Shown: positions 1 to 64,000, counted from the first letter of the stretch. The stretch: 64,000 bases of DNA from Ailanthus altissimus (GCA_946807835.1 OX327690.1:17766501-17830500); one strand, 5' to 3'. Numbers and translations are program-made. Notes: generated from the letters alone by a model not told the origin.

Positions 1-2963
1 CTGTTTGAAACAGAAGAATCAAGTGTGCGTCGGTAGGTTTCAGGCCTTTAGTCATTTCTGTCACTATGATTTCTGCATTGCTATAATTATTTAGTAATTA
101 GTAATTTTTTTGTTTTATCTTTTTGTTATTTACTTTCTAAGGAACAATTCTAAATTTTAAGCATTGGTCTTGGGATGTCTAGGAGTTGAAGTACTCGCTT
201 TTTTATTTGACCTTCAATCTGCATTTGTGTATCATCTTGGATAATTTCTTGTCTTATTTTTTACAGGAAGTATGATTCTTTAAATTTTCACATTTGACAA
301 TTTCTTCCTATTTTTTTTCTTTCTAATTTGTATGTTTTTATCCAGCTACATGGGTACAATAACTGGCATAGGTGACTTAGATCCTGTTAAGTGGCCGAAT
401 TCACATTGGCGATCAGTCAAGGTTCTTTATCATATCATTTATTTTAATCTATGACTTTTCTATGAATGTTCATTGGTTGGAATATTGCGTCATTAGTGTT
501 AAAATTTCCTGAAAATTGTAATGAGTTTTAACTCAATGAATGCAGGTTGGTTGGGATGAATCAACTGCAGGGGAGAGGCAGCCAAGGGTGTCGCTGTGGG
601 AGATCGAACCATTAACTACATTCCCGATGTATCCATCTCCATTTCCAATGAGGCTTAAGCGACCATGGCCACCTGGACTACCAACTTTCCACAGTATGCT
701 TGTCTACTAACTTTACACAATAATATGCATATACTAACTTCTGACAATTTCCGGTTTTTATCTCCTAATCTCCCTCCCTTTTGCATGTGGACATCCAGGA
801 CTGATATTTTTTTATTCTTTTTGCTCTTAAGGTATTAAAGATGAAGATCTGGGAATAAATTCTCAACTTATGTGGCTCCGAGGAGATGCGGATCGTGGAA
901 TGCAATCTCTGAACTTTCAGGGACTTGGAGTTACACCATGGATGCAACCAAGGTTAGATGCTTCAATGCTTGGTTTACAAACTGACATGTACCAAGCTAT
1001 GGCTGCTGCTGCACTTCGAGAGATGAGGGCTGTAGATCCTTCAAAATCCAATGCTACATCCCTTCTGCAATTCCAGCAACCCCAGAATCTCCCCAGCAGG
1101 ACTGTCACATTAATGCAGCCTCAGATGATACAGCAATCTAATCCTCAGCAGACATTTCTTCTAGGTGTTCAAGAAAACCAGCATCAATCTCAGTCCCAGG
1201 CACACAGTCAGTCTCAAATGCTTCAACCACAGTTGCAGCATTCGCACTCTTTCAATAATCAACATCTGCAGCAGCAGCAGCAGCAGGTTGACCATCAGCA
1301 GATTCCAAGCAGAGTCTCCACTATGTCACAGTTTGCTTCAGTCTCCCAATCACAGTCACCACCAATGCAAGCTATCTCTTCACTCTGCCAGCAGCAGAAT
1401 TTCTCTGATTCAAATGGGAACCCTGTGACGACCTCTATTGTTTCTCCCCTGCACAGTCTCTTGGGTTCATACACTCGGGATGAATCATCACACCTGCTTA
1501 ACTTGCCTAGGAGCACTCCTTTGATACCTTCTCCTACGTGGCCTTCTAAGCGAGCTGCAGTTGAACCTCTTTTTTCTTCCGGAACTCCTCAATGTGTTCT
1601 GCCTCCAGTAGAACAATTGGGGCCACCTCATACAACTCTCTCTCAGAACTCTGTTTCATTGCCCCCCTTTCCTGGTAGGGAGTGTTCAATAGATCAGGAA
1701 GGGAGTGCTGATCCACACAGCCATTTTTTATTTGGCGTTAATATAGAGCCCTCATCTCTTCTGATTCAGAATGAGATGTCAAGCATTGGGGGAGTTGGGA
1801 CTAATAGTGACTCCACGACTATACCCTTTGCTTCTAATTATATGAGCAATGGAGGCACCGATTTTTCAGTTAATCCTGCAATTGCACCTTCTAGTTGCAT
1901 TGATGAATCTGGTTTCCTGCAGTCTCCAGAAAACGTGGGCCAAGTAAACCCACCAAACAGAACCTTTGTTAAGGTTAGCTGCTTTTGAACATTATGGCTT
2001 ATATCATTAACATCCAGCATTGTGAATAGTAGATTTTTTCTTTCTTTTTGTCCTCTTCTATACTGCAATTGCACTGGTTTGTCATATTGTTTGATCTTTT
2101 GGTGGACTTATGCAATGTCTCTCGTTGATCTGAATTTTTTTTCAATGATAGGTTTACAAGTCAGGGTCCTTCGGTAGATCACTGGATATCACCAAATTCA
2201 GTAGCTACCATGAGCTTCGCAGTGAACTTGCTCGAATGTTTGGCCTTGAAGGCCAGTTGGAGGACCCTCTGAGATCAGGCTGGCAGCTTGTATTCGTTGA
2301 CCGGGAGAATGATGCTCTTCTCCTTGGTGATGACCCCTGGCCGTAAGTTCTAATCTTTGCTGTTTCTGTAATGGAGCTGTGTGAATTATGTAATGGTGTT
2401 TCTTTCTTTTAGCTTTTTTTTAAAAACAATTTATATATTTTTTATTATTATATCTCAGTGATTATTTGCTGGAGCTCACTTGCTCTAAGTATAAGAATTT
2501 ATTTATATTTTTGACTGTCAGATAATAAAACTTTCTGGCATCTGAAGTAGAAACTTTGGGAAAAAAGTGGGAAAAAAAAAAAGAAATCTTGTAGATTAAC
2601 TTCGTGAAATAGTTAGAAAGGTCTTCATATTTTGGCTACATTTTCTTTCATAGTTATGGAATTCTGTGATTTCACATTGTAATTATTTCTTCTCCATTAG
2701 GAGATTCTATCTGTATATCTCATTCTTATTGGCTTGTCATTAATGCATTTAATTCTTCTTATACCAGGGAGTTCGTAAACAGTGTGTGGTGTATCAAGAT
2801 ACTATCGCCACCAGAAGTGCAGCAAATGGGTAAGCGAGGCATAGAGCTTCTGAATTCAGTTCCAATTCAGAGGCTTTCCAACAGCAGCTGCGATGATTAT
2901 GTGACCCGGCAGGACCCAAGAAATTTAAGCACTGGTATAACTTCTGTGGCACTGGATTTCTGA
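1..2963 (+). CDS. ARF6: Auxin response factor 6-like, 3' part (partial, 5' end outside window)
   Basis: Transcription factor that binds auxin response elements and activates growth and flower-maturation genes in the nucleus. Six exons are visible: 1-32, 346-421, 546-693, 832-1973, 2152-2342 and 2768-2963, all with GT-AG introns and one open frame, giving 594 residues before TGA at 2961. Order: end of the auxin-response domain ([20 protein letters not shown], then VSLWEIEPL); a large exon with a Q/S-rich middle region (about residues 165-270, including a run of six Q) typical of activator ARFs; then a PB1 domain from about residue 464 (lysine in [16 protein letters not shown]; acidic motif [17 protein letters not shown]). 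The Q-rich exon, the PB1 sequence and the miR167 site point to the ARF6/ARF8 pair; ARF6 fits best (ends [11 protein letters not shown]...). The B3 DNA-binding domain lies upstream of the window. No lesion is seen. The 3' UTR follows. Confidence 0.95.
2271..2291 (+). promoter_or_regulatory. miR167 target site in the ARF6-like mRNA
   Basis: The 21 nt starting gagatcaggctggcagc lie in the exon coding SGWQLV of the PB1 domain. They are complementary to the plant miR167 family, with mismatches at the outer positions and one near the middle. miR167 control of ARF6 and ARF8 through this site is well established, so the gene is very likely cleaved by miR167. Confidence 0.88.
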
Positions 2964-4693
2964 ACAATTTAACCAGTTAAGATACCATTCTCTCGTCTGT
3001 AATATTAGCGTCTGTTTCAACTCGTGTAGGGGTAGCGAGGGCTACCTAGTTCTAGCTTAAATTGATATATAAGCTAATACTGTAATTATAAGATATATTT
3101 TCCCGATTCGGCGCTATGAAATACGCAATCAATATTTATTTGGCGACTTGTGTCTGTGAATGATTATAGCTCCTTGCTTCTAATATGTAGCAATCAATTC
3201 ATAGTGAGCTTTAAGTTAGCATACTTTTGTAGATCAACTTGGACCACTTCTCAAGTTTGGACAAGACTTTCAAGTTTTGGAAGTTAGTTAAGCGATAGAA
3301 ACATTTCTAAAGACTCCATTGCCATGTGATTTGTCTCCATAATAGCATGTGGAAAAACAACTCTTTCTCAACTTACATTCATTCCAAAATGTCCTACACT
3401 TAGGTTGTGTTCTTAATTTTGGCAAAATGAATGTAACCTGCTTTTCACTTCAAATAATCCTGCTAACTTCTGTCTGGTCCAAGTAGTGATAAAATAATTG
3501 AAGTATAGAGCTTAGATGAATAGAGAAATTTGGCGGGTTCTTATATTTTTGTTATCTTGAATTGTTACATTCACTAGTTCATCAATCTAAATGGACTAAG
3601 TGGTGATTTTTGGTTCAATTTTTTCTGTGGAACATGGAATATGCAGCGCATGTTCTTAGAATTGTGATTTGGAATCAGTTCCAATAATTGTGAGATATCC
3701 AAATGACAAAGGTGGCCTTAATATAATGGGGCCAAATTTGATGTCGGTAGACTATACATGTGAGGCGCATTTCAATCTTTGCTTCCTCTAATCTCTCTCA
3801 AAAGCTGATTTTGATGAAGTTTCTATTACCATTTTGCGAGGAATAAATAAACTTTTCCATTCATCAATGCAAACAAAGGCAAAAATTGAGTTGGGGTCTC
3901 TCTCTTTCCTGGTTGTGGGGTTGTGTTTGGTTTTTGTATTTTGATGCATGTTGTGGGGCCAATTACTTTTATCTCTTTTGAGGGGATAGAATGGCAACAA
4001 TGTAGGGCACTATCAACAATAATAGCTATAGTACTAACAACCTTCTTCAAAGTCCATTAAATGTTTCTTAGCCTATATTCTATCAAACTTTTCAAATTGG
4101 TCCCACTGCCTGCTCTCACCATTTCATTTTTCTTGACCTAACACATGCCCTTCAGCATGAGTAAAATGCGCGCTACCGTGTATTCTTTCTGAATAATCCT
4201 ACGTACAATTTCGGGAAATAAAATTCGTAATCCGTCCACGCGGCATTTATATAAGAATAATATTATATTTTTTAAAAGATATTTTAAAATTTTACATTTT
4301 AAATGATGTCAAAAAATTATTAAGTAATAAAATATTATAATAAATAATTTTAATATTTATACAAATTTATTATTAAATAATTAGATAACATCTTAAGATA
4401 TTGTTTAAAAAGTATAACATTGTTCTTTATATTATATTTTTATGTTAATATAAAATAATAAAGTAAATATTTACTTAACAAGTGTCTCATCATATACCAC
4501 TAAAGGGGAGCTATAATACTTGCAACAAAGGGTTAAGGGTTAGCTCTAATTGTATTGTATCATTGGTTTAAATAAAAATTTTGTTAAAAAAAATGATTAC
4601 TTAAATATAATATGATAATAAATTTGTAAGGACCAATTAACTTTAAGTGAATAATCTATTCTCATAATATGCGAGGAGACTTGAGGCATGTTT
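2964..4693. other. ARF6-like 3' UTR and AT-rich intergenic DNA
   Basis: The first ~200 bases are the likely 3' UTR; no single poly(A) signal stands out. The rest is AT-rich, most strongly at 4250-4480. I see no convincing gene, RNA or element here; the short open frames on the minus strand near 3800-4050 have no recognisable content. Confidence 0.6.
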
Positions 4694-5354
4694 GAATTGA
4701 GTGTTTAAGATAATTAATATTTTTATCAATGTTATTCAAGTTTTTTTTTTTAAGTGGTATAGAATGATTTACATAAAGAAATTAGGTGCATTTTAATTTA
4801 AGAAGAAAGATTTGGTGAATATACTTTTCTTATTTCTTAGATCTCATTTTGACGCAGAAAGAAAATGATTTTTCTTTTTTTTTCTCCCCTATTTTTTAAG
4901 ATTCTTATTTTTTTTTTATTTTAGGTTACATTTAAAAATAAGGATATAAGAATATTTATTTTCTTAATATGCTTGTTATTTATTTTTTATTTTTTAATCA
5001 ATTCCTACTATGCCTAAAATTTGATTTATTTTTGTTTTAGTCTCTTGGTAAATTTGGCTATATAAGCCATTGTAAACCTAAGAGGAATTCAGTTTATAAC
5101 AATAATATTATTGAAAGTTTTCTCTTGATTCTTCAAAGAAATTTTCAAAATTTATCAAGATTTCATATTGTAATATTCATCATTGACTTATTACTCACAA
5201 TCTTTCTCATCTTTCTTGAGTGTGACATCTACCTTTTAAATTCTTATACCACGGGTTAAGTCCTTATTTTTGTTGTTTGTGAATTTGAAATAGAACGATC
5301 TTTGGCAAAGAAATTTTATTGAGTCTCGGGTCTCACTTTTCTTTGTGAGGTTCA
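4694..5354 (+). repeat. Left LTR of the gypsy element (5'-truncated)
   Basis: From gaattgagtgtttaaga onward it aligns by eye with the right LTR from about 10793 (shared blocks: atttacataaagaaatta, aagaagaaagat, gattttctattg-type AT tracts, tttgtgaggttca). Many substitutions separate the two copies, consistent with an old insertion. Confidence 0.8.
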
Positions 5355-5361
5355 TATTATT

Positions 5362-5374
5362 TGGTATTAAAGTT
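5362..5374 (+). other. Primer-binding site (tRNA-Met type, decayed)
   Basis: tggtattaaagtt lies just after the left LTR and resembles TGGTATCAGAGC, the plant initiator-tRNA-Met complement, with substitutions. Confidence 0.7.
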
Positions 5375-6107
5375 TAAGTTCTAAATCAAGTTTGATATAT
5401 CATTTATTTTTTATTGTTTGTTCTTTTTTTCCCCACCCTTGGTTTATTCCCTTAATTCTGCAACCTATCGTCTTTATTTTTTCTTATCTCCCAACTTTTA
5501 GCTATTTCTTAATCCTAATTCGTTCAAATTTTGTTATTTATTATTACATATAAGTAACAAAAAATATATAGAAAAATTTAGATTCAATTGATTTCAAGTT
5601 TACTATTTTGAATATTGAATTTGAAAAGAAGTAGAGAAATATCTAAACTAGTTGAAGTGTTGTTAGCTATTTAATTTTTGTTTGTATAAAGTGTATTATG
5701 TTATACCTATTTTGTGCAATTCGGCCTAAAAGAAATAACAACCCTAATTGCATCAAAATTTGTATTTTCTTTTGTCTTTGTTTTCCTATTTTATTGTTTC
5801 ATTATGACATTGTTCTCTTTGGTTCTTAAATTCGGCCTATTATTTTTCTTTGCATTTAACCCATTCTTATATTTAGAGATCTGATTTTTTGAGTTTGAAT
5901 TGTTGCAATTTGATTGAATTCATTTAAGTTCAATAAAGAATTGAAAGAGGAGACTAAAGAGTGAAAAAAGCTAAGAGATTGTGAGCTCATAAGAGAGTAA
6001 AAGCCAAATCTAAGTAAACACGAGTGTGAATGCTATCATTCTTGAGAGAAAATACGTAAAGAAGTGTTTGTGAGGTTTTCTAATTTTGTTTGTAGGTTAT
6101 TATACAT

Positions 6108-7240
6108 GTCTCAAGAAAAAGATAAAGACTCATTCGATGATGCTATAGAAAAGATAGATTTTAAACTCTTCTTTAAGTCTTTAAAATAAAATTTAATCGA
6201 ATAGAATTGAGGTTTAATGAGTTAAATGAGAGAATAGATAAAGTTGAATTTAGTTCACAATGAGGAAAACCTCATAGAGCTTCTAATAAGTGACGAAGAG
6301 AGAGGAATCCACTTAGATATGCTTATAAAGATGAATATAGGGATGACCAAGATGATAATGATCGCGCCTCTAATATTAATTTAGGCAGATTTAGGGGTGA
6401 AAATAGAGATAAAGGAGTTAGATATGGAGATAGAGTTGATAACAATTTAGGAAGCATCAAGATGAAGATTTCATCTCTTTAAGGAAAAAATGATCTTGAA
6501 GCTTTTTTGGAGTGGGAGAAAAAGACGGAGTTAGTGTTTGATTATCACAACTACTCCAAATTAAAAAAATGTAAAGTTAGCCTCTGTAGAATTAATGACT
6601 ATGTTATTATTTTAATGGGATGAACTTGTTTTGAGTAGGAGACAAAATCATGAAAGGCCCACTAAGACATAAGAATGGATAAAGGCTATTATGAGAAGGT
6701 GATTTATTCCAAGTCATTACTATAGAACTTATTTCAAAAGTTGCAAAGGTATAAAATTGTTGAAGACTTCCGTAAGGTGATGGAAATAGCCATGTTTTGA
6801 GCCAATGTAAAGGAGGACAAAGAAGCTACTATGACTAGGTTCCTAGCTAGTTTGAACTGTGATATCACAAACATGGTAGAGTTTACAACATTATGTTGAG
6901 TTGAATAACATGGTACATACGGCCATAAGTGAAGTAATAATTAAAAAGGAGTTCCATATGGATTGGGTAGAATTTGGGTTCTTCTTCAACATAAAAATTT
7001 AATTGAAGCAAAAAGGATGAAAAACCTAATTTTAAGTTTAAGGCTGAAACTTTCAAAAATAACAAAGATAGAGGTGCACCAAACAAAGGTAAATCTGAAT
7101 CTCAACCTTCTAAAATTAGAGATATCAAATGCTTTAAGTGTGTAGGAATATGTTATATTACATCTCAATGCCCATACAAAATAGTAATGATTTTAAAAGA
7201 TGATGGTGATATTGAGATCGAAGGTGAATCTAATGATTAG
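6108..7240 (+). pseudogene. gypsy gag remnant with zinc knuckle
   Basis: An ATG at 6108 starts a decayed gag. Around 6480-6900 the frames read GKNDLEAFLEWEKKTELVFD and later the MEIA...ANVKEDKEATMTRFLA block, the usual retrotransposon gag domain of this gypsy group. A degraded CCHC knuckle (KCFKCVGICYITSQCP) follows near 7130-7180, with its glycine/histidine region altered. Stops and frame shifts interrupt it repeatedly. In an intact element this would form the virus-like particle that packages the RNA. Confidence 0.8.
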
Positions 7241-7369
7241 CCCATACCACCTTTAGAGGATGCAAGTGACATTGAATATCCGATTGATGGAGAACTTTTG
7301 ATTATAAGGAGAGATTTTAGAGTGCAAATAAAAAAGGATGAAAAGATACAACGTGATCACATTTTTATA

Positions 7370-9400
7370 CTAGATGTCATGTCAATGATAAGGTATGTAG
7401 CATGATTATTGTTGGGGAGAGTTGTACTAATGTGGCTAACACTTGTTTGATGGAAAAATTGAATCTCACAACTTTGAAACATCATAGGCTGTATAAGATA
7501 TAATGGTTGAATTATTGTGGAGAAGTTAAAATAAATAAACAAGTATTTGTTTCATTCTCAATTGGAAAGTATAAAGATAAAGTTTTGTGTAATGTAGTGC
7601 TAATACATGCGGGGCATATTCTTTTGGGGTGACCATAATAATATGATAGACATGTAATTTATGATGGTTAAACCAATAGATACTCCTTTATACTTAGTGA
7701 AAAATTAATTACTCTTATACCTTTAGCCTCAAGACAAGTGTATGAAGATTAAGTGAGGTTAAAAAGGGAAAGTGATATGAAAAATGAGTGTAAGAATTCA
7801 AAAGCAAGAGAGGTCAAAACTAAAATGAGAGAAAGAGAGTGAAAAAAGAAAATAATTTTCGGTTAATGAGGAAAGAAAGGAGAGAAACAAGTGAATTTTT
7901 ATTTAAGAAAGAATAAGATAAAAAAAAAACTTTTAAATCAGCTTATGATTGTACTTTTGTACAAAGAGACTTGTTTTAATACTTATAAACTTAACCCCTT
8001 TTTGCCTAGTATTGTTATTTCTTTTTTTTTTTTTACAAAAATTTGGTAATGTATTTTCCAAAGAGATACCTAATGGTTTACTACCAATAAGAAGAGTCGA
8101 GCATCAAATTCACTTTATACCCGGAGCATTAATTCTAAATAAGCCAACCTATAGATGCAATCCTGAGAAGACAAAGGAACTTTAAAGGTGAGTTAGTGAG
8201 CTCATAAAAAAAGGGTATGCGCATGAGAGCATTAGTCATTGTGCAGTTTCAGTATTACTTGTGCCTAAGAAGGATGGGTTATGGAGGATGTATATTGATT
8301 GTCGCTCCATCAATAATATCAGTGTAAAGTATAGACATCTCATTCCTAGATTAGATGACATGCTTAATGAATTGCAAGGTTCTTGTATTTTTACCAAAAT
8401 TGATCTTAAGAGTGAATATCATCAGATTAGGATGAGAGAAAGTGATAAATGAAAAACCACATTTAAATAAATATTTTTTTATATAAGTGGTTAGTTATGC
8501 CGTATGGATTAACTAATGCACCTAGTACTTTCATTAGATTAATGAATTATGTTTTGCGTGCTTTTATTGGCAAATTTTTTGTTGTATACTTTGATGATAT
8601 TTTGATTTACAGCAAAAACTTAGATAAGTATGTCGAACATTTAAAAGTTGTTTTAGATATTTAAAGAAAAGAAAAATTGTTTGCTAACCTAAAAAACATT
8701 TTACACGGATAAGTTTGTATTTCTTGGATTTTTTTGTTAGTGCTAAAGAAATTGAGGTAGATGAAGAAAATATTAAGGCAATTCAAGATTGGTCGAAACC
8801 TATGAGTGTGGGTCATGTTAGAAGCTTTCATGATTTGGCTAGCTCTTATAAGAGATTTATAAAAGAGTTTAGTAGTCTAGCCGTATCATTAACTAAAGTT
8901 ATCAAAAAGCATGTAAGTTTTAAATAGGATGATGAACAAGAAAATATATTTAATTTGATTAAGGAAAAATTAACTGATGCACATTTGCTTATTTTACCTA
9001 ACTTCACTGAACTTTTAGAATTAAGTGTGACACTTCAAGAATAGGTACTGGAGTTGTACTAATGTAAGAAGGACATCCCATTGCATATTTTAGTGAAAGC
9101 TAAGTGGGACACTATTAAATTAGCCTACATATGATAAAAAAATGTATGCATTGTTTAGGGCATTGGAAACTTGGCAGTATTATCTTTAGCCAAAAGAGTT
9201 TGTGATTTATATGGATCATTAATCTTTGAAGCAATTAAAGGGTTAACACAAGCTAAACAAAATGGCATGCCAAGTGGTGGAGTTTGTTGAAACATTTCCT
9301 TATGTGATCAAGTGCAAGCAAGGTAAGAAAAATATTGTGGTTGATGCATTATCTCAAAGGTACGCTTTACTTTCTACCTTGATGCAAAATTATTAGGTTT
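7370..9400 (+). pseudogene. gypsy pol remnant: protease, reverse transcriptase, RNase H
   Basis: The protease region (7400-7750) reads IIVGESCTNVANTCLMEKL, with the catalytic D-S/T-G triad changed to G-E-S. Reverse transcriptase runs about 8040-8930: PKKDGLWRMYIDCRSINN, then IDLKSEYHQIRM, then [13 protein letters not shown], so the catalytic DD pair is still readable. RNase H follows (IAYFSES, then VVDALSQR at about 9335). Several in-frame stops (for example after RMRESDK at 8450) make it inactive. One polyprotein in an intact element; here a row of fragments in shifting frames. Confidence 0.85.
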
Positions 9401-9559
9401 TGTATACATTAAATACTTGTATATTAATGATTCTGATTTTGTTAATGTATTACATGCATGTGAGAAAATGACGTTTGGCAAGTTCTTTAGGCATAATGAG
9501 TTTCTGTTTAGAGAAAATAAGTTATGTGTGCCTAAATGTTCATTGCGTGATTTGCTTGT

Positions 9560-10610
9560 TAAAGAAGCTCATAGGGGTGGTTTGATGGGCATTTAGGTAT
9601 ATCTAAGACTTTAGATGTTTTACATGAATACTTCTTTTTGCCTTATATGAAACGTGATATAAAAAGAATTTGTGAGAAATATGTTATTTGTAGACAAACT
9701 AAGTCTAAGATTAAGCTTTATGGTTTGCATACTCCTTTACATATACTTAGTGAACATTGGATTGTCATATCTATGAATTTTGTACTAGGTTTACTTATGT
9801 CAAAAGAGGTAGGGATTCCATATATGTGGTTGTTAATAGATTTTCTAAAATGGAAGATTTTATTCAATGTCATAAAATCGATGATGCATAACATATTTCT
9901 AACTTGTTTTTCAAAAAGATTGTAAGATTGCGTGGCATATCTAAGAGTATTGTTTTGGATAGGGATGCAAAGTTTTTAAGTTATTATTGGAAGATTTTAT
10001 AAGGGTACATTAGGAACTAAACTTTTATTTTTTACTATTTGTCATCTACAAATTAATGGACAAAAAAAGTAATTAATAAGACTTTATCTACTTTGTTGTA
10101 TGCTATAATACAAAATAACCTAAAAATATGGAAAAAATATTTACTACATATAGAGTTTGCATATAATAAGAGTGTGCATTTGACAATTAAATTTTCACAT
10201 TTTAAAGTTGCGTATGATTTTAATTCATTAAATTTTTTGGATTTAACTCATTTACCTATGGATGAGTGTGTTAATTTAGATAGAAAGAAGAAAGTTCATT
10301 TTGTTAGGCACATCCATGAAAAGACATAGTAAACATTTAAAGGAGAACTGAATAATGTCAAGCAAGCTAATAAAGGGAGCAAAAAAGTTGTATTTGAGCC
10401 AAGTGACTAGGTTTGGTGGCATATGAGAAAGGAACGGTTTCCTGTTCAAAGGTGTTCTAATCTACTTTCAAAGGGAGATGATCCATTTTAAAGGATTGAA
10501 AGGATCAATGACCACGTCTACATGTTAAACCTTCTAGGTGGGTATAATATAAGTGCTAACGTTAATGTTGCTGATTTGTCTCATTTTGATGTAGGTGAAT
10601 ATTTAAGGAT
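9560..10610 (+). pseudogene. gypsy integrase remnant
   Basis: The zinc-binding and core regions are recognisable: LLVKEAHRGG, then YMKRDIKRICEKYVICRQTK, then the DFVLGL-type core start and INGQ...NKTLSTLLYAIIQ near 10050-10120. The C-terminal part includes KWKKYLLHIEFAYNKSVH-like sequence and the FEPSD.VWWHMRKERFP block near 10390-10440. Stops, small deletions and frameshifts disrupt it. It ends just upstream of the polypurine tract and right LTR. Confidence 0.8.
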
Positions 10611-10621
10611 AAATCTTTTTC

Positions 10622-10634
10622 AAGAGAGGGGGAA
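10622..10634 (+). other. Polypurine tract of the gypsy element
   Basis: aagagagggggaa lies immediately before the inferred TG start of the right LTR (tggtgcaaatta), as expected for plus-strand priming. Confidence 0.7.
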
Positions 10635-11448
10635 TGGTGCAAATTAGATTATCAAAACTTTACGAGATCCGTTGAGCGTTCATTGGGGTCCGATGACAAG
10701 GGTAAGAATCAAGAAAATGAAGGAAACATTAAATGTGCTAATTGAGCACATTTCAAATTCATACTTTGTTCAAGACAGTAGTTAGCCGAATTGAGTGTTT
10801 AAGATGATCAATACTTTTTCAATGTTATTCAAGTTTCTTAGGTCGTGATTTACATAAAGAAATTAGACACATATCAATTTAAGAAGAAAGATCTGGCAAA
10901 TATACTTTCCTTATTTCTTAGATCCTATTTTGGCGGGACGGACTTTCCTTTTTTTTATTTCTTATTTTTTTAGATCCTTATTTTTTTATTTTTTTTTATT
11001 TTACATTATATTTAAAAACAAGGGTACAAGAATATTTGTTTCTTTAATATACTTGTTATTTATTTTCTATTTTTGTAATCAATTCCTACTATGCCTAAGA
11101 TTTGATTTATTTTTCTTTTACGTTATTGGTAAATTCGCTATATAAGCTATTGTAAATCTAAGGGAAATTCAGTTTATGACATTAATATTATTGAGAGTTT
11201 TCTTTTACTTTTTCAAAAAAAATTTAGAACTTATCAAAATTAGCTTGTGGTATTTATTCTTAACTTATCACCCACAATCTTTTTTGAGTGTGGTGTCTAT
11301 CTTTTAAATTCTTATACGTTTGGTTCTTATCTCTTTATAGATAACGAGTCAAGTTCTTTGTTTTTTTTATTTGTAAATATGAATTAGAACCATCTTTGAC
11401 AAATGAATTTCATTGAACGTTAAATCTTTTTTTTTTGTGAGGCTCACA
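10635..11448 (+). repeat. Right LTR of the gypsy element
   Basis: Starts tggtgcaaatta after the polypurine tract and ends near ggctca. The last ~660 bases match the left LTR. This copy keeps the first ~140 bases that the left copy lacks. Confidence 0.75.
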
Positions 11449-13542
11449 TTATTTATCCATCTCTTAAAATTAGTTATATAATCATATGACTAATAATTCT
11501 AGAGGGAACCATACGATAGTTAGTCTAATAATTTTAAGACTAAATTTTTTTCAAGTAAATATATTTTAATTTATAGCTATTAATATGCATAATTATTAAT
11601 ATTATTGAATGTTTCATATCTCAAATAAAACTTTATATTTATCAATATATGAATAAGATTACATGTTATAATATATATATTAATTTAAACGAATAATTAT
11701 TATTAAATCCAATAGTTAATAATGTACTTTAAAATAGCTGTAACAATTTTGATAAATATAGTTTGATTAATGTAAGTAATTAATTTAAATTAATATTTAA
11801 ATAATAATTAGTTATTATTTAAATTATTTTAACATATTGATAAAATATCTTACTGGTAATAATATACATTTGAAGTAACATGTTTTTTTTAATTATTATA
11901 ACCAATTTTTTTTTTTATTGACTAATGGTTAATTTAATTTAAATTTAATTATTAAAGCGGTTCTCTTTTAAATTGATTTTAATTTATTAACAATATAAAT
12001 ATTATTATTTATTATACTATTCTAAAATTAACTTAAATTTATTACCATTAAATAGGAATTCATATTTTTAACTACAATTAAATTAAATTGATTTAACATA
12101 GTCCAATCCAATTCTTCACTAAACACAAAATAGTACTATATATAATCCTCCCCAATCAAATTCATTATAATCAAATCCAATCACAAAAATTTGTCCAATC
12201 CAATTTTAAGGTAAAAGATGGTTGAGGATTCTTAGAAATGATTATAATTTTGGTAGGATTCCATAACATGTGGAGTGTACAAACATAAACCAATTTGGGC
12301 TTGATGTGTTGGGTCGACCCAATATGACAAAATATAAAACACAATTCTGACTGCAAAATACCACATTTAATTGAATTTTTTATTATCTGAAATGTAGAAA
12401 TTCTATTATCTATATATGTGTATATATATATATATATATGTATGTATGTCCACTTAAATTTTTTGACGTGTTAAATAAATATAAGAACTTAATTAGGGCA
12501 AAGTTTGGTGCATGAAGTAATACAATATAATTTAGGATTGTGTTGAATTTAATAGGTAGCCTTCTATTTTTTTTTAATAAATATGATCTATTTTCTGTAT
12601 ATTCTTAAATCTCGTATTCTATTAATTTTTTAATTGTTAATTTAATTATTTCAATATATTTTAAAAAAATTATTATTACTCATAATTTATTATATATTAT
12701 ATATGTAACTAAAATATTTCTTATATAAATATGTGTAAGATTCTCTTAACTTAAATTTTTATTTATTGTTCTTATATTCGACGGTATAAATTTAAAGTTA
12801 AAAGTAACATTTAAAGCTGCTAATACTACACTAATCATTATTTTAAATTAAAATTTTAAATTAAAAGAATCGTACTCTATTAATATATATGAAAAAATAT
12901 TAAAAATTTAGTTTGTTGTAAATTTTTATAGACCCTGAACAGTTGCCCATAAAAGCATGTAGATGAGAAAGAGCTGATCTTTAGCGGTGCAGTTAAGCGT
13001 AACATTTTGATTTGATCATTAAGCATGCGAAGGTTAAATACTTATAGGGTGTTTAGTAATATTTTTTTGAAATAATTTTTTTTTTAAACATAAACATAGA
13101 TAAAATAATATTAAAAAAAAAATTTCGTAAAATATTTTTAGTCTCGGTAAGTTCCACCCATTACCACAGTTGGCTGTTGGTCAATAAATTTTGTTATGTT
13201 GCATACGTCGCCGTTTTCTCTTCTTCATGCTCATTACTCAATACTCATGGCTATGAATAAATTTATTGTCCAATAGAAAGTGCCGGTGATTGACCAAGGA
13301 CTTTTTTAAGTAACAAAATTGATTTTGATTATACTATATTTTTATATAATTTATCATATAATTTTTATTACTGAATTATATTACTTATCTAATAATACAC
13401 GCCTGTGCCAATCTTTTCAATTATATAAATTAATAGTATATATAAATGTTATACCTTATATTAATTAACTCAATACAATACAACTCAAGAAATACATCAA
13501 ACATATGGATAGTAATACTTAATGCTATACTATTGTGTGTTG
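11449..13542. other. AT-rich intergenic stretch with a TA microsatellite
   Basis: No gene or element is recognisable. A (TA)n run followed by tatg repeats lies at about 12412-12450. Long A/T tracts dominate 11500-12100 and 12560-12900. Confidence 0.55.
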
Positions 13543-13946
13543 TGTTAGATATTTGTGCAGTCTAATTAATTATCTCATTTATATTATATTTGTCATAATT
13601 TATTTTTTTATTAGTGAAAGAAAATTGTCTCAATATCTTTTTTTACTAGTAAAGGGATGACACCCTAATTTATTTTTTATTAGTAAAAGATAGCATCTTA
13701 ATTTATTTCTTTATTAAGTATAAGGGTGTTTATGTGCCTATATAAAAGGCGGTATAAAATTAAGTATTATATCTCACAATTCTTTCTCATCATAACGAAA
13801 GATTTTAGTAACTGTGGATGTAGTCCTAAGTTAAAGATAAACCATCATAAATTTTGTGTGTTATTTTTTCTTTTATGCTTTATTTTTATTCATTTATTAT
13901 TTTTATTGCTCTTGTTTATAAGTGAATTGGGGTTTAATTCGCAACA
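13543..13946 (+). repeat. Left LTR of the old copia element
   Basis: Begins tgttagatatttgtgcag and ends cgcaaca. It matches the right LTR at 33537-34127 (shared cacccta...tttatt, ggatgtag.cctaa.ttaaaga). A decayed tRNA-Met primer-binding site (agtatcaaagtc, about 13950-13961) follows. Confidence 0.85.
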
Positions 13947-14029
13947 ACTAGTATCAAAGTCTAAAGTTAATCTAAAGAGCAATAACTCGCAAAGATAAAA
14001 TTGGGACTGTGTTTGGGCATGAAATTGAT

Positions 14030-14810
14030 ATGTTTGATGGTTTAGTTTATGCATTTTAAAGAATGAAAATTGAAGATTACCTCTATAGTAAGAAACTGCA
14101 TAAACCTCTCTCGGAAGAAAGACCAGTAACCACATCAGAAGTTGATTGGAAACTCCTTGATAGATAAGTGTTAGGTATTATCCAATTAACATTGTTAAAG
14201 AATGTTGCTTATAACGTGGAAAAAGAGAAAACAATGAAGAGATTGATGAAAGTACTATCTGACATCCATGAAAATCCCACGATGAATAACAAGATACATC
14301 TTATGAAAAAACTTTTTAATTTGAAGATGATAAAAGGTGCTTCAGCGACAGATCACTTGAATGAATTCAATACTATTGTTAATCAACTAATAGCCAATGA
14401 AATCAATTTTGATGATAAAATTCAAGCTCTAATTCTTCTACCCTCTTTACGAAATAGTTAGGAGTATATGCAAGCAAGAATGAGTAATTCTATGGGAATG
14501 CTAATCTCTAATTGAAAGATGTCAAGAATGTGATCATTATTGAAGAAATTCAAAGATTAGATGCAAGTGAGACATTAACATTAAATTCTTCCCTAAACAG
14601 GAGACTAAGGGTAGAGGCAGTGATAGAAACTATAGTCAAGACAGTGGTAGATCAAAATCAAGGAATGGAAGAGGAAAATCCAAATCTAACTGAAAAGTTG
14701 AATGTCGAAATTATAGTAAGACTAGTCACATAAAGAAGGACCACAAATTACTAAAGAAAGATGAGAACAATGATGTTGCCGACTTTGTAATTGATGAAGA
14801 ATAAGATGCA
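14030..14810 (+). pseudogene. copia gag remnant
   Basis: Reads KIEDYLYSKKLHKPLSEE then VLGIIQLTLLKNVAYNV and HLNEFNTIVNQLIANEINFD, the typical copia gag (UBN2-like) domain, with a 97-residue open stretch at 14168-14461. A degraded zinc knuckle (CRNYSKTSHIKKDHK) lies near 14705-14750. A stop separates the first part from the second, and frames change after 14461. It would encode the nucleocapsid protein of the element. Confidence 0.8.
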
Positions 14811-14859
14811 TTACTTTTGTTTGTTGATAGTCCTATTGAGTCTTAAGTATTAGACTCAT

Positions 14860-15986
14860 GAGTCTATTTTCACACCACTGCACACGTCAATATCATAGGT
14901 AATTACATTGCTAAAAATTATGAAAAGGTATATCTAACTAATGGAGAACCTTGGGATATTGTTAGTATGAGAGATATTTATGTAAAGATGTTAAATAAAT
15001 TCATATAAAAAATTCAGAAAGTAAGGCATGTTCCCAAGTTGACGCATAATCTAATTTCAGTAGGACAACTTGATGATGAAGGGTATGTGGCCTTTACTAT
15101 TAGTACTTAAAAGATCAATAAAGGATCTTTGTTAGTTGCTTAAGAAAATAAAATTAAAACTCTTTACATGACTTCTAGTTATAGGAAACATTGTTGCGGT
15201 TGCTAATGCAAATGTTAAGTCAAATTTATGGCACTTTAGACTTGTACACATAAGTGAAAAAGGGATGAAAGTGCTTTTATCAAAGGAAAAGATATCAAAT
15301 ATGAAGAATGTTGAACATAACTTTTGCGAAAGCTATATTCTTAGAATGTAAAAGAGAGTTAGCGTCTTAAAAGTTGCCATAAAATTAAAGTAAAAAAGTT
15401 ATAGTTAATTTACATTGTTGTATAAGGACCTACTTCTGTAGGATCCCTTAAAGGCTTAAGATACTATGTAACATTTATTAATGACTTAAGTAGAAAGGTA
15501 TGAGTTTATTTTTTGAAAAATAAATTTGATGTCTTCAATGTCTTTAAAAGATAGAGAATCATAATTGAGAATGAGACAAATTTAAAAGTTAAATTCTTAC
15601 AATCTGATAATGAGGGAGAATATATGTATGTTGGTTTCAAATAATATTATGTTGATAATTAGATTAAAATAGAGAAGACCAACCTATAAAATGCACAACA
15701 GAATAGTGTAACTGAAAGGATGAATAAAACTTTGAATGAATGTGCCAGGAGTATGAGATTACACTTCAACCTACCAAAGATGTTCTTAGCAAATGCAATT
15801 AACATTGTAGTATATCTAATCAATAGAGGAACTTTAACACCATTGGATTATAGAATACCAAAAAAAGTATGGAGCGGTAAGAAGGTAAATCTTTCATTTT
15901 TAAAAGTGTTTGTTGTGCTTGTTACATTCTTGATGATGTTGCTGGTAGAAATAAACTTGAACCAAAGTTTAAGAAGTGCTTCTTTA
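14860..15986 (+). pseudogene. copia protease tail and integrase remnant (5' part)
   Basis: The gag-pre-integrase domain is readable at about 15225 (LWHFRLVHISEKGMKVLLSK). The integrase core includes an SDNEGEY-like block near 15600 and ERMNKTLNECARSMRLHFNL at 15716-15770, followed by the conserved AINIVVYLINRG. Many stops. The sequence stops at the codons for KKCFF, where the solo LTR at 15987 interrupts it; the next codons (IGYSDIEFGY) are found at 19863. Confidence 0.8.
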
Positions 15987-18900
15987 TGTTGGAGCTGGTG
16001 CTTACGTGCCATTTCAATATTGTATGAATATTAATGTTTAATATTTATACAATAAATATTTCTTATAAAATCATAAATATTAAACATATATGGTATGATG
16101 CTTATAACATTTCAGACATTGTATGATTTGAAAGAATTCAGATCTAGTCTAAAGGGGTTTAGATCAGTGCTAAGAGTTAGCAGCGCTGAAAGTTATAAAT
16201 GTTAAAAGTTAACAAGTTATAAGAGTCAGCGATATCTAAGGAGTTAGAGCCTTAACTGAAATTGGACAAAAACTTGAGAATATACTAATAATGACATAGT
16301 TGCAAAGAGTTTCAATAGGTGCTAGAAAATGTCATTATGTAAATATGTTCTCAAACACTGTGCTCCAAATCTATTTTATCGATACGGGTCTCGGTGAATT
16401 CCTTTTATATAGATTAGTGTATGTCTATATCTATAGAGTACATATGATTGTTCTTAGCTGACCACGAGCTTAGAGCTCGTATAGGCATACGGGTATTCAG
16501 TAAGAACTGGGAACTGAAAGAACTCACGAACACCTCTAATAGACATGCCATGAGGTTGTCAATTGAGGGTCTTCTCGAATTTAGTAGTATTTGTGATCCT
16601 TTAACCTGAGCACTGTTGTGTATTTTATATAACACAAACTAACGCAAGTATACGTTATCGCAACAAGTAATATATGATGAGTAAAGTATCGATCCTACGA
16701 GGAATTGTTATTACTACTTGCTAAGTACTGAAATTGTGTCCTCTTACTCTTATTCAAGCTACTAGCAATTCAATGATTTTGATATTTAAATTAACTAAAT
16801 AAAAATAATAATTAAAAAAGTTGAGCAAAGAGAACAAAAGTGATAGCACCAATACTCAAATGCCTAGGATTACAATATTCCCTCAATATTTCAGTTGAAT
16901 TCAATTACTCCATTTAGAACTATCAATATGAATGTTAACCAAGAACTCTAATATCCTCACAAGTCTCTTCCGATGGTCAAGTGAGTATATCTCATTTAAT
17001 CAATTATTAATATTGCTATGATAATTAAATTAAAATAAAATTCATTAAGTTCAAATTCTCTAAATGATCATATATGCCATATGAGTATATTCCTATCTCA
17101 TGTAGAATTTATGCTTTTACACAATGATCATACATCAATCTATTTATGGCCAACACAAAATTCCATTTTCCAAGTTCATTGAGGTTTTCAAATTAATACA
17201 TTGTCATATAATTAAAAGCATTAAACATAGAACAAATTGAACAATTCAATACCAATATGATAAATAAGGGAAAATAATCAATCCAAACTACATTTTGAGT
17301 TCACATTGTAATCATAACAATAAAACTTAGTTCATAATTGAAACCATAAGTTCAGATCATCTAACAACATCATTATACATACTAGAATCAACAACAAATA
17401 CAAAATTAAAGAGAAGAGAAAATTTCCCTTAATGCAATAGTGATGTTCTTCCTCCAAAATGCAGAATTTCTTCTTGTTGATGTTGATGTTGATTCTTGCT
17501 TCCAAGATCCAAATGAAGTGTTAAGTTCGTGCTCTCTACTGCCTAGCCTCTTTTTGGCTTAATAATGGGCGTTTATATAGGTTTAGGGTTTTAAAAATAG
17601 GACAAAACTGCCCTTAAAGAGTGCCCAGCATCCAGTGTCGCGGCATTCAGATTCAATGCTTGCGCATGCCACGGCACTGGAGCTTCTGACTTGAATGCCC
17701 CAGCGCTGCACTGTTCATGTACTGTAGTAATATCACTATTTACCGTATTGTTCATTGACACTATTTATGGCACTGTTTACATTTTTTGCATTTTAGTCCC
17801 CTCTTGGATTCTCATCTCAAATAACCCCGTTTGCATCCGGTTTTCAATTTTTTTGCTTCGATAGTGTTTAAACCTATAAAACAACATTAATATGCATAAA
17901 TAGTCAAATTATTTAGATAAATTGAATAAGCATCAAGTTTAGTAGGATAAAGTATTGTATGCAATTACGCCCTATCAAGCACCACGGTGGGCTTGTGAGT
18001 GATCCACTATACTTTGATTTCACAGATGTCAAAGACCTTTTACGGTTTGATCGCTACGTGTCGTTCTGTGTGGTCTGATGTTCATAGAGTTTGGTGTGCA
18101 TAGATATGGGATCCGTCAGCTTACATGAGTGATTTATATATCCTGATACTCCGAGATTATATTTTAGAAAGTCTTATGGCAACATGTATAAACCCCGAAA
18201 AAGAGTTTTTTGTAGGGTCAAATAATATCGCCAAAGTATTTGCGTATATTGTCTATCAAAATACTTATTTGGAGATAAGTTCACGAATGCACACATGGAG
18301 ATTTGATGGTGGTAATCTATATCTCTACTCTTCCAAGATATAGGTGACAGAATGATTATATGAATATGTTATGACTTCAGCTTGTATGGTCTAATGAGCT
18401 AATTTGTAATAGCCGTGACGCGTACATGGGGCATCGACCACAGACTTATGGAATAGTTTCATTTGATGAATTGGGCTTGGAGCTAGGGAGTTCCACAATA
18501 TAAAGTGTACTTATTATACACTGGGGTAGTGTACTGGATTGAATAGTTCAATCCAGTAAATTCTAGCAAACCGAAATATTTGTTTCAAGTTCCTTCAGGA
18601 TGTACACTTGTCAAGACTTAAGAGTTAAGTATATTAATTGGTTAACAAGAGTTGTTGATCACTAGGATGATTGACAAGTGACATAATTTAGACCCTGGAT
18701 GTTTGACTTATATATGACCAAAATGACCTTGCTTGTTTGGCAAGCAAAGTCATTTAATAAAATACAAAAGTATTTTGTTTTAATTAATTGATTTCATTAG
18801 TCAAACAATTGTTATAAAACAAATGGGATAAAGAACTATTATTGGTAAAATTGCCATACTTGGTGGGGCATACAATTTGACTAAACCATTTTATATAAAT

Positions 18901-19857
18901 CAAAAGAAAAAATATTTTTCTTTTGTTAAGTGTCTCAGACATTTCATGGAAATAAAAAGACATGTGTTTTATTTTATTTTATTTAATTAAAAAAATAAAA
19001 GCATAATGCAATGGGCAAGACATGCTAAACCATACTTAGTGGGGACAATTTTGGCTTGTATTTGAAGGGCAAAATAAAACAAAGGAACAAAAATGAAAAT
19101 GTTTTATTTTTGCCACAATTTGGTTCGGCGATTGCATGTGTGAGATCAACATGTGCATAATTATTATTACACAAGAATGAATGGCTTGTAAGGGCTACGT
19201 CCTTGTAATTGATGAGAGAACAAATAAAATGAATGAATTGGATTCATTTTTTGATGGTTTTGAACTTGGCAAAAATAGAGAGGAAAAGAAAGAGAGCATT
19301 GTTTTCGTTTTCAAGTGTTGAAACAAAATAGTTCTTAATCTTCTTCATTAAGTATGGCCGACCAAGTGAGAGAAATAAAATGAAATTGTGTTCATGCAAA
19401 TTAAGGCAAGAGTTACTCAACAAATACTACTATTATATTTCTTTTGATACAAAGTAGTTAAAGTGTTTAACTACATTTTAGTTTAATAAGTTTAAACTAG
19501 GTTAAGAGTTAACCAAGGTGATTAAGAGTTAATCACTTTTATGTTTAAGAGTTAAGCATACATTGTTAAAAATTAAAGTTGCTATTTTAACGATCCAAAC
19601 CCACCCCAGTTTGGTCCTAGAATTATCGGCAAGTACACTTCATAGTGGACTTCGGTTTAGAAATTTTCAAAATTGTGCAAGGTGATTATTGATCTTTATT
19701 TTCATTAGAGTAATGAAAATTAAATTTTAAATGTGTTTGTTTCACTAGAAAATTAGATTTCTGGTTTCGCTGCTCTAATATGTATGTATGACACGCATAT
19801 TGCAATGTAATGTCCATGCTGTACATGCATGTACCCTAAAAAATTAGCACACTTTCA
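15987..19857 (+). mobile_element. Solo LTR of the hairpin family, itself interrupted
   Basis: Starts tgttggagctggtgcttacg like the LTRs at 21618 and 28719, ends accctaaaaaattagcacactttca, and is flanked by a perfect duplication CTTTA (15982-15986 and 19858-19862). Without the nested insertion (16614-17977 plus one AGCAC) it is about 2.5 kb. No primer-binding site, coding region or second LTR accompanies it. It is clearly diverged from the two young LTRs. It retains hairpins of the family, including an 11-bp perfect stem at 18533-18557. Confidence 0.92.
16614..17977 (-). mobile_element. Solo LTR (family shared with 50298-51637), minus orientation
   Basis: A TG...CA unit of 1364 bp with perfect target duplication AGCAC (16609-16613 and 17978-17982), inserted inside the solo LTR at 15987-19857. 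It is a close relative of the copy at 50298-51637 over its whole length. On the minus strand it begins TGATAGGGCGTAATTGC, has a TATATAAA box at about 17572-17579 and a GC-rich AGCGC-like block upstream of that box. This start resembles Athila/Tat-type LTRs, so I read the element as minus-strand. No coding sequence. Confidence 0.9.
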
Positions 19858-19862
19858 CTTTA

Positions 19863-20531
19863 TTGGCTATAGTGATATTGAGTTTGGTTATCATTTCTGG
19901 GATGACCAAAATAAAAAAGTTATTAGAAGCAGGAATGTTGTCTACAATGAACAACTTTTGTACAAGGATAAGTCAGGTACAAAAACTATACGAACATATC
20001 CTAAAAGTCAAGAAGTTATAAGTTGTTTAATTAGAAGACTTTCTAGCAAATAAATTGTAAAATGATGATAAAGAAGATCAAGACAATGTAGATACATAGA
20101 AAGAATCACATACCTCCGTGTTTGAATTCAGAAGATCCATTAGAACTATTAAACTACCACAGACATATTCACCTTCATTGTTCTACACCTTATTGACTGA
20201 TCCATGTGAATAAATAAAGTTATGAGGAAGCAATGCAAGTTGATGAGTCAACTAAATAGGATTAAGCCATGAGGAATAAGATGAATTTTTTTTACTATCT
20301 AATTAGATATGGAAGTTGACAGAGTTACCCAAAGAAAAGAAGACATTGTACAACAAATGGGTTTAGCAAGTCAAATATGAACATGATGACACTAAGAGAT
20401 CCCAAAAAAGACTAATTGTAAAAGACTTTTAACAAAAGGAAAGCATTGACTACACTAAGAAGTGGTGTAGATGACTATAGTTAGAATTGTACTTGATTTA
20501 TTGACAAAAGAAGACTTACATTTAGAGCAGC
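19863..20531 (+). pseudogene. copia integrase end / reverse transcriptase start, continued
   Basis: Continues the old copia polyprotein after the solo LTR: IGYSDIEFGYHFWDDQNKK then RSRNVVYNEQLLYKD. Around 20430-20531 the decayed RT start is readable (IDYTKKWCR, then DLHLEQL). Stops are frequent. The sequence breaks off at the point where the next codons would be DVKTAF, because another LTR begins at 20532. Confidence 0.8.
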
Positions 20532-21588
20532 TGATAAAGGTTCATTAAATCTAATATTCAAATCTTCTAAACTTAATATTTATTCATAGAAATTAAGATT
20601 ATTTATCTTTTGATGTATTTTATTATTATTTTTGTAGGATTGGAGTTAATAGAGCAAATAAGGTTGAAACTCTAATGAAAATAAATCAAAAACATCAAAT
20701 TGTTACAGTGAATTGCTACAATACTAGCTATAGTAACTAGATACAGTAGTCTGCTATAGTACCTAGCGCCCAGGATCCAGCGCTGCAGCGCTAGAACAGT
20801 GGCGATGAACAATAATGCTAAACAATATTTTTGCTACAGTAACTCGTGACCAGTAATCATACTTTGACTGGTATTTGATGTTTAAACTTAATTTGAAGAC
20901 AAAAACCTATAAATAGAAGGCCAAAAATCTTAATTAAGGAGGGGCGGAGAAAAAAAGAGGCAAAAACTTAGGGAAAGAGTTCACAACATAAAATCAAAGA
21001 TTGAAGCCAAAGATTGAAGAACTAAGATCAAGATTCAAGCTTCAAGTCAAGATTGAGCAAGAAGCACATCAAAGACTCACTTTGATTAGTTTTTTCTCTC
21101 TTTATTTATCATCATGTTCTTGTTCTTGTTGATCTTTATAAATTGGTTGGATACTTTTAGTTTTGTGATGGGCTAAATTATTCATCTAGGGTTAGACTAT
21201 ATGAACCTAGTATGGATTTGTATTGTGTTAATTTTTAGTTTATGAACTTGATACATTCATTTTATTAAACCTGATCAATATTTTTAATGATTGAGAAACC
21301 ATGGTAAACTCGACAGAGGGATTCATGTGTTTAGTCTAGGATAGTTTAATGCATGATCATAGGGTACACAACTATGAGTTCCATCTAAGATAGACATATA
21401 CCTAGGTAGAATGTATGGTATAATTTAGACTCAATCTTAATGAATTACATTCTGATTTGAGTACCATAAACATACAGGTGATTGTTAGAATGCGTAATAT
21501 ATTCAATATAGATAAAGCAAAGCCACTAAGTACTCATTTGACTGCTTACCTTAAACTATCCAAGTAGTAATAACCATTGATTGAGCAT
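20532..21588 (+). repeat. LTR of an Athila/Tat-like family, 3'-truncated
   Basis: Starts tgataaaggttcatt inside the copia RT, with a TATAAATA box at 20908-20915 and an AGCGC-rich block at about 20761-20815. Its middle resembles the LTRs at 54497 and 59883 (ctagggtta, gcatgat, cctaatcttaatgaa-type blocks). The final ~300 bases expected by comparison are missing. The nested LTR at 21589 sits here with its own target duplication, and copia sequence resumes near 32850, so a deletion removed this LTR's end plus some copia RT. Confidence 0.7.
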
Positions 21589-21617
21589 TGATAAGTGCAT
21601 TTTATATATGATATTAT

Positions 21618-23803
21618 TGTTGGAGCTGGTGCTTACGTGCCATTCCAATATTGTATGAATATTAATTGTTAATATTTATACAATAAACATTTCGAATAAA
21701 GATTGTTAATATCATATTAATATGGTATAATGCTTGTAACATTACAGACATTGTTTGATCTGAAAGAGTTCAGATCTGGTCTAAAGGAGTTTAGATCAGA
21801 ACTAATAGTTAGCAAAGCTGAGAGTTATAAATGCTAAAAGTTAGCACTGTTAAGAGTTAGCAGGTTATAAGAGTCAGCGAAGTCTAAAGAGTTAGAACCT
21901 TGTCTATAATGGGACAAAGACCTGAGAGTATACTTGTAATGATATAGTTGCAAAGAGTTGCAATAGGTGTTAAGAAATATCATTATGTAAGTATGTCTCA
22001 AAGATAATGTTCCTGATCTATAATCACCAATGCGGGTCTATCGGTGATTCACTTTATATAGATTAGTGTATGTCTATATCTGACTGGTTCAGATAGTTGT
22101 TCTTAGCTGACCATGAGCTTAGAGCTTGTATAGGCATGCGGGTATCCAGTCAGGACTGGATACTGAACAGACTTATGAGGACCCCAATAGATATCCTATG
22201 ACACCGTCAAAGGAAGGTCCTCTCGAGTTGAGTAGTATTCGTGGTCCTTTGACCTGAGCGCCACGGTGGTCTTGTGAGTGATCCATCATGCTTTGGTTCC
22301 ACATATGTCAGAGACCTTTCATGGTCTGACCGCTATGTGTCGCTGGGTATGGTCCGATGCTCATGGAGTCCGGTGTGCGTAGATACGGGATCCGTCAGCT
22401 TACGTAGGTAAGTTGTATATCCGATGCTCCGAGATTGTATTTCATAAAGTCTTGTGGCCACAAGCATAAACCCGGGAAAAGAGTTTCCCATAGGGTTAAA
22501 CAATATAGCAAAAGTGTTTGCGTATATTGTTTATCGAGATACGAATCTGGAGATAAGTTTATGGATGAGCAAATGGGGATTTGACGGTGCTGATCTATAT
22601 CCCCGCACATCTAGGATATAAATGATGGAAGGATTATACGTATACGTTATGACCTCAACTTGTATGGTCTGACACACTGATTTGTAATATTCGTAACGTG
22701 TGCGTGGGGCATCGATTACGGATTAATGGAACAGTTCCATTTGACAAATCGGGTGTAGACCTAGAGAGTCCCAATATGAAATGTACTCTTTGAGCACTTG
22801 GGCAGTGTACCGTATTGAATTGTTCAATACAGTATAATTCAGCAATTACTAAGGTTACGTTAACTAAAGTAAGTGGTTAAATTGGTGGGACCCACTTTAG
22901 ATTAACTTGGTAACCGAGTAAGGATATAATAGTAATTTCACTTTATGATTATTTAATTGTTAAATAATTAAAATAAATATTTATTTATTTAATTGTTAAA
23001 TAAATTAATTTAACATAACTAAGGTTAAAAGTTAACCAAGTGGTTAAGTTAAGTTAACCTTACTTAAAGGTTAAGTAAAGGTTAACCTAACCATGGTTAA
23101 GTTAGTTAACTATGGTTAAATTAATTAAATATTTATTAACTTAAAGGTTAAGTTAAAATAATCTAACTAAGGTTAAATGTTAACTAAGGTTAGGTTAAGC
23201 CAAATGAAATGCAAATGAAATTCAAATTAGTTTGGAATTAATTCATTTGTATATAAAGTGAAATGAAATTGAAAATGGATATTGATTTAGTTTTTTAGGT
23301 TTTGCATTTTGGGAGCCAATTCAATTTGAGAAATTGAAATTGTTTGTTTTGTGTTTTAAGTGTTAGAACAACAAAACAAATTGAATTAATGGTTACTAAA
23401 TGTAATAACTAAAAACAAGATTTGTTTTATTTATTCAAGAGTTGAATAAAAGGAAAAACAAATATAATTAAGTTAAATGGTTTAACTTTGAAAAATGTTT
23501 AAGAGTTAAACACATATGCTGGATTAAGATGCTGCCATTCTAGACAATCAAACCCACCCTTGTTGATTGCTAGAATTGATCAAAGATTCATTTCATGGTG
23601 GACTTCAAAGAAAATTAATCCAAAGGCTTCATTGGTGATATTTCTCAATCTCGAATTTCAGATTAATCAAATGTTATTTTCTGTGTTCATTATATGTAAT
23701 CTTCCGCTGTGCACATGTATGTATGAGATATGTATATTGTTTGTATGATGAACACAACCCACATGCAAGAACCCTAAGTAAATTCGCCCCATATAACCCA
23801 ACA
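21618..23803 (+). repeat. Left LTR of the young element
   Basis: tgttggagctgg...aacccaaca. It is nearly identical to 28719-30907. It contains perfect hairpins such as GTATCCAGTC/GACTGGATAC (22142-22163), GGGAAA/TTTCCC, a two-part stem CAATATA+GCAAA (22501-22529), AATGGAA/TTCCATT and GTATTGAA/TTCAATAC (22812-22830), and a GGTTAA-box cluster. Short open frames in it (22395-22610 minus, 23560-23748 plus) are also in the right LTR and look like chance. Confidence 0.93.
23020..23205. repeat. GGTTAA-box cluster in the LTR (second copy at about 30120-30305)
   Basis: At least nine GGTTAA and three TTAACC hexamers occur in under 200 bases. GGTTAA is the core of plant GT-1-type binding elements, so this may be a promoter or enhancer array. 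It may also be simple-sequence drift. Confidence 0.55.
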
Positions 23804-23805
23804 AT

Positions 23806-23817
23806 TGGTATCAGAGC
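23806..23817 (+). other. Primer-binding site (initiator tRNA-Met)
   Basis: tggtatcagagc, two bases after the left LTR end, is a perfect match to the usual plant copia primer-binding site. Confidence 0.95.
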
Positions 23818-23937
23818 AATTTGTGTTGTTATGGGTGATTTTTTAGTGTTAGCTAAGTGTTGGCTAAGTTGTAGGACAAGTTCCGGGGCTGTTGGGGTGC
23901 ATTTTAAGTGTTAAAAATGCAAACCAGTGAAAAACAG

Positions 23938-24265
23938 CACCTGGAACGCTGCAGCGCTAAGGTCCAGCGCGGCAGCGTTCATATGAACGCGGGAGCGCTG
24001 ATCGTATGACGCCCCAGCGCTGAATTACCGCGGGGGCGCGGATTGTTTGGCGCCCCAGCGCTGGACAAGGGCGAGGGCGCTGGTTTTCTGGCGCCCCAGC
24101 GCGGGAAGCACTGCTTCCAGCGCCCCAGCGCTGGTAAGACAGCGCCGCAGCGCTGAGGCTTGTGAAGCCCTAGCGCGGCAGCGCTATGAGACAGCGCCGC
24201 AGCGCTGAGGCTTATGAAGCCCTAGCGCGGCAGCGTTACAAGACCAGCGCCGCAGCGTTCTTACA

Positions 24266-24266
<1 letters not shown>
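23938..24266 (+). repeat. GC-rich AGCGC minisatellite in the leader of the young element
   Basis: About twenty degenerate copies of a unit like cagcgcygcagcgctg, alternating with gcgccccagcgctg forms, in an otherwise AT-rich element. The last third contains two near-identical ~50-base units (cagcgccgcagcgctgaggc...). It lies between the primer-binding site and a long A run. Every unit is rich in CG and CAG/CTG sites, so it could be a dense target for CG and CHG methylation. Confidence 0.9.

Positions 24267-24268
<2 letters not shown>

Positions 24269-24299
<31 letters not shown>
24269..24299 (+). repeat. Homopolymer A run (~31 bases)
   Basis: An uninterrupted A run directly after the GC minisatellite. 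It could be a retained poly(A) tail from an internal template switch or a slippage product. Confidence 0.9.
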
Positions 24300-24302
<3 letters not shown>

Positions 24303-24599
24303 TAAAATCTTTTTATTTTTCCGCATGTGGGGGTTTATGAGATGTAATGATAAGGGTTATTAGTTTACATGATAAACCAAGAAAATAATATTTTTATTAT
24401 TTTATTTATTTTTGTAACCACAATGGGGGCCCCACTGGTGGGGGTTAGTTGTGCTTGTGCAAAAATGAATAATTGATTGAGAATAACCTCTCATGTGATG
24501 AGCGCAAATAATATGAAAGCCTGTAATTAAAATCTCTCTTAATTAGATTGAAATTTATTATATTATGTGATAATATTTTAAATGGTCCGTCTTGTCAAT

Positions 24600-24945
24600 A
24601 CGGTGTGAGATGGGTCACTATGGTCTTTCCCAATATTGCTTTAGCGTGAGGGATTTGGTCGGTGTGACTTGGTCTAATGCCGGTAAAACATAAGATGAAT
24701 CAAATATATGCGAACATATTATCCAATATTGCTTTAGCGTGAGGATAGTGTTAGTAACATATATTTGAGCATTGATGAGTTAATCTGAAATACAGTTACC
24801 CAATATTGCTTTAGCGTGAGGGTAATGTGTATTTAGGATCAGTAGTAAGAGTTGTATGAGATACAATTGACAAGAGTTGTCTACCTGTTGGATTTATAAA
24901 GGCCAATATTGCTTTAGCGTGAGGCTGGAGTAAAACCCCAATGGG
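24600..24945 (+). other. Four-copy hairpin array with an invariant 18-nt loop and differing stems
   Basis: aatattgctttagcgtga occurs identically at 24632-24649, 24725-24742, 24802-24819 and 24905-24922. Each copy is closed by a different but pairing stem: TCCC/GGGA, TATCC/GGATA, TTACCC/GGGTAA, GGCC/GGCT (one wobble). Outer stems also differ and pair: GTCAC/GTGAC (24614, 24664), AAATATATG/CATATATTT (24702, 24758), AAATACA/TGTATTT (24788, 24828), TTGG+TTTA with TAAA+CCAA (24888, 24931). The loop holds the self-complementary hexamer AATATT, suited to loop-loop contact. The position after the primer-binding site suggests a packaging or dimerisation role; that is inference. Confidence 0.85.
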
Positions 24946-25031
24946 ATCCACTTCCCGCTGTATAGTTTAAAATATTATACTATCTTATCCCGTTTGAGAG
25001 ATTAAAGGGATTAAGTAAAGCAGTGGGAGGG

Positions 25032-25209
25032 CGTTTTTTAGATTAAAAAATGTATAACAGTTATACCCATGATCTAAAACGTAATTTATTAACGATAAAG
25101 AAATGTTCTGCTACGCATCTCCTATTTTGTCTTATAGAGATAAGATGATTATCTTATAGAGATAAGATACTTGTCTTATAGAGATAAGATTGTCTTATAG
25201 AGATAAGAT
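25032..25209 (+). other. Long hairpin plus four tandem TCTTAT-AGAG-ATAAGA hairpins
   Basis: 25032-25081 is a nested hairpin: CGTTTTttAGAT pairs with ATCTAAAACG, enclosing GTATAAC-a-GTTATAC (25052-25066). From 25130 to 25209 the unit tcttatagagataaga occurs four times in about 80 bases; each unit is a perfect 6-bp inverted repeat with the loop AGAG. Confidence 0.85.
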
Positions 25210-28200
25210 GAGTACGAGCAATCCGTTACTAATCTTGAACAAATACCAATAACTATAGGGTACTGAATAAAATATGTAAGGCTTGCTTATGAATCTAAGA
25301 ATAGTTCTAGATTCAATAATATTTGATATTACTAAACCACATATAGAGAAAAGTCATAATGGAAAGTGTTTCCACTGTTATAAGGTTTGAAATAGTAAAT
25401 GTTACTATTCATCGTACCTTGACTTAAGAAAGATTGACTCATTAGATATCTGTTTGACCAAACATTAACATTTCATTAGCATTTGATGTTAACTCTGCAA
25501 GGGTATGAGATACTGCTTGTTATTATCATATCTGCAAGATGTTGCATGATTTGAGAAATGCTTGATTACTAAAAAATGAGAAGTTCAGCTTCACGTAGGT
25601 AATAGAGATTTCCTGAACGTGGTAGCCGTTAAGACTTCACAGTTACTTCTTATTTCTAGTAACAGCATTAATGTTGTATAATTGCTATTTTGAGCCAAAC
25701 ATTATTAGGTAAATCATATCACTCCCTGTAGCTGACAGAGAGGGTTATCACAAAAATAAGGAAATAGTTCCTTGTGATAATGATACTGATTTACTAATTG
25801 AATGTCAGTTAATGAATGGCCGTTATATCTTATATACAACAGGAAATGTTATAAGTGTAGAGGTGAACAGAATATATAGTATTTCAGCAACTTAAATAAT
25901 AATGAATAGTGGTATATATAAGATTAGGTCATGTAGTCGTGAGACGACTATCCTAACTGGTTAAGGATGGTCAGATATTTGATCTGACTATAATACATTG
26001 ACTAGTTTATGAATTATGAATTCAAAAGAATATGACCGAATCTTTATGTAGGTGTAAGACGCCAAGCCACTGGTTTATTAGATCTGGTACATATAGATGT
26101 ATTTAGTCCAATAAATCTTACTGTTATAAATGATTTCGATACTTCATTGTCTTTATAGTGAGTGTCACTATATAGACATGTGTTTCTAGGAAATGCAGGT
26201 TAGAATAATTTCGAAGTGTTCAAAATGTTCTGACAATGAAAGTAAAGAAACAAACCCTTATGTATATTGAGTGCTTGCGATTAGATCGAAGTAGTTTATA
26301 CATAATCAGTAAATTCATAAATTATTTAAAGAGAATATGATTCTCTCTCAGCATAGTCCTCCAGATACTCCTCAACATAAAAATGTTTAGGAAATGAGGA
26401 ATCAGACTATATTAGATACAGTCTGATTGATATTGAGAATTGCTGACCTTCTAAAAAATATCTATGAGGTTATATTTTAACATCTGCTACTCACTTATTA
26501 AATAATTCCATAATCGTTCCTACTACTTTATATGAGATATATACTAAATAGGAAACGAGTCTTAAGTATGTTAAGACTTGGTGTTATTCTGTTTTCATAA
26601 GAGTTATGCAACAGAATAAACTTGTATCTAACGGTACAAGTATCGGTTCATTTAGTATCTCAAGTGGATAATGGGATAACAATTCTATAATTCAGATGAA
26701 CGAAATATGTTCGTTTCTCAAAATGTCACATTCTTAGAGAAAGAGTCAATCTAAATATAGATGAACCAACGATGGAATTTTATTTTCAAATGAGTGAAAT
26801 ACCTTTAACACACTAAGTTCATAGGTCCAAAAGGATATCAAGGCCATCATTTAGGTATGTTTGATACTTGAAGGTGCCCTTGGTGTTTTCTTAGTCGAAG
26901 AAAAAGATCCTTTAACTTATGGAGAGACGATGTTTGACATCGATTCGGGAAAATAAAAAGATATCATAAAATTTGAAATTGACTCAACACATGACAATTA
27001 AGTCTAGGACTTAGTTGAGCTTCCTGTAGAAATTGTTTCTATCAACAGTAAATCAGTTTACGTAGCGGAAGCAGTATGGGCCTTATCTGAAGGAATAGTC
27101 CTTCAAGGCCTGATAGATGTTAAAAGGTTACACTCAGAGATCTAGGATCAATAATGAGGAAACCTTTTTCATCAGTAACCATGCTAAAGTCAATTTAGAT
27201 TTTATTGATGACAAGATACCATAAAATTCGAATTTGACTCTAAGTATGACAATTAAGTCTAGGACTTAGTTGAGCTTCCTGTAGAAATTGTTTCTATCAG
27301 CAGTAAATCAGTTTACGCAGCGGAAGCAGTGTGGGCCCTATCTGAAGGAATGGTCCTTCATGGCCTGACTAATGTTGAAAGGTTACACTCAGAGATCTAG
27401 GATCAATAATGAGGAAACCTTTTTCATCAGTAACCATACTAAAGTCAATTTGGATTATGTTGGCTATTGCTGCATATTATGATAATGAGGACTGGCTTAT
27501 AAATGTAAATAAGGTGTTCTGGGAAGTATATCTCCAACAAGAGATATGCAGAGAACAACTTGATGTTTTTGCATCCAAGCCTAACTTCTAGTATAATGTG
27601 CAAACTGAGGAAGTCCATTTATGGACTTAAGTAGATTTTTCCAAAGGTGGAATCTTTGTTTATATGATGAAATCAGAAAATCTGGTTTTATCAGGAATAA
27701 AGAGGAAGCGTGTGTGTTCAGAAAGGGCAGTGGGAGTATAATTATCTTTTTAGTTCTCTAAAGTGGAAAGTATATACTCAATATTGGAAACGATGATTGG
27801 AGTATAGCAAGTAAATCAGATAAGTGTTATCTGTGTAAAGAACTTCTTCATAAAAGATTTGAGAGAGACTTCCTATATACTAGGTATAAAGCTTTATGGA
27901 GATATAGCTAGGAAGCTAATAAGACTCTCTCAAACTTCGTATATAGAATAAGTCCACGAAAAGGTACAACTTCATTGACTGTAAGACAGTTAAAGTCCCT
28001 TTTAGAAGTGGCATTCATCTTTCTTAGAGGAAGTGTCCTCGGGAAGAAGATGAGAGAGTTAGAGTGTCTAACATCTCAGATGCATTAGCTAGAAATAGAT
28101 TAATGCATACCGTCTAATGTACGAAATCTAAATCTAGATCATGACCATTAAATGGTTGTGAAACATATCAATATATACTTGAGAAGTATATAAGATAAGT

Positions 28201-28707
28201 TTATAAAATATGAAGAAAGTTTCTTACAAAAGAAGGGATACACATTCAGACTTACGTCTGAACTGAATGGTAGAAAGTCTACATCTAGTTATGTGTTTCT
28301 CTTTATCAGTACCGGAGCTAGTTAAATGTGTGTTAGTAAATGTCCACAGGTAATTCTGCCTTGGAGGTAGAATATGTTGCGGCTTGAGAAGTCAGCAAAG
28401 AAAGTACAATGGATATTCAAAATTAATTGCAGAGCTTTGAATAGTTCCAAGCTCAGTGGATCCTATCCCACTATATTGCAAAATAACGGTAATTGCTCGA
28501 GCCGAGAAGCCATAAGGCACACCAGTATTCTAATCATGTGAACTCTGAAAATCACATAATTAGAAAGTTCTTGGCAGCAAGAGTTGTAATAAAATCTAGG
28601 GAATAATCCTTGGATGTAGCGAACCCCCCTAAGCCTAAACTCCTATAGTGTTTGAGAAACACGTGGAGTGTATTGGTATGAGATACCAGTACGTATGGCA
28701 CTGAAGC
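25210..28707 (+). pseudogene. Ruined copia polyprotein rebuilt as a chain of hairpins
   Basis: Copia motifs survive in shifting frames: an integrase end near 26330-26430 (ILSQHSPPDTPQH), an RT block at 27409-27591 (LAIAAYYDNEDWLINVNKVF) and an RNase H region near 28260-28560. Stops and frameshifts are everywhere. Superimposed are perfect hairpins every few tens of bases, for example TTATCAC+AAGGAA (25745-25780), TAGTCGT (25934), GTCAGAT (25970), TGTCT+TATAGTGA (26148-26178), AGAGAAT (26330), AATCAGACT (26400), AGTCTTAA (26558), TTATTCTGTT (26584), ACTTGTA (26620), AAGTCCA (27611), CAGATAA (27817), CATCTTTCTT+GAGGA (28016), ATGCATTA (28080), TATATACTT (28172), TTCAGAC (28245), GTGTTT (28648). 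No protein is expected from it. Confidence 0.85.
26958..27455 (+). repeat. Tandem duplication of ~255 bp inside the young element
   Basis: The block starting aagatatcataaaatttga at 26958 recurs at 27213 with scattered differences. Both copies keep the hairpin GGCC..TGAAGGA / TCCTTCA..GGCC, although its loop and flanks have changed (27079-27110 and the equivalent in copy two). Confidence 0.88.
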
Positions 28708-28718
28708 AAGTGGGAGTT
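28708..28718 (+). other. Polypurine tract of the young element
   Basis: aagtgggagtt lies directly before the right LTR start (tgttggagctgg), the usual copia plus-strand primer position. Confidence 0.8.
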
Positions 28719-30907
28719 TGTTGGAGCTGGTGCTCACGTGCCATTCCAATATTGTATGAATATTAATTGTTAATATTTATACAATAAACATTTCGAATAA
28801 AGATTGTTAATATCATATTAATATGGTATAATGCTTGTAACATTACAGACATTGTTTGATCTGAAAGAGTTCAGATCTGGTCTAAAGGAGTTTAGATCAG
28901 AACTAATAGTTAGCAAAGCTGAGAGTTATAAATGCTAAAAGTTAGCACTGTTAAGAGTTAGCAGGTTATAAGAGTCAGCGAAGTCTAAAGAGTTAGAACC
29001 TTGTCTATAATGGGACAAAGACCTGAGAGTATACTTGTAATGATATAGTTGCAAAGAGTTGCAATAGGTGTTAAGAAATATCATTATGTAAGTATGTCTC
29101 AAAGATAATGTTCCTGATCTATAATCACCAATGCGGGTCTATCGGTGATTCACTTTATATAGATTAGTGTATGTCTATATCTGACTGGTTCAGATAGTTG
29201 TTCTTAGCTGACCATGAGCTTAGAGCTTGTATAGGCATGCGGGTATCCAGTCAGGACTGGATACTGAACAGACTTATGAGGACCCCAATAGATATCCTAT
29301 GACACCGTCAAAGGAAGGTCCTCTCGAGTTGAGTAGTATTCGTGGTCCTTTGACCTGAGCGCCACGGTGGTCTTGTGAGTGATCCATCATGCTTTGGTTC
29401 CACATATGTCAGAGACCTTTCATGGTCTGACCGCTATGTGTCGCTGGGTATGGTCCGATGCTCATGGAGTCCGGTGTGCGTAGATACGGGATCCGTCAGC
29501 TTACGTAGGTAAGTTGTATATCCGATGCTCCGAGATTGTATTTCATAAAGTCTTGTGGCCACAAGCATAAACCCGGGAAAAGAGTTTCCCATAGGGTTAA
29601 ACAATATAGCAAAAGTGTTTGCGTATATTGTTTATCGAGATACGAATCTGGAGATAAGTTTATGGATGAGCAAATGGGGATTTGACGGTGCTGATCTATA
29701 TCCCCGCACATCTAGGATATAAATGATGGAAGGATTATACGTATACGTTATGACCTCAACTTGTATGGTCTGACACACTGATTTGTAATATTCGTAACGT
29801 GTGCGTGGGGCATCGATTACGGATTAATGGAACAGTTCCATTTGACAAATCGGGTGTAGACCTAGAGAGTCCCAATATGAAATGTACTCTTTGAGCACTT
29901 GGGCAGTGTACCGTATTGAATTGTTCAATACAGTATAATTCAGCAATTACTAAGGTTACGTTAACTAAAGTAAGTGGTTAAATTGGTGGGACCCACTTTA
30001 GATTAACTTGGTAACCGAGTAAGGATATAATAGTAATTTCACTTTATGATTATTTAATTGTTAAATAATTAAAATAAATATTTATTTATTTAATTGTTAA
30101 ATAAATTAATTTAACATAACTAAGGTTAAAAGTTAACCAAGTGGTTAAGTTAAGTTAACCTTACTTAAAGGTTAAGTAAAGGTTAACCTAACCATGGTTA
30201 AGTTAGTTAACTATGGTTAAATTAATTAAATATTTATTAACTTAAAGGTTAAGTTAAAATAATCTAACTAAGGTTAAATGTTAACTAAGGTTAGGTTAAG
30301 CCAAATGAAATGCAAATGAAATTCAAATTAGTTTGGAATTAATTCATTTGTATATAAAGTGAAATGAAATTGAAAATGGATATTGATTTAGTTTTTTAGG
30401 TTTTGCATTTTGGGAGCCAATTCAATTTGAGAAATTGAAATTGTTTGTTTTGTGTTTTAAGTGTTAGAACAACAAAACAAATTGAATTAATGGTTACTAA
30501 ATGTAATAACTAAAAACAAGATTTGTTTTATTTATTCAAGAGTTGAATAAAAGGAAAAACAAATATAATTAAGTTAAATGGTTTAACTTTGAAAAATGTT
30601 TAAGAGTTAAACACATATGCTGGATTAAGATGCTGCCATTCTAGACAATCAAACCCACCCTTGTTGATTGCTAGAATTGATCAAAGATTCATTTCATGGT
30701 GGACTTCAAAGAAAATTAATCCAAAGGCTTCATTGGTGATATTTCTCAATCTCGAATTTCAGATTAATCAAATGTTATTTTCTGTGTTCATTGTACATAA
30801 TCTTCCGCTGTGCACATGTATGTATGAGATATGTATATTGTTTGTATGATGAACACAAACCCACATGCAAGAACCCTAGTAAATTCGCCCAACCATATAA
30901 CCCAACA
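28719..30907 (+). repeat. Right LTR of the young element
   Basis: Almost identical to 21618-23803. Differences noted by eye: one near the start (gctcacg for gcttacg), a cluster near 30793 (gtacata for atatgta) and small indels at the 3' end. Followed by the target duplication ATTAT. Confidence 0.93.
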
Positions 30908-32849
30908 ATTATATCCCTCTTAATTTGATAATTACTAATTTTAAATGTGAATTTATGGATTTTTATATATATTAATTTTATTTTGTAGGTTTCAAGTTAA
31001 TAGAGTTATTTGGAATGAAAATTCAAAGAAAACAAGCCAAAGACCAAAAATGCTACAGTGTAATGAATAGTATCAGGTGAACAATGTCGAATGTACAGTG
31101 CCACTACAGTGATAGAAATAGTGTTTGGCGCTTTAGTGCCAAATCACCCAGGATTTGGCACCTTAGCATCGGAAAGTGGTGCCCAGGTGCCATCACCTGT
31201 TTTAACCCCCTTTTTCTTGCCCTAATTTGAAACTTATAAATACTACCCTTTAGCCATTTTTCACACAATCAAAGGGAGGCACGAAATTTACAAAAGAGAA
31301 CAAGGCTTGAGCTCAAATTTGAAGAGAAGAAATGATGTCTCCAAGGTTTTTTGAGCATTATTGAAGATATTTGAAGGATTGAAACCTTGGGGACATCCCA
31401 AAATTCGATTTTTTCTTTCTTTACTTTGTATTTTCTCTTTTGTTTAAATTTCCAACTTTGAATAATGTTTGTATCTATGAATTTCTTGATAATTTTAGTT
31501 ATGGTTGGATTTTTTATGTGATTAAACTTGATTCTAAAGCTTGATGTAGTTTTATTTATATTATGTTTCGATGATTTAGTGTATTTTCGCTGAATTCATT
31601 TATGTTTCTTTATGCTTAATGCTTCCAATTGATTGGAAAATAAATTGGTTGTTGTGGATTTATAGATTGATGCTTGGGAAAGCTTGACCCATTTATTGAA
31701 TTTGGGAGAAACATAGCCTTAGGTTGTTATTGAGTTGGGAGGCTACTAATACTTTGGTAATCACCATGGTTTTCTTAAGGATTGCATGTGGTGCACTCCA
31801 AGTGTTTGATAAAATGTGTGAGAACACTTTGGGTGTGCCATTATACTTAAGATTTTATTTGATGCTCGGGAGAGGTAATAAAATTAATCCTTAGGTAATC
31901 AATTTAAGGGTTGCGTAATGCATGTATATGTAAACATGTTAGATAGGGATGTCAACTTGAATATGTATGCATAGTATCTCATTCGGCACTCGGGAGAGGG
32001 AATGAGATTAGTCTTAAGCCCTTGATTAATGAATTGAACGAAATGCTAGATATGAAGAATAGAATGAAATCAATGCTTTAGGATCCCATTTTTATAGAAT
32101 TCACCATATCGCAAGATTATCATTTTGTTGTTAGATTAAATGTTCTATAACTTGATGGAACTCTATTGAGCAATATGTGTTGATGCTATTTTATGATTAA
32201 TGACTATTTGATGTTTATTTATTTATGCTTTTTATGTGCTTAATGCTTTTAATTGCATTGGGAAATAGATTGGATGATTTAAACATTTGGGTTATGTGAT
32301 TAGGAAAGTTTAATTCATATGTTGGTTGTAAAAAGCATAGCTTTGAGTTTGTTAAGTTGGAAGATTAATGAACTTAGGGTAGTTGCGTAAGGGTAGCTTA
32401 ATGCGTGTATGTATAACGAGTTAGATAGGGATATCAACTTAGTTATATATGCATAGTATCTCATTCGACACTCAGGAGAGGGAATGAGATTAATCATACA
32501 CCCTGGACTAATGAATACATAGAGTTGGTTGTTGATCACTAATGACAAAAACTATAGGAACAATAAAAGGAAACCAAGTCCCTAGAACCCCATTGCCATA
32601 GATCTCTCATGTCTTTAATTTACCAAGTTATTTAGTTTTAAGTTACTTTTAATTCATTAATTCATCTTACCTTTTAGATTAGCCTAGATAAAGTTAGGTT
32701 GCCAATATCATAGTACTTAGCATTAATTTAGGACACAATCTTCGAGAGAACGATACTTACTCATCACTTTATTACTTGCTCACAACCCATGCACTTGCGG
32801 TACAAATTCGCGTGTGTATAATTTCGCAAACAAGCATGGGCGACTACAG

Positions 32850-33536
32850 ATAGCCATGGTACCATATGCCTCTGCTATTAGTGGTCTTATGTATGCTATG
32901 GTGAGCATAATATGAAACATAGAACATGCAGTAAGAGTTATGAGTACATATATGAGTAATCCAAAAAAGCAACACTAGAAAGCTATGAAGTAGATTTTCA
33001 AGTATCTAAAAGAAACTACTAACTTAGTCTTGTGCTTTAGAAAATCAAACTTGGGTTGCAAGGTTATGTTAATGTTAACATTTCTGGTGAAATAAATGGT
33101 TAAAAAAGTACTACTAGTCATATTTTTATATTAGATGGTGCAACAATTTTTTGAGTTTCAAAGTTGTAAAAAATTATTGCCCTTTCAACTATAGAAGTAG
33201 AATATATTGCAATGTTGAAAGCTAGTAAAGAGATGATATAGTTAAGACCTTTATGGAGGAATTGGGTAAAAAGCATGAAAATAATATGTTACATTGTGAT
33301 AGTCATAATACTATTAACTTATCAAAAAAAATTTCATAAGATCAATTTTGTAAGAAGGAGTTTTAACACTTAAGAAGATTCAGAAAAATAAAAATCTAGC
33401 CAATATGCTAATAAATACCGTCATAATAAAAAAATTGAAGTGGTTTACAGCTTCGCTTTAGCTTCTCTCTTAAGGATAAAGGACTAGTTGTTGTAGAGAA
33501 TCTAATTAAAGATAAATTAGTCTTTAAATGAGAGAT
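32850..33536 (+). pseudogene. copia reverse transcriptase end and RNase H, continued
   Basis: The old copia polyprotein resumes with MVPYASAISGLMYAMV, the standard end of the copia RT. It then runs through a decayed RNase H region (for example VEYIAMLKASKEMI at about 33200) to an aaatgagaga polypurine tract at about 33525 and the right LTR. About 170 RT codons, including the catalytic YVDD region, are missing between 20531 and here. Several stops. Confidence 0.8.
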
Positions 33537-34127
33537 TGTTAGATATTTATGAAGTCTAATTAATCATCATATTTATATTTGTCCTAATTTATTTTCTTAT
33601 TAGTAAAAAATAACTATCACTAATTTATTTTCCTATTAATAAAAAGATAACACCCTAATTTATTTTCTACAAATAAAAGGTAGTACCATAATCTATTTCT
33701 TACTAAGCATAGGATTTTATAATGGCGTTTGTGCAACTACATAAAGGGTGGTGTAAAGACAAGTATTATATCTTATAAATTTTTTTTTATCATAGTAAAA
33801 GATTACAACGACAACGGATATAGTACCCTAACATATGTGAGTATGAAGATAAGAATAGTAAGAAATTACAGTCAATCAATTTAAGGTTTATTAAATGAGG
33901 AATTGAAATAATTCTTTAACTTTATATCTGTAATTATGAATAAAATTTTTTTTTATTAAGATAATTTTTTTTTATCTAACAAAAAACTGTAGCAATAATG
34001 GATGTAGCCCTAAATTAAAGATGAATCATTATAAATTTTATGTATTTTTTCTTTTATACTTCGCTTTTATTCCTTTTCTATTTTTATTATTCTTATTTAT
34101 CAATAGATTAGGGTGTAATCCGCAACA
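33537..34127 (+). repeat. Right LTR of the old copia element, with internal duplication
   Basis: Starts tgttagatatttatgaag and ends cgcaaca, like the left LTR, but is ~190 bp longer. The segment around 33780-33832 (ttttttttatcatagtaaaaga...ggatatagtaccctaa) recurs in altered form at about 33960-34016, separated by unrelated AT-rich sequence. Confidence 0.8.
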
Positions 34128-37100
34128 TACTGAATATGCACAAAAGTACATAGAAATTAATCTTACGACTATTTGCTGAAATAACTTTATAAATTCCTTA
34201 ATTTGACTTTTTTCCCCATTTTTTAGAAAGTATCAAGTAAATTTTTGGTATAATTCGGACTTATAATTTCACCAACAACCCTTTAAAAATTCTGAATTTT
34301 CGTTCCAAAATCAACTCAAAAAACCATGTGTGCTAAACTTCTATAACTCATAACAAATTTAGAATATAAAATTTGAGCCTAAATTATGGGGACTATATTT
34401 ATTGAGACGGTGTTTACCTTAAGGGCTCTTTGGGTCGTGTTGAACCTTCTAGTGAATTAGGCTTGGAGCAGAATTTTTAAGAAGGAACATGAGTCCCTTA
34501 GTTATTCATATTGACTTATCAATGCTAGAAATTTTATTAGTAGTTTTCAGTTTTTAGGCTTTCATCTTCGAGTTATTGGGTATCATATGAGAATTTGGAT
34601 AGTATTAGTCCTTGATATTAATTGAGTAAGAGTTCTTGGGGTTTTCATATTGTCACTCGCCTAATTATTACCCTCGATCTTAAAGGCCCATTTGTAAATG
34701 TTTTTTCATTGTTCGGGTTTATTGTTTTCACTTTTTCAGGTGATTTTGCATGCTTCCTTTCAATCATTTTAAACCTTGTATTTTTACATTTTGACATATC
34801 TTTTTGGTTACCTCGAATCTTGTATTTGTGATATGTTGTATGGTGGTTAGTCTTATGGTGACCAAGCCTCTAACCCTTATCTTCTTAAGCTAGTTCTGCT
34901 GTTAATTTGTTTAAAATTGAGTGGTTAATTAAAATATCTTGGTTTTTTAGTTGTTCGAGGATTTCTTCTGGTGGTTTCTTACGGGCTATTGACCTAAGCA
35001 ATTTTGAACTCTGAAGGACTTTTAAAATTTTATAGCTTCAAATTGTTTGACCCTTATGGGCTTATTGTCATGAGTCATTTCATATCTTGAAAGACTTTCA
35101 TGGTAAGTTGTTGGGATCCTTAGCATTTGTAGGGGTAGCTTTATTGCCTTAAACCTTTTCCTCCTGGTTTTAGATGAACTTGAGATTATTAGCATTCAAG
35201 GGTGGTTTCTTGGTTTTGTGACTATTACTCGCTCGCCTTCTCAATCTTAAAAGGACTCGAGATATATGGCATTTGTAAGGATTTGTTGGTTTTAACCATT
35301 TCTCGCTTTCCTTTCCGACCTTGAGAGGACCCGGGTTGTTTGTAAAGATTCCATTCATACCCTAATTGAGCTCAAGTTGTTTCTAGAGATTCTTTCCCTG
35401 CCATGGGAGGGCTTAGTATTTATGTTGATGTAGAAACTTTCCTTACCCTAGATGGGCTCAAGATTCATGTTAATGTAGAAATTTTCTCTACCTTGAACGA
35501 GCTCAGAATTTTATGAGCTATTGCCCTTTGTTTTGCTTTTTAGGTTGGGTGGAGGTCTAGAGCATATGATTAGAATAAAAAGAGAAACATATATATAATA
35601 TTTATAGTGAACATAAAGGGCTTACGTAGTAACCTTTGGAATGATTTGAGTGGTCGCCCTTGGTGAGGGCTTACGTGATCGACCCCAATGAGGATGTAAG
35701 TACTAGAATTCAGCAAGAGCTTAGGTGCTCAACCTTAGGGATGGCTTCTATGCTCAACCTCGGTGAGACAAATTAATGCACATTAATGGTATTGGCATTG
35801 GCATTGACAACAACATATGCAAAAATAATAAATGATTAATGTAATGTTGAAACAACAAAGCAATCACTTTAATTCATTGTATAAAGAAATTTTTTGGTTT
35901 GTATAAGATGCACTTAATTCTTAAAATAAAACATAAACTTTGCAGTAGATTCCCAAGGTTGTTGTGAGCATCAAAGAAGGTTAAGTAACATGCATGAAAT
36001 GCTCGGATCTCATTCCCCTTGCTCTTAATAACAATGAAAATTCTTTATCTTCTTTACAAATGCCATGAACTTTCTCTAATTCTCAGGTTGGACTAAATTC
36101 AAGTTCATAAGAGAAATTGTTAAAAGATGCAATTTTAGTAACAATCTCAACAACTTGAATGAGTTAACTTAATAGGATGGTCTAGTTGATTTGAGTCTTT
36201 GAGTCGGTTTTGGGGATAGGGTCTTATGTGACCTTGGGTCCTCAGTTCTTGGCCTTCGACCCCTTCCTCAATTTTGTAAAAGGCCATATGAATTATATAT
36301 ACTAAAAGGGTCTATATGCAAAAGTTTTAAAATAATCTTAGTTAGAACCATATTTATAAAAAATAAGTGGGGCTCAATAAAAAATGCCAAATATGATTCT
36401 TTGAAAATTATGAAATTTTTTTTTAGGGACTTATTTTATAAATTATTAAAATTATGTTGGCCTAAATAAAATTTTCAAAAATTAAGAGGGGCCTAACTGA
36501 TAAAAGCTTAGTGAACCCCTAATTCAGCTCCCTTTTCCCTTACGCCGTGTATCTTTTTTTTTTTCTTTTACCCATATTCCAACCATTGTCAGCCACCACG
36601 AGGGGACTGTTAATTGGAGATGATCTTTAGCTTTTTACTCATCCTTTAAACCACCGCCGGCCACCACGAAGGGATTGCCGGCTGGTGATGATTTTAGTCG
36701 ATTATCGTTGGCTGCCATGTGCTTTCGTTTGATGGCTAGTGCTATTACCTTAGCTTTAGCAAGTTTCAAAATCTGATTGGAGCGATGGCGAGCAGAATAG
36801 CAGAAGGCGTTAACGATGGTTACGCTAGCAGCGAGGGCTGTTGGTGGCCGAGAATGATGGCTTCAAGGGGCGGCCGCATATGCGGGTTTGGATCCATTTT
36901 TGGTTATTCTAGCAGTGATCGTCAATGGTAATGGCAGCGATCGCTCAACCGATTCTTAAAAGAGTCGGTGGTGACTGAAGTATGTGGCTCAATTAAATTA
37001 AATTGGCTGAACTCTTTTAAATCTTACATTTTTATTCATAATCTCCCCGGTGCGTGAAAAAAATATATGTTATATATAATCCCTTTTAAAAAAAAAAGGA

Positions 37101-38470
37101 ATCGGTGACTGTCTTACTTTTCTTTACAGGCTTTTACATTTTTATCTCTCTTTCTTCTTTTTAATGAGTTTGACCTCGAAATTATTAATTTTTATAATTT
37201 TTTATGTCAATTTTTATAAATAATATTAAAAATGATTGAAAATAAAAATTAACTCTTTTAAGCCAATGACTTTTAAATTTATAATTTAAAAATGATTGAG
37301 TCTCCACTATTTAGCTGCGTTGAAGTGGAACTTATTGGGTGGCTCTGGTGCTCCTACATCGCAAATGAAGCAGAGTTAAGTTTTGTTTAATAAGATCCTC
37401 CAATACATAAATCAGTTCAATAATAAAATAAAATAAAAATATGAGAGAGGTGAAATTCAAAACCTACCTCTTTTTATTGTAAAATCTTTTTTTTATAAAT
37501 TTTTGTAAAATATTTAATTAAGTCACATTCTTAAGTTGGGCTTATCTCTAAATTATAAGATATTATTAATTTTTATGATTTAAGCTCATCCCCAAATTAT
37601 AGAGATGTTATTATATTTCTATAATTTAGGTTCATTCCCAAATTATAGGAATATTATTATATCCCTATAACTTGACATCATCAGCATTTATAGGAATGTT
37701 ATTGTATACTTATAATTTGGGCTCATCCCTAATTTAAAGGGTTATTATTATTTTCTTATAATTTGAGCTTAAATTTTAAAATTGTATTTATTGGTATAGT
37801 GTTTACCGAAAGGCTCTTTAGGCCGTGTTGGATTTTCTTGTGAATTTGACCTGGATTAAAAATTTTAAGGAAGAACAAATAATAATAACATCAAAATTTT
37901 CATTGAAATTATTTTCTTTGTATGTGCTTTATTTAGCACATTCATATCGAGAGTTTTTATTTATTTATTTCATATATAGATAGATCGACAGCTAGATAGA
38001 TAAATGGATCTATGTGTATGTGTTTTAAAGTAAATTTAATTGTAATGATTAATTTAATCTATTGAAATTATTATGTCACGGTTATATATAACACATTTTA
38101 TATGGTTTTCCTATATAAAATATATTTTCTCTTTCTGTGCTGTTAGAATTTATAAAATAATAATTAAAAAATTAACTCAGTCGAAATTTTTTTTTTCTAA
38201 TTACATCACTAGTCAGACTTACGTTTTCTTGAAGAATTTATCACTCGGAATAATAGGAGAGTGGTCAGTCATTACTGTAGTTCGTGCATTTTGCTTTAAC
38301 TAGTGCTGCGAACTAGTACTAATTTTGTATATTGGCTGACTTTAGCTATTTGTCCTACGGTTAAAATGTGGATCGCTACATAAGTTTCAAGTTTTATATC
38401 AATAAACAATATTCCTAATCAGGCAAGATGGTTTATTTACTTTTGCTTTAATTTTATTTTACCCTTGAGC
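34128..38470. other. Non-coding decayed repeat DNA
   Basis: No open frame here has recognisable protein content. A degenerate direct repeat of ~120 bp (tgtttacc..aggctctttgg.cgtgttg) occurs at about 34368-34490 and 37757-37880 and may mark the ends of a decayed element. At 35600-35770 a short phrase (gcttacgt...ctcaacctcggtgag) recurs in degenerate form. 36590-36990 is an unusually GC-rich patch (gccggccaccacgaagg, then cggccgc) without a readable gene. Confidence 0.5.
37530..37765. repeat. Degenerate minisatellite, ~55-60 bp unit
   Basis: Four to five imperfect copies of a unit containing gggctcatccccaaattatagg.at.ttattat. The units contain aaattata/tataattt arms, so each can fold back. Confidence 0.75.
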
Positions 38471-39260
38471 TTAATATTGGTAAGGCTTCTGACAGACTGG
38501 ATTGATGTTTTTGAGGGCGTCCATATTGAAGTTGGAGGCAAGGGTGTTCACTGACCCCTTGTTTATTAATTGTGTTGAGGTATTCTCATCTCTTTTAATA
38601 AAGGATGAGATAGAAAATCACATTCGTGAGCTTTGATTTCAATAGGAGCTGTCCATAACTTATTTGCTCTTCGCTGATAATAGTTTAATTTATTTTTTTT
38701 TGTAAACTACACCATGTTAAAGATTATTCTTGATTGCTATGCAGTTATCTCAGGTCAAAATTTTAACGATGAAAAATCCTTCCTGTTGTTTAGTCCAAAT
38801 GCGAAACAAAATCAGGTGCACGTGATCAAGGGTATTCTCCAACTGGATGTGATGTTAGATCACGATAAGTATTTTGGGTCGTCTACAATGGTTGGCAGGA
38901 ACTAAAGATAGTTTTTCCATGATATAAAAGTCAGGATTGGTAGTGGAGTGGCAATTGGGTTGTTGGCAGAATAAGATATTTTTGAATGGCGGAAAAGATA
39001 TTCTCATGAAAGCAGTGGCTCAAGCCATTCATCTTGTGCAATTAGTGTGTTCAAAATTTCCTTGGAATTGTGGGAGGGTATCCATAAGATATTGGCAGAT
39101 TTTTGGTGAGTATCTACTGTTTCAGAAAAGAAAATCCACTGGCTTGGGTGGAGGAAAATGTGTAGGTTAAAGATGAGAAGAGGTCTGGAGTTTAGAGACT
39201 TGAGTTATTTTAACAAAACTTGCTAGCAAAGGAGGGTTCAGAACTCAGATTCCTTAGCGG

Positions 39261-39852
39261 TGTTAGTAATATGGACAAAAATGGATACAATTGTGTTAGG
39301 TATTGTTTTTAAAATTATTTCTACTCTTACAATAATAATAATTAAAGTACAGTAGGATTTAAATAGTAATATAAATTTTAAGATTTAGTGACAATTAGAA
39401 TTTGGAGAGGTGCACATCAAATACAAATTCCTTGGACTCTAAGTAATGACTTTGAGTGTAGCTGATAAATAGAGAAAATTTGATTAAAAAAAAAAATAGA
39501 AGAAGGGTTGTTAGCTCATTCAAGTGAGATGTGCCTGCAGTATTTATAGAGATAAGATATTTTTTTAAAGAGACACAACACCTCTTCAAAAAGTTATACC
39601 TATTGGAAGAGATAGATGACTCTTCCAGAGGTCACATATCCAACTCCTAGCGCTACGGTGCTCAACAATCAACGCTGTGGTGCTCAAAGAAGAGAACTCA
39701 TGAAGCTTGATTGAGCGTCACAGTGCTAAATCTCTGCATCGGGCACTGAGGCGCTCAAGCAGGCTTTTGCTTGAGCGCCTAGTTTCTTCTTTTCCCTCAA
39801 CTCTAATGCCGTAATTTACATTGATTTATTTGAAATACACTTATAAATACAA
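39261..39852 (-). repeat. 3' LTR (left copy) of the copia element in the LINE
   Basis: tgttagtaatatggacaaaaa matches the right copy. A minus-strand TATAAATA lies at 39541-39548. A degenerate AGCGC/GGTGC-rich block (39648-39785) is upstream of that box on the minus strand. Confidence 0.85.
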
Positions 39853-40303
39853 AAAAATCCCACATATATTTAATATAAACTAATGTAATCATATCAACTA
39901 CAAATTAAAGTAGAATTTAACTTATATGAATTGGTATTCTTCCAATTCCTTCATTCATTTGGTGTAAAATAGAGGATTAAATGATTAAGTTAAATTCTCT
40001 AATAACTTATTTTTTTCTGTGGTTCGGCACATTTAATAGTCCCCTACCGTCCTGATTTCATGAGTGCTCTAGAGATGCCTACCTAGCTCTTATAAGAACC
40101 AACCCAATTCTACACTCACATAGGTGATACTCCATCAAGTGTGTTCTGCATGTTTAACATACCATCATGCTATTAAGAGCTATAGAGTTTATTAAGAGTA
40201 TTACTTAACTTTTTTCACTGTAGATATACTACCTCGCCTTAGGGAGAGACTCACAAATTATAAGTGGTAGTACAATAAGATAATAAGTAACTTGTTCTTA
40301 TCT

Positions 40304-41660
40304 TTATGAATCTACTTCAATGGAATTGCCAATCAAATAGGTAGGGTTACAATCACCCTTATCATATGCTTTAAGCGGAAGTCTCATCCCCCTCGACGTC
40401 TCTTCCACTAATTTTATATTTAGTGGCTTAGTCAGAGGATCAACCAAATTCATCTCCGACTTCACATAATTTAGGCTCACTACCACAGATTCTAGCAGCT
40501 ACTTAATAATATCATGTCTTAGACGAATATGTCTACTTTTCCCATTATAGATCTTACTTTTACTTTATTAATGGCTACTAAGCAATCACAATTTATAGAA
40601 ATTGATGTAGGAGGGTAAGAATTAATAGAAAGATCAGTTATGAATGTTCTTAACCACTCGGCCTTAGAACAAGTTTTTTTCTAAGGCTATTAATTTTAAT
40701 TCCATAATAGATCGTGCTATGTAAGTTTGTTTAGTGAATTTTCAACATATGTCTCCTCTACCTAAGGTGAATATAAATTCACTAGTAGACTTCACCGCAT
40801 TGGACTTTAAAATTCAATTAGCATCATAATACCCTTCTATCATAGGTTGTGATATACCATATGAAAGTATATAAGTTTTAGTGTCTATCAAATATTTTGT
40901 TACTCTATCTAATGAACTTCAATGCTCTTTTTTCGGATTCTGAGTATATCTACTTAGTCTCCCTATAGCATATGCTATATCAGACTTATTATTATTCATC
41001 AAATACATGAAACTACAAATAATTTGTGCATATCGGGTTTGATTTTCACCATGCTCAATATTCTTTCTAAGTTTAACACTAGCATCATAAAGTGTTGTCA
41101 CTAGTTTACATGCCGTGTACCTAAATTTCTTTAAAAACTAATTAGCTTCCCCCATATCTTTAATATCAAACTTTGTTGATAGAAACCTTATAGTCTTATT
41201 TATTACTTCAATATTAGGACTAAATATTTACATATCATCTACATAAAGACATATGATGGTATAATTCTTAGAATCAAAGATTTTGTAATACACATATTTA
41301 TCGGAATTATTGATCATAAAATCATTTGATACTAAAGTATTGTTAAACTTTTCATGCCATTATTTTGATGCTTGTTTCAAGCTATACAAACACTAAACTA
41401 ATTTGCGTACTTTATTCTTTGTATCAATACTAGCACAACCTTCTAGTTAGTCTATGTATATTTTCTCTTCTAAATCTCCATTTAAAAAAGCTGTCTTTAA
41501 ATTCATTTGATGTATATAAAAATTATGTATTGCAATTAATACAATCAAGATCCTAATGAATGCAATTCTAGTTATAGGAGCATAAGTATCAAAATAATTT
41601 AAGTTTTTTTTTTGAGTAAATCTTTTGGCAACCAACCTTGCCATATATTTCTTAATTGTA
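40304..41660 (-). pseudogene. copia RNase H end and reverse transcriptase remnant
   Basis: Minus strand. RT begins RLVAKRFTQKKNLNYFDTYA and includes HQMNLKTAFLNGDLEEKIY (41447-41644). The catalytic block reads CLYVDDM and is followed at once by a stop (about 41220-41250). RT ends with YAIGRLSRYTQNPKKEH (about 40919). The RNase H tail reads VKSEMNLVDPLTKPL (40304-40486). Frame changes separate the pieces. Confidence 0.85.
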
Positions 41661-41889
41661 CCATCAGCCTTTATCTAATTTTTAAAGATCCATTTATAGT
41701 CAATGAGCTTGGTACCTAGAGGCAAATCAACTACTTTCCATACATGATTACTTATGATAGAGTTGATTTCATCATTAATTTCTTTCTTTTTTACTAAGTA
41801 TCATCATGTGAGGATATAGCCTCACTATATGTTTTAAGGTCTTATTTCATAAGAAAGACATAAAAGTCATTATCGAAATTAGTGGCTTT

Positions 41890-43140
41890 TTATATTCTCT
41901 TATTTCTTTTAAGTTCATTGTTAGAGTTTTGTAGAGGATCATTATGTACAATTATATGAGTCAAGGTTTGCTCTAGGTTGGCTTTCTTAGGAAAAATAAA
42001 TTCAAAGAATTCTGCATTTTTAAATTTTATTATACTGTTTGCATCAAACAATCCAATGATATCCTCTAATACTAAGAATCTATATGCAGCATTATTATGG
42101 GCATAACCTATAAACAAATTTAGGTCTCATCCTTTTCTTTTTAGGGTCAGAAATTAAGGCCTTAGCAAGACACTCCCACACTTAAGGTATGAAATGTTAG
42201 GTGTATGACCTTTCCATAACTCATAAGGTGAAATTGCAATTTTCTTATATGAGATTTTATTTTGTATATGGCAAGCAGTTAATATTGCTTTCTCCTATAA
42301 GTTAATTGGTGCCTTAGAATTTATTAACATGTAATTCATTATGTCCTTCAATGTTCTATTTTTTTTTTCAGCTACCTCATTTGATTCAAGAGAATCTGGA
42401 GGTATAACTTCATGTATAATTTTATTGTCTTCACAATAGGAACTAAACATGTTAGACATATATTCTCCTCCTCTATCAGTTATTAATCTTTTAATTTTCT
42501 TTTTAAGTTGATTCTCAACATCTTCCTTATAGATTAAGAACTTTTCATATGACTCATCCTTATTTCTCAATAAATATATTTTGAGAAATCATCTATAAAG
42601 ATTATATAATATCTTTTTTCTCATCTGGTCATGATATCCTTAAGATCTTTTAGGTCACTAAAAATTAAACTAAGTAATTCAGTTTCTCTAAAAGTTATGG
42701 TTTATAACTTTTCTTGGTGGATTTTCCTTCCACACACACATTACATTTGTGCATATCATTTAAGTTCATGCTAGAAAGTAAACTAATTCTTTTCATCTTT
42801 CTTAATTAAAGATAATTCAAGTGACTTAGTCTATTATGCCATAAATCAAAAGGTTGAACAATATAAAATGAAGAAATACTTTTATTAGAAGAAGTATTAA
42901 GTATATTGAGTTTGAATAATTCATTGAAAGAATACATATTTTCAACAAATGTTCCACTCTTGGTCATTACGACTTTGTTCCTTTCAAATGAGACTTTCAC
43001 ATTTGCTTTATCAAGTTTAAATAAAGAAACAAAATTATATATAATATTCAGAACATGGAGTACATTATTCAACACAAGAGATTTTTCAAAAGTTAACTTG
43101 AGAATAACTTTTTCTTTTCCTACCACCGATGCATAATGGG
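41890..43140 (-). pseudogene. copia gag-pre-integrase and integrase remnant
   Basis: Minus strand. 42806-43126 ends with FDLWHNRLSHLNYL, the gag-pre-integrase HxxxH-type block. 42295-42570 holds the integrase core: FLIYKEDVENQLKKKIKRL, then TDRGGEY (catalytic D) and VAEKKNRTLKDIM (catalytic E in the usual NGVAERKNRT block). 41890-42117 carries the domain after the core (FIGYAHNNAAYRFLV). Internal stops prevent a full product. Confidence 0.85.
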
Positions 43141-43309
43141 AATCACTAAGATAAACTTGTTTCTCTCCCTCTCTTATTTGAACATAGTCATGAAAGGCAC
43201 TCTTGTCACCATGTTCACTTGAAAAACCACCACAACAGTTATTACCTCATCTTCCTCAACCAAATTAGCCTTAGAAATTTTATTATTTCTATTCTTACTT
43301 CTGTACTTA

Positions 43310-44099
43310 CATTGATAGGCTAAATGACCACCTTTCCACAAATATAACACTTACCTTTCTTTTTGAATGAGGACTTATTATTCTTAAGGCTTGTGTTGTT
43401 TGTGGTATTTTGATACTTTTCACCATAATTTTCATTCTCAACCAAATTAGCATTAGAAACAAGTTCCTTGGCTTTTTCTATGTTCTCCCATTGGTTATTC
43501 TTTTCTTCTATTCTTATATGCACAATAGAATTTTCTAACTTTAAGTGTTTCCTTTTGTGCTTGTTGCTTTTGTTGTATTATTTCCAAGAATCAGGTGACT
43601 TTTCAATCAAGAAATTGGCAACAAAAGGTTCTAGGAGAACAATTCATTCATTTTTCAAACTATTGATTAAAAGATCAAAATCATGTATTTATGATGTTAC
43701 TTCTTGTCCTCGTATTTTAAAGTTCAGGAAATTAGCAATTACATACTTTTGGGCACCAATATCTTTAATCACATTTTTTCTTTAATTGTGCCCAAATTTC
43801 ATATGCATCTTTATATGTGGAATAGACATTATACAATTTATTTGAAAGTGTATAAAGAATAGTATTACAATATATTTTATTTGTTTTATTCTACTTTAGA
43901 AATTCCTCCTTGTAGTTTTCAACATTGACATTCGAAGGAGGTTATGTATGATAGTCAGCCATATCCATCACATCTAATGTGTCAAAAACATGATCTAGCC
44001 ATCTCTTGAAATAATTTTTTTTAATCAAAAGGAAGAATCTTTATAGCCTTAGAAAGAGATTTGGCTACAACCAACATAGAGGAATCACTTATTGCGTAA
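43310..44099 (-). pseudogene. copia gag remnant with zinc knuckle
   Basis: Minus strand. The gag domain is spread over about 44060-43560 (for example KLYNVYSTYKDAYEIWAQLK) and continues to IVHIRIEEKNNQWENIEKAK and KKGKCYICGKVVI (43320-43523), where only the first CxxC pair of the knuckle survives. Stops and frameshifts interrupt it. Confidence 0.75.
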
Positions 44100-44662
44100 T
44101 GTTAGTAATATGGACAAAAATAGATACAACAATATAAATGTCAAGGCGTACTAGAAATTGTCCTTAAAACTATTTTTACCCTCACAATGATAATAATTAA
44201 GGTGCAATAGAGTTTGAATATTAGTATAGTTTCTATGATTCAATGACAATAAAAATTTGCAGAGGTGTAAACAAAATACAAATTTCTTGAATTACAAGTA
44301 ATGACTTTAACTGTAGTTGATAATAGAGAAAATTTAAATCAAAAGAAAAGAATAGTTGTTAGATCATTCAAATGAGATGTGCATGCAGTATTTATAAAGA
44401 TAAGATGTCTCTTTGGAGAGATACAACACCTCTTTAAAAGGCCACACTCATCGCAACGCTAAAAAAGGAAAACTCATGAAGCCCAACTAGAAGCTACGGC
44501 GCCCAACACCTAGGGTTGTGGCGCCTAGGTTTCTACCTCGAGTGTCGTGGTGCCCATTTTCTGCTTAAGTGCCTAGTTTCTTCTTTTTCCTTTCTTGGTA
44601 CTTTCTCTTTACTCAAATGCATTGATTTACATTTATTCAAAATACACTTATAAATACCAACA
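44100..44662 (-). repeat. 5' LTR (right copy) of the copia element in the LINE
   Basis: tgttagtaatatggac...aataccaaca. Minus-strand TATAAATA at 44389-44396, with the GC-rich block at 44452-44575. Divergence from the left copy is moderate. Confidence 0.85.
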
Positions 44663-45497
44663 GGTGACTAAAGTGTTGAAAGTTAAATACTTTAGACATG
44701 GTTATTTTATGAGAAAAAAAATAGGTTCCAATCTTCTAATAGATAAGGAAGTATGTTGTAGGGCAGGGCAATGTTATGACAAGGTGTTAGATAGAGAGTA
44801 TGCAGTAGAATAGTGTGAAATTTATCAAAGTAACTGGTTGCCTACCTAATAAACTTTCAAACCTATATCCTCTATCTCTTCTATTAGATTGCAAGTATGC
44901 TGAGCTTATTGATGAGCATAACCAATGGAATAAAGAGATGATTCAACATTATTTCATAGAAGACAATATTGATCAACTTCTAAGAATTACACTCCCAATA
45001 GCTATTAAAGATGATCAAATATTTTGGCATTTTGATAATGGAGGTTTTTACACTGTAAAGAGTGTTTACCCAGTTGCTTTACACTTCAAGTTTCCAAACA
45101 AGCTAGCTCCTCTAAAGATGAATCTAAATGGTGCAATGTATATGGGATATCTCAATTCCTATCAAGATAAAGATTTTTCAATATCTCAATTCCTATCAAG
45201 ATAAAGATTTTTCAATGAAGATCAACTTTAAATCTCTTGCATACTGCTTCTTGACCCTAAAAGTTGGTCATCCCAAAAGTTAACAAGTTAAATTTGTTGT
45301 TGAGAACTATTGGTTGAGATTAACAAAAATAAAGAAAAATACAACAAGAACATTAATTTAAAGTGGTTAAACTTAATGTTAGTCTACATCCACTTCATCG
45401 AGCCTTATCAGCCTACTTGAGTGTATTATAATATTGTTGTTAAAACAGAGATACATGGTACTAATACCTTTATAGAAAAAACAATAACCCCCTCTTC

Positions 45498-45500
<3 letters not shown>

Positions 45501-45553
<53 letters not shown>

Positions 45554-45554
45554 C

Positions 45555-45601
<47 letters not shown>

Positions 45602-45622
45602 AATAATAATAATAATAATATT
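45501..45622. repeat. Compound microsatellite (AAT)n-(GAT)n-(AAT)n
   Basis: About 17 AAT units, then about 15 GAT units, then about 6 AAT units, without interruption apart from a short catgat joint. It should be highly polymorphic. Confidence 0.97.
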
Positions 45623-45639
45623 TTTAGGTTTTAGGGGAG

Positions 45640-45920
45640 GGGGTGAGTTTTTTGAGAGAATATTTTTATTTCTTTATAATATGATAAAAGAGAGGGCAAA
45701 ATATATTATTTAGGAGAATATTTTTTTATTTTTAATATGGAATTTATAATATGATAAAAGAGAGTAAAACATATTATTTAGGGGAATATTTTTATTTTTT
45801 AATACAAATTTATAATATGATAAAGGAGAGTAAAATATATTATTTGGTAGAATATTTTTTATTTTTAATATAATAAAAGATAGTACAAAATATTATAATA
45901 TTTTTTGGGAGGGTATTGAT
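45640..45920. repeat. Minisatellite, ~65-70 bp unit, four copies
   Basis: Repeated unit: gagaatattttta-rich start, tttataatatgataaaagagag, aaaatatattatttagg. Copies diverge by small indels. Confidence 0.85.
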
Positions 45921-46389
45921 GATGGGTTCGATTGAAGATTAGAGAGACTAAAAAAAATTATTTTATTTAGTTCTTTTGCTTAGAGATTGATGATGGTTTT
46001 TTTTTTATTGTGGTATTTTATATTTTTTTATTTGAAAATAATTCTCACTCCTCACATGGAGACAAACATCTATTATAGTAAAAGTAGCAAATAAGTAATT
46101 ATTTAATAGAATTTTTCTAACAGCAGGGACTAATGTGGTATATATTAGAAAACGGAGGACTAAGTTAATATATATCAATAAATATAGACTAAAATGACAT
46201 TTCCTTGAGTAATAATAAGTATGTCGCCTATCTCTCTCTAGAGTGAGAATTGATCACTGCTTATTGGGTGGAGAAAAAATTTATAAAGAAGTGACTAATA
46301 GAGATTCAGTCACTATTTAATGTCACTAATTTTAGAATTTTTGTATTTTTAGCTTATAATAAAATGTTCTCCTTAAATTGTGATTAATG
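45921..46389. other. AT-rich spacer before the Athila-like element
   Basis: No gene or element identified with confidence. A phrase of the type gggactaatgtg...aaaacggaggactaa (46123-46160) resembles decayed DNA-transposon ends, but I cannot define boundaries. Confidence 0.4.
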
Positions 46390-47850
46390 AATATTATTTG
46401 CATAAGTTTAGGTAAAATGGACATAACTCTCAATATAGAAGTCAAAATAAAGAAATTCTTGAATCTGAAGTAACATGACTCAATCTTAAACAAGCTTGAA
46501 GAACAGTTGAAAAGCCAAACTTAACATGTTATGGGCCAAAAATTGGGATACAATAAAATTGGGTTACAACTTCCACTCAGCTTGACCCAACTCACGTATT
46601 TGGGCTGTATTTTATACAATATGTACCCAATCGGTATAATTCTTGAAGCTGTGAAATATTGACTCAATTATCAACAACACTTTTGTTGATGGTAAAGTCC
46701 AAATTAGCTGTTATCATGGATCAAATTGTATTACAAATGGGTAAAAGGGTTGTTGGTCGAAATCTGACATATCTTTGACTTTTTGCCCATATCTCATTGG
46801 ATACTCATCCAAATTGTATAAACCTGGTAATTATGGAAAGAAGAGACAAAATGCTACAACGTTTATGTCGGCCAAAAAGGATACATTGGTCATTTATATT
46901 ATCAAAAAGGTGTTGCAATTTAGGGAACGAGTGGTTGGTCTAAATTATTAAAGATTGAAGTCACACTAAACATATTTCCATTCATTGCCTATATAAGGAC
47001 ACTCTTAGGACATTTTCAACACTAGACAACTCTCATATTTTCTTCTCTTTAATATGTATTGTAAGTTAAACTAGATTTCTTGGCAACGCTAAGAGATAAA
47101 CTTTTATGTGTAATAAATTTACTTCTATACTTTGATTCTTTGTCAAGAGCTACAAATGTTTATAAGTTTGTTTATGCCTAAACTCTTATCTTGTATTTTT
47201 CTATAATCCAGAGGTTATAATTCTCATGTTTTATATATTTTTAGTCATACTTTCTTTATATGATTCTTGTTGAATTATAATTGTTATTGGTTATATTGTT
47301 TTACATGTTAATCTTTTATTGTAATATTGTCAATCGATATATTGTCGATCTTGGATAATATATAAAGACAATAATTGTTTCATATTCAAGTTGATCTTTT
47401 ACTACAATATTGTTCAAAATGATATATTGTCAATTTTAAATAACTTGTATAAATAAACATGGTTTATGTTAATGTTTGTAAAGAGTTTAGTCATATCAAA
47501 TACATGTGTTATCAAATGTGCTATATTTTACATATCTTCCAATTGATTGTTTGGGATGTGAAACTTTCAATTGAGTTATAAATATTGAATCAAAGTGTAG
47601 AGTAGATTTATAAAGCATAATTGTGATTCTCAAAGCCTTGCATAAATCATTATAAGACTTTTCTCTTAATTCATAGACAATTCTATCTCATTCATTTAAA
47701 CCAATTAGCTAATTTTCTCCTTACTACTGTTTTAATATTTTATTTCACCAACTTATTTTGCCAAAAGCTTTCTCGTAAGATTGATACCTCAATCTATAAT
47801 GCGATAACTGCATTACATTTTGAGCGTAAACAAAATTTGGCTCCAAATTT
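46390..47850 (+). repeat. Probable 5' LTR of the Athila-like element
   Basis: Inferred from position: it ends just before a gypsy/Athila primer-binding site. A TATATAAGG box lies at about 46989. The left edge is uncertain because no second LTR copy is available for alignment. Confidence 0.5.
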
Positions 47851-47864
47851 ATAATCAAACAAAT

Positions 47865-47875
47865 TTGGCGCCAAG
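47865..47875 (+). other. Athila-type primer-binding site
   Basis: ttggcgccaag matches the start of the TTTGGCGCC primer-binding site typical of Athila-type elements; the rest has decayed. A near-copy (tttggctccaaattt) lies 28 bases upstream. Confidence 0.65.
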
Positions 47876-47999
47876 CATTTTTCAATAAATATTTCCCACA
47901 ATACAAAACTAATGGCCTGAAAAGACAAATTTTTTCCTTCTCCCAAAACGACAGTCAAATCTTATATAAAGCTTGGAAAAAGTTTAAAGAGTTGCTAAA

Positions 48000-48996
48000 T
48001 CTGTGCCCTCACCATGGGTATGAAAATTAGCGCTTGGTTAGCTATTTTTATGAGGGACTCACAATTAGAGAATAGCAATTTGTTGAGATAATGTGTAATA
48101 GGGAGTTTCTTCACAAAGATCTTGAGAAAGCCATAAAATTTCTTAATGACATAGCTGAAAGAGCCCATACATAGATTGTACTTAGCGTTACTGAAAGCAC
48201 AAATAGGTCACGATCTAGTGACATTTTTCATCTTAGGGAAGAAGATAACCTTAAAACCCAGTTGAAGGTCTTAACTAGGGAATTAGAGGTCTTGAAAACC
48301 AAAGATAGAAGGGTCACTCATACGGTTGCTAGAGTTGAGTCACATGATGTTTGTTTTGTGTATGGATGAGCGAAACACTTAGCTTAGGATTGCCCCACTT
48401 ATAGTGAGATGAGAGGGATATATGAGGAACAATGTAATGCCCTATGGATGTAAAAGAAGCCTTATTCACCCTACTCTAAAATCTATAATCCTAGTTGGAG
48501 AAACCACTCAAACTTTAGTTGGAAATCTGATCAACATGCCAACAACCATTGGAAACAATAACAATAAACACCCAAGTCTTATGTTGCACCTCAATATAAT
48601 GCATGACCAACTAAGAGTCCTTTAGAGAATACATTACAAGCATTTATAGAGGCACAAAGTAAGACTAATAAAAAATTTGAAACAATTCTTATATAGGTGG
48701 TAAGCGAAAATAAACAATTCAAGAGTCAAATCACTAAGCTGACTAGTGCCTTAACTGTACAAGAGCGAGGTAAGATTTCATCTCAACCTCAATCTAATCC
48801 AAAATGACAATTTATGGCACAAGCTTCTACTTCTGATGCACAAAATCTCAAAGAAGTCAATGCCATTACTACTCGAAGTGGTAAGATTGTGAGTGAGCCT
48901 CCTTCTTTAACTAACATATCTACGTGTAGTAAAGACGTCCTCTTTAAAAAAGAGGCCATAGAGGAAAAAAGCCCGAAAATAAGTTTTCAATCCTAG
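48000..48996 (+). pseudogene. Athila gag remnant
   Basis: Decayed gag readable in several frames: LTIREQQFVEIMCNREFLHKD-like sequence near 48050, a zinc-knuckle relic CPTYSEMRGIYEEQCNAL at about 48390, then YNPSWRNHSNFSW near 48480. The C-terminal end is VNAITTRSGKIVSEP (48855-48900), a signature of Athila gag. Stops are scattered. Confidence 0.8.
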
Positions 48997-49089
48997 TGTT
49001 TTTTTCTCAAGTTATTTGACCTGTTGAGAAAATTTTAGAAATTTAAGGTGAGATTTTAGAACATTTAAAACAAGTTAAGATTAATCTTC

Positions 49090-49940
49090 TCTTGTTGCAT
49101 TTGATTAAGCAGGTTCCAACTTATGCCAAAGTCATCAAGGATCTATGCACTATCAAAAGAAAACACCATGTAAAGAAAACTGCATTTTTAGAACAGGTAA
49201 GTGCAGTGATTGAACAAAAGACACGACCCAAGTATAAAGACCAAGGATGTCCCATAATCTCTTGCCAAATTAGGACACATGAGTTTGGTCAAGTTTTGTT
49301 AGACTTAGGAGCAAGTGTAAATTTAATGTCTTATTCTATTTACTTATAATTAGGACTTGTTGAGATTAAACCTACATCTGTAGTCTTACAATTAGCTAAC
49401 CAATTAATCAAGAAACCACGGGAAATAGTAAAAGATGTTTTGTTACAAATTGATAAATTTTACTACCCTGTCGATTTTCTTATGTTAGATACTAATTCTG
49501 TGGTTAGCATGGAGTCTAAAATCTCTCTTATTTTAGGAAGACATTTTCTTACCACTGCTAACGCCTTTATTAATTGCAGAAATGGTATAATAAAATTATC
49601 TTTTGGGAATATGACTCTTGAGGTGAATATCTTCTATATTAGTAAGCAACTAAAAGAGGAAGACGAATGCTATCATTTATATATGATAGACACACTTGTA
49701 GCGAATGAAGTTTATAAAAATCATGGCTCTGATTCCTTAAAAAACCTAATTGATTTTGATTTTGAAGAATTGTATTATTCTAATGAAACAACTGATGTGT
49801 TTAGTATTTTTGACTCACGGGATAAAAGACTCGATTTTGACAACCACGCTTTAAAGAGTTGCTGCAAGAGAGGGAGAAACCGAAACCGTCAAACCTTGAG
49901 ACACCACAAGTTGAGCTTTCTCTACTGCCCAAAGGTTTAA
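49090..49940 (+). pseudogene. Athila aspartic protease region
   Basis: 49092-49349 reads VPTYAKVIKDLCTIKRK, then QVLLDLGASVNLMSYSIY. The active-site triad appears as DLGAS where D-[SL]-GAS is normal for this lineage, so the catalytic D is retained. After a stop, 49440-49940 continues with YPVDFLMLDT, LILGRHFLTTANAFINCRNG and KLSFGNMTLEVNIF. The two parts are out of frame with each other. Confidence 0.88.
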
Positions 49941-52040
49941 AACACGCATTCTTGGAACCAGGTGATACATTTCCTATCATTATTTCTTCTAAACTTAATG
50001 CTGAACAAGAGAAAAAATTGATAAAATTATTATAAAAACATAAGTCTGCACTAGGTATTAAAAGTATTTCTCCATTAATATGCTCCTATAGAATTTATTT
50101 AGAGGAAGGTACCCAACCCTGTAGGGACCCACAAAGAAGACTTAATCAAACAATGAAAGAAATAGTGAAGAAAAAAGTCTTGAAACTATTAGATGCATGT
50201 ATAATTTACCCAATTTCTAATAGTCAATGGGTAAGTCCAACTTAAATAGTTCCTAAGAAATCTGGGGTTACTGTTATGGAAAATAAGAATGGGATACTGT
50301 TGTGTGATTTCTATAACACAAACTAACGCAATAGCACGTTATCGCAATAAGTAATATATGATAAGTAGAGTGTCGATCCCACGAGGAATTGTTATTATTA
50401 CTTGCTAAATACTAAAATTGTGTCCTCCTACTCTTATTCAAGCTATTGACAATTTAATGGTTTTGATATTTAAACTAACTAACCAAGAAATAATAATAAT
50501 TACAAGAATTGAGCAAAGAGAGAAAACGTGATAGCACAAATACTCAAATGCCTAGGATTACAATAATCCCTCAATACTTCACTTGAATTTAACTACTCCC
50601 CCTAAAACTATCAATATGAATGTTAACCAAGAACTGTAATATCCTCACAAGCCTCTTCTGGTGGTCAAGTGAGTATATCTTATTCAATCAATTATCTATA
50701 TTCCTACGATAATCAAATTGAAATAAGATTCATTAAGTTCAAATTCTCTAAATGGTCATATATGTCATATGAGTATATTTATATCTTATATGAAACTCAT
50801 GCTTTTACACAATGATCATATATTAATTTATCCATGGCCAATACAAAATTTCCTTTTTCAAGTTCATTAAGGTTCTCAAATCAATCTAATACATTGTCAT
50901 GTAATTAAAAGCATTAAGCATAGAACAAATTGAACAATTCAATACCAATATCACAGATAAGGGAAAATAATTAATCCAACCTACATATGAGTTCACATTG
51001 TAATTCTAACAATAAAACTTAGTTCACAATTGAAAAAATAAGTTTAGAGTATCTAACAACATCATTATACATGTTGAATCAACAACAAATACGAAATTAA
51101 AGAGAAGAAGAAATTTCCCTTGATGCAATTGTGATGTTCTTCCTCCAAAATGCATACATTCTTCTCTTTCCTCTTGTTATTCATTCTTACTTTCAAGACC
51201 CAAATAAAGTCTTTATTTTTATGCTCTCTACTGCCCAACTCCTCTTGGCTCAACAATGGGCGTTTATATAGGTTTAGAGTTTCAAAAAGAGGACAAATAT
51301 GCCCTTAAAGAGTGCCCAAAATTCAGTGTCGCGGCATTCGTGTTCAATGCTGCGGCGTAGAGCTTCTGGAATGGAAGCCCTGGCCAATGCCCCAACGCTC
51401 AAACTGAATGCCCCAGCATTGCACTGTAGCACTGTTTACATTTTTAGCATTTTAGTCCCTTCTAGGATTCTCATCTCAAATAGCTCCTTTTGCATCCGGG
51501 TTTTGGTGTTTTTTTCCCCGATAGTGATTAAACTTATAAAGCAACATTAATATGTATAAATAGCCAAATTATTGGGATAAATTGAACAAACACCAAGTTT
51601 ATGAGGATAAAATATTTTATGTAATTACGTCCTATCAGATACCTATTCCAACTAGGGTAGTAAGCGGATGACGAATATGCATTGATTATAAAAAATTGAA
51701 CACGACCACGAGAAAAGACTATTTTTCATTGCCTTTTATTGACCAACTCAAGGCCACCATGAATTACACTACTACTGAAAAAGACCTATTAACTGTTATT
51801 TTTGCCTTAGATAAATTCCGTTCTTATTTGATTGGTTCACCTATTATTATTTTTATTGACCATGCGGCCCTTAAATACTTCCTTTCTAAGAAAGATACTA
51901 AAGCTTGTTTAATTAGGTGGGTTCTTCTTTTGCAAGAATTTGATCTAACCATTAAAGACAAGAAGGGCATCAAAAATATTGTTGCTGATCATTTATCCTG
52001 CCTTGAGTTCACCGATTCCACTGATGTCTTACCTATTTGA
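49941..52040 (+). pseudogene. Athila RT-RNase H with internal in-frame deletion, split by a solo LTR
   Basis: The RT start is readable at 49990-50297 (ICSYRIYLEEGTQP, VLKLLDACIIYPISNSQWV, PKKSGVTV). A solo LTR (50298-51637) interrupts after the codons for NKNGI. The flank continues [18 protein letters not shown] and [15 protein letters not shown], then passes in one open frame straight to the RNase H sequence [20 protein letters not shown]. Roughly 300 RT residues, including the catalytic DD motif, are missing without loss of frame (open from 51696 to 52040). RNase H retains [14 protein letters not shown] and [11 protein letters not shown]. Confidence 0.87.
50298..51637 (-). mobile_element. 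Solo LTR (second copy of the 16614-17977 family), minus orientation
   Basis: 1340 bp, TG...CA, with perfect target duplication GATAC (50293-50297 and 51638-51642). Similar along its length to 16614-17977 (start tgttgtgt...ataacacaaactaacgca; end attacg.cctatca). On the minus strand: TATATAAA at about 51263-51270 and a GC-rich block at 51315-51425 upstream of it. Non-coding. Confidence 0.92.
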
Positions 52041-52059
52041 GATGATTTCTCTGATGAAC

Positions 52060-53362
52060 ATCTTTTCACTATAAACAAATACCTTTGTACGCACATATCG
52101 TAAATTATTTGGTTTGTTGTGAACTTCCATCTAACTGGAGTGCACAAGATAAGCATAAGTTCTTGGTTGAGGTACGTAATTTTAATTAGGATGATTCATA
52201 TCTTTTCAAATACTGCCCTGACCAAATAATGAGACGTTGCATTCTTGAAAGTGAAGTTTCTAATGTCTTAAACTTTCATCATAGTGCAACTTGTGGCGGT
52301 CATTTTTCTATGAAAAAAACAGCTGCAAAAATTTTACAGTTTGGTATTTACTGGTTTACTTTGTTCAAAGACACTAATAATTTTTGTCGTTCTTGTGAAA
52401 GATGTCAAATGTTAGGTACTCTATCTCGAAGACATATAATGCCTCTTAACCTTATTCTTGTTATTGAGATATTTGATTGTTGGGGTATCGATCTTATGGG
52501 TTATTTTCCCTCATCTTTTGGCTATCTTTACATCCTTCTAACTGTTGACTATGTATCAAAATAGGTGGAGGCTGTAGCTTGTCATACATTAATACAACTG
52601 TGGTAAAATTCTTAAAAGAAAATGTGTTATCTAGGTATGATACGCCACATGTCATCATTAGTAACCAAAAAATATATTTCTGTAACCGTTCTTTTAAAAT
52701 TTTAATGCGTAGGTATGTTGTTCTTCACAAATTTTTCATTACATACCATCCACAGAAAAATGGACAAGCCGAGCTAGCAAATATAGAATTTAAACAAATT
52801 TTGGAAAAGACAGTTAACTCAAATCGCAAAGATTGGTCTCTATGCCTTTCTGATGCATTATGGGCATATCGTACTGCATACAAAACCATCTTAAAAATTT
52901 CTCTATACCGACTTATTTATGAGAAAGCTTGCCAATTACCTGTTAAGTTAAAGCATAAAGCTTACTGACTTTAATTTGAGTGCTGCAGGTCTTTAGAGAA
53001 AGTTACAATTGTCAAAAATAGAAGAGCTATTAAATGATGCATATGACAACTCCAGGATTTACAAAGCTAAAATGAAAGCAGCTCATGACAAACAGATCTC
53101 AAAGAAACACTTCGAGTTAAATCAACTAGCTTATCTTTATGATTCTCGATTACATTTATACCTTGGAAAGTTGAGATCTCGATGGACTGGTCCATTTATA
53201 GTAAGACACGTTTTTCTTAATGGTGTTGTCGAAATTGAAGACCTCACTAATAGGCAAAATTTCAAAGTGAATGGACAGCGGCTAAAAAGCTATATGGAAA
53301 AGGTAGACCACTCTATGTACCTAGACGAGATCCCTCTTATGGATCCTGTCTATCATGCTTGA
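52060..53362 (+). pseudogene. Athila integrase remnant
   Basis: The zinc-binding N-domain is well kept (HHSATCGGHFSMKKTAAKI, then CRSCERCQMLG). The core begins CWGIDLMGYFPSSFGYLY (catalytic D present) and continues TPHVIISNQKIYFCN, where the second catalytic D of the usual SDGG block is lost. It then reads YHPQKNGQAELANIEFKQIL (catalytic E position kept) and DALWAYRTAYKT. The C-terminal part (LHLYLGKLRSRWTGPFIV, then VNGQRLKSYM) is open at 53009-53362. Four open stretches (52229-52564, 52579-52968, 53009-53362) are separated by single stops or shifts, so decay is only moderate. Confidence 0.9.
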
Positions 53363-53689
53363 TCAGGTTCAATTTATTTGTACCATATTTTATATTTTGT
53401 CTATATTTTATCTTTTGATTTTTTAATTTTTTTTTCTTTTTTTTCTCTTCAATGTGATTTTATTTCCTAGTCAAATGGCGAATACGGTATTCCGTGACTA
53501 TTAAAGTCAGTTTCTCAATTCCCTAAAAATGTCCCTCAAATTGTGCATTCATCTCTTTTTTTCTTTTAAAATGGATCAAATTCTTACCAATCTTAAAAAA
53601 TGCTTCCTTTCATTGCCTCAAAATGCTCTACTTAAGATTTACACAGCACGGTGTGAAAGACTAAGGCTATTAATGTTGATTATTTAGTG

Positions 53690-54035
53690 AGTCTGCAAAT
53701 GATTTTGTTTCTTTTATGCCTAGTCTTAGAAGAAGCTCTTATACCAAAAGGCGAAGAGCAAAAAGGTTATAAGTCTGTCATAAATGTGCTCGATGGAATT
53801 GTAACCGGAGTTGTCGTTCTTTAAGATATGCATCTAGAAATTGAGAAGATAAAATTCAGTTCATTAATGATGGACTGAGTAAGGAGTCTTTGTATGATAT
53901 CCTATTGACTCTTGAGACGTATCCTTGTAGGTTCATGCAACGTGAACTTCTCGATTTATGGAATAAATTCAAAAATGAACATCAACGGTATAGTCTTAGA
54001 AATTTGACTTTAAAAGACCTGTTTGCCAATTTATA
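53690..54035 (+). pseudogene. Unidentified basic/cysteine 3' reading frame
   Basis: After pol, the frames read MPSLRRSSYTKRRRAKRL, then CHKCARWNCNRSCRSLRYA, then (54030 end) INDGLSKESLYDILLTLETY, MQRELLDLWNKFKNEHQR and LRNLTLKDLFANL, with two stops and one shift. The long arginine/lysine run, the CxxC-x4-CxxxC cluster and the acidic-helical tail look like a real former protein. I do not recognise the family. It lies where Athila-group elements may carry an extra 3' frame. Confidence 0.55.
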
Positions 54036-54344
54036 AGAGAATTAGAAGGGAAAGATGTGAGCCACAATCACAACTACCTATAAATACATGTGTTTTAATT
54101 TTAATTGTTTTATTATTTTATTATTTTATTTTATAAATAGTAAAGCTACTCATATAGATATCTAAAATTCAAATCTTTTGGTTAAATAATGCATGTAGGT
54201 CATTATCTTTAAATTTTTGTGTTTTATTTTTAAATCTATTTTGACAAACTGTCGGGTTACCAAAATCGTTGTTATCATTTGGTTCTCTATAAATACAGCA
54301 CCTCATTTTATTCATTTTCATATATTGAGATAAATGTGAGTGTA

Positions 54345-56427
54345 GATATAGAGGAAACCTCAGTTCGACAATTCTGAAATATATGTATAATTTGTGGATC
54401 TAGTCATGGGGAAAATAAAATATTTGTAGAGACAGCAAACAATTTAGGAAAAGTATTAGCTGCAAGAAAAATCTATTTGATTTATGGATGGGGTAGTGAT
54501 AAGGGCAAATTTATCATATATTTTCTCATGTTTTTATTATTGATAATTTATGCTTTTATGAGAATAGATGGCTAATTATGTACTTTATTGTTATTTATAG
54601 GGACTTGAACGAAATTTAAAGAAATAATGCAAAAGGAGCGAAAACAGTGACTAAAATGCAAAGTTTTTAAAATAGGTGTTCATCGCCCCAACGCCACGAG
54701 GATTGTAGCCCCAGCCCTAGAATAGTGACCGAAATACGAAATACGACCTATTGAAGTTGCATCTGGTGCCCTAACGCCAAACCTTTATCGCTTCAGCGAC
54801 GAGACAGCTTCCCAGCGCTATCAATCCACCGCTCCAGCGGTAAAGCCTTTTTCATGCGTCGCCCCAGCGATAACTGCATAGCGCCCCAGTGGTATCGCGA
54901 GTCCTAGTCCGACGAGAATTGAGATTTTCAAGCTCATATCAATCCCTATAAAAAGCCACTCGTTCCCAGCCTTTAAGAATCAATCCAAGACGACCCAAGA
55001 GCACCAAGAATACAGAGCACGAGTCTTGGAGAGCAATAGGAGTTTAATTGAAGCAACTTTAGAGAGAGATTCAAGGCGTTCTTCGGCATCAAGAGATCTT
55101 AGGCAGCGCAATTAAGAGCAATTCGACGTCTATATCAGTTTGCTATTGATTGTATCATAATTTATTATTATTTTTACTGCTGTTCTCTTATAGCTATGAG
55201 CTAAACTTATTTTCTAGGGTTAATACTTGAACTCAGTATGTGTGCTTAATTGCCATATCTTTAGAATATTTAATAAACTTAGTTCTTTGATATTCAAATT
55301 ACTTGTGTTTAATGCTTCAATATATCTGGCCAATATATGGTGAATGAGTTGGTTGGTAATATTTTGATAAACTAGGAAGAGGAATCATAATATTTAGACC
55401 TAGGTAATTTGATGCATGATTGTAGAGTAACATTCAACGTTGCATATGCAAGTTTCAATTTAGGATAGGAATATACCTAATTGGCATGTATGATCAATAA
55501 GACCTAATCTTAATGAATCTTAATTTATTACAAGTACCATAGGAATATAGGTATTTGATAAATTAAGGTATACTTGCATGACCTTGAAAGAGGCTTGTGA
55601 ATACATTAGTGTCTTGATTAATAACAAAGACTAAGGGAGTTAAATATTAGAAGAGTAATCATTAGAAAACATATTGAAGGATAGTATTAATCCTAGGTTT
55701 TCTCTATATTACTATCACTTAAATCTTGTTGCATTGTATTTTTATTTTTTATATTGTCTACATTCATTCTTAGATTTTTATTTATCTGAATAATTATTAG
55801 GAAGATATCATTTTAGTAATTGGTTAAAATGAAAAAATTATCCCTGTGGGTTCGACATCCGACTTATTTAATCTCTTTATTACTTGCATACGATAGTGTA
55901 TACTTGTACTTAATTTAAGATATAGAAATATCGCATCAGGTAGCCTTGGGTTAATGGGGTGTGTTTCAACAGCTGTACATTTAGGAGGAAGTCAAGTTTT
56001 AGGTATTATTCTTACTGCTTTAGCCATGGAAAACCTGACTTAGAAAACAATAAAGAAAGAATTACGAGTCTCATCTATGCATAAACATATAGCTAGAATG
56101 CTTTACAATGTAAATGCTGTTATTGCTTTACCAGGTGGTTTTGGTACCTTGGAAGAAATTTTTTAAATTACCTCTTAGACCTAGCTGAATATCCACCAAA
56201 AACCCATAGGCTTGTTGAATGTTAATAACTATTTTGATTGCTTACTCTGTTTTCTTGATCAAGCCGTGGAACAGAATTTTATTTCACATTCGGCGCGATA
56301 AATCCTCATTTTTGCTACCAATGCAGATGAATTAATTGACAAATTATAGGCAGTACCTACATACCTGACCCAGCAATAACTCGAATCGATTAGTCAGTGG
56401 GCCTTAACAAGCAAAAATTGGATCTGA
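54345..56427 (+). pseudogene. LONELY GUY-type cytokinin riboside 5'-monophosphate phosphoribohydrolase pseudogene, split by a solo LTR
   Basis: Intact LOG enzymes release active cytokinin bases from their nucleotides. Here 54345-54496 reads DIEETSVRQF, a stop, then ICIICGSSHGENKIFVETAN and VLAARKIYLIYGWG. After the LTR, from 55944, it continues LGLMGCVSTAVHLGGSQVLG, SSMHKHIARMLYNVNAVIAL and PGGFGTLEEIF (PGGxGT motif at 56131-56148). The tail reads [33 protein letters not shown] and ATNADELIDKL. Joining at the GGTAG duplication restores the codons exactly. At least seven stops make it dead. No introns are seen where LOG genes normally have several, so it is most likely a retrocopy. A TATAAATA lies at about 54291. 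Confidence 0.9.
54497..55938 (+). mobile_element. Solo LTR inside the LOG pseudogene
   Basis: tgataagggcaaattt...atatcgcatca, 1442 bp, with perfect duplication GGTAG (54492-54496 and 55939-55943). Close relative of 59883-61292. AGCGC/GCGCCCC block at 54668-54903, TATAAAAA at 54947-54954. No coding sequence. Confidence 0.95.
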
Positions 56428-56576
56428 CACTTTGTTTGTAAATTTTTCTTTGTTTTATTTATTTATCAGCATCATTATTTTAGTTTATATTTGCTTAAGT
56501 ATCTCTCAAGTTTGTTTCTTTTGAATAACTGATGTTTCAAGTAATTTCTCATATACTTTATCTCTTTCTATTTAAA

Positions 56577-57560
56577 TATTGAGGACAATGTTTCATCTGG
56601 TTTGGGGGAAGGATAGTAGACATAAATTATATTTTGCATTAAATTTTTTTTTTAAAAAAAGATAATGGGATCCAACATTTGATTAAAATGACAGAGTAAA
56701 TAACTCATTCTTGAACTCTTGAGACGCATTCTAGGTCAAATTAAAATGACAGAGTAAGGAGTTTTATTTCTAACTTTTGAAACACATTTGAACTAACTTA
56801 TTGTTATTTTTCATGTATTATTGTTTATTACTTGTAATCTTTGGTAATTCTTGTATAAAGAAATTTACTTTTCTACTTAGGTATGATTTCAAAATTATTT
56901 GAATTGAGTCACTATTTCTATTTAAGTTACTAAATAATGACTTCCGAAATATTTTTGAGCACAATGCTAAACCTTATGATAAAATGGATGATTCAATTTA
57001 TATAACCAAGAGAATTCTTATGTTTAAGTATATATTTTTCTAATCTCACATATCTTTAGTAAGTGGAAAGGTTAAGAAAACAGTTTACAAACTTTTGTTG
57101 ATCTTTTGAATTAGTTAGTTTTTGTTTAGATTTGATATTATTTGAATTAAAGAATAAGTTGGTTGCATAGTTGAAGGACGATTTAAAGTGAATCTCCAAA
57201 TTGTATATAATATATTTTGGTGAGAAACTATTTTTTTTTTTATGTTGTAATGCTTCCTTGTATCCTTAAAAAAAATTAAAAAGAATGAAAAGAAAAAAAA
57301 AGGATAGAAGAATCAATTCAGTTTAATAAAGTCTTCATTCAATTTTAGAAGAGAAATATTTTGTAAGGTAGTTTTCTCACCAAGCTATATTTGTATTATT
57401 CTCATAAGATAATTGAAGTCCTAAAGTTGGTGCATGTCAAGAATGATTGATTTCTAAAACGATTAATTTTTCTATCTTTGGATCAATGTTAGTTTATATA
57501 TCTGTCCTTAAAATTGACTTTTTCTTGAGTGCTTAACTGTTTTCTAATTCCATAAGAGAA
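56577..57560 (+). other. Athila-type 3' end and untranslated tail
   Basis: attgaggacaatgtttcat followed by gtttgggggaagg is the purine-rich 3' signature typical of Athila-group elements. The ~950 bases after it are AT-rich with long A/T runs (57224-57245, 57268-57302) and no gene. Where the 3' LTR should start I find no sequence matching the 5' LTR. Confidence 0.6.
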
Positions 57561-57589
57561 ATCCTAACCTGAGCTATCTTACTCTATTA

Positions 57590-58165
57590 ATAGATTAAGG
57601 CCATGACAAGTCTATCTATAAAACATTAGGCAGCTTGCAAAAACAATCCTGAGATATCTGCAGTACACTAAAGAGTAGGGCTTGGAGTTCACTTCATTTG
57701 GAAATCTTATTCTCACTGGTTTAATGCAAATTGAGGATGTGACCTTGATGACAGACGATCAGTTGGAGGTTATTGTGTTTACTTGAGAATAAATCTAGTA
57801 GCATGGTTATCCAAGAAGCAGCAAGTTGTGGCCAGGTCCAATACAGAATTAGAATATAGGTTCTTAGCTCAAGTATGTACAGAGATAATATGGATCAAAT
57901 CTCTTCTTCATAGATTGAATATAACATTTACTGCCACACCAACTATTTGGTGTGACAATCTTAGTGCCACTGTCTTTGTTGTCAATCCTATGTTTTATAC
58001 CAGAACAAAACACATAGAACTTGATATTTATTTTATCCGAGTAAAGGTAAAGGTTGGGATTATAAAGATTGGCCATATACGAAGCAAAGATCAAGTATCA
58101 GACATATTTATAAAGCCATTATCCTTTGGATAGTTTGCACACTTCAGAGACAAACTCGATTTTTC
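57590..58165 (+). pseudogene. copia RNase H remnant
   Basis: Decayed lead-in (for example GVHF and DDRRSVGGYCVYLRINLVAW across a frame shift), then a 116-residue open stretch at 57783-58133: WLSKKQQVVARSNTELEYRF, EIIWIKSLLHRLNI, TIWCDNLSATVFVVN, RTKHIELDIYFIRV and DQVSDIFIKPLSFG, the full C-terminal half of a copia RNase H. The catalytic TEAEY is TELEY. The rest of the polyprotein is missing upstream, where Athila-like sequence lies, so this is a 5'-truncated element. Confidence 0.88.
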
Positions 58166-58172
58166 TCTTAGA

Positions 58173-58545
58173 ATGTTGATTTTTGTGGGTGAAAGAGCAA
58201 GGAATAAATCAAAACCATTGATTATGTTGCAAATATAAATTATAATGATGGATGTGAAACACTTTTAGTTTTTCCATTCCCGCCAAATTTACAATTACAT
58301 AGACAACTAAGTTAAGCTTCATTTGAATTGGCCGAATTGTAACAAACTCAAGTACAAATTCGAGACTCTATACAATAATCATTTCAAGCCTTTGAAGCAA
58401 TAATATTCACAACATAAAATTTTCTCTACATTTTCATTTTCTCTGCATTTTCATTTTCTTTGAAAACTTTGCGAGCAACCAAACAGAAACGTTCACACTC
58501 TTTAACTGTCATTAGTTTGTTTAGACAAAGAAGCAGAAGGAACTA
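58173..58545 (+). repeat. Probable 3' LTR of the truncated copia element
   Basis: tgttgatttttgtgggtgaaaga follows the RNase H and a weak purine tract, as a copia 3' LTR would. A near-tandem cattttc repeat lies at 58430-58460. The right edge is a guess because no second copy is in the window. Confidence 0.5.
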
Positions 58546-58599
58546 TTTAATTTTCGTTTTAACCTTTGTAATTTATAATCTATCTTATCGTGTTTTCTC

Positions 58600-58919
58600 A
58601 AAATATGGCTTCTGACTTTACTATAAAGGACATAGACGTGTTACACATCTATGATCTTGTAAGGTACAAAATCCATCTTCTGAAGAAAAATCGAAAGGGT
58701 AAACTTCAAAGCATAAACACGGTTCAAGAGTACACTTGTCTTAATAATTGTGGGAGAAAGTTTTTGCTACTTTTTTTTAGGTTATTTTTTGAATGATTTT
58801 TAAATCTTGAAAACTTAATAATTTCTGATGACATATGTCTAGATATGATGTCTTGGACGCATTGCGATTATATTCGAAGAACATTGTAACTTTTAATGTG
58901 AAAATTACAATAGAGAACT
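58600..58919 (+). pseudogene. TFIIE-alpha gene fragment, 5' part (continues at 63479)
   Basis: TFIIE-alpha is the large subunit of general transcription factor TFIIE. 58603-58759 reads LHIYDLVRYKIHLLKK, then NTVQEYTCLNNCGRK, the start of its zinc-ribbon domain. A GT-AG intron (58760-58842, 83 bp) follows. The next exon gives YDVLDALRLYS and, after a one-base shift, CENYNREL. A minus-strand copia LTR then breaks it at 58920; the flank at about 63479 continues LVVESDKLAT. The retained intron shows a genomic fragment, not a retrocopy. Zinc-ribbon cysteines are disturbed (CLNNC for CPNC; CENY for CENC), so it is non-functional. Confidence 0.82.
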
Positions 58920-59722
58920 TGTTAGGGGAATCACATTTCTTCTCGTGAGATTAGGTTAAAGCGAAAAATTTAAATTAAGTTTAATCTCAAACTCTAACCT
59001 CTTTACGCAGCGAAATAACCTATATATTAATCAAAATAGCAAGATTTCAATGTAGAAAATAAATAGTACAATGCAATCACTTACATGGTTCAGTCAATTG
59101 CTTATGTCCACGGTGGATTTAAGGATCCTATCCTCTCTTATTAACTACATACATATTTTACAAGGAAAACCTAATAAAGAACCTTCAAAAGGACCTAATT
59201 TAGTATACCCTAACTCCACCATGAGCAATGTACACCCAAACGACGGTTCCACCCTAACATACATAAGTACTTAGTGTCTAGCCAGTTCTTTCCTTCTTTT
59301 ATAGTCTCTCTTAATGTTTGATCTTAACTAAATGGTTTACAAGTATTTAAATAGGGTTAATTTTGTGCCTACTAATCCTATTCCTTATTAGGGTAAGAGT
59401 TCATTTATTTTAAAAGTTCTAAACTTCCTAAAACTCAAAATTCGAATTAAAAATAAGCTTTTTCTTGTTCTGGCGCTGCAGTGCTGGAGTACTGATCTGA
59501 GCACCACAACCCTCAGCTTTGGGTGCCGTGGAGTTGGCCCCTGTTTCCAGCTCTGCATTTTTCCTCGCTTTCTTCACGTCTTCAAGTCCTATTTTGCTTC
59601 TCCCTTCATGTCTCACACGTCCTAAACTTCCCCATACGTTTTAGACTTTTTGTGACTCTCTTCTTTGATATTCATCTCAATTCTTGTTCAAACAAGATTG
59701 TTGAATCACCAAATCTCCAATA
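58920..59722 (-). repeat. 3' LTR (left copy) of the copia element in TFIIE-alpha
   Basis: tgttaggggaatcac...tctccaata, matching 62596-63478. Minus-strand TATTTAAATA at 59344-59353, with a GC-rich gcgctgcagtgctgg block at 59468-59535. Confidence 0.85.
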
Positions 59723-59882
59723 AAATATTCCTTGATTCAAAATCTTCCAAATAAGAAGGCTTCTAGATTTGATCCATACCAATACTTTATCACCAAGAGT
59801 TGAGTTCAGTTAAGTCTCCACCAAGACTTAACTTTTCCTCGGGCTAGTGACTTTGGTCTCTAAAGGCATTCGTGAAGCTTAC

Positions 59883-61292
59883 TGATAAGGGTAAAATTGT
59901 CATATATTTTCTCATGCTTTTATTTTGATATTTCATTGTTTTATGAGAATAGATGACTATTTATGTGCATTATTGTTATTTATAGGGACTTGAACGAAAT
60001 TTAAAATGCAAAGTTTTCAAAGTATGTGTCCATAGCCCCAGCGCCACAAGTATTTTCGCCCCAGCGTTGGAATAGTGATCGAAATAAGAAAAACGACCTG
60101 CTTAAGTCGCGTCTAGCGCCCCAGCGCCGAAGAGTCACCGCGCCAGTGGTGAAGCCGTTTTCATGCAGCGCCCCAGCGCCAAGATCCCACCGCTCCAGCG
60201 GTAATAGCTTTTTCACACGTCGCCCCAGCGACAGATGCATAGCGCGCCAGCGGTAGTGCGAGTCCTAGTCCGACGAGAATTGAGATTTTCAAGCTCATAT
60301 CAATCCCTATAAAAAGCCACTCGTTCCCAACCTTCAAGAATGAATCCAAGACGACCCAAGAGCACCAAGAATATAGAGCACAAGTCTTGGAGAGCAATAG
60401 GAGCTTAATTGAAGCAACTTTAGAGAGAGATACAAGACGTTCTTCGGCATCAAGAGTTCCTAGGCAGCGTAATTAAGAGCAATTCGACGTCTATATCGGT
60501 TTGCTAATAATTGTATCATGATTTATAATTATTTTTACTGCTGTTCTCTTGTAGCCATGAGCTAACTTATTTTCTAGGGTTAATATTTGAACTCAATATG
60601 TGTGCTTAATTGTCATATCCTTTAGTATTTAATAAACTTAGTCATTTATTATTTAAATTACTTGTGTTTAATGCTTCAATATATCTGGCCAATATATGGT
60701 GAATGAGTTGGTAATATTATTGATAAACTCGGAAGAGGAATCATAATATTTAGACCTAGGTAATTTGATGCATGATTGTAGAGTAACATTCAATGTTGCA
60801 TATGCAAGCTTCAATTTAGGATAGGAATATACCTAATTGGCATGTATGATCAATAAGACCTAATCTTAATGAATCTTAATTTATTACAAGTATCATAGGA
60901 ATATAGGTATTTGGTAAATTAGGGTATACTTGCATGACCTTGGAAGAGGCTTGTGAATACATTAGTGTCTTGATCAATAATAAAGACTAAGTGAGTTAAA
61001 TATTAGAGGATTAATCATTAGAAACATATTGAGGGATAATATTAATCCTAGGTTTTCTCTACATTGCTATCTTCTTATTCTCTTTGCATTGTGTTTTTAC
61101 TTTTATATTTTCTACATTCATTCTTAGGTTTTTATTTATCTGAATAATTATTAGGAAGATATAATTTTAGTAATTGGTTAAAAAGAAAACATTATCCCTG
61201 TGGGTTCGACATCCGACTTATTTAGTCTCTTTATTACTTGCATACGATAGTGTATACTTGCACTTAATTTATGATATAGAAATATCGCATCA
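59883..61292 (+). mobile_element. Solo LTR inside the copia element
   Basis: tgataagggtaaaatt...atatcgcatca, 1410 bp, with perfect duplication CTTAC (59878-59882 and 61293-61297). Sister of 54497-55938. GC-rich block (gcgccccagcgcc units) at 60032-60260, TATAAAAA at 60308-60315. Overlapping short open frames in the GC-rich block are by-products of its composition. Confidence 0.95.
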
Positions 61293-61297
61293 CTTAC

Positions 61298-62579
61298 ATA
61301 GGGTATACATACGTTGCATTTCTTTTCGACCCTCATCACCTCGGTAAGTACTGTTTGGATGTCGCCTAGTGATCTGTATTGCCCCAACACCCCGTGTTAG
61401 GACACTAATGGCTATCCCAGTAAGCACATAGAGCTCCTCATTGTGCTTCTCACCCTCAAACCTTATAGGTTATTTCTTTACCCTTAATTTTTCTTTTTTT
61501 GCTCTAACCAAATACCATTCCCATCGAGCTTGCCTAGGGATATCAAGTTTCTCCTCAGATCAGGAACATGCCTTACACTATATAAGTCTTTATTTTCTCC
61601 ACCTTGCATCCTCAACCTTATGTCACCAACTCCTATGATCTTATGTCATTCTCCATTAGAGCTTTACCTCTCTTGGCTTTGTAATTGGTAAACATCGATC
61701 TGTTGGGACACATATGAACGCTGCACTCTAAATCTAGTATCCATTTGCTAGCGTACTTTCCCTTGAAGCTACCAACGTGTCTACAATGTCAGTATCTTCC
61801 CCCAAAGTACCAATTACTACACACCCTTCTTGGCCTTTTATTTTCGAACAATCCTTCATAAAGTGCCCTTCCTTATTATAAAAGAAACACTTCTTGGATC
61901 CCCTCTTTGATTGGTTACTCTTCGTTCCTTATGCAAGCGATGCTGTTGTACTCTCAGACTCAGATCTTTTTGTTAATTCTTTTAAGTTCAATGATGTCTT
62001 GGCGTCATTCATCGTTAAGGACTCCTTACTATACAGCAATGTATCAACAAAGCTGTCATAGCTTTTCGGTAAGGAACTTAATAACATTATGGCCTTGTCT
62101 TCATCTTTAGTCTTGATGCCCAATTGCTCAACACTTATGATGATCTTGTTGAACTCATTAATGTGAGCTCTTAATGAAGATCTCTCGTACATTATTAACT
62201 AATATAGTTTTCTTTTTAATAAGAAGTCTATTTGCAAGAGACTTCTTCATATATAATGCTTCAAGTCTCTTCCATAGCCTCAAAGCTATTTCTTCATCAC
62301 CAACTTCCTTTAATACTTCATCGCTCAATGCTAGGATTATAGTGTTGTAAGTCTTTTTCTGAATCATGTCCCAATCGTTCTGCTCGGACTTTGAGATTGT
62401 CATCCCTTCGCTTGTTAAGGAAATGGCTTCCTCCAATGCTGAGTCTAGTCATTCCTTTACTAGTAAAGCCCTAACTTTCATCCTCCAAAGATTAAAGTCA
62501 TTCATCCCATTGAACTTTTCTATTTCTTACTTGATTGCAGCCATGTTTTAAATACCCCAGGTGTGTATTATCGAACCTT
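61298..62579 (-). pseudogene. copia gag and protease-start remnant
   Basis: Minus strand, from about 62550 down. The gag N-part (62158-62436) reads DWDMIQKKTYNTIILALSDE and LWKRLEALYMKKSLANRL. It continues in another frame at 61929-62192 with HINEFNKIIISVEQLGIK, LLSSLPKSYDSFVDTLLYSK and LNLKELTKRSE. A zinc-knuckle relic (KKCFFYNKEGHFMKDC) lies at about 61850-61895. The protease start reads YASKWILDLECSVHMCP (about 61715-61765), with DSG changed to DLE. Frameshifts occur but few stops. Confidence 0.85.
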
Positions 62580-62592
62580 AGCTCTGATACCA
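62580..62592 (-). other. Primer-binding site (tRNA-Met) of the copia element
   Basis: agctctgatacca on the plus strand reads TGGTATCAGAGCT on the minus strand, three bases from the 5' LTR: a perfect match to the copia consensus. Confidence 0.92.
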
Positions 62593-62595
62593 GTT

Positions 62596-63478
62596 TGTTG
62601 GAGGAATCACTCTTCTCCCCGTGAGAATAGATTAAAGTGACGATCTCTAATCAAGTTAAACCTCAACCCCTAACCTCTTTATGCAGCGGAATAACCTGTA
62701 TATCAAGCAAAATAACAAGAATTCAAAGAAGAAAATAAATAGCACAATGCAATCACTTATGGTTCGGCCAACTGTCGATGTTCATGGTGGATCCGAATAT
62801 CCTAGCCTTTCTTATTAACTCCCTAGAGATTTTATAAGAAAAACCAAATGAAGAACCTTCAAAAAGATTTGATGTTTAGTGTACCCTTACTCTACCACGA
62901 GCAATGTACACCCAAATGACGGTTCCACGCTAGCGCACACAATCATTTAGTGGCTACCTAGTTCTTCCCTTCTCTTAGAGTCTCTTTTAATGCTTGATCT
63001 TAACTAAAGGGTTTATAAGTGTTTATACAAGTGTTATTTTGTGCCTACTAACCCTATTCCTTAGTGGGGTAAGAGTCCACTTATTTTAAAAGTCCTAAAT
63101 TTCTCAAAACTCAAATTCCATATCAAAAAGAAACTTTCCCCTGCTTTGGTGCTGCCACGCTGAGGTCCTGGCACTGTGGCGCTGAGCCTTAATGCGTCCA
63201 ACATTGCGACGCTGGGAACCTGGTGCCACGGCATTGGAGTACTGATCTAGGCATCGAGGCGCTCAGCCTTGGACGTTACGGTGCTGGCCCCTGTTTCTAG
63301 CTCCGCGCATTTCCTCACTTTCTTTGCATCTTCAGGTCTCGTTTCACTTCCCTCTTTATATCCCACACGTCCTAAACTTCCCTATGTCCTACAAGTTCTA
63401 GACTTCTTGTGACTCTCCTCTTTGATATTCATCCCAATTCTTTTCAAAATAAGATTGTTGAATCTCCAAATCTCCAAT
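62596..63478 (-). repeat. 5' LTR (right copy) of the copia element in TFIIE-alpha
   Basis: tgttggaggaatcac...tctccaata, matching the left copy but with a longer GC-rich block (63148-63290, about 100 bases more). Confidence 0.85.
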
Positions 63479-63546
63479 ATAACTTGTGGTAGAGAGTGAC
63501 AAGTTAGCAACTATATAAGGGAATGAAGTGCTTCAAAGATTTTATA
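63479..63546 (+). pseudogene. TFIIE-alpha fragment, continued
   Basis: cttgtggtagagagtgacaa reads LVVESDKLAT and joins the CENYNRE sequence that ends at 58919. After this the frame gives a stop and no further recognisable TFIIE-alpha sequence before another LTR fragment starts at about 63547. Confidence 0.78.
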
Positions 63547-64000
63547 AGAACTCTAATCAAGTTCAACCTCAAACCCTAACCTCTTTACACAGTGGAATAA
63601 CATGTATATCAAGCAAAATAACAAGAAAGCAAAGTAGAAAATAAAGAGTACAATGCAATCACTTACGTGGTTCGGCCAATTGTCAACGTCTATGGTGGAT
63701 CCAAAGATCCTAACCTCTTTTATTAATTCCTTATAGATTTTATAAGAAAAATTCAATGAAGAACTTTCAAAATGACCTAATGTTTAGTGTACCCTTACTC
63801 AACCACGAGCAATGTACACCCAAACGACAGTTCCATACTAGCGCACACAAGCACTTAGTGTCTACCTAGTTCTTCCCTTCTTTTAGAGTCTTTCTTAATG
63901 CTTGATCTCAACTAAAGGGTTTATAAGTGCTTATATAGAAATTATTTCATGCCTACTAACCCTATTCATTAGTGGAGTAAGAGTCTACTTATTTTAAAAG
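63547..64000 (-). repeat. Third, 5'-trimmed copy of the 62596-63478 LTR family (runs off the window)
   Basis: ctctaatcaagttcaacctc and the following ~450 bases match the LTR at 62596 from about 62651 onward (cctctttac.cagtggaataac, acaatgcaatcactta, gtacacccaaa). It lacks the first ~50 bases of the LTR. A fragment of a related element or a tandem LTR. Confidence 0.8.

Follow-up and report, generated by a model that had tools for sequence, protein, structure and literature searches.

A one-strand loop rule among the short hairpins of a young, non-coding LTR retrotransposon of Ailanthus altissimus

Analysis of the window (the whole stretch of 64,000 nucleotides of Ailanthus altissimus DNA) has revealed that the non-coding, recently inserted LTR retrotransposon at 21618-30907 harbors a large excess of short hairpins, and that this excess belongs to hairpins with G as their last loop base, read on the + (sense) strand. 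The same loop rule and strand specificity are present in a second LTR family, represented by a related solo LTR (REL).

Results

The element has paired direct LTRs with TG..CA ends between two copies of the target-site duplication ATTAT, together with a primer-binding site, presumably of the initiator-tRNA-Met type, and a purine-rich stretch ahead of the 3' LTR (Table 1). Its LTRs differ from each other by 4 substitutions and 3 indels in about 2.19 kb, including a cluster of 3 substitutions within 5 nt (23692-23696). The interior is ridden with stops (112-143 in each sense frame), and no ORF of 80 aa overlaps 19000-33000. Young LTRs combined with so many interior stops imply that the element was mobilised in trans, and a long non-coding interior in an element that has nevertheless moved, as the near-identical LTRs show, is characteristic of a LARD (large retrotransposon derivative). 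A Copia (Ty1/copia) origin is indicated by RVT_2 similarity in one open interior piece (27379-27588), which matched P0004 and P0005, both carrying PF07727, at pairwise E of 3e-11 and 5e-11 with 42-46% identity, the database E being just 0.06 and 0.22. The Pfam scan returned a Copia family in 0 of 10 scanned pieces (from 72 open interior pieces of at least 20 aa), and beyond the reverse transcriptase piece we take the interior to be of Copia origin from recognition of motifs.

For perfect stems of at least 7 bp with loops of 3-5 nt (the main class), the element held 53 hairpins vs. 4.0 +- 1.8 in 30 shuffles that kept dinucleotides within 250-bp blocks, with 17 vs. 0.9 in a single LTR and 19 vs. 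1.8 in the interior. Hence the excess persisted under the dinucleotide-shuffle control proposed in the first-pass annotation, whose expectation of one or two such hairpins per 5 kb was also about right (4.0 in 9.3 kb). All 17 hairpins which that annotation had named were present at their places, a mate was found for 19 of 19 arms checked, and the loops it described as longer in a few were those at 26400 (11 nt), 26584 (16 nt, with a nested stem), 26620 (8 nt) and 28080 (13 nt), and likewise those under the outer stems at 25745 and 26148 (>5 nt). Its claim of a density far above the rest of the window was borne out, as 12 of the 16 4-kb windows cover neither the element nor its relative (save the first 14 bp of the relative in that at 12001-16000) and all 12 were at chance for the main class (|z| up to 1.1). 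In other classes, some of these windows departed from chance: 1) 12001-16000 for 7 bp stems with 3-8 nt loops (z 3.7); 2) 36001-40000 (z 4.5) and 40001-44000 (z 7.0) for 9 bp stems with 3-12 nt loops; 3) 8001-12000 for 8 bp stems (z 2.0). The image of a near-continuous chain was an overstatement, since one LTR plus interior (7,101 bp) contain 59 G-loop hairpins with a median centre-to-centre spacing of 80 nt and a maximum of 473 nt, compared to 24 in 49,076 bp of flanks; nor is the feature limited to the young element, as REL has it too.

Loops ending in G numbered 19 in the LTR vs. 1.4 shuffled (largest of 200 shuffles 5), 40 in the interior vs. 2.9 (largest 9) and 18 in REL vs. 1.5 (largest 8), while loops ending in A, T or C were near chance, within about 1.4 sd (LTR 8 vs. 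5.7, interior 14 vs. 10.2, REL 7 vs. 6.4). The G-ending loops comprise 3-5 nt, mostly 3, with GAG, UUG, GUG, AGAG and AUG the commonest; G is last in 35 of 38 triloops (vs. 20% G in the sequence), and A/T precedes the final G in 53 of 59 hairpins (71% expected, p = 0.0005 in a test picked post hoc). Many stem-loops thus share a common loop motif above chance, as in a dispersed array of packaging signals. The stems are mostly perfect Watson-Crick and limited in length; for NNG triloops, the second mode of exact stem length lies at 6 bp (interior) or 8 bp (LTR). No hairpin has merely been multiplied, because 55 of 59 have a distinct left arm. The tandem arrays (near 21766-21895, 24136-24257 and 25127-25211) hold hairpins that are non-independent, and the stems at 25745-25780, 26148-26178 and 26584-26619 extend imperfectly past their perfect part. 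An artefact of AT-rich or tandem-repeat sequence, as might be suspected from an LTR that is partly AT-rich with TTAA-type repeats, is scarcely credible, and we rejected it: the excess did not vanish under local dinucleotide shuffles, counts are at chance in neighbours whose G+C is similar or lower, and the interior alone shows its 40 hairpins on mostly distinct stems.

In 120-nt tiles, the mean folding z of the element was -2.0 on both strands, vs. 0.15 to -0.94 in 4-kb windows not touching it, and was weak in the relative with its insert included (just -0.64 and -0.94). Local folding prediction gave a mean pair probability >0.5 in 39 of 59 G-loop hairpins, compared to 4 of 24 outside the element, and a predicted unpaired probability of 0.82 for the loop G vs. 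0.31 for all G. Individually the hairpins are weak, at a mean of -2.9 to -3.7 kcal/mol, and stems tend to be richer in A+T the longer they are (rho -0.24, p 0.03, n = 77; LTR -0.57, interior -0.26 with p 0.10, REL +0.28), as expected from a stability threshold. According to the available part of PMC7215508, LARDs and TRIMs specify conserved RNA structures. The mean z of -2 would fit such generic selection for folded RNA, with the loop G a by-product, yet in that case the other loops would not all be expected near chance; this explanation is strongly disfavoured and we regard it as improbable.

REL was inserted into what we take, from motifs, to be a copia-like element, and carries an insert unmatched to the LTR that serves as an internal control. 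The 3' LTR parts of both families are reliably alignable only in short islands, with 10 G-loop hairpins in each. Among 83 stem pairs in 12 LTR hairpins of the part alignable to this one diverged relative, 58 were unchanged in REL, 4 had changed on both sides (3 of them in hairpins otherwise broken), 6 had become G-T, 9 were broken and 6 fell in gaps; in the reverse direction (9 REL hairpins), 56 of 66 pairs were unchanged, 1 was two-sided, 4 were G-T and 5 were broken. Covariation as judged from this single relative appears weak. The 21 differences between the tandem copies at 26958-27462 miss all 38 stem positions (p 0.051). Mismatches of GT vs. AC type numbered 23 vs. 13 overall (p 0.13) and 11 vs. 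5 when limited to NNG hairpins (p 0.21), with double counting of some hairpins in two registers.

Table 1. Features of the element and its relative, with all G-loop hairpins of the interior and the 5' LTR copy
Feature	Position	Strand	Stem	Loop	Remark
Target-site duplication ATTAT, left copy	21613..21617	.			sequence
Target-site duplication ATTAT, right copy	30908..30912	.			sequence
5' LTR	21618..23803	+			TGTTGG...CCAACA; 19 G-loop hairpins
3' LTR	28719..30907	+			5' LTR hairpins recur at about +7101
Primer-binding site	23806..23817	+			TGGTATCAGAGC
Polypurine tract	28700..28718	+			purine-rich, precedes 3' LTR
Interior, Copia-derived	23804..28718	+			40 G-loop hairpins
RVT_2 (Copia reverse transcriptase) similarity, open piece	27379..27588	+			42-46% to P0004/P0005
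Tandem duplication, 255 bp	26958..27462	+			91.6% identity over 250 bp; 21 differences, all outside stems
Related solo LTR (REL)	15987..19857	+			TSD CTTTA; 18 G-loop hairpins outside its insert
Insert inside REL	16612..17977	.			0 G-loop hairpins
LTR hairpin	21658..21676	+	AATATTAA	ttg	
LTR hairpin	21757..21776	+	GATCTGAA	agag	
LTR hairpin	21780..21795	+	TCTAAA	ggag	
LTR hairpin	21832..21846	+	TGCTAA	aag	
LTR hairpin	21948..21963	+	TTGCAA	agag	
LTR hairpin	22142..22163	+	GTATCCAGT	cagg	
LTR hairpin	22474..22489	+	GGGAAA	agag	
LTR hairpin	22725..22741	+	AATGGAA	cag	
LTR hairpin	22812..22830	+	GTATTGAA	ttg	changed on two sides vs. REL
LTR hairpin	22948..22968	+	ATTATTTAA	ttg	
LTR hairpin	22983..23005	+	ATTTATTTAA	ttg	
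LTR hairpin	23023..23037	+	GGTTAA	aag	
LTR hairpin	23060..23078	+	TTACTTAA	agg	
LTR hairpin	23136..23156	+	TTAACTTAA	agg	
LTR hairpin	23172..23184	+	GTTAA	atg	
LTR hairpin	23320..23338	+	TTCAATTT	gag	
LTR hairpin	23430..23450	+	TTTATTCAA	gag	
LTR hairpin	23470..23488	+	AAGTTAAA	tgg	
LTR hairpin	23496..23512	+	TGTTTAA	gag	
Interior hairpin	23902..23916	+	TTTTAA	gtg	
Interior hairpin	24157..24169	+	GGCTT	gtg	within tandem array
Interior hairpin	24209..24221	+	GGCTT	atg	within tandem array
Interior hairpin	24490..24502	+	CTCAT	gtg	
Interior hairpin	24560..24576	+	ATATTAT	gtg	
Interior hairpin	24852..24866	+	TTGTAT	gag	
Interior hairpin	24869..24881	+	GACAA	gag	
Interior hairpin	25052..25066	+	GTATAA	cag	
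Interior hairpin	25130..25145	+	TCTTAT	agag	within tandem array
Interior hairpin	25150..25169	+	TATCTTAT	agag	within tandem array
Interior hairpin	25184..25198	+	ATAAGA	ttg	within tandem array
Interior hairpin	25317..25331	+	TAATAT	ttg	
Interior hairpin	25360..25374	+	TGGAAA	gtg	overlies open piece reading GKCFHC
Interior hairpin	25391..25409	+	AATAGTAA	atg	
Interior hairpin	25758..25773	+	AAGGAA	atag	inside longer bulged stem 25745-25780
Interior hairpin	25934..25950	+	TAGTCGT	gag	
Interior hairpin	25970..25988	+	GTCAGAT	atttg	
Interior hairpin	26010..26024	+	TGAATT	atg	
Interior hairpin	26154..26172	+	TATAGTGA	gtg	inside longer stem 26148-26178
Interior hairpin	26330..26346	+	AGAGAAT	atg	
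Interior hairpin	26529..26541	+	TATAT	gag	
Interior hairpin	26558..26578	+	AGTCTTAA	gtatg	
Interior hairpin	26596..26608	+	CATAA	gag	apex of stem 26584-26619
Interior hairpin	26699..26715	+	AACGAA	atatg	
Interior hairpin	26886..26904	+	TTTTCTT	agtcg	
Interior hairpin	26928..26942	+	CGATGT	ttg	
Interior hairpin	26999..27013	+	TAAGTC	tag	
Interior hairpin	27027..27041	+	TAGAAA	ttg	
Interior hairpin	27088..27105	+	TGAAGGA	atag	
Interior hairpin	27254..27268	+	TAAGTC	tag	duplicate copy
Interior hairpin	27282..27296	+	TAGAAA	ttg	duplicate copy
Interior hairpin	27343..27360	+	TGAAGGA	atgg	duplicate copy; loop altered, final G retained
Interior hairpin	27817..27833	+	CAGATAA	gtg	
Interior hairpin	27876..27888	+	TATAC	tag	
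Interior hairpin	27978..27990	+	ACTGT	aag	
Interior hairpin	28058..28072	+	GTTAGA	gtg	
Interior hairpin	28172..28192	+	TATATACTT	gag	
Interior hairpin	28270..28282	+	GTAGA	aag	
Interior hairpin	28648..28662	+	GTGTTT	gag	
Interior hairpin	28674..28688	+	TGGTAT	gag	

Discussion

The first-pass annotation had offered two origins for the hairpins, RNA structure under selection or palindromes perfected by a mutational process. With no clear excess of loops ending in other bases, neither explains the data in its generic form, and the one-strand loop code argues against both and points instead to recognition of loop guanosines in RNA. What stands is a loop- and strand-specific form of selected structure, which fits best, and, less probably, a loop-specific form of the mutational process.

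We surmise, at somewhat less than even confidence, that this is a trans-mobilised, LARD-like element whose dispersed G-loop hairpins are putative packaging sites read by the Gag of a helper. The element would be a LARD-type LTR retrotransposon, Copia-derived and non-autonomous, moved by the proteins of another element, and its sense RNA would display about 59 short hairpins dispersed over one LTR plus the interior, each offering an unpaired G to a protein that binds RNA by reading loops rather than stems. This reader would most likely be the CCHC zinc knuckle of the putative helper's Gag, and the array may act as many weak packaging or assembly sites with which the parasite RNA competes for the helper's particles. 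Selection as the cause, recognition by a protein, Gag as its reader and packaging as its purpose are the parts we infer. In HIV-1, the NC zinc knuckles bind two guanosines of a GGAG or GGUG loop, one of which is its final base, according to the part of PMC7599994 available. Several observations count against our explanation: 1) both strands give the same folding z, and that of REL is weak; 2) GT mismatches are not significantly above AC, though RNA-level selection should tolerate G-U; 3) LTR-REL covariation seems weak, and so are single hairpins.

Some of these observations would suit a mutational origin, in which the strand made by reverse transcription folds back, copies 6-10 bases of itself and rejoins the template, selection being unnecessary; we consider this unlikely, though deserving of attention, and hold the same of its further postulate, that fold-back is preferred where the template offers A/T-N-W-G-T/A. 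Quasipalindrome or template-switch mutation turns imperfect short hairpins into perfect ones. The perfect, length-limited stems, the imperfect continuation of several of them, the cluster of LTR-LTR substitutions that resembles a single complex event, the lack of a significant GT/AC difference and the weak covariation are all consistent with it. However, fold-back copying should accept many loops, and those with a final A, T or C occur at near-chance numbers; the flanks, where other retroelements lie by the reading of the earlier annotation, are at chance for the main class; and the REL insert is devoid of G-loop hairpins. We know of no demand of such mutation for a G-ending loop on one strand, and to our knowledge the preferred loops are not among the unusually stable DNA triloops.

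A reader other than Gag, namely a host RNA-binding protein acting in export, stability or escape from silencing, seems to us rather doubtful. Zinc-knuckle and LIN28-like cold-shock proteins are the candidate host class. The sequence evidence for such a reader is identical to that for Gag, with the partner alone differing and nothing to separate the two kinds of binding; the literature searched yielded no host partner with such a loop preference.

The array has partial counterparts. LARDs such as Sukkula are likewise LTR elements whose long interior is non-coding; they are assumed to move in trans, and a claim of conserved RNA structure has been made for them (PMC7215508, available part), whereas the Ailanthus element retains a degenerate Copia reverse transcriptase in its interior and its structure is an array of short hairpins under one loop rule, for which the literature searched holds no report in LARDs. 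In ssRNA viruses such as MS2, the packaging signals are also many dispersed stem-loops with a common short recognition motif (PMC6281560, in the part available), but there the loops are read by a coat protein of the virus's own, in contrast to the Ailanthus element, which encodes nothing recognisably intact and whose reader is putative. SL2 and SL3 of HIV-1 similarly offer guanosines to CCHC knuckles in their loops GGUG and GGAG (PMC7599994, same part), vs. GAG, UUG, GUG, AGAG and others here, and comprise a few hairpins in the 5' leader, unlike the approximately 59 along the Ailanthus element, where binding is putative. We speculate, with more reserve than for the helper-Gag reading as a whole, that former coding sequence may have been remodelled into a distributed, loop-coded Gag-binding array, the first in an LTR retrotransposon among the literature searched. 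If true, the element would be a satellite-like parasite that wins packaging via the sheer number of its zinc-knuckle ligands.

Structure and origin of the element

The segment at 21618-30907 is a complete LTR retrotransposon, and its insertion is recent, as the two LTRs differ by just 4 substitutions and 3 indels. These differences are clustered, with 3 substitutions in 5 nt together with the 3 indels in the last ~112 bp (23692-23803 vs. 30793-30907) and a single substitution across the first ~2.07 kb, a pattern suggestive of template recombination or of one complex event close to the end of U5. The interior (23804-28718) has no ORF of 80 aa, and its sense frames carry 112-143 stops each. Given nearly identical LTRs around an interior full of stops, most of these stops must be older than the insertion, which makes it likely that the element relied on proteins from another source to move.

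As for the origin of the interior, an open piece at 27379-27588 could be aligned to two proteins from the database containing PF07727 (the Copia reverse transcriptase domain); identity was 42-46%, and the database E-values were weak (0.06 and 0.22). A Pfam scan covering 10 of the 72 open interior pieces yielded two weak unrelated matches and no Copia family. Accordingly, we base a Copia origin on this alignment and on interior motifs such as KSIYGLK, which we take to be Copia. A tblastn comparison of other window pieces with the interior gave a best E of 1e-4, in reverse frame, with nothing meaningful among the 25 matches listed. Two patterns run against viral contigs returned 0 related DNA matches in a search that possibly left out the window's own genome records, and Rfam at gathering scores found zero families in 15900-31000. 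Sequences P0001-P0003, identical to a piece of the window and with source not given, were not counted as family copies.

Features of the element, its relative and the surrounding window
Feature	Coordinates	Description
LTRs of the element	21618-23803 and 28719-30907	ends TGTTGG...CCAACA
Target duplication	both sides of the element	ATTAT, 5 bp
Primer-binding site	23806	
Purine tract	upstream of 28719	
Example G-loop hairpin of the element		stem TATAGTGA, loop gtg
Hairpins in tandem array	25127-25211	TCTTAT-agag-ATAAGA
Repeated sequence	24630, 24723, 24800, 24903 (24630-24924)	CCAATATTGCTTTAGCGTGAGG, four copies, uneven spacing
GC-rich word	24012-24131 (4, array after primer-binding site); 17698 (1, insert of relative); near 60036-60179 (3)	CCCCAGCGC, 8 occurrences, all + strand, none reversed; surroundings otherwise AT-rich
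Related solo LTR (relative)	15987-19857	target duplication CTTTA; holds 1366-bp insert
Host of the relative	about 14000-15986 and 19858 onward	presumably a degenerate copia-like element
Orthologous hairpin, LTR and relative	23544-23575 and 19590-19615	conserved C-rich loop AACCCACCC; complementary stems differing between LTR families; a class apart from G-loop hairpins
Open frame	831-1988	385 aa; resembles, we presume, an auxin response factor exon

Hairpin excess and the loop rule

The first-pass annotation had described the element as unusually dense in perfect hairpins, and all 17 that it named were found in the sequence. Counting perfect stems of at least 7 bp with loops of 3-5 nt, we obtained 53 in the element vs. 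4.0 +- 1.8 in local dinucleotide shuffles (17 vs. 0.9 for one LTR, 19 vs. 1.8 for the interior), which bears out the reported excess. The claim that neighboring sequence lacks this density likewise held for this class, all 12 of the 4-kb windows away from the element and the relative being at chance; for other stem/loop classes, 12001-16000, 36001-40000, 40001-44000 and 8001-12000 (z 2.0) depart from chance. In 120-nt tiles, the mean folding-energy z of the element was -2.0 on both strands vs. 0.15 to -0.94 in windows off the element, so that folding energy did not distinguish + from -.

A strand difference emerged from the loops. Among 64 non-redundant hairpins of the LTR and interior (stems of at least 6 bp, loops of 3-6 nt), 38 had 3-nt loops, and in 35 of these the last base was G on the + strand; G ended 8 of 57 loops of 3-6 nt in the right flank and 8 of 36 in the left. 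Against the mean of 200 local shuffles, G-ending loops numbered 19 vs. 1.39 in the LTR, 40 vs. 2.88 in the interior and 18 vs. 1.54 in the relative, with A-, T- and C-ending loops pooled at 8 vs. 5.7, 14 vs. 10.2 and 7 vs. 6.4, respectively. Both flanks were at chance in 40 shuffles, for G-ending loops (left 13 vs. 9.3, right 11 vs. 15.4) as well as for loops ending otherwise, and no excess was found in the left flank as a whole, which includes the host of the relative. This split by last loop base indicates that a single class, here termed G-loop hairpins (perfect stem, 3-5 nt loop ending in G on the sense strand), makes up the excess; together with the local shuffles, it rules out generic palindromes or a composition artefact.

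The 59 loops comprised GAG (11), UUG (9), GUG (8), AGAG (5), AUG (5), AAG (4), UAG (3) and rarer others, with distinct left arms in 55 of the 59 hairpins. In 53 of the 59, an A or a T stood at the penultimate loop position (p 0.0005, in a test chosen after the fact). Exact stem lengths under NNG triloops showed an additional peak, at 6 bp for the interior and at 8 bp for the LTR; under other triloops they fell off steadily in the element and flanks, although a few long stems with other loops occur in the relative. Local folding predicted a mean pair probability above 0.5 for 39 of the 59, compared with 4 of 24 look-alikes outside the element reaching 0.5, and the loop G had a predicted unpaired probability of 0.82, compared with 0.31 when every G of the element is considered. 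No regularity of spacing was found (gap CV 0.90).

In these counts, the 5' LTR end was set at 23806 in the shuffle, LTR-alignment, loop, stem-length and pair-probability analyses and at 23803 in the LTR-difference and stem-AT tests. The end of the relative was set at 19992-19995 in the mismatch, folding, triloop, stem-length and hairpin-spacing counts and at 19857 in the last-loop-base, pair-probability and stem-AT tests; the mismatch and folding analyses took the relative with its insert.

Comparison with the related LTR

The relative is 78-80% identical to the young LTR over the first 1.2 kb, beyond which short islands excepted the two are not reliably alignable; their 3' parts aligned at 50% identity, too diverged for covariation. 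The relative holds 18 G-loop hairpins in 2505 bp, of which 8 lie where it can be aligned and 10 where it cannot, and the 961-bp 3' part of the young LTR holds 10; the insert has 0. Since the hairpins outlast much of the underlying sequence, the G-loop property must be either maintained or regenerated.

When 12 hairpins of the LTR were checked against the relative, their 83 stem pairs comprised 58 unchanged, 4 two-sided, 6 changed to G-T, 9 broken and 6 gapped, with 3 of the 4 two-sided changes sitting in otherwise broken hairpins; across 9 hairpins of the relative, the 66 pairs comprised 56 unchanged, 1 two-sided, 4 G-T and 5 broken. Two-sided change is most evident in the hairpin at 22812, whose counterpart in the relative has a stem of 12 bp. 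Divergence was lower in stems defined on the relative (9.3% vs. 21.5%, p 0.001), hardly lower in those defined on the LTR (16.2% vs. 20.9%, p 0.19) and lowest in stems present in both (2/50 vs. 247/1174), which we do not count as selection because picking intact stems biases the comparison. Among 255-bp tandem copies, all 21 differences fell outside the 38 stem positions (p 0.051). Stem length rose weakly with AT content (rho -0.24, p 0.03, n = 77), a trend reversed in the relative. In near-perfect stems, G-T exceeded A-C mismatches without significance (23 vs. 13 overall, 11 vs. 5 among NNG hairpins).

Discussion

Selection is favored by the loop rule and its restriction to one strand, as well as by the stem-length mode, the AT-length trend and the tandem copies, while the stem-pair changes between LTR and relative, the lack of a significant G-T preference and the strand-equal folding z are against it or neutral. 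Alternatively, the hairpins may come from a loop-specific copying process such as fold-back events, and the three LTR substitutions within five bases could be one such event; we give this process lower odds than selection for a partner that reads the loops, because it would need specificity for G as the last loop base.

If selection is at work, the zinc knuckle of a helper's Gag may bind the loop guanosines of the element RNA. A non-coding parasite relies on the Gag of a helper, for which a large number of weak sites would make it a better competitor. EVD of Arabidopsis is a Copia element. For its Gag, a nucleocapsid domain that includes a zinc-knuckle region has been predicted (PMC12252137). 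Retroviral nucleocapsid zinc knuckles bind exposed guanosines, and those of HIV-1 bind two guanosines in GGAG and GGUG tetraloops, the last loop base included (PMC7599994); the GAG and GUG loops here resemble these minus the first base. Dispersed packaging signals, proposed in PMC6281560 to aid packaging competition in small RNA viruses, offer an analogy for the hairpin array. A weak palindrome preference is described for insertion sites in PMC6911290; neither this paper nor PMC4974528 enters our reading.

The element has the LARD features tested, being non-coding, long in its interior and recently inserted, and LARDs and TRIMs are said to hold conserved RNA structures (PMC7215508). Among the best matches listed from the open-access literature, we found no report of a loop-coded hairpin array or a strand-specific G-ending loop. 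A loop code readable from sequence alone would name a packaging signal of plant non-autonomous retrotransposons, predict helper sharing and make binding directly testable. Should copying errors specific to the loop be responsible, they would represent a mutational signature new for a reverse transcriptase. Under either cause, loops that end in G on one strand are a sharp regularity open to testing.
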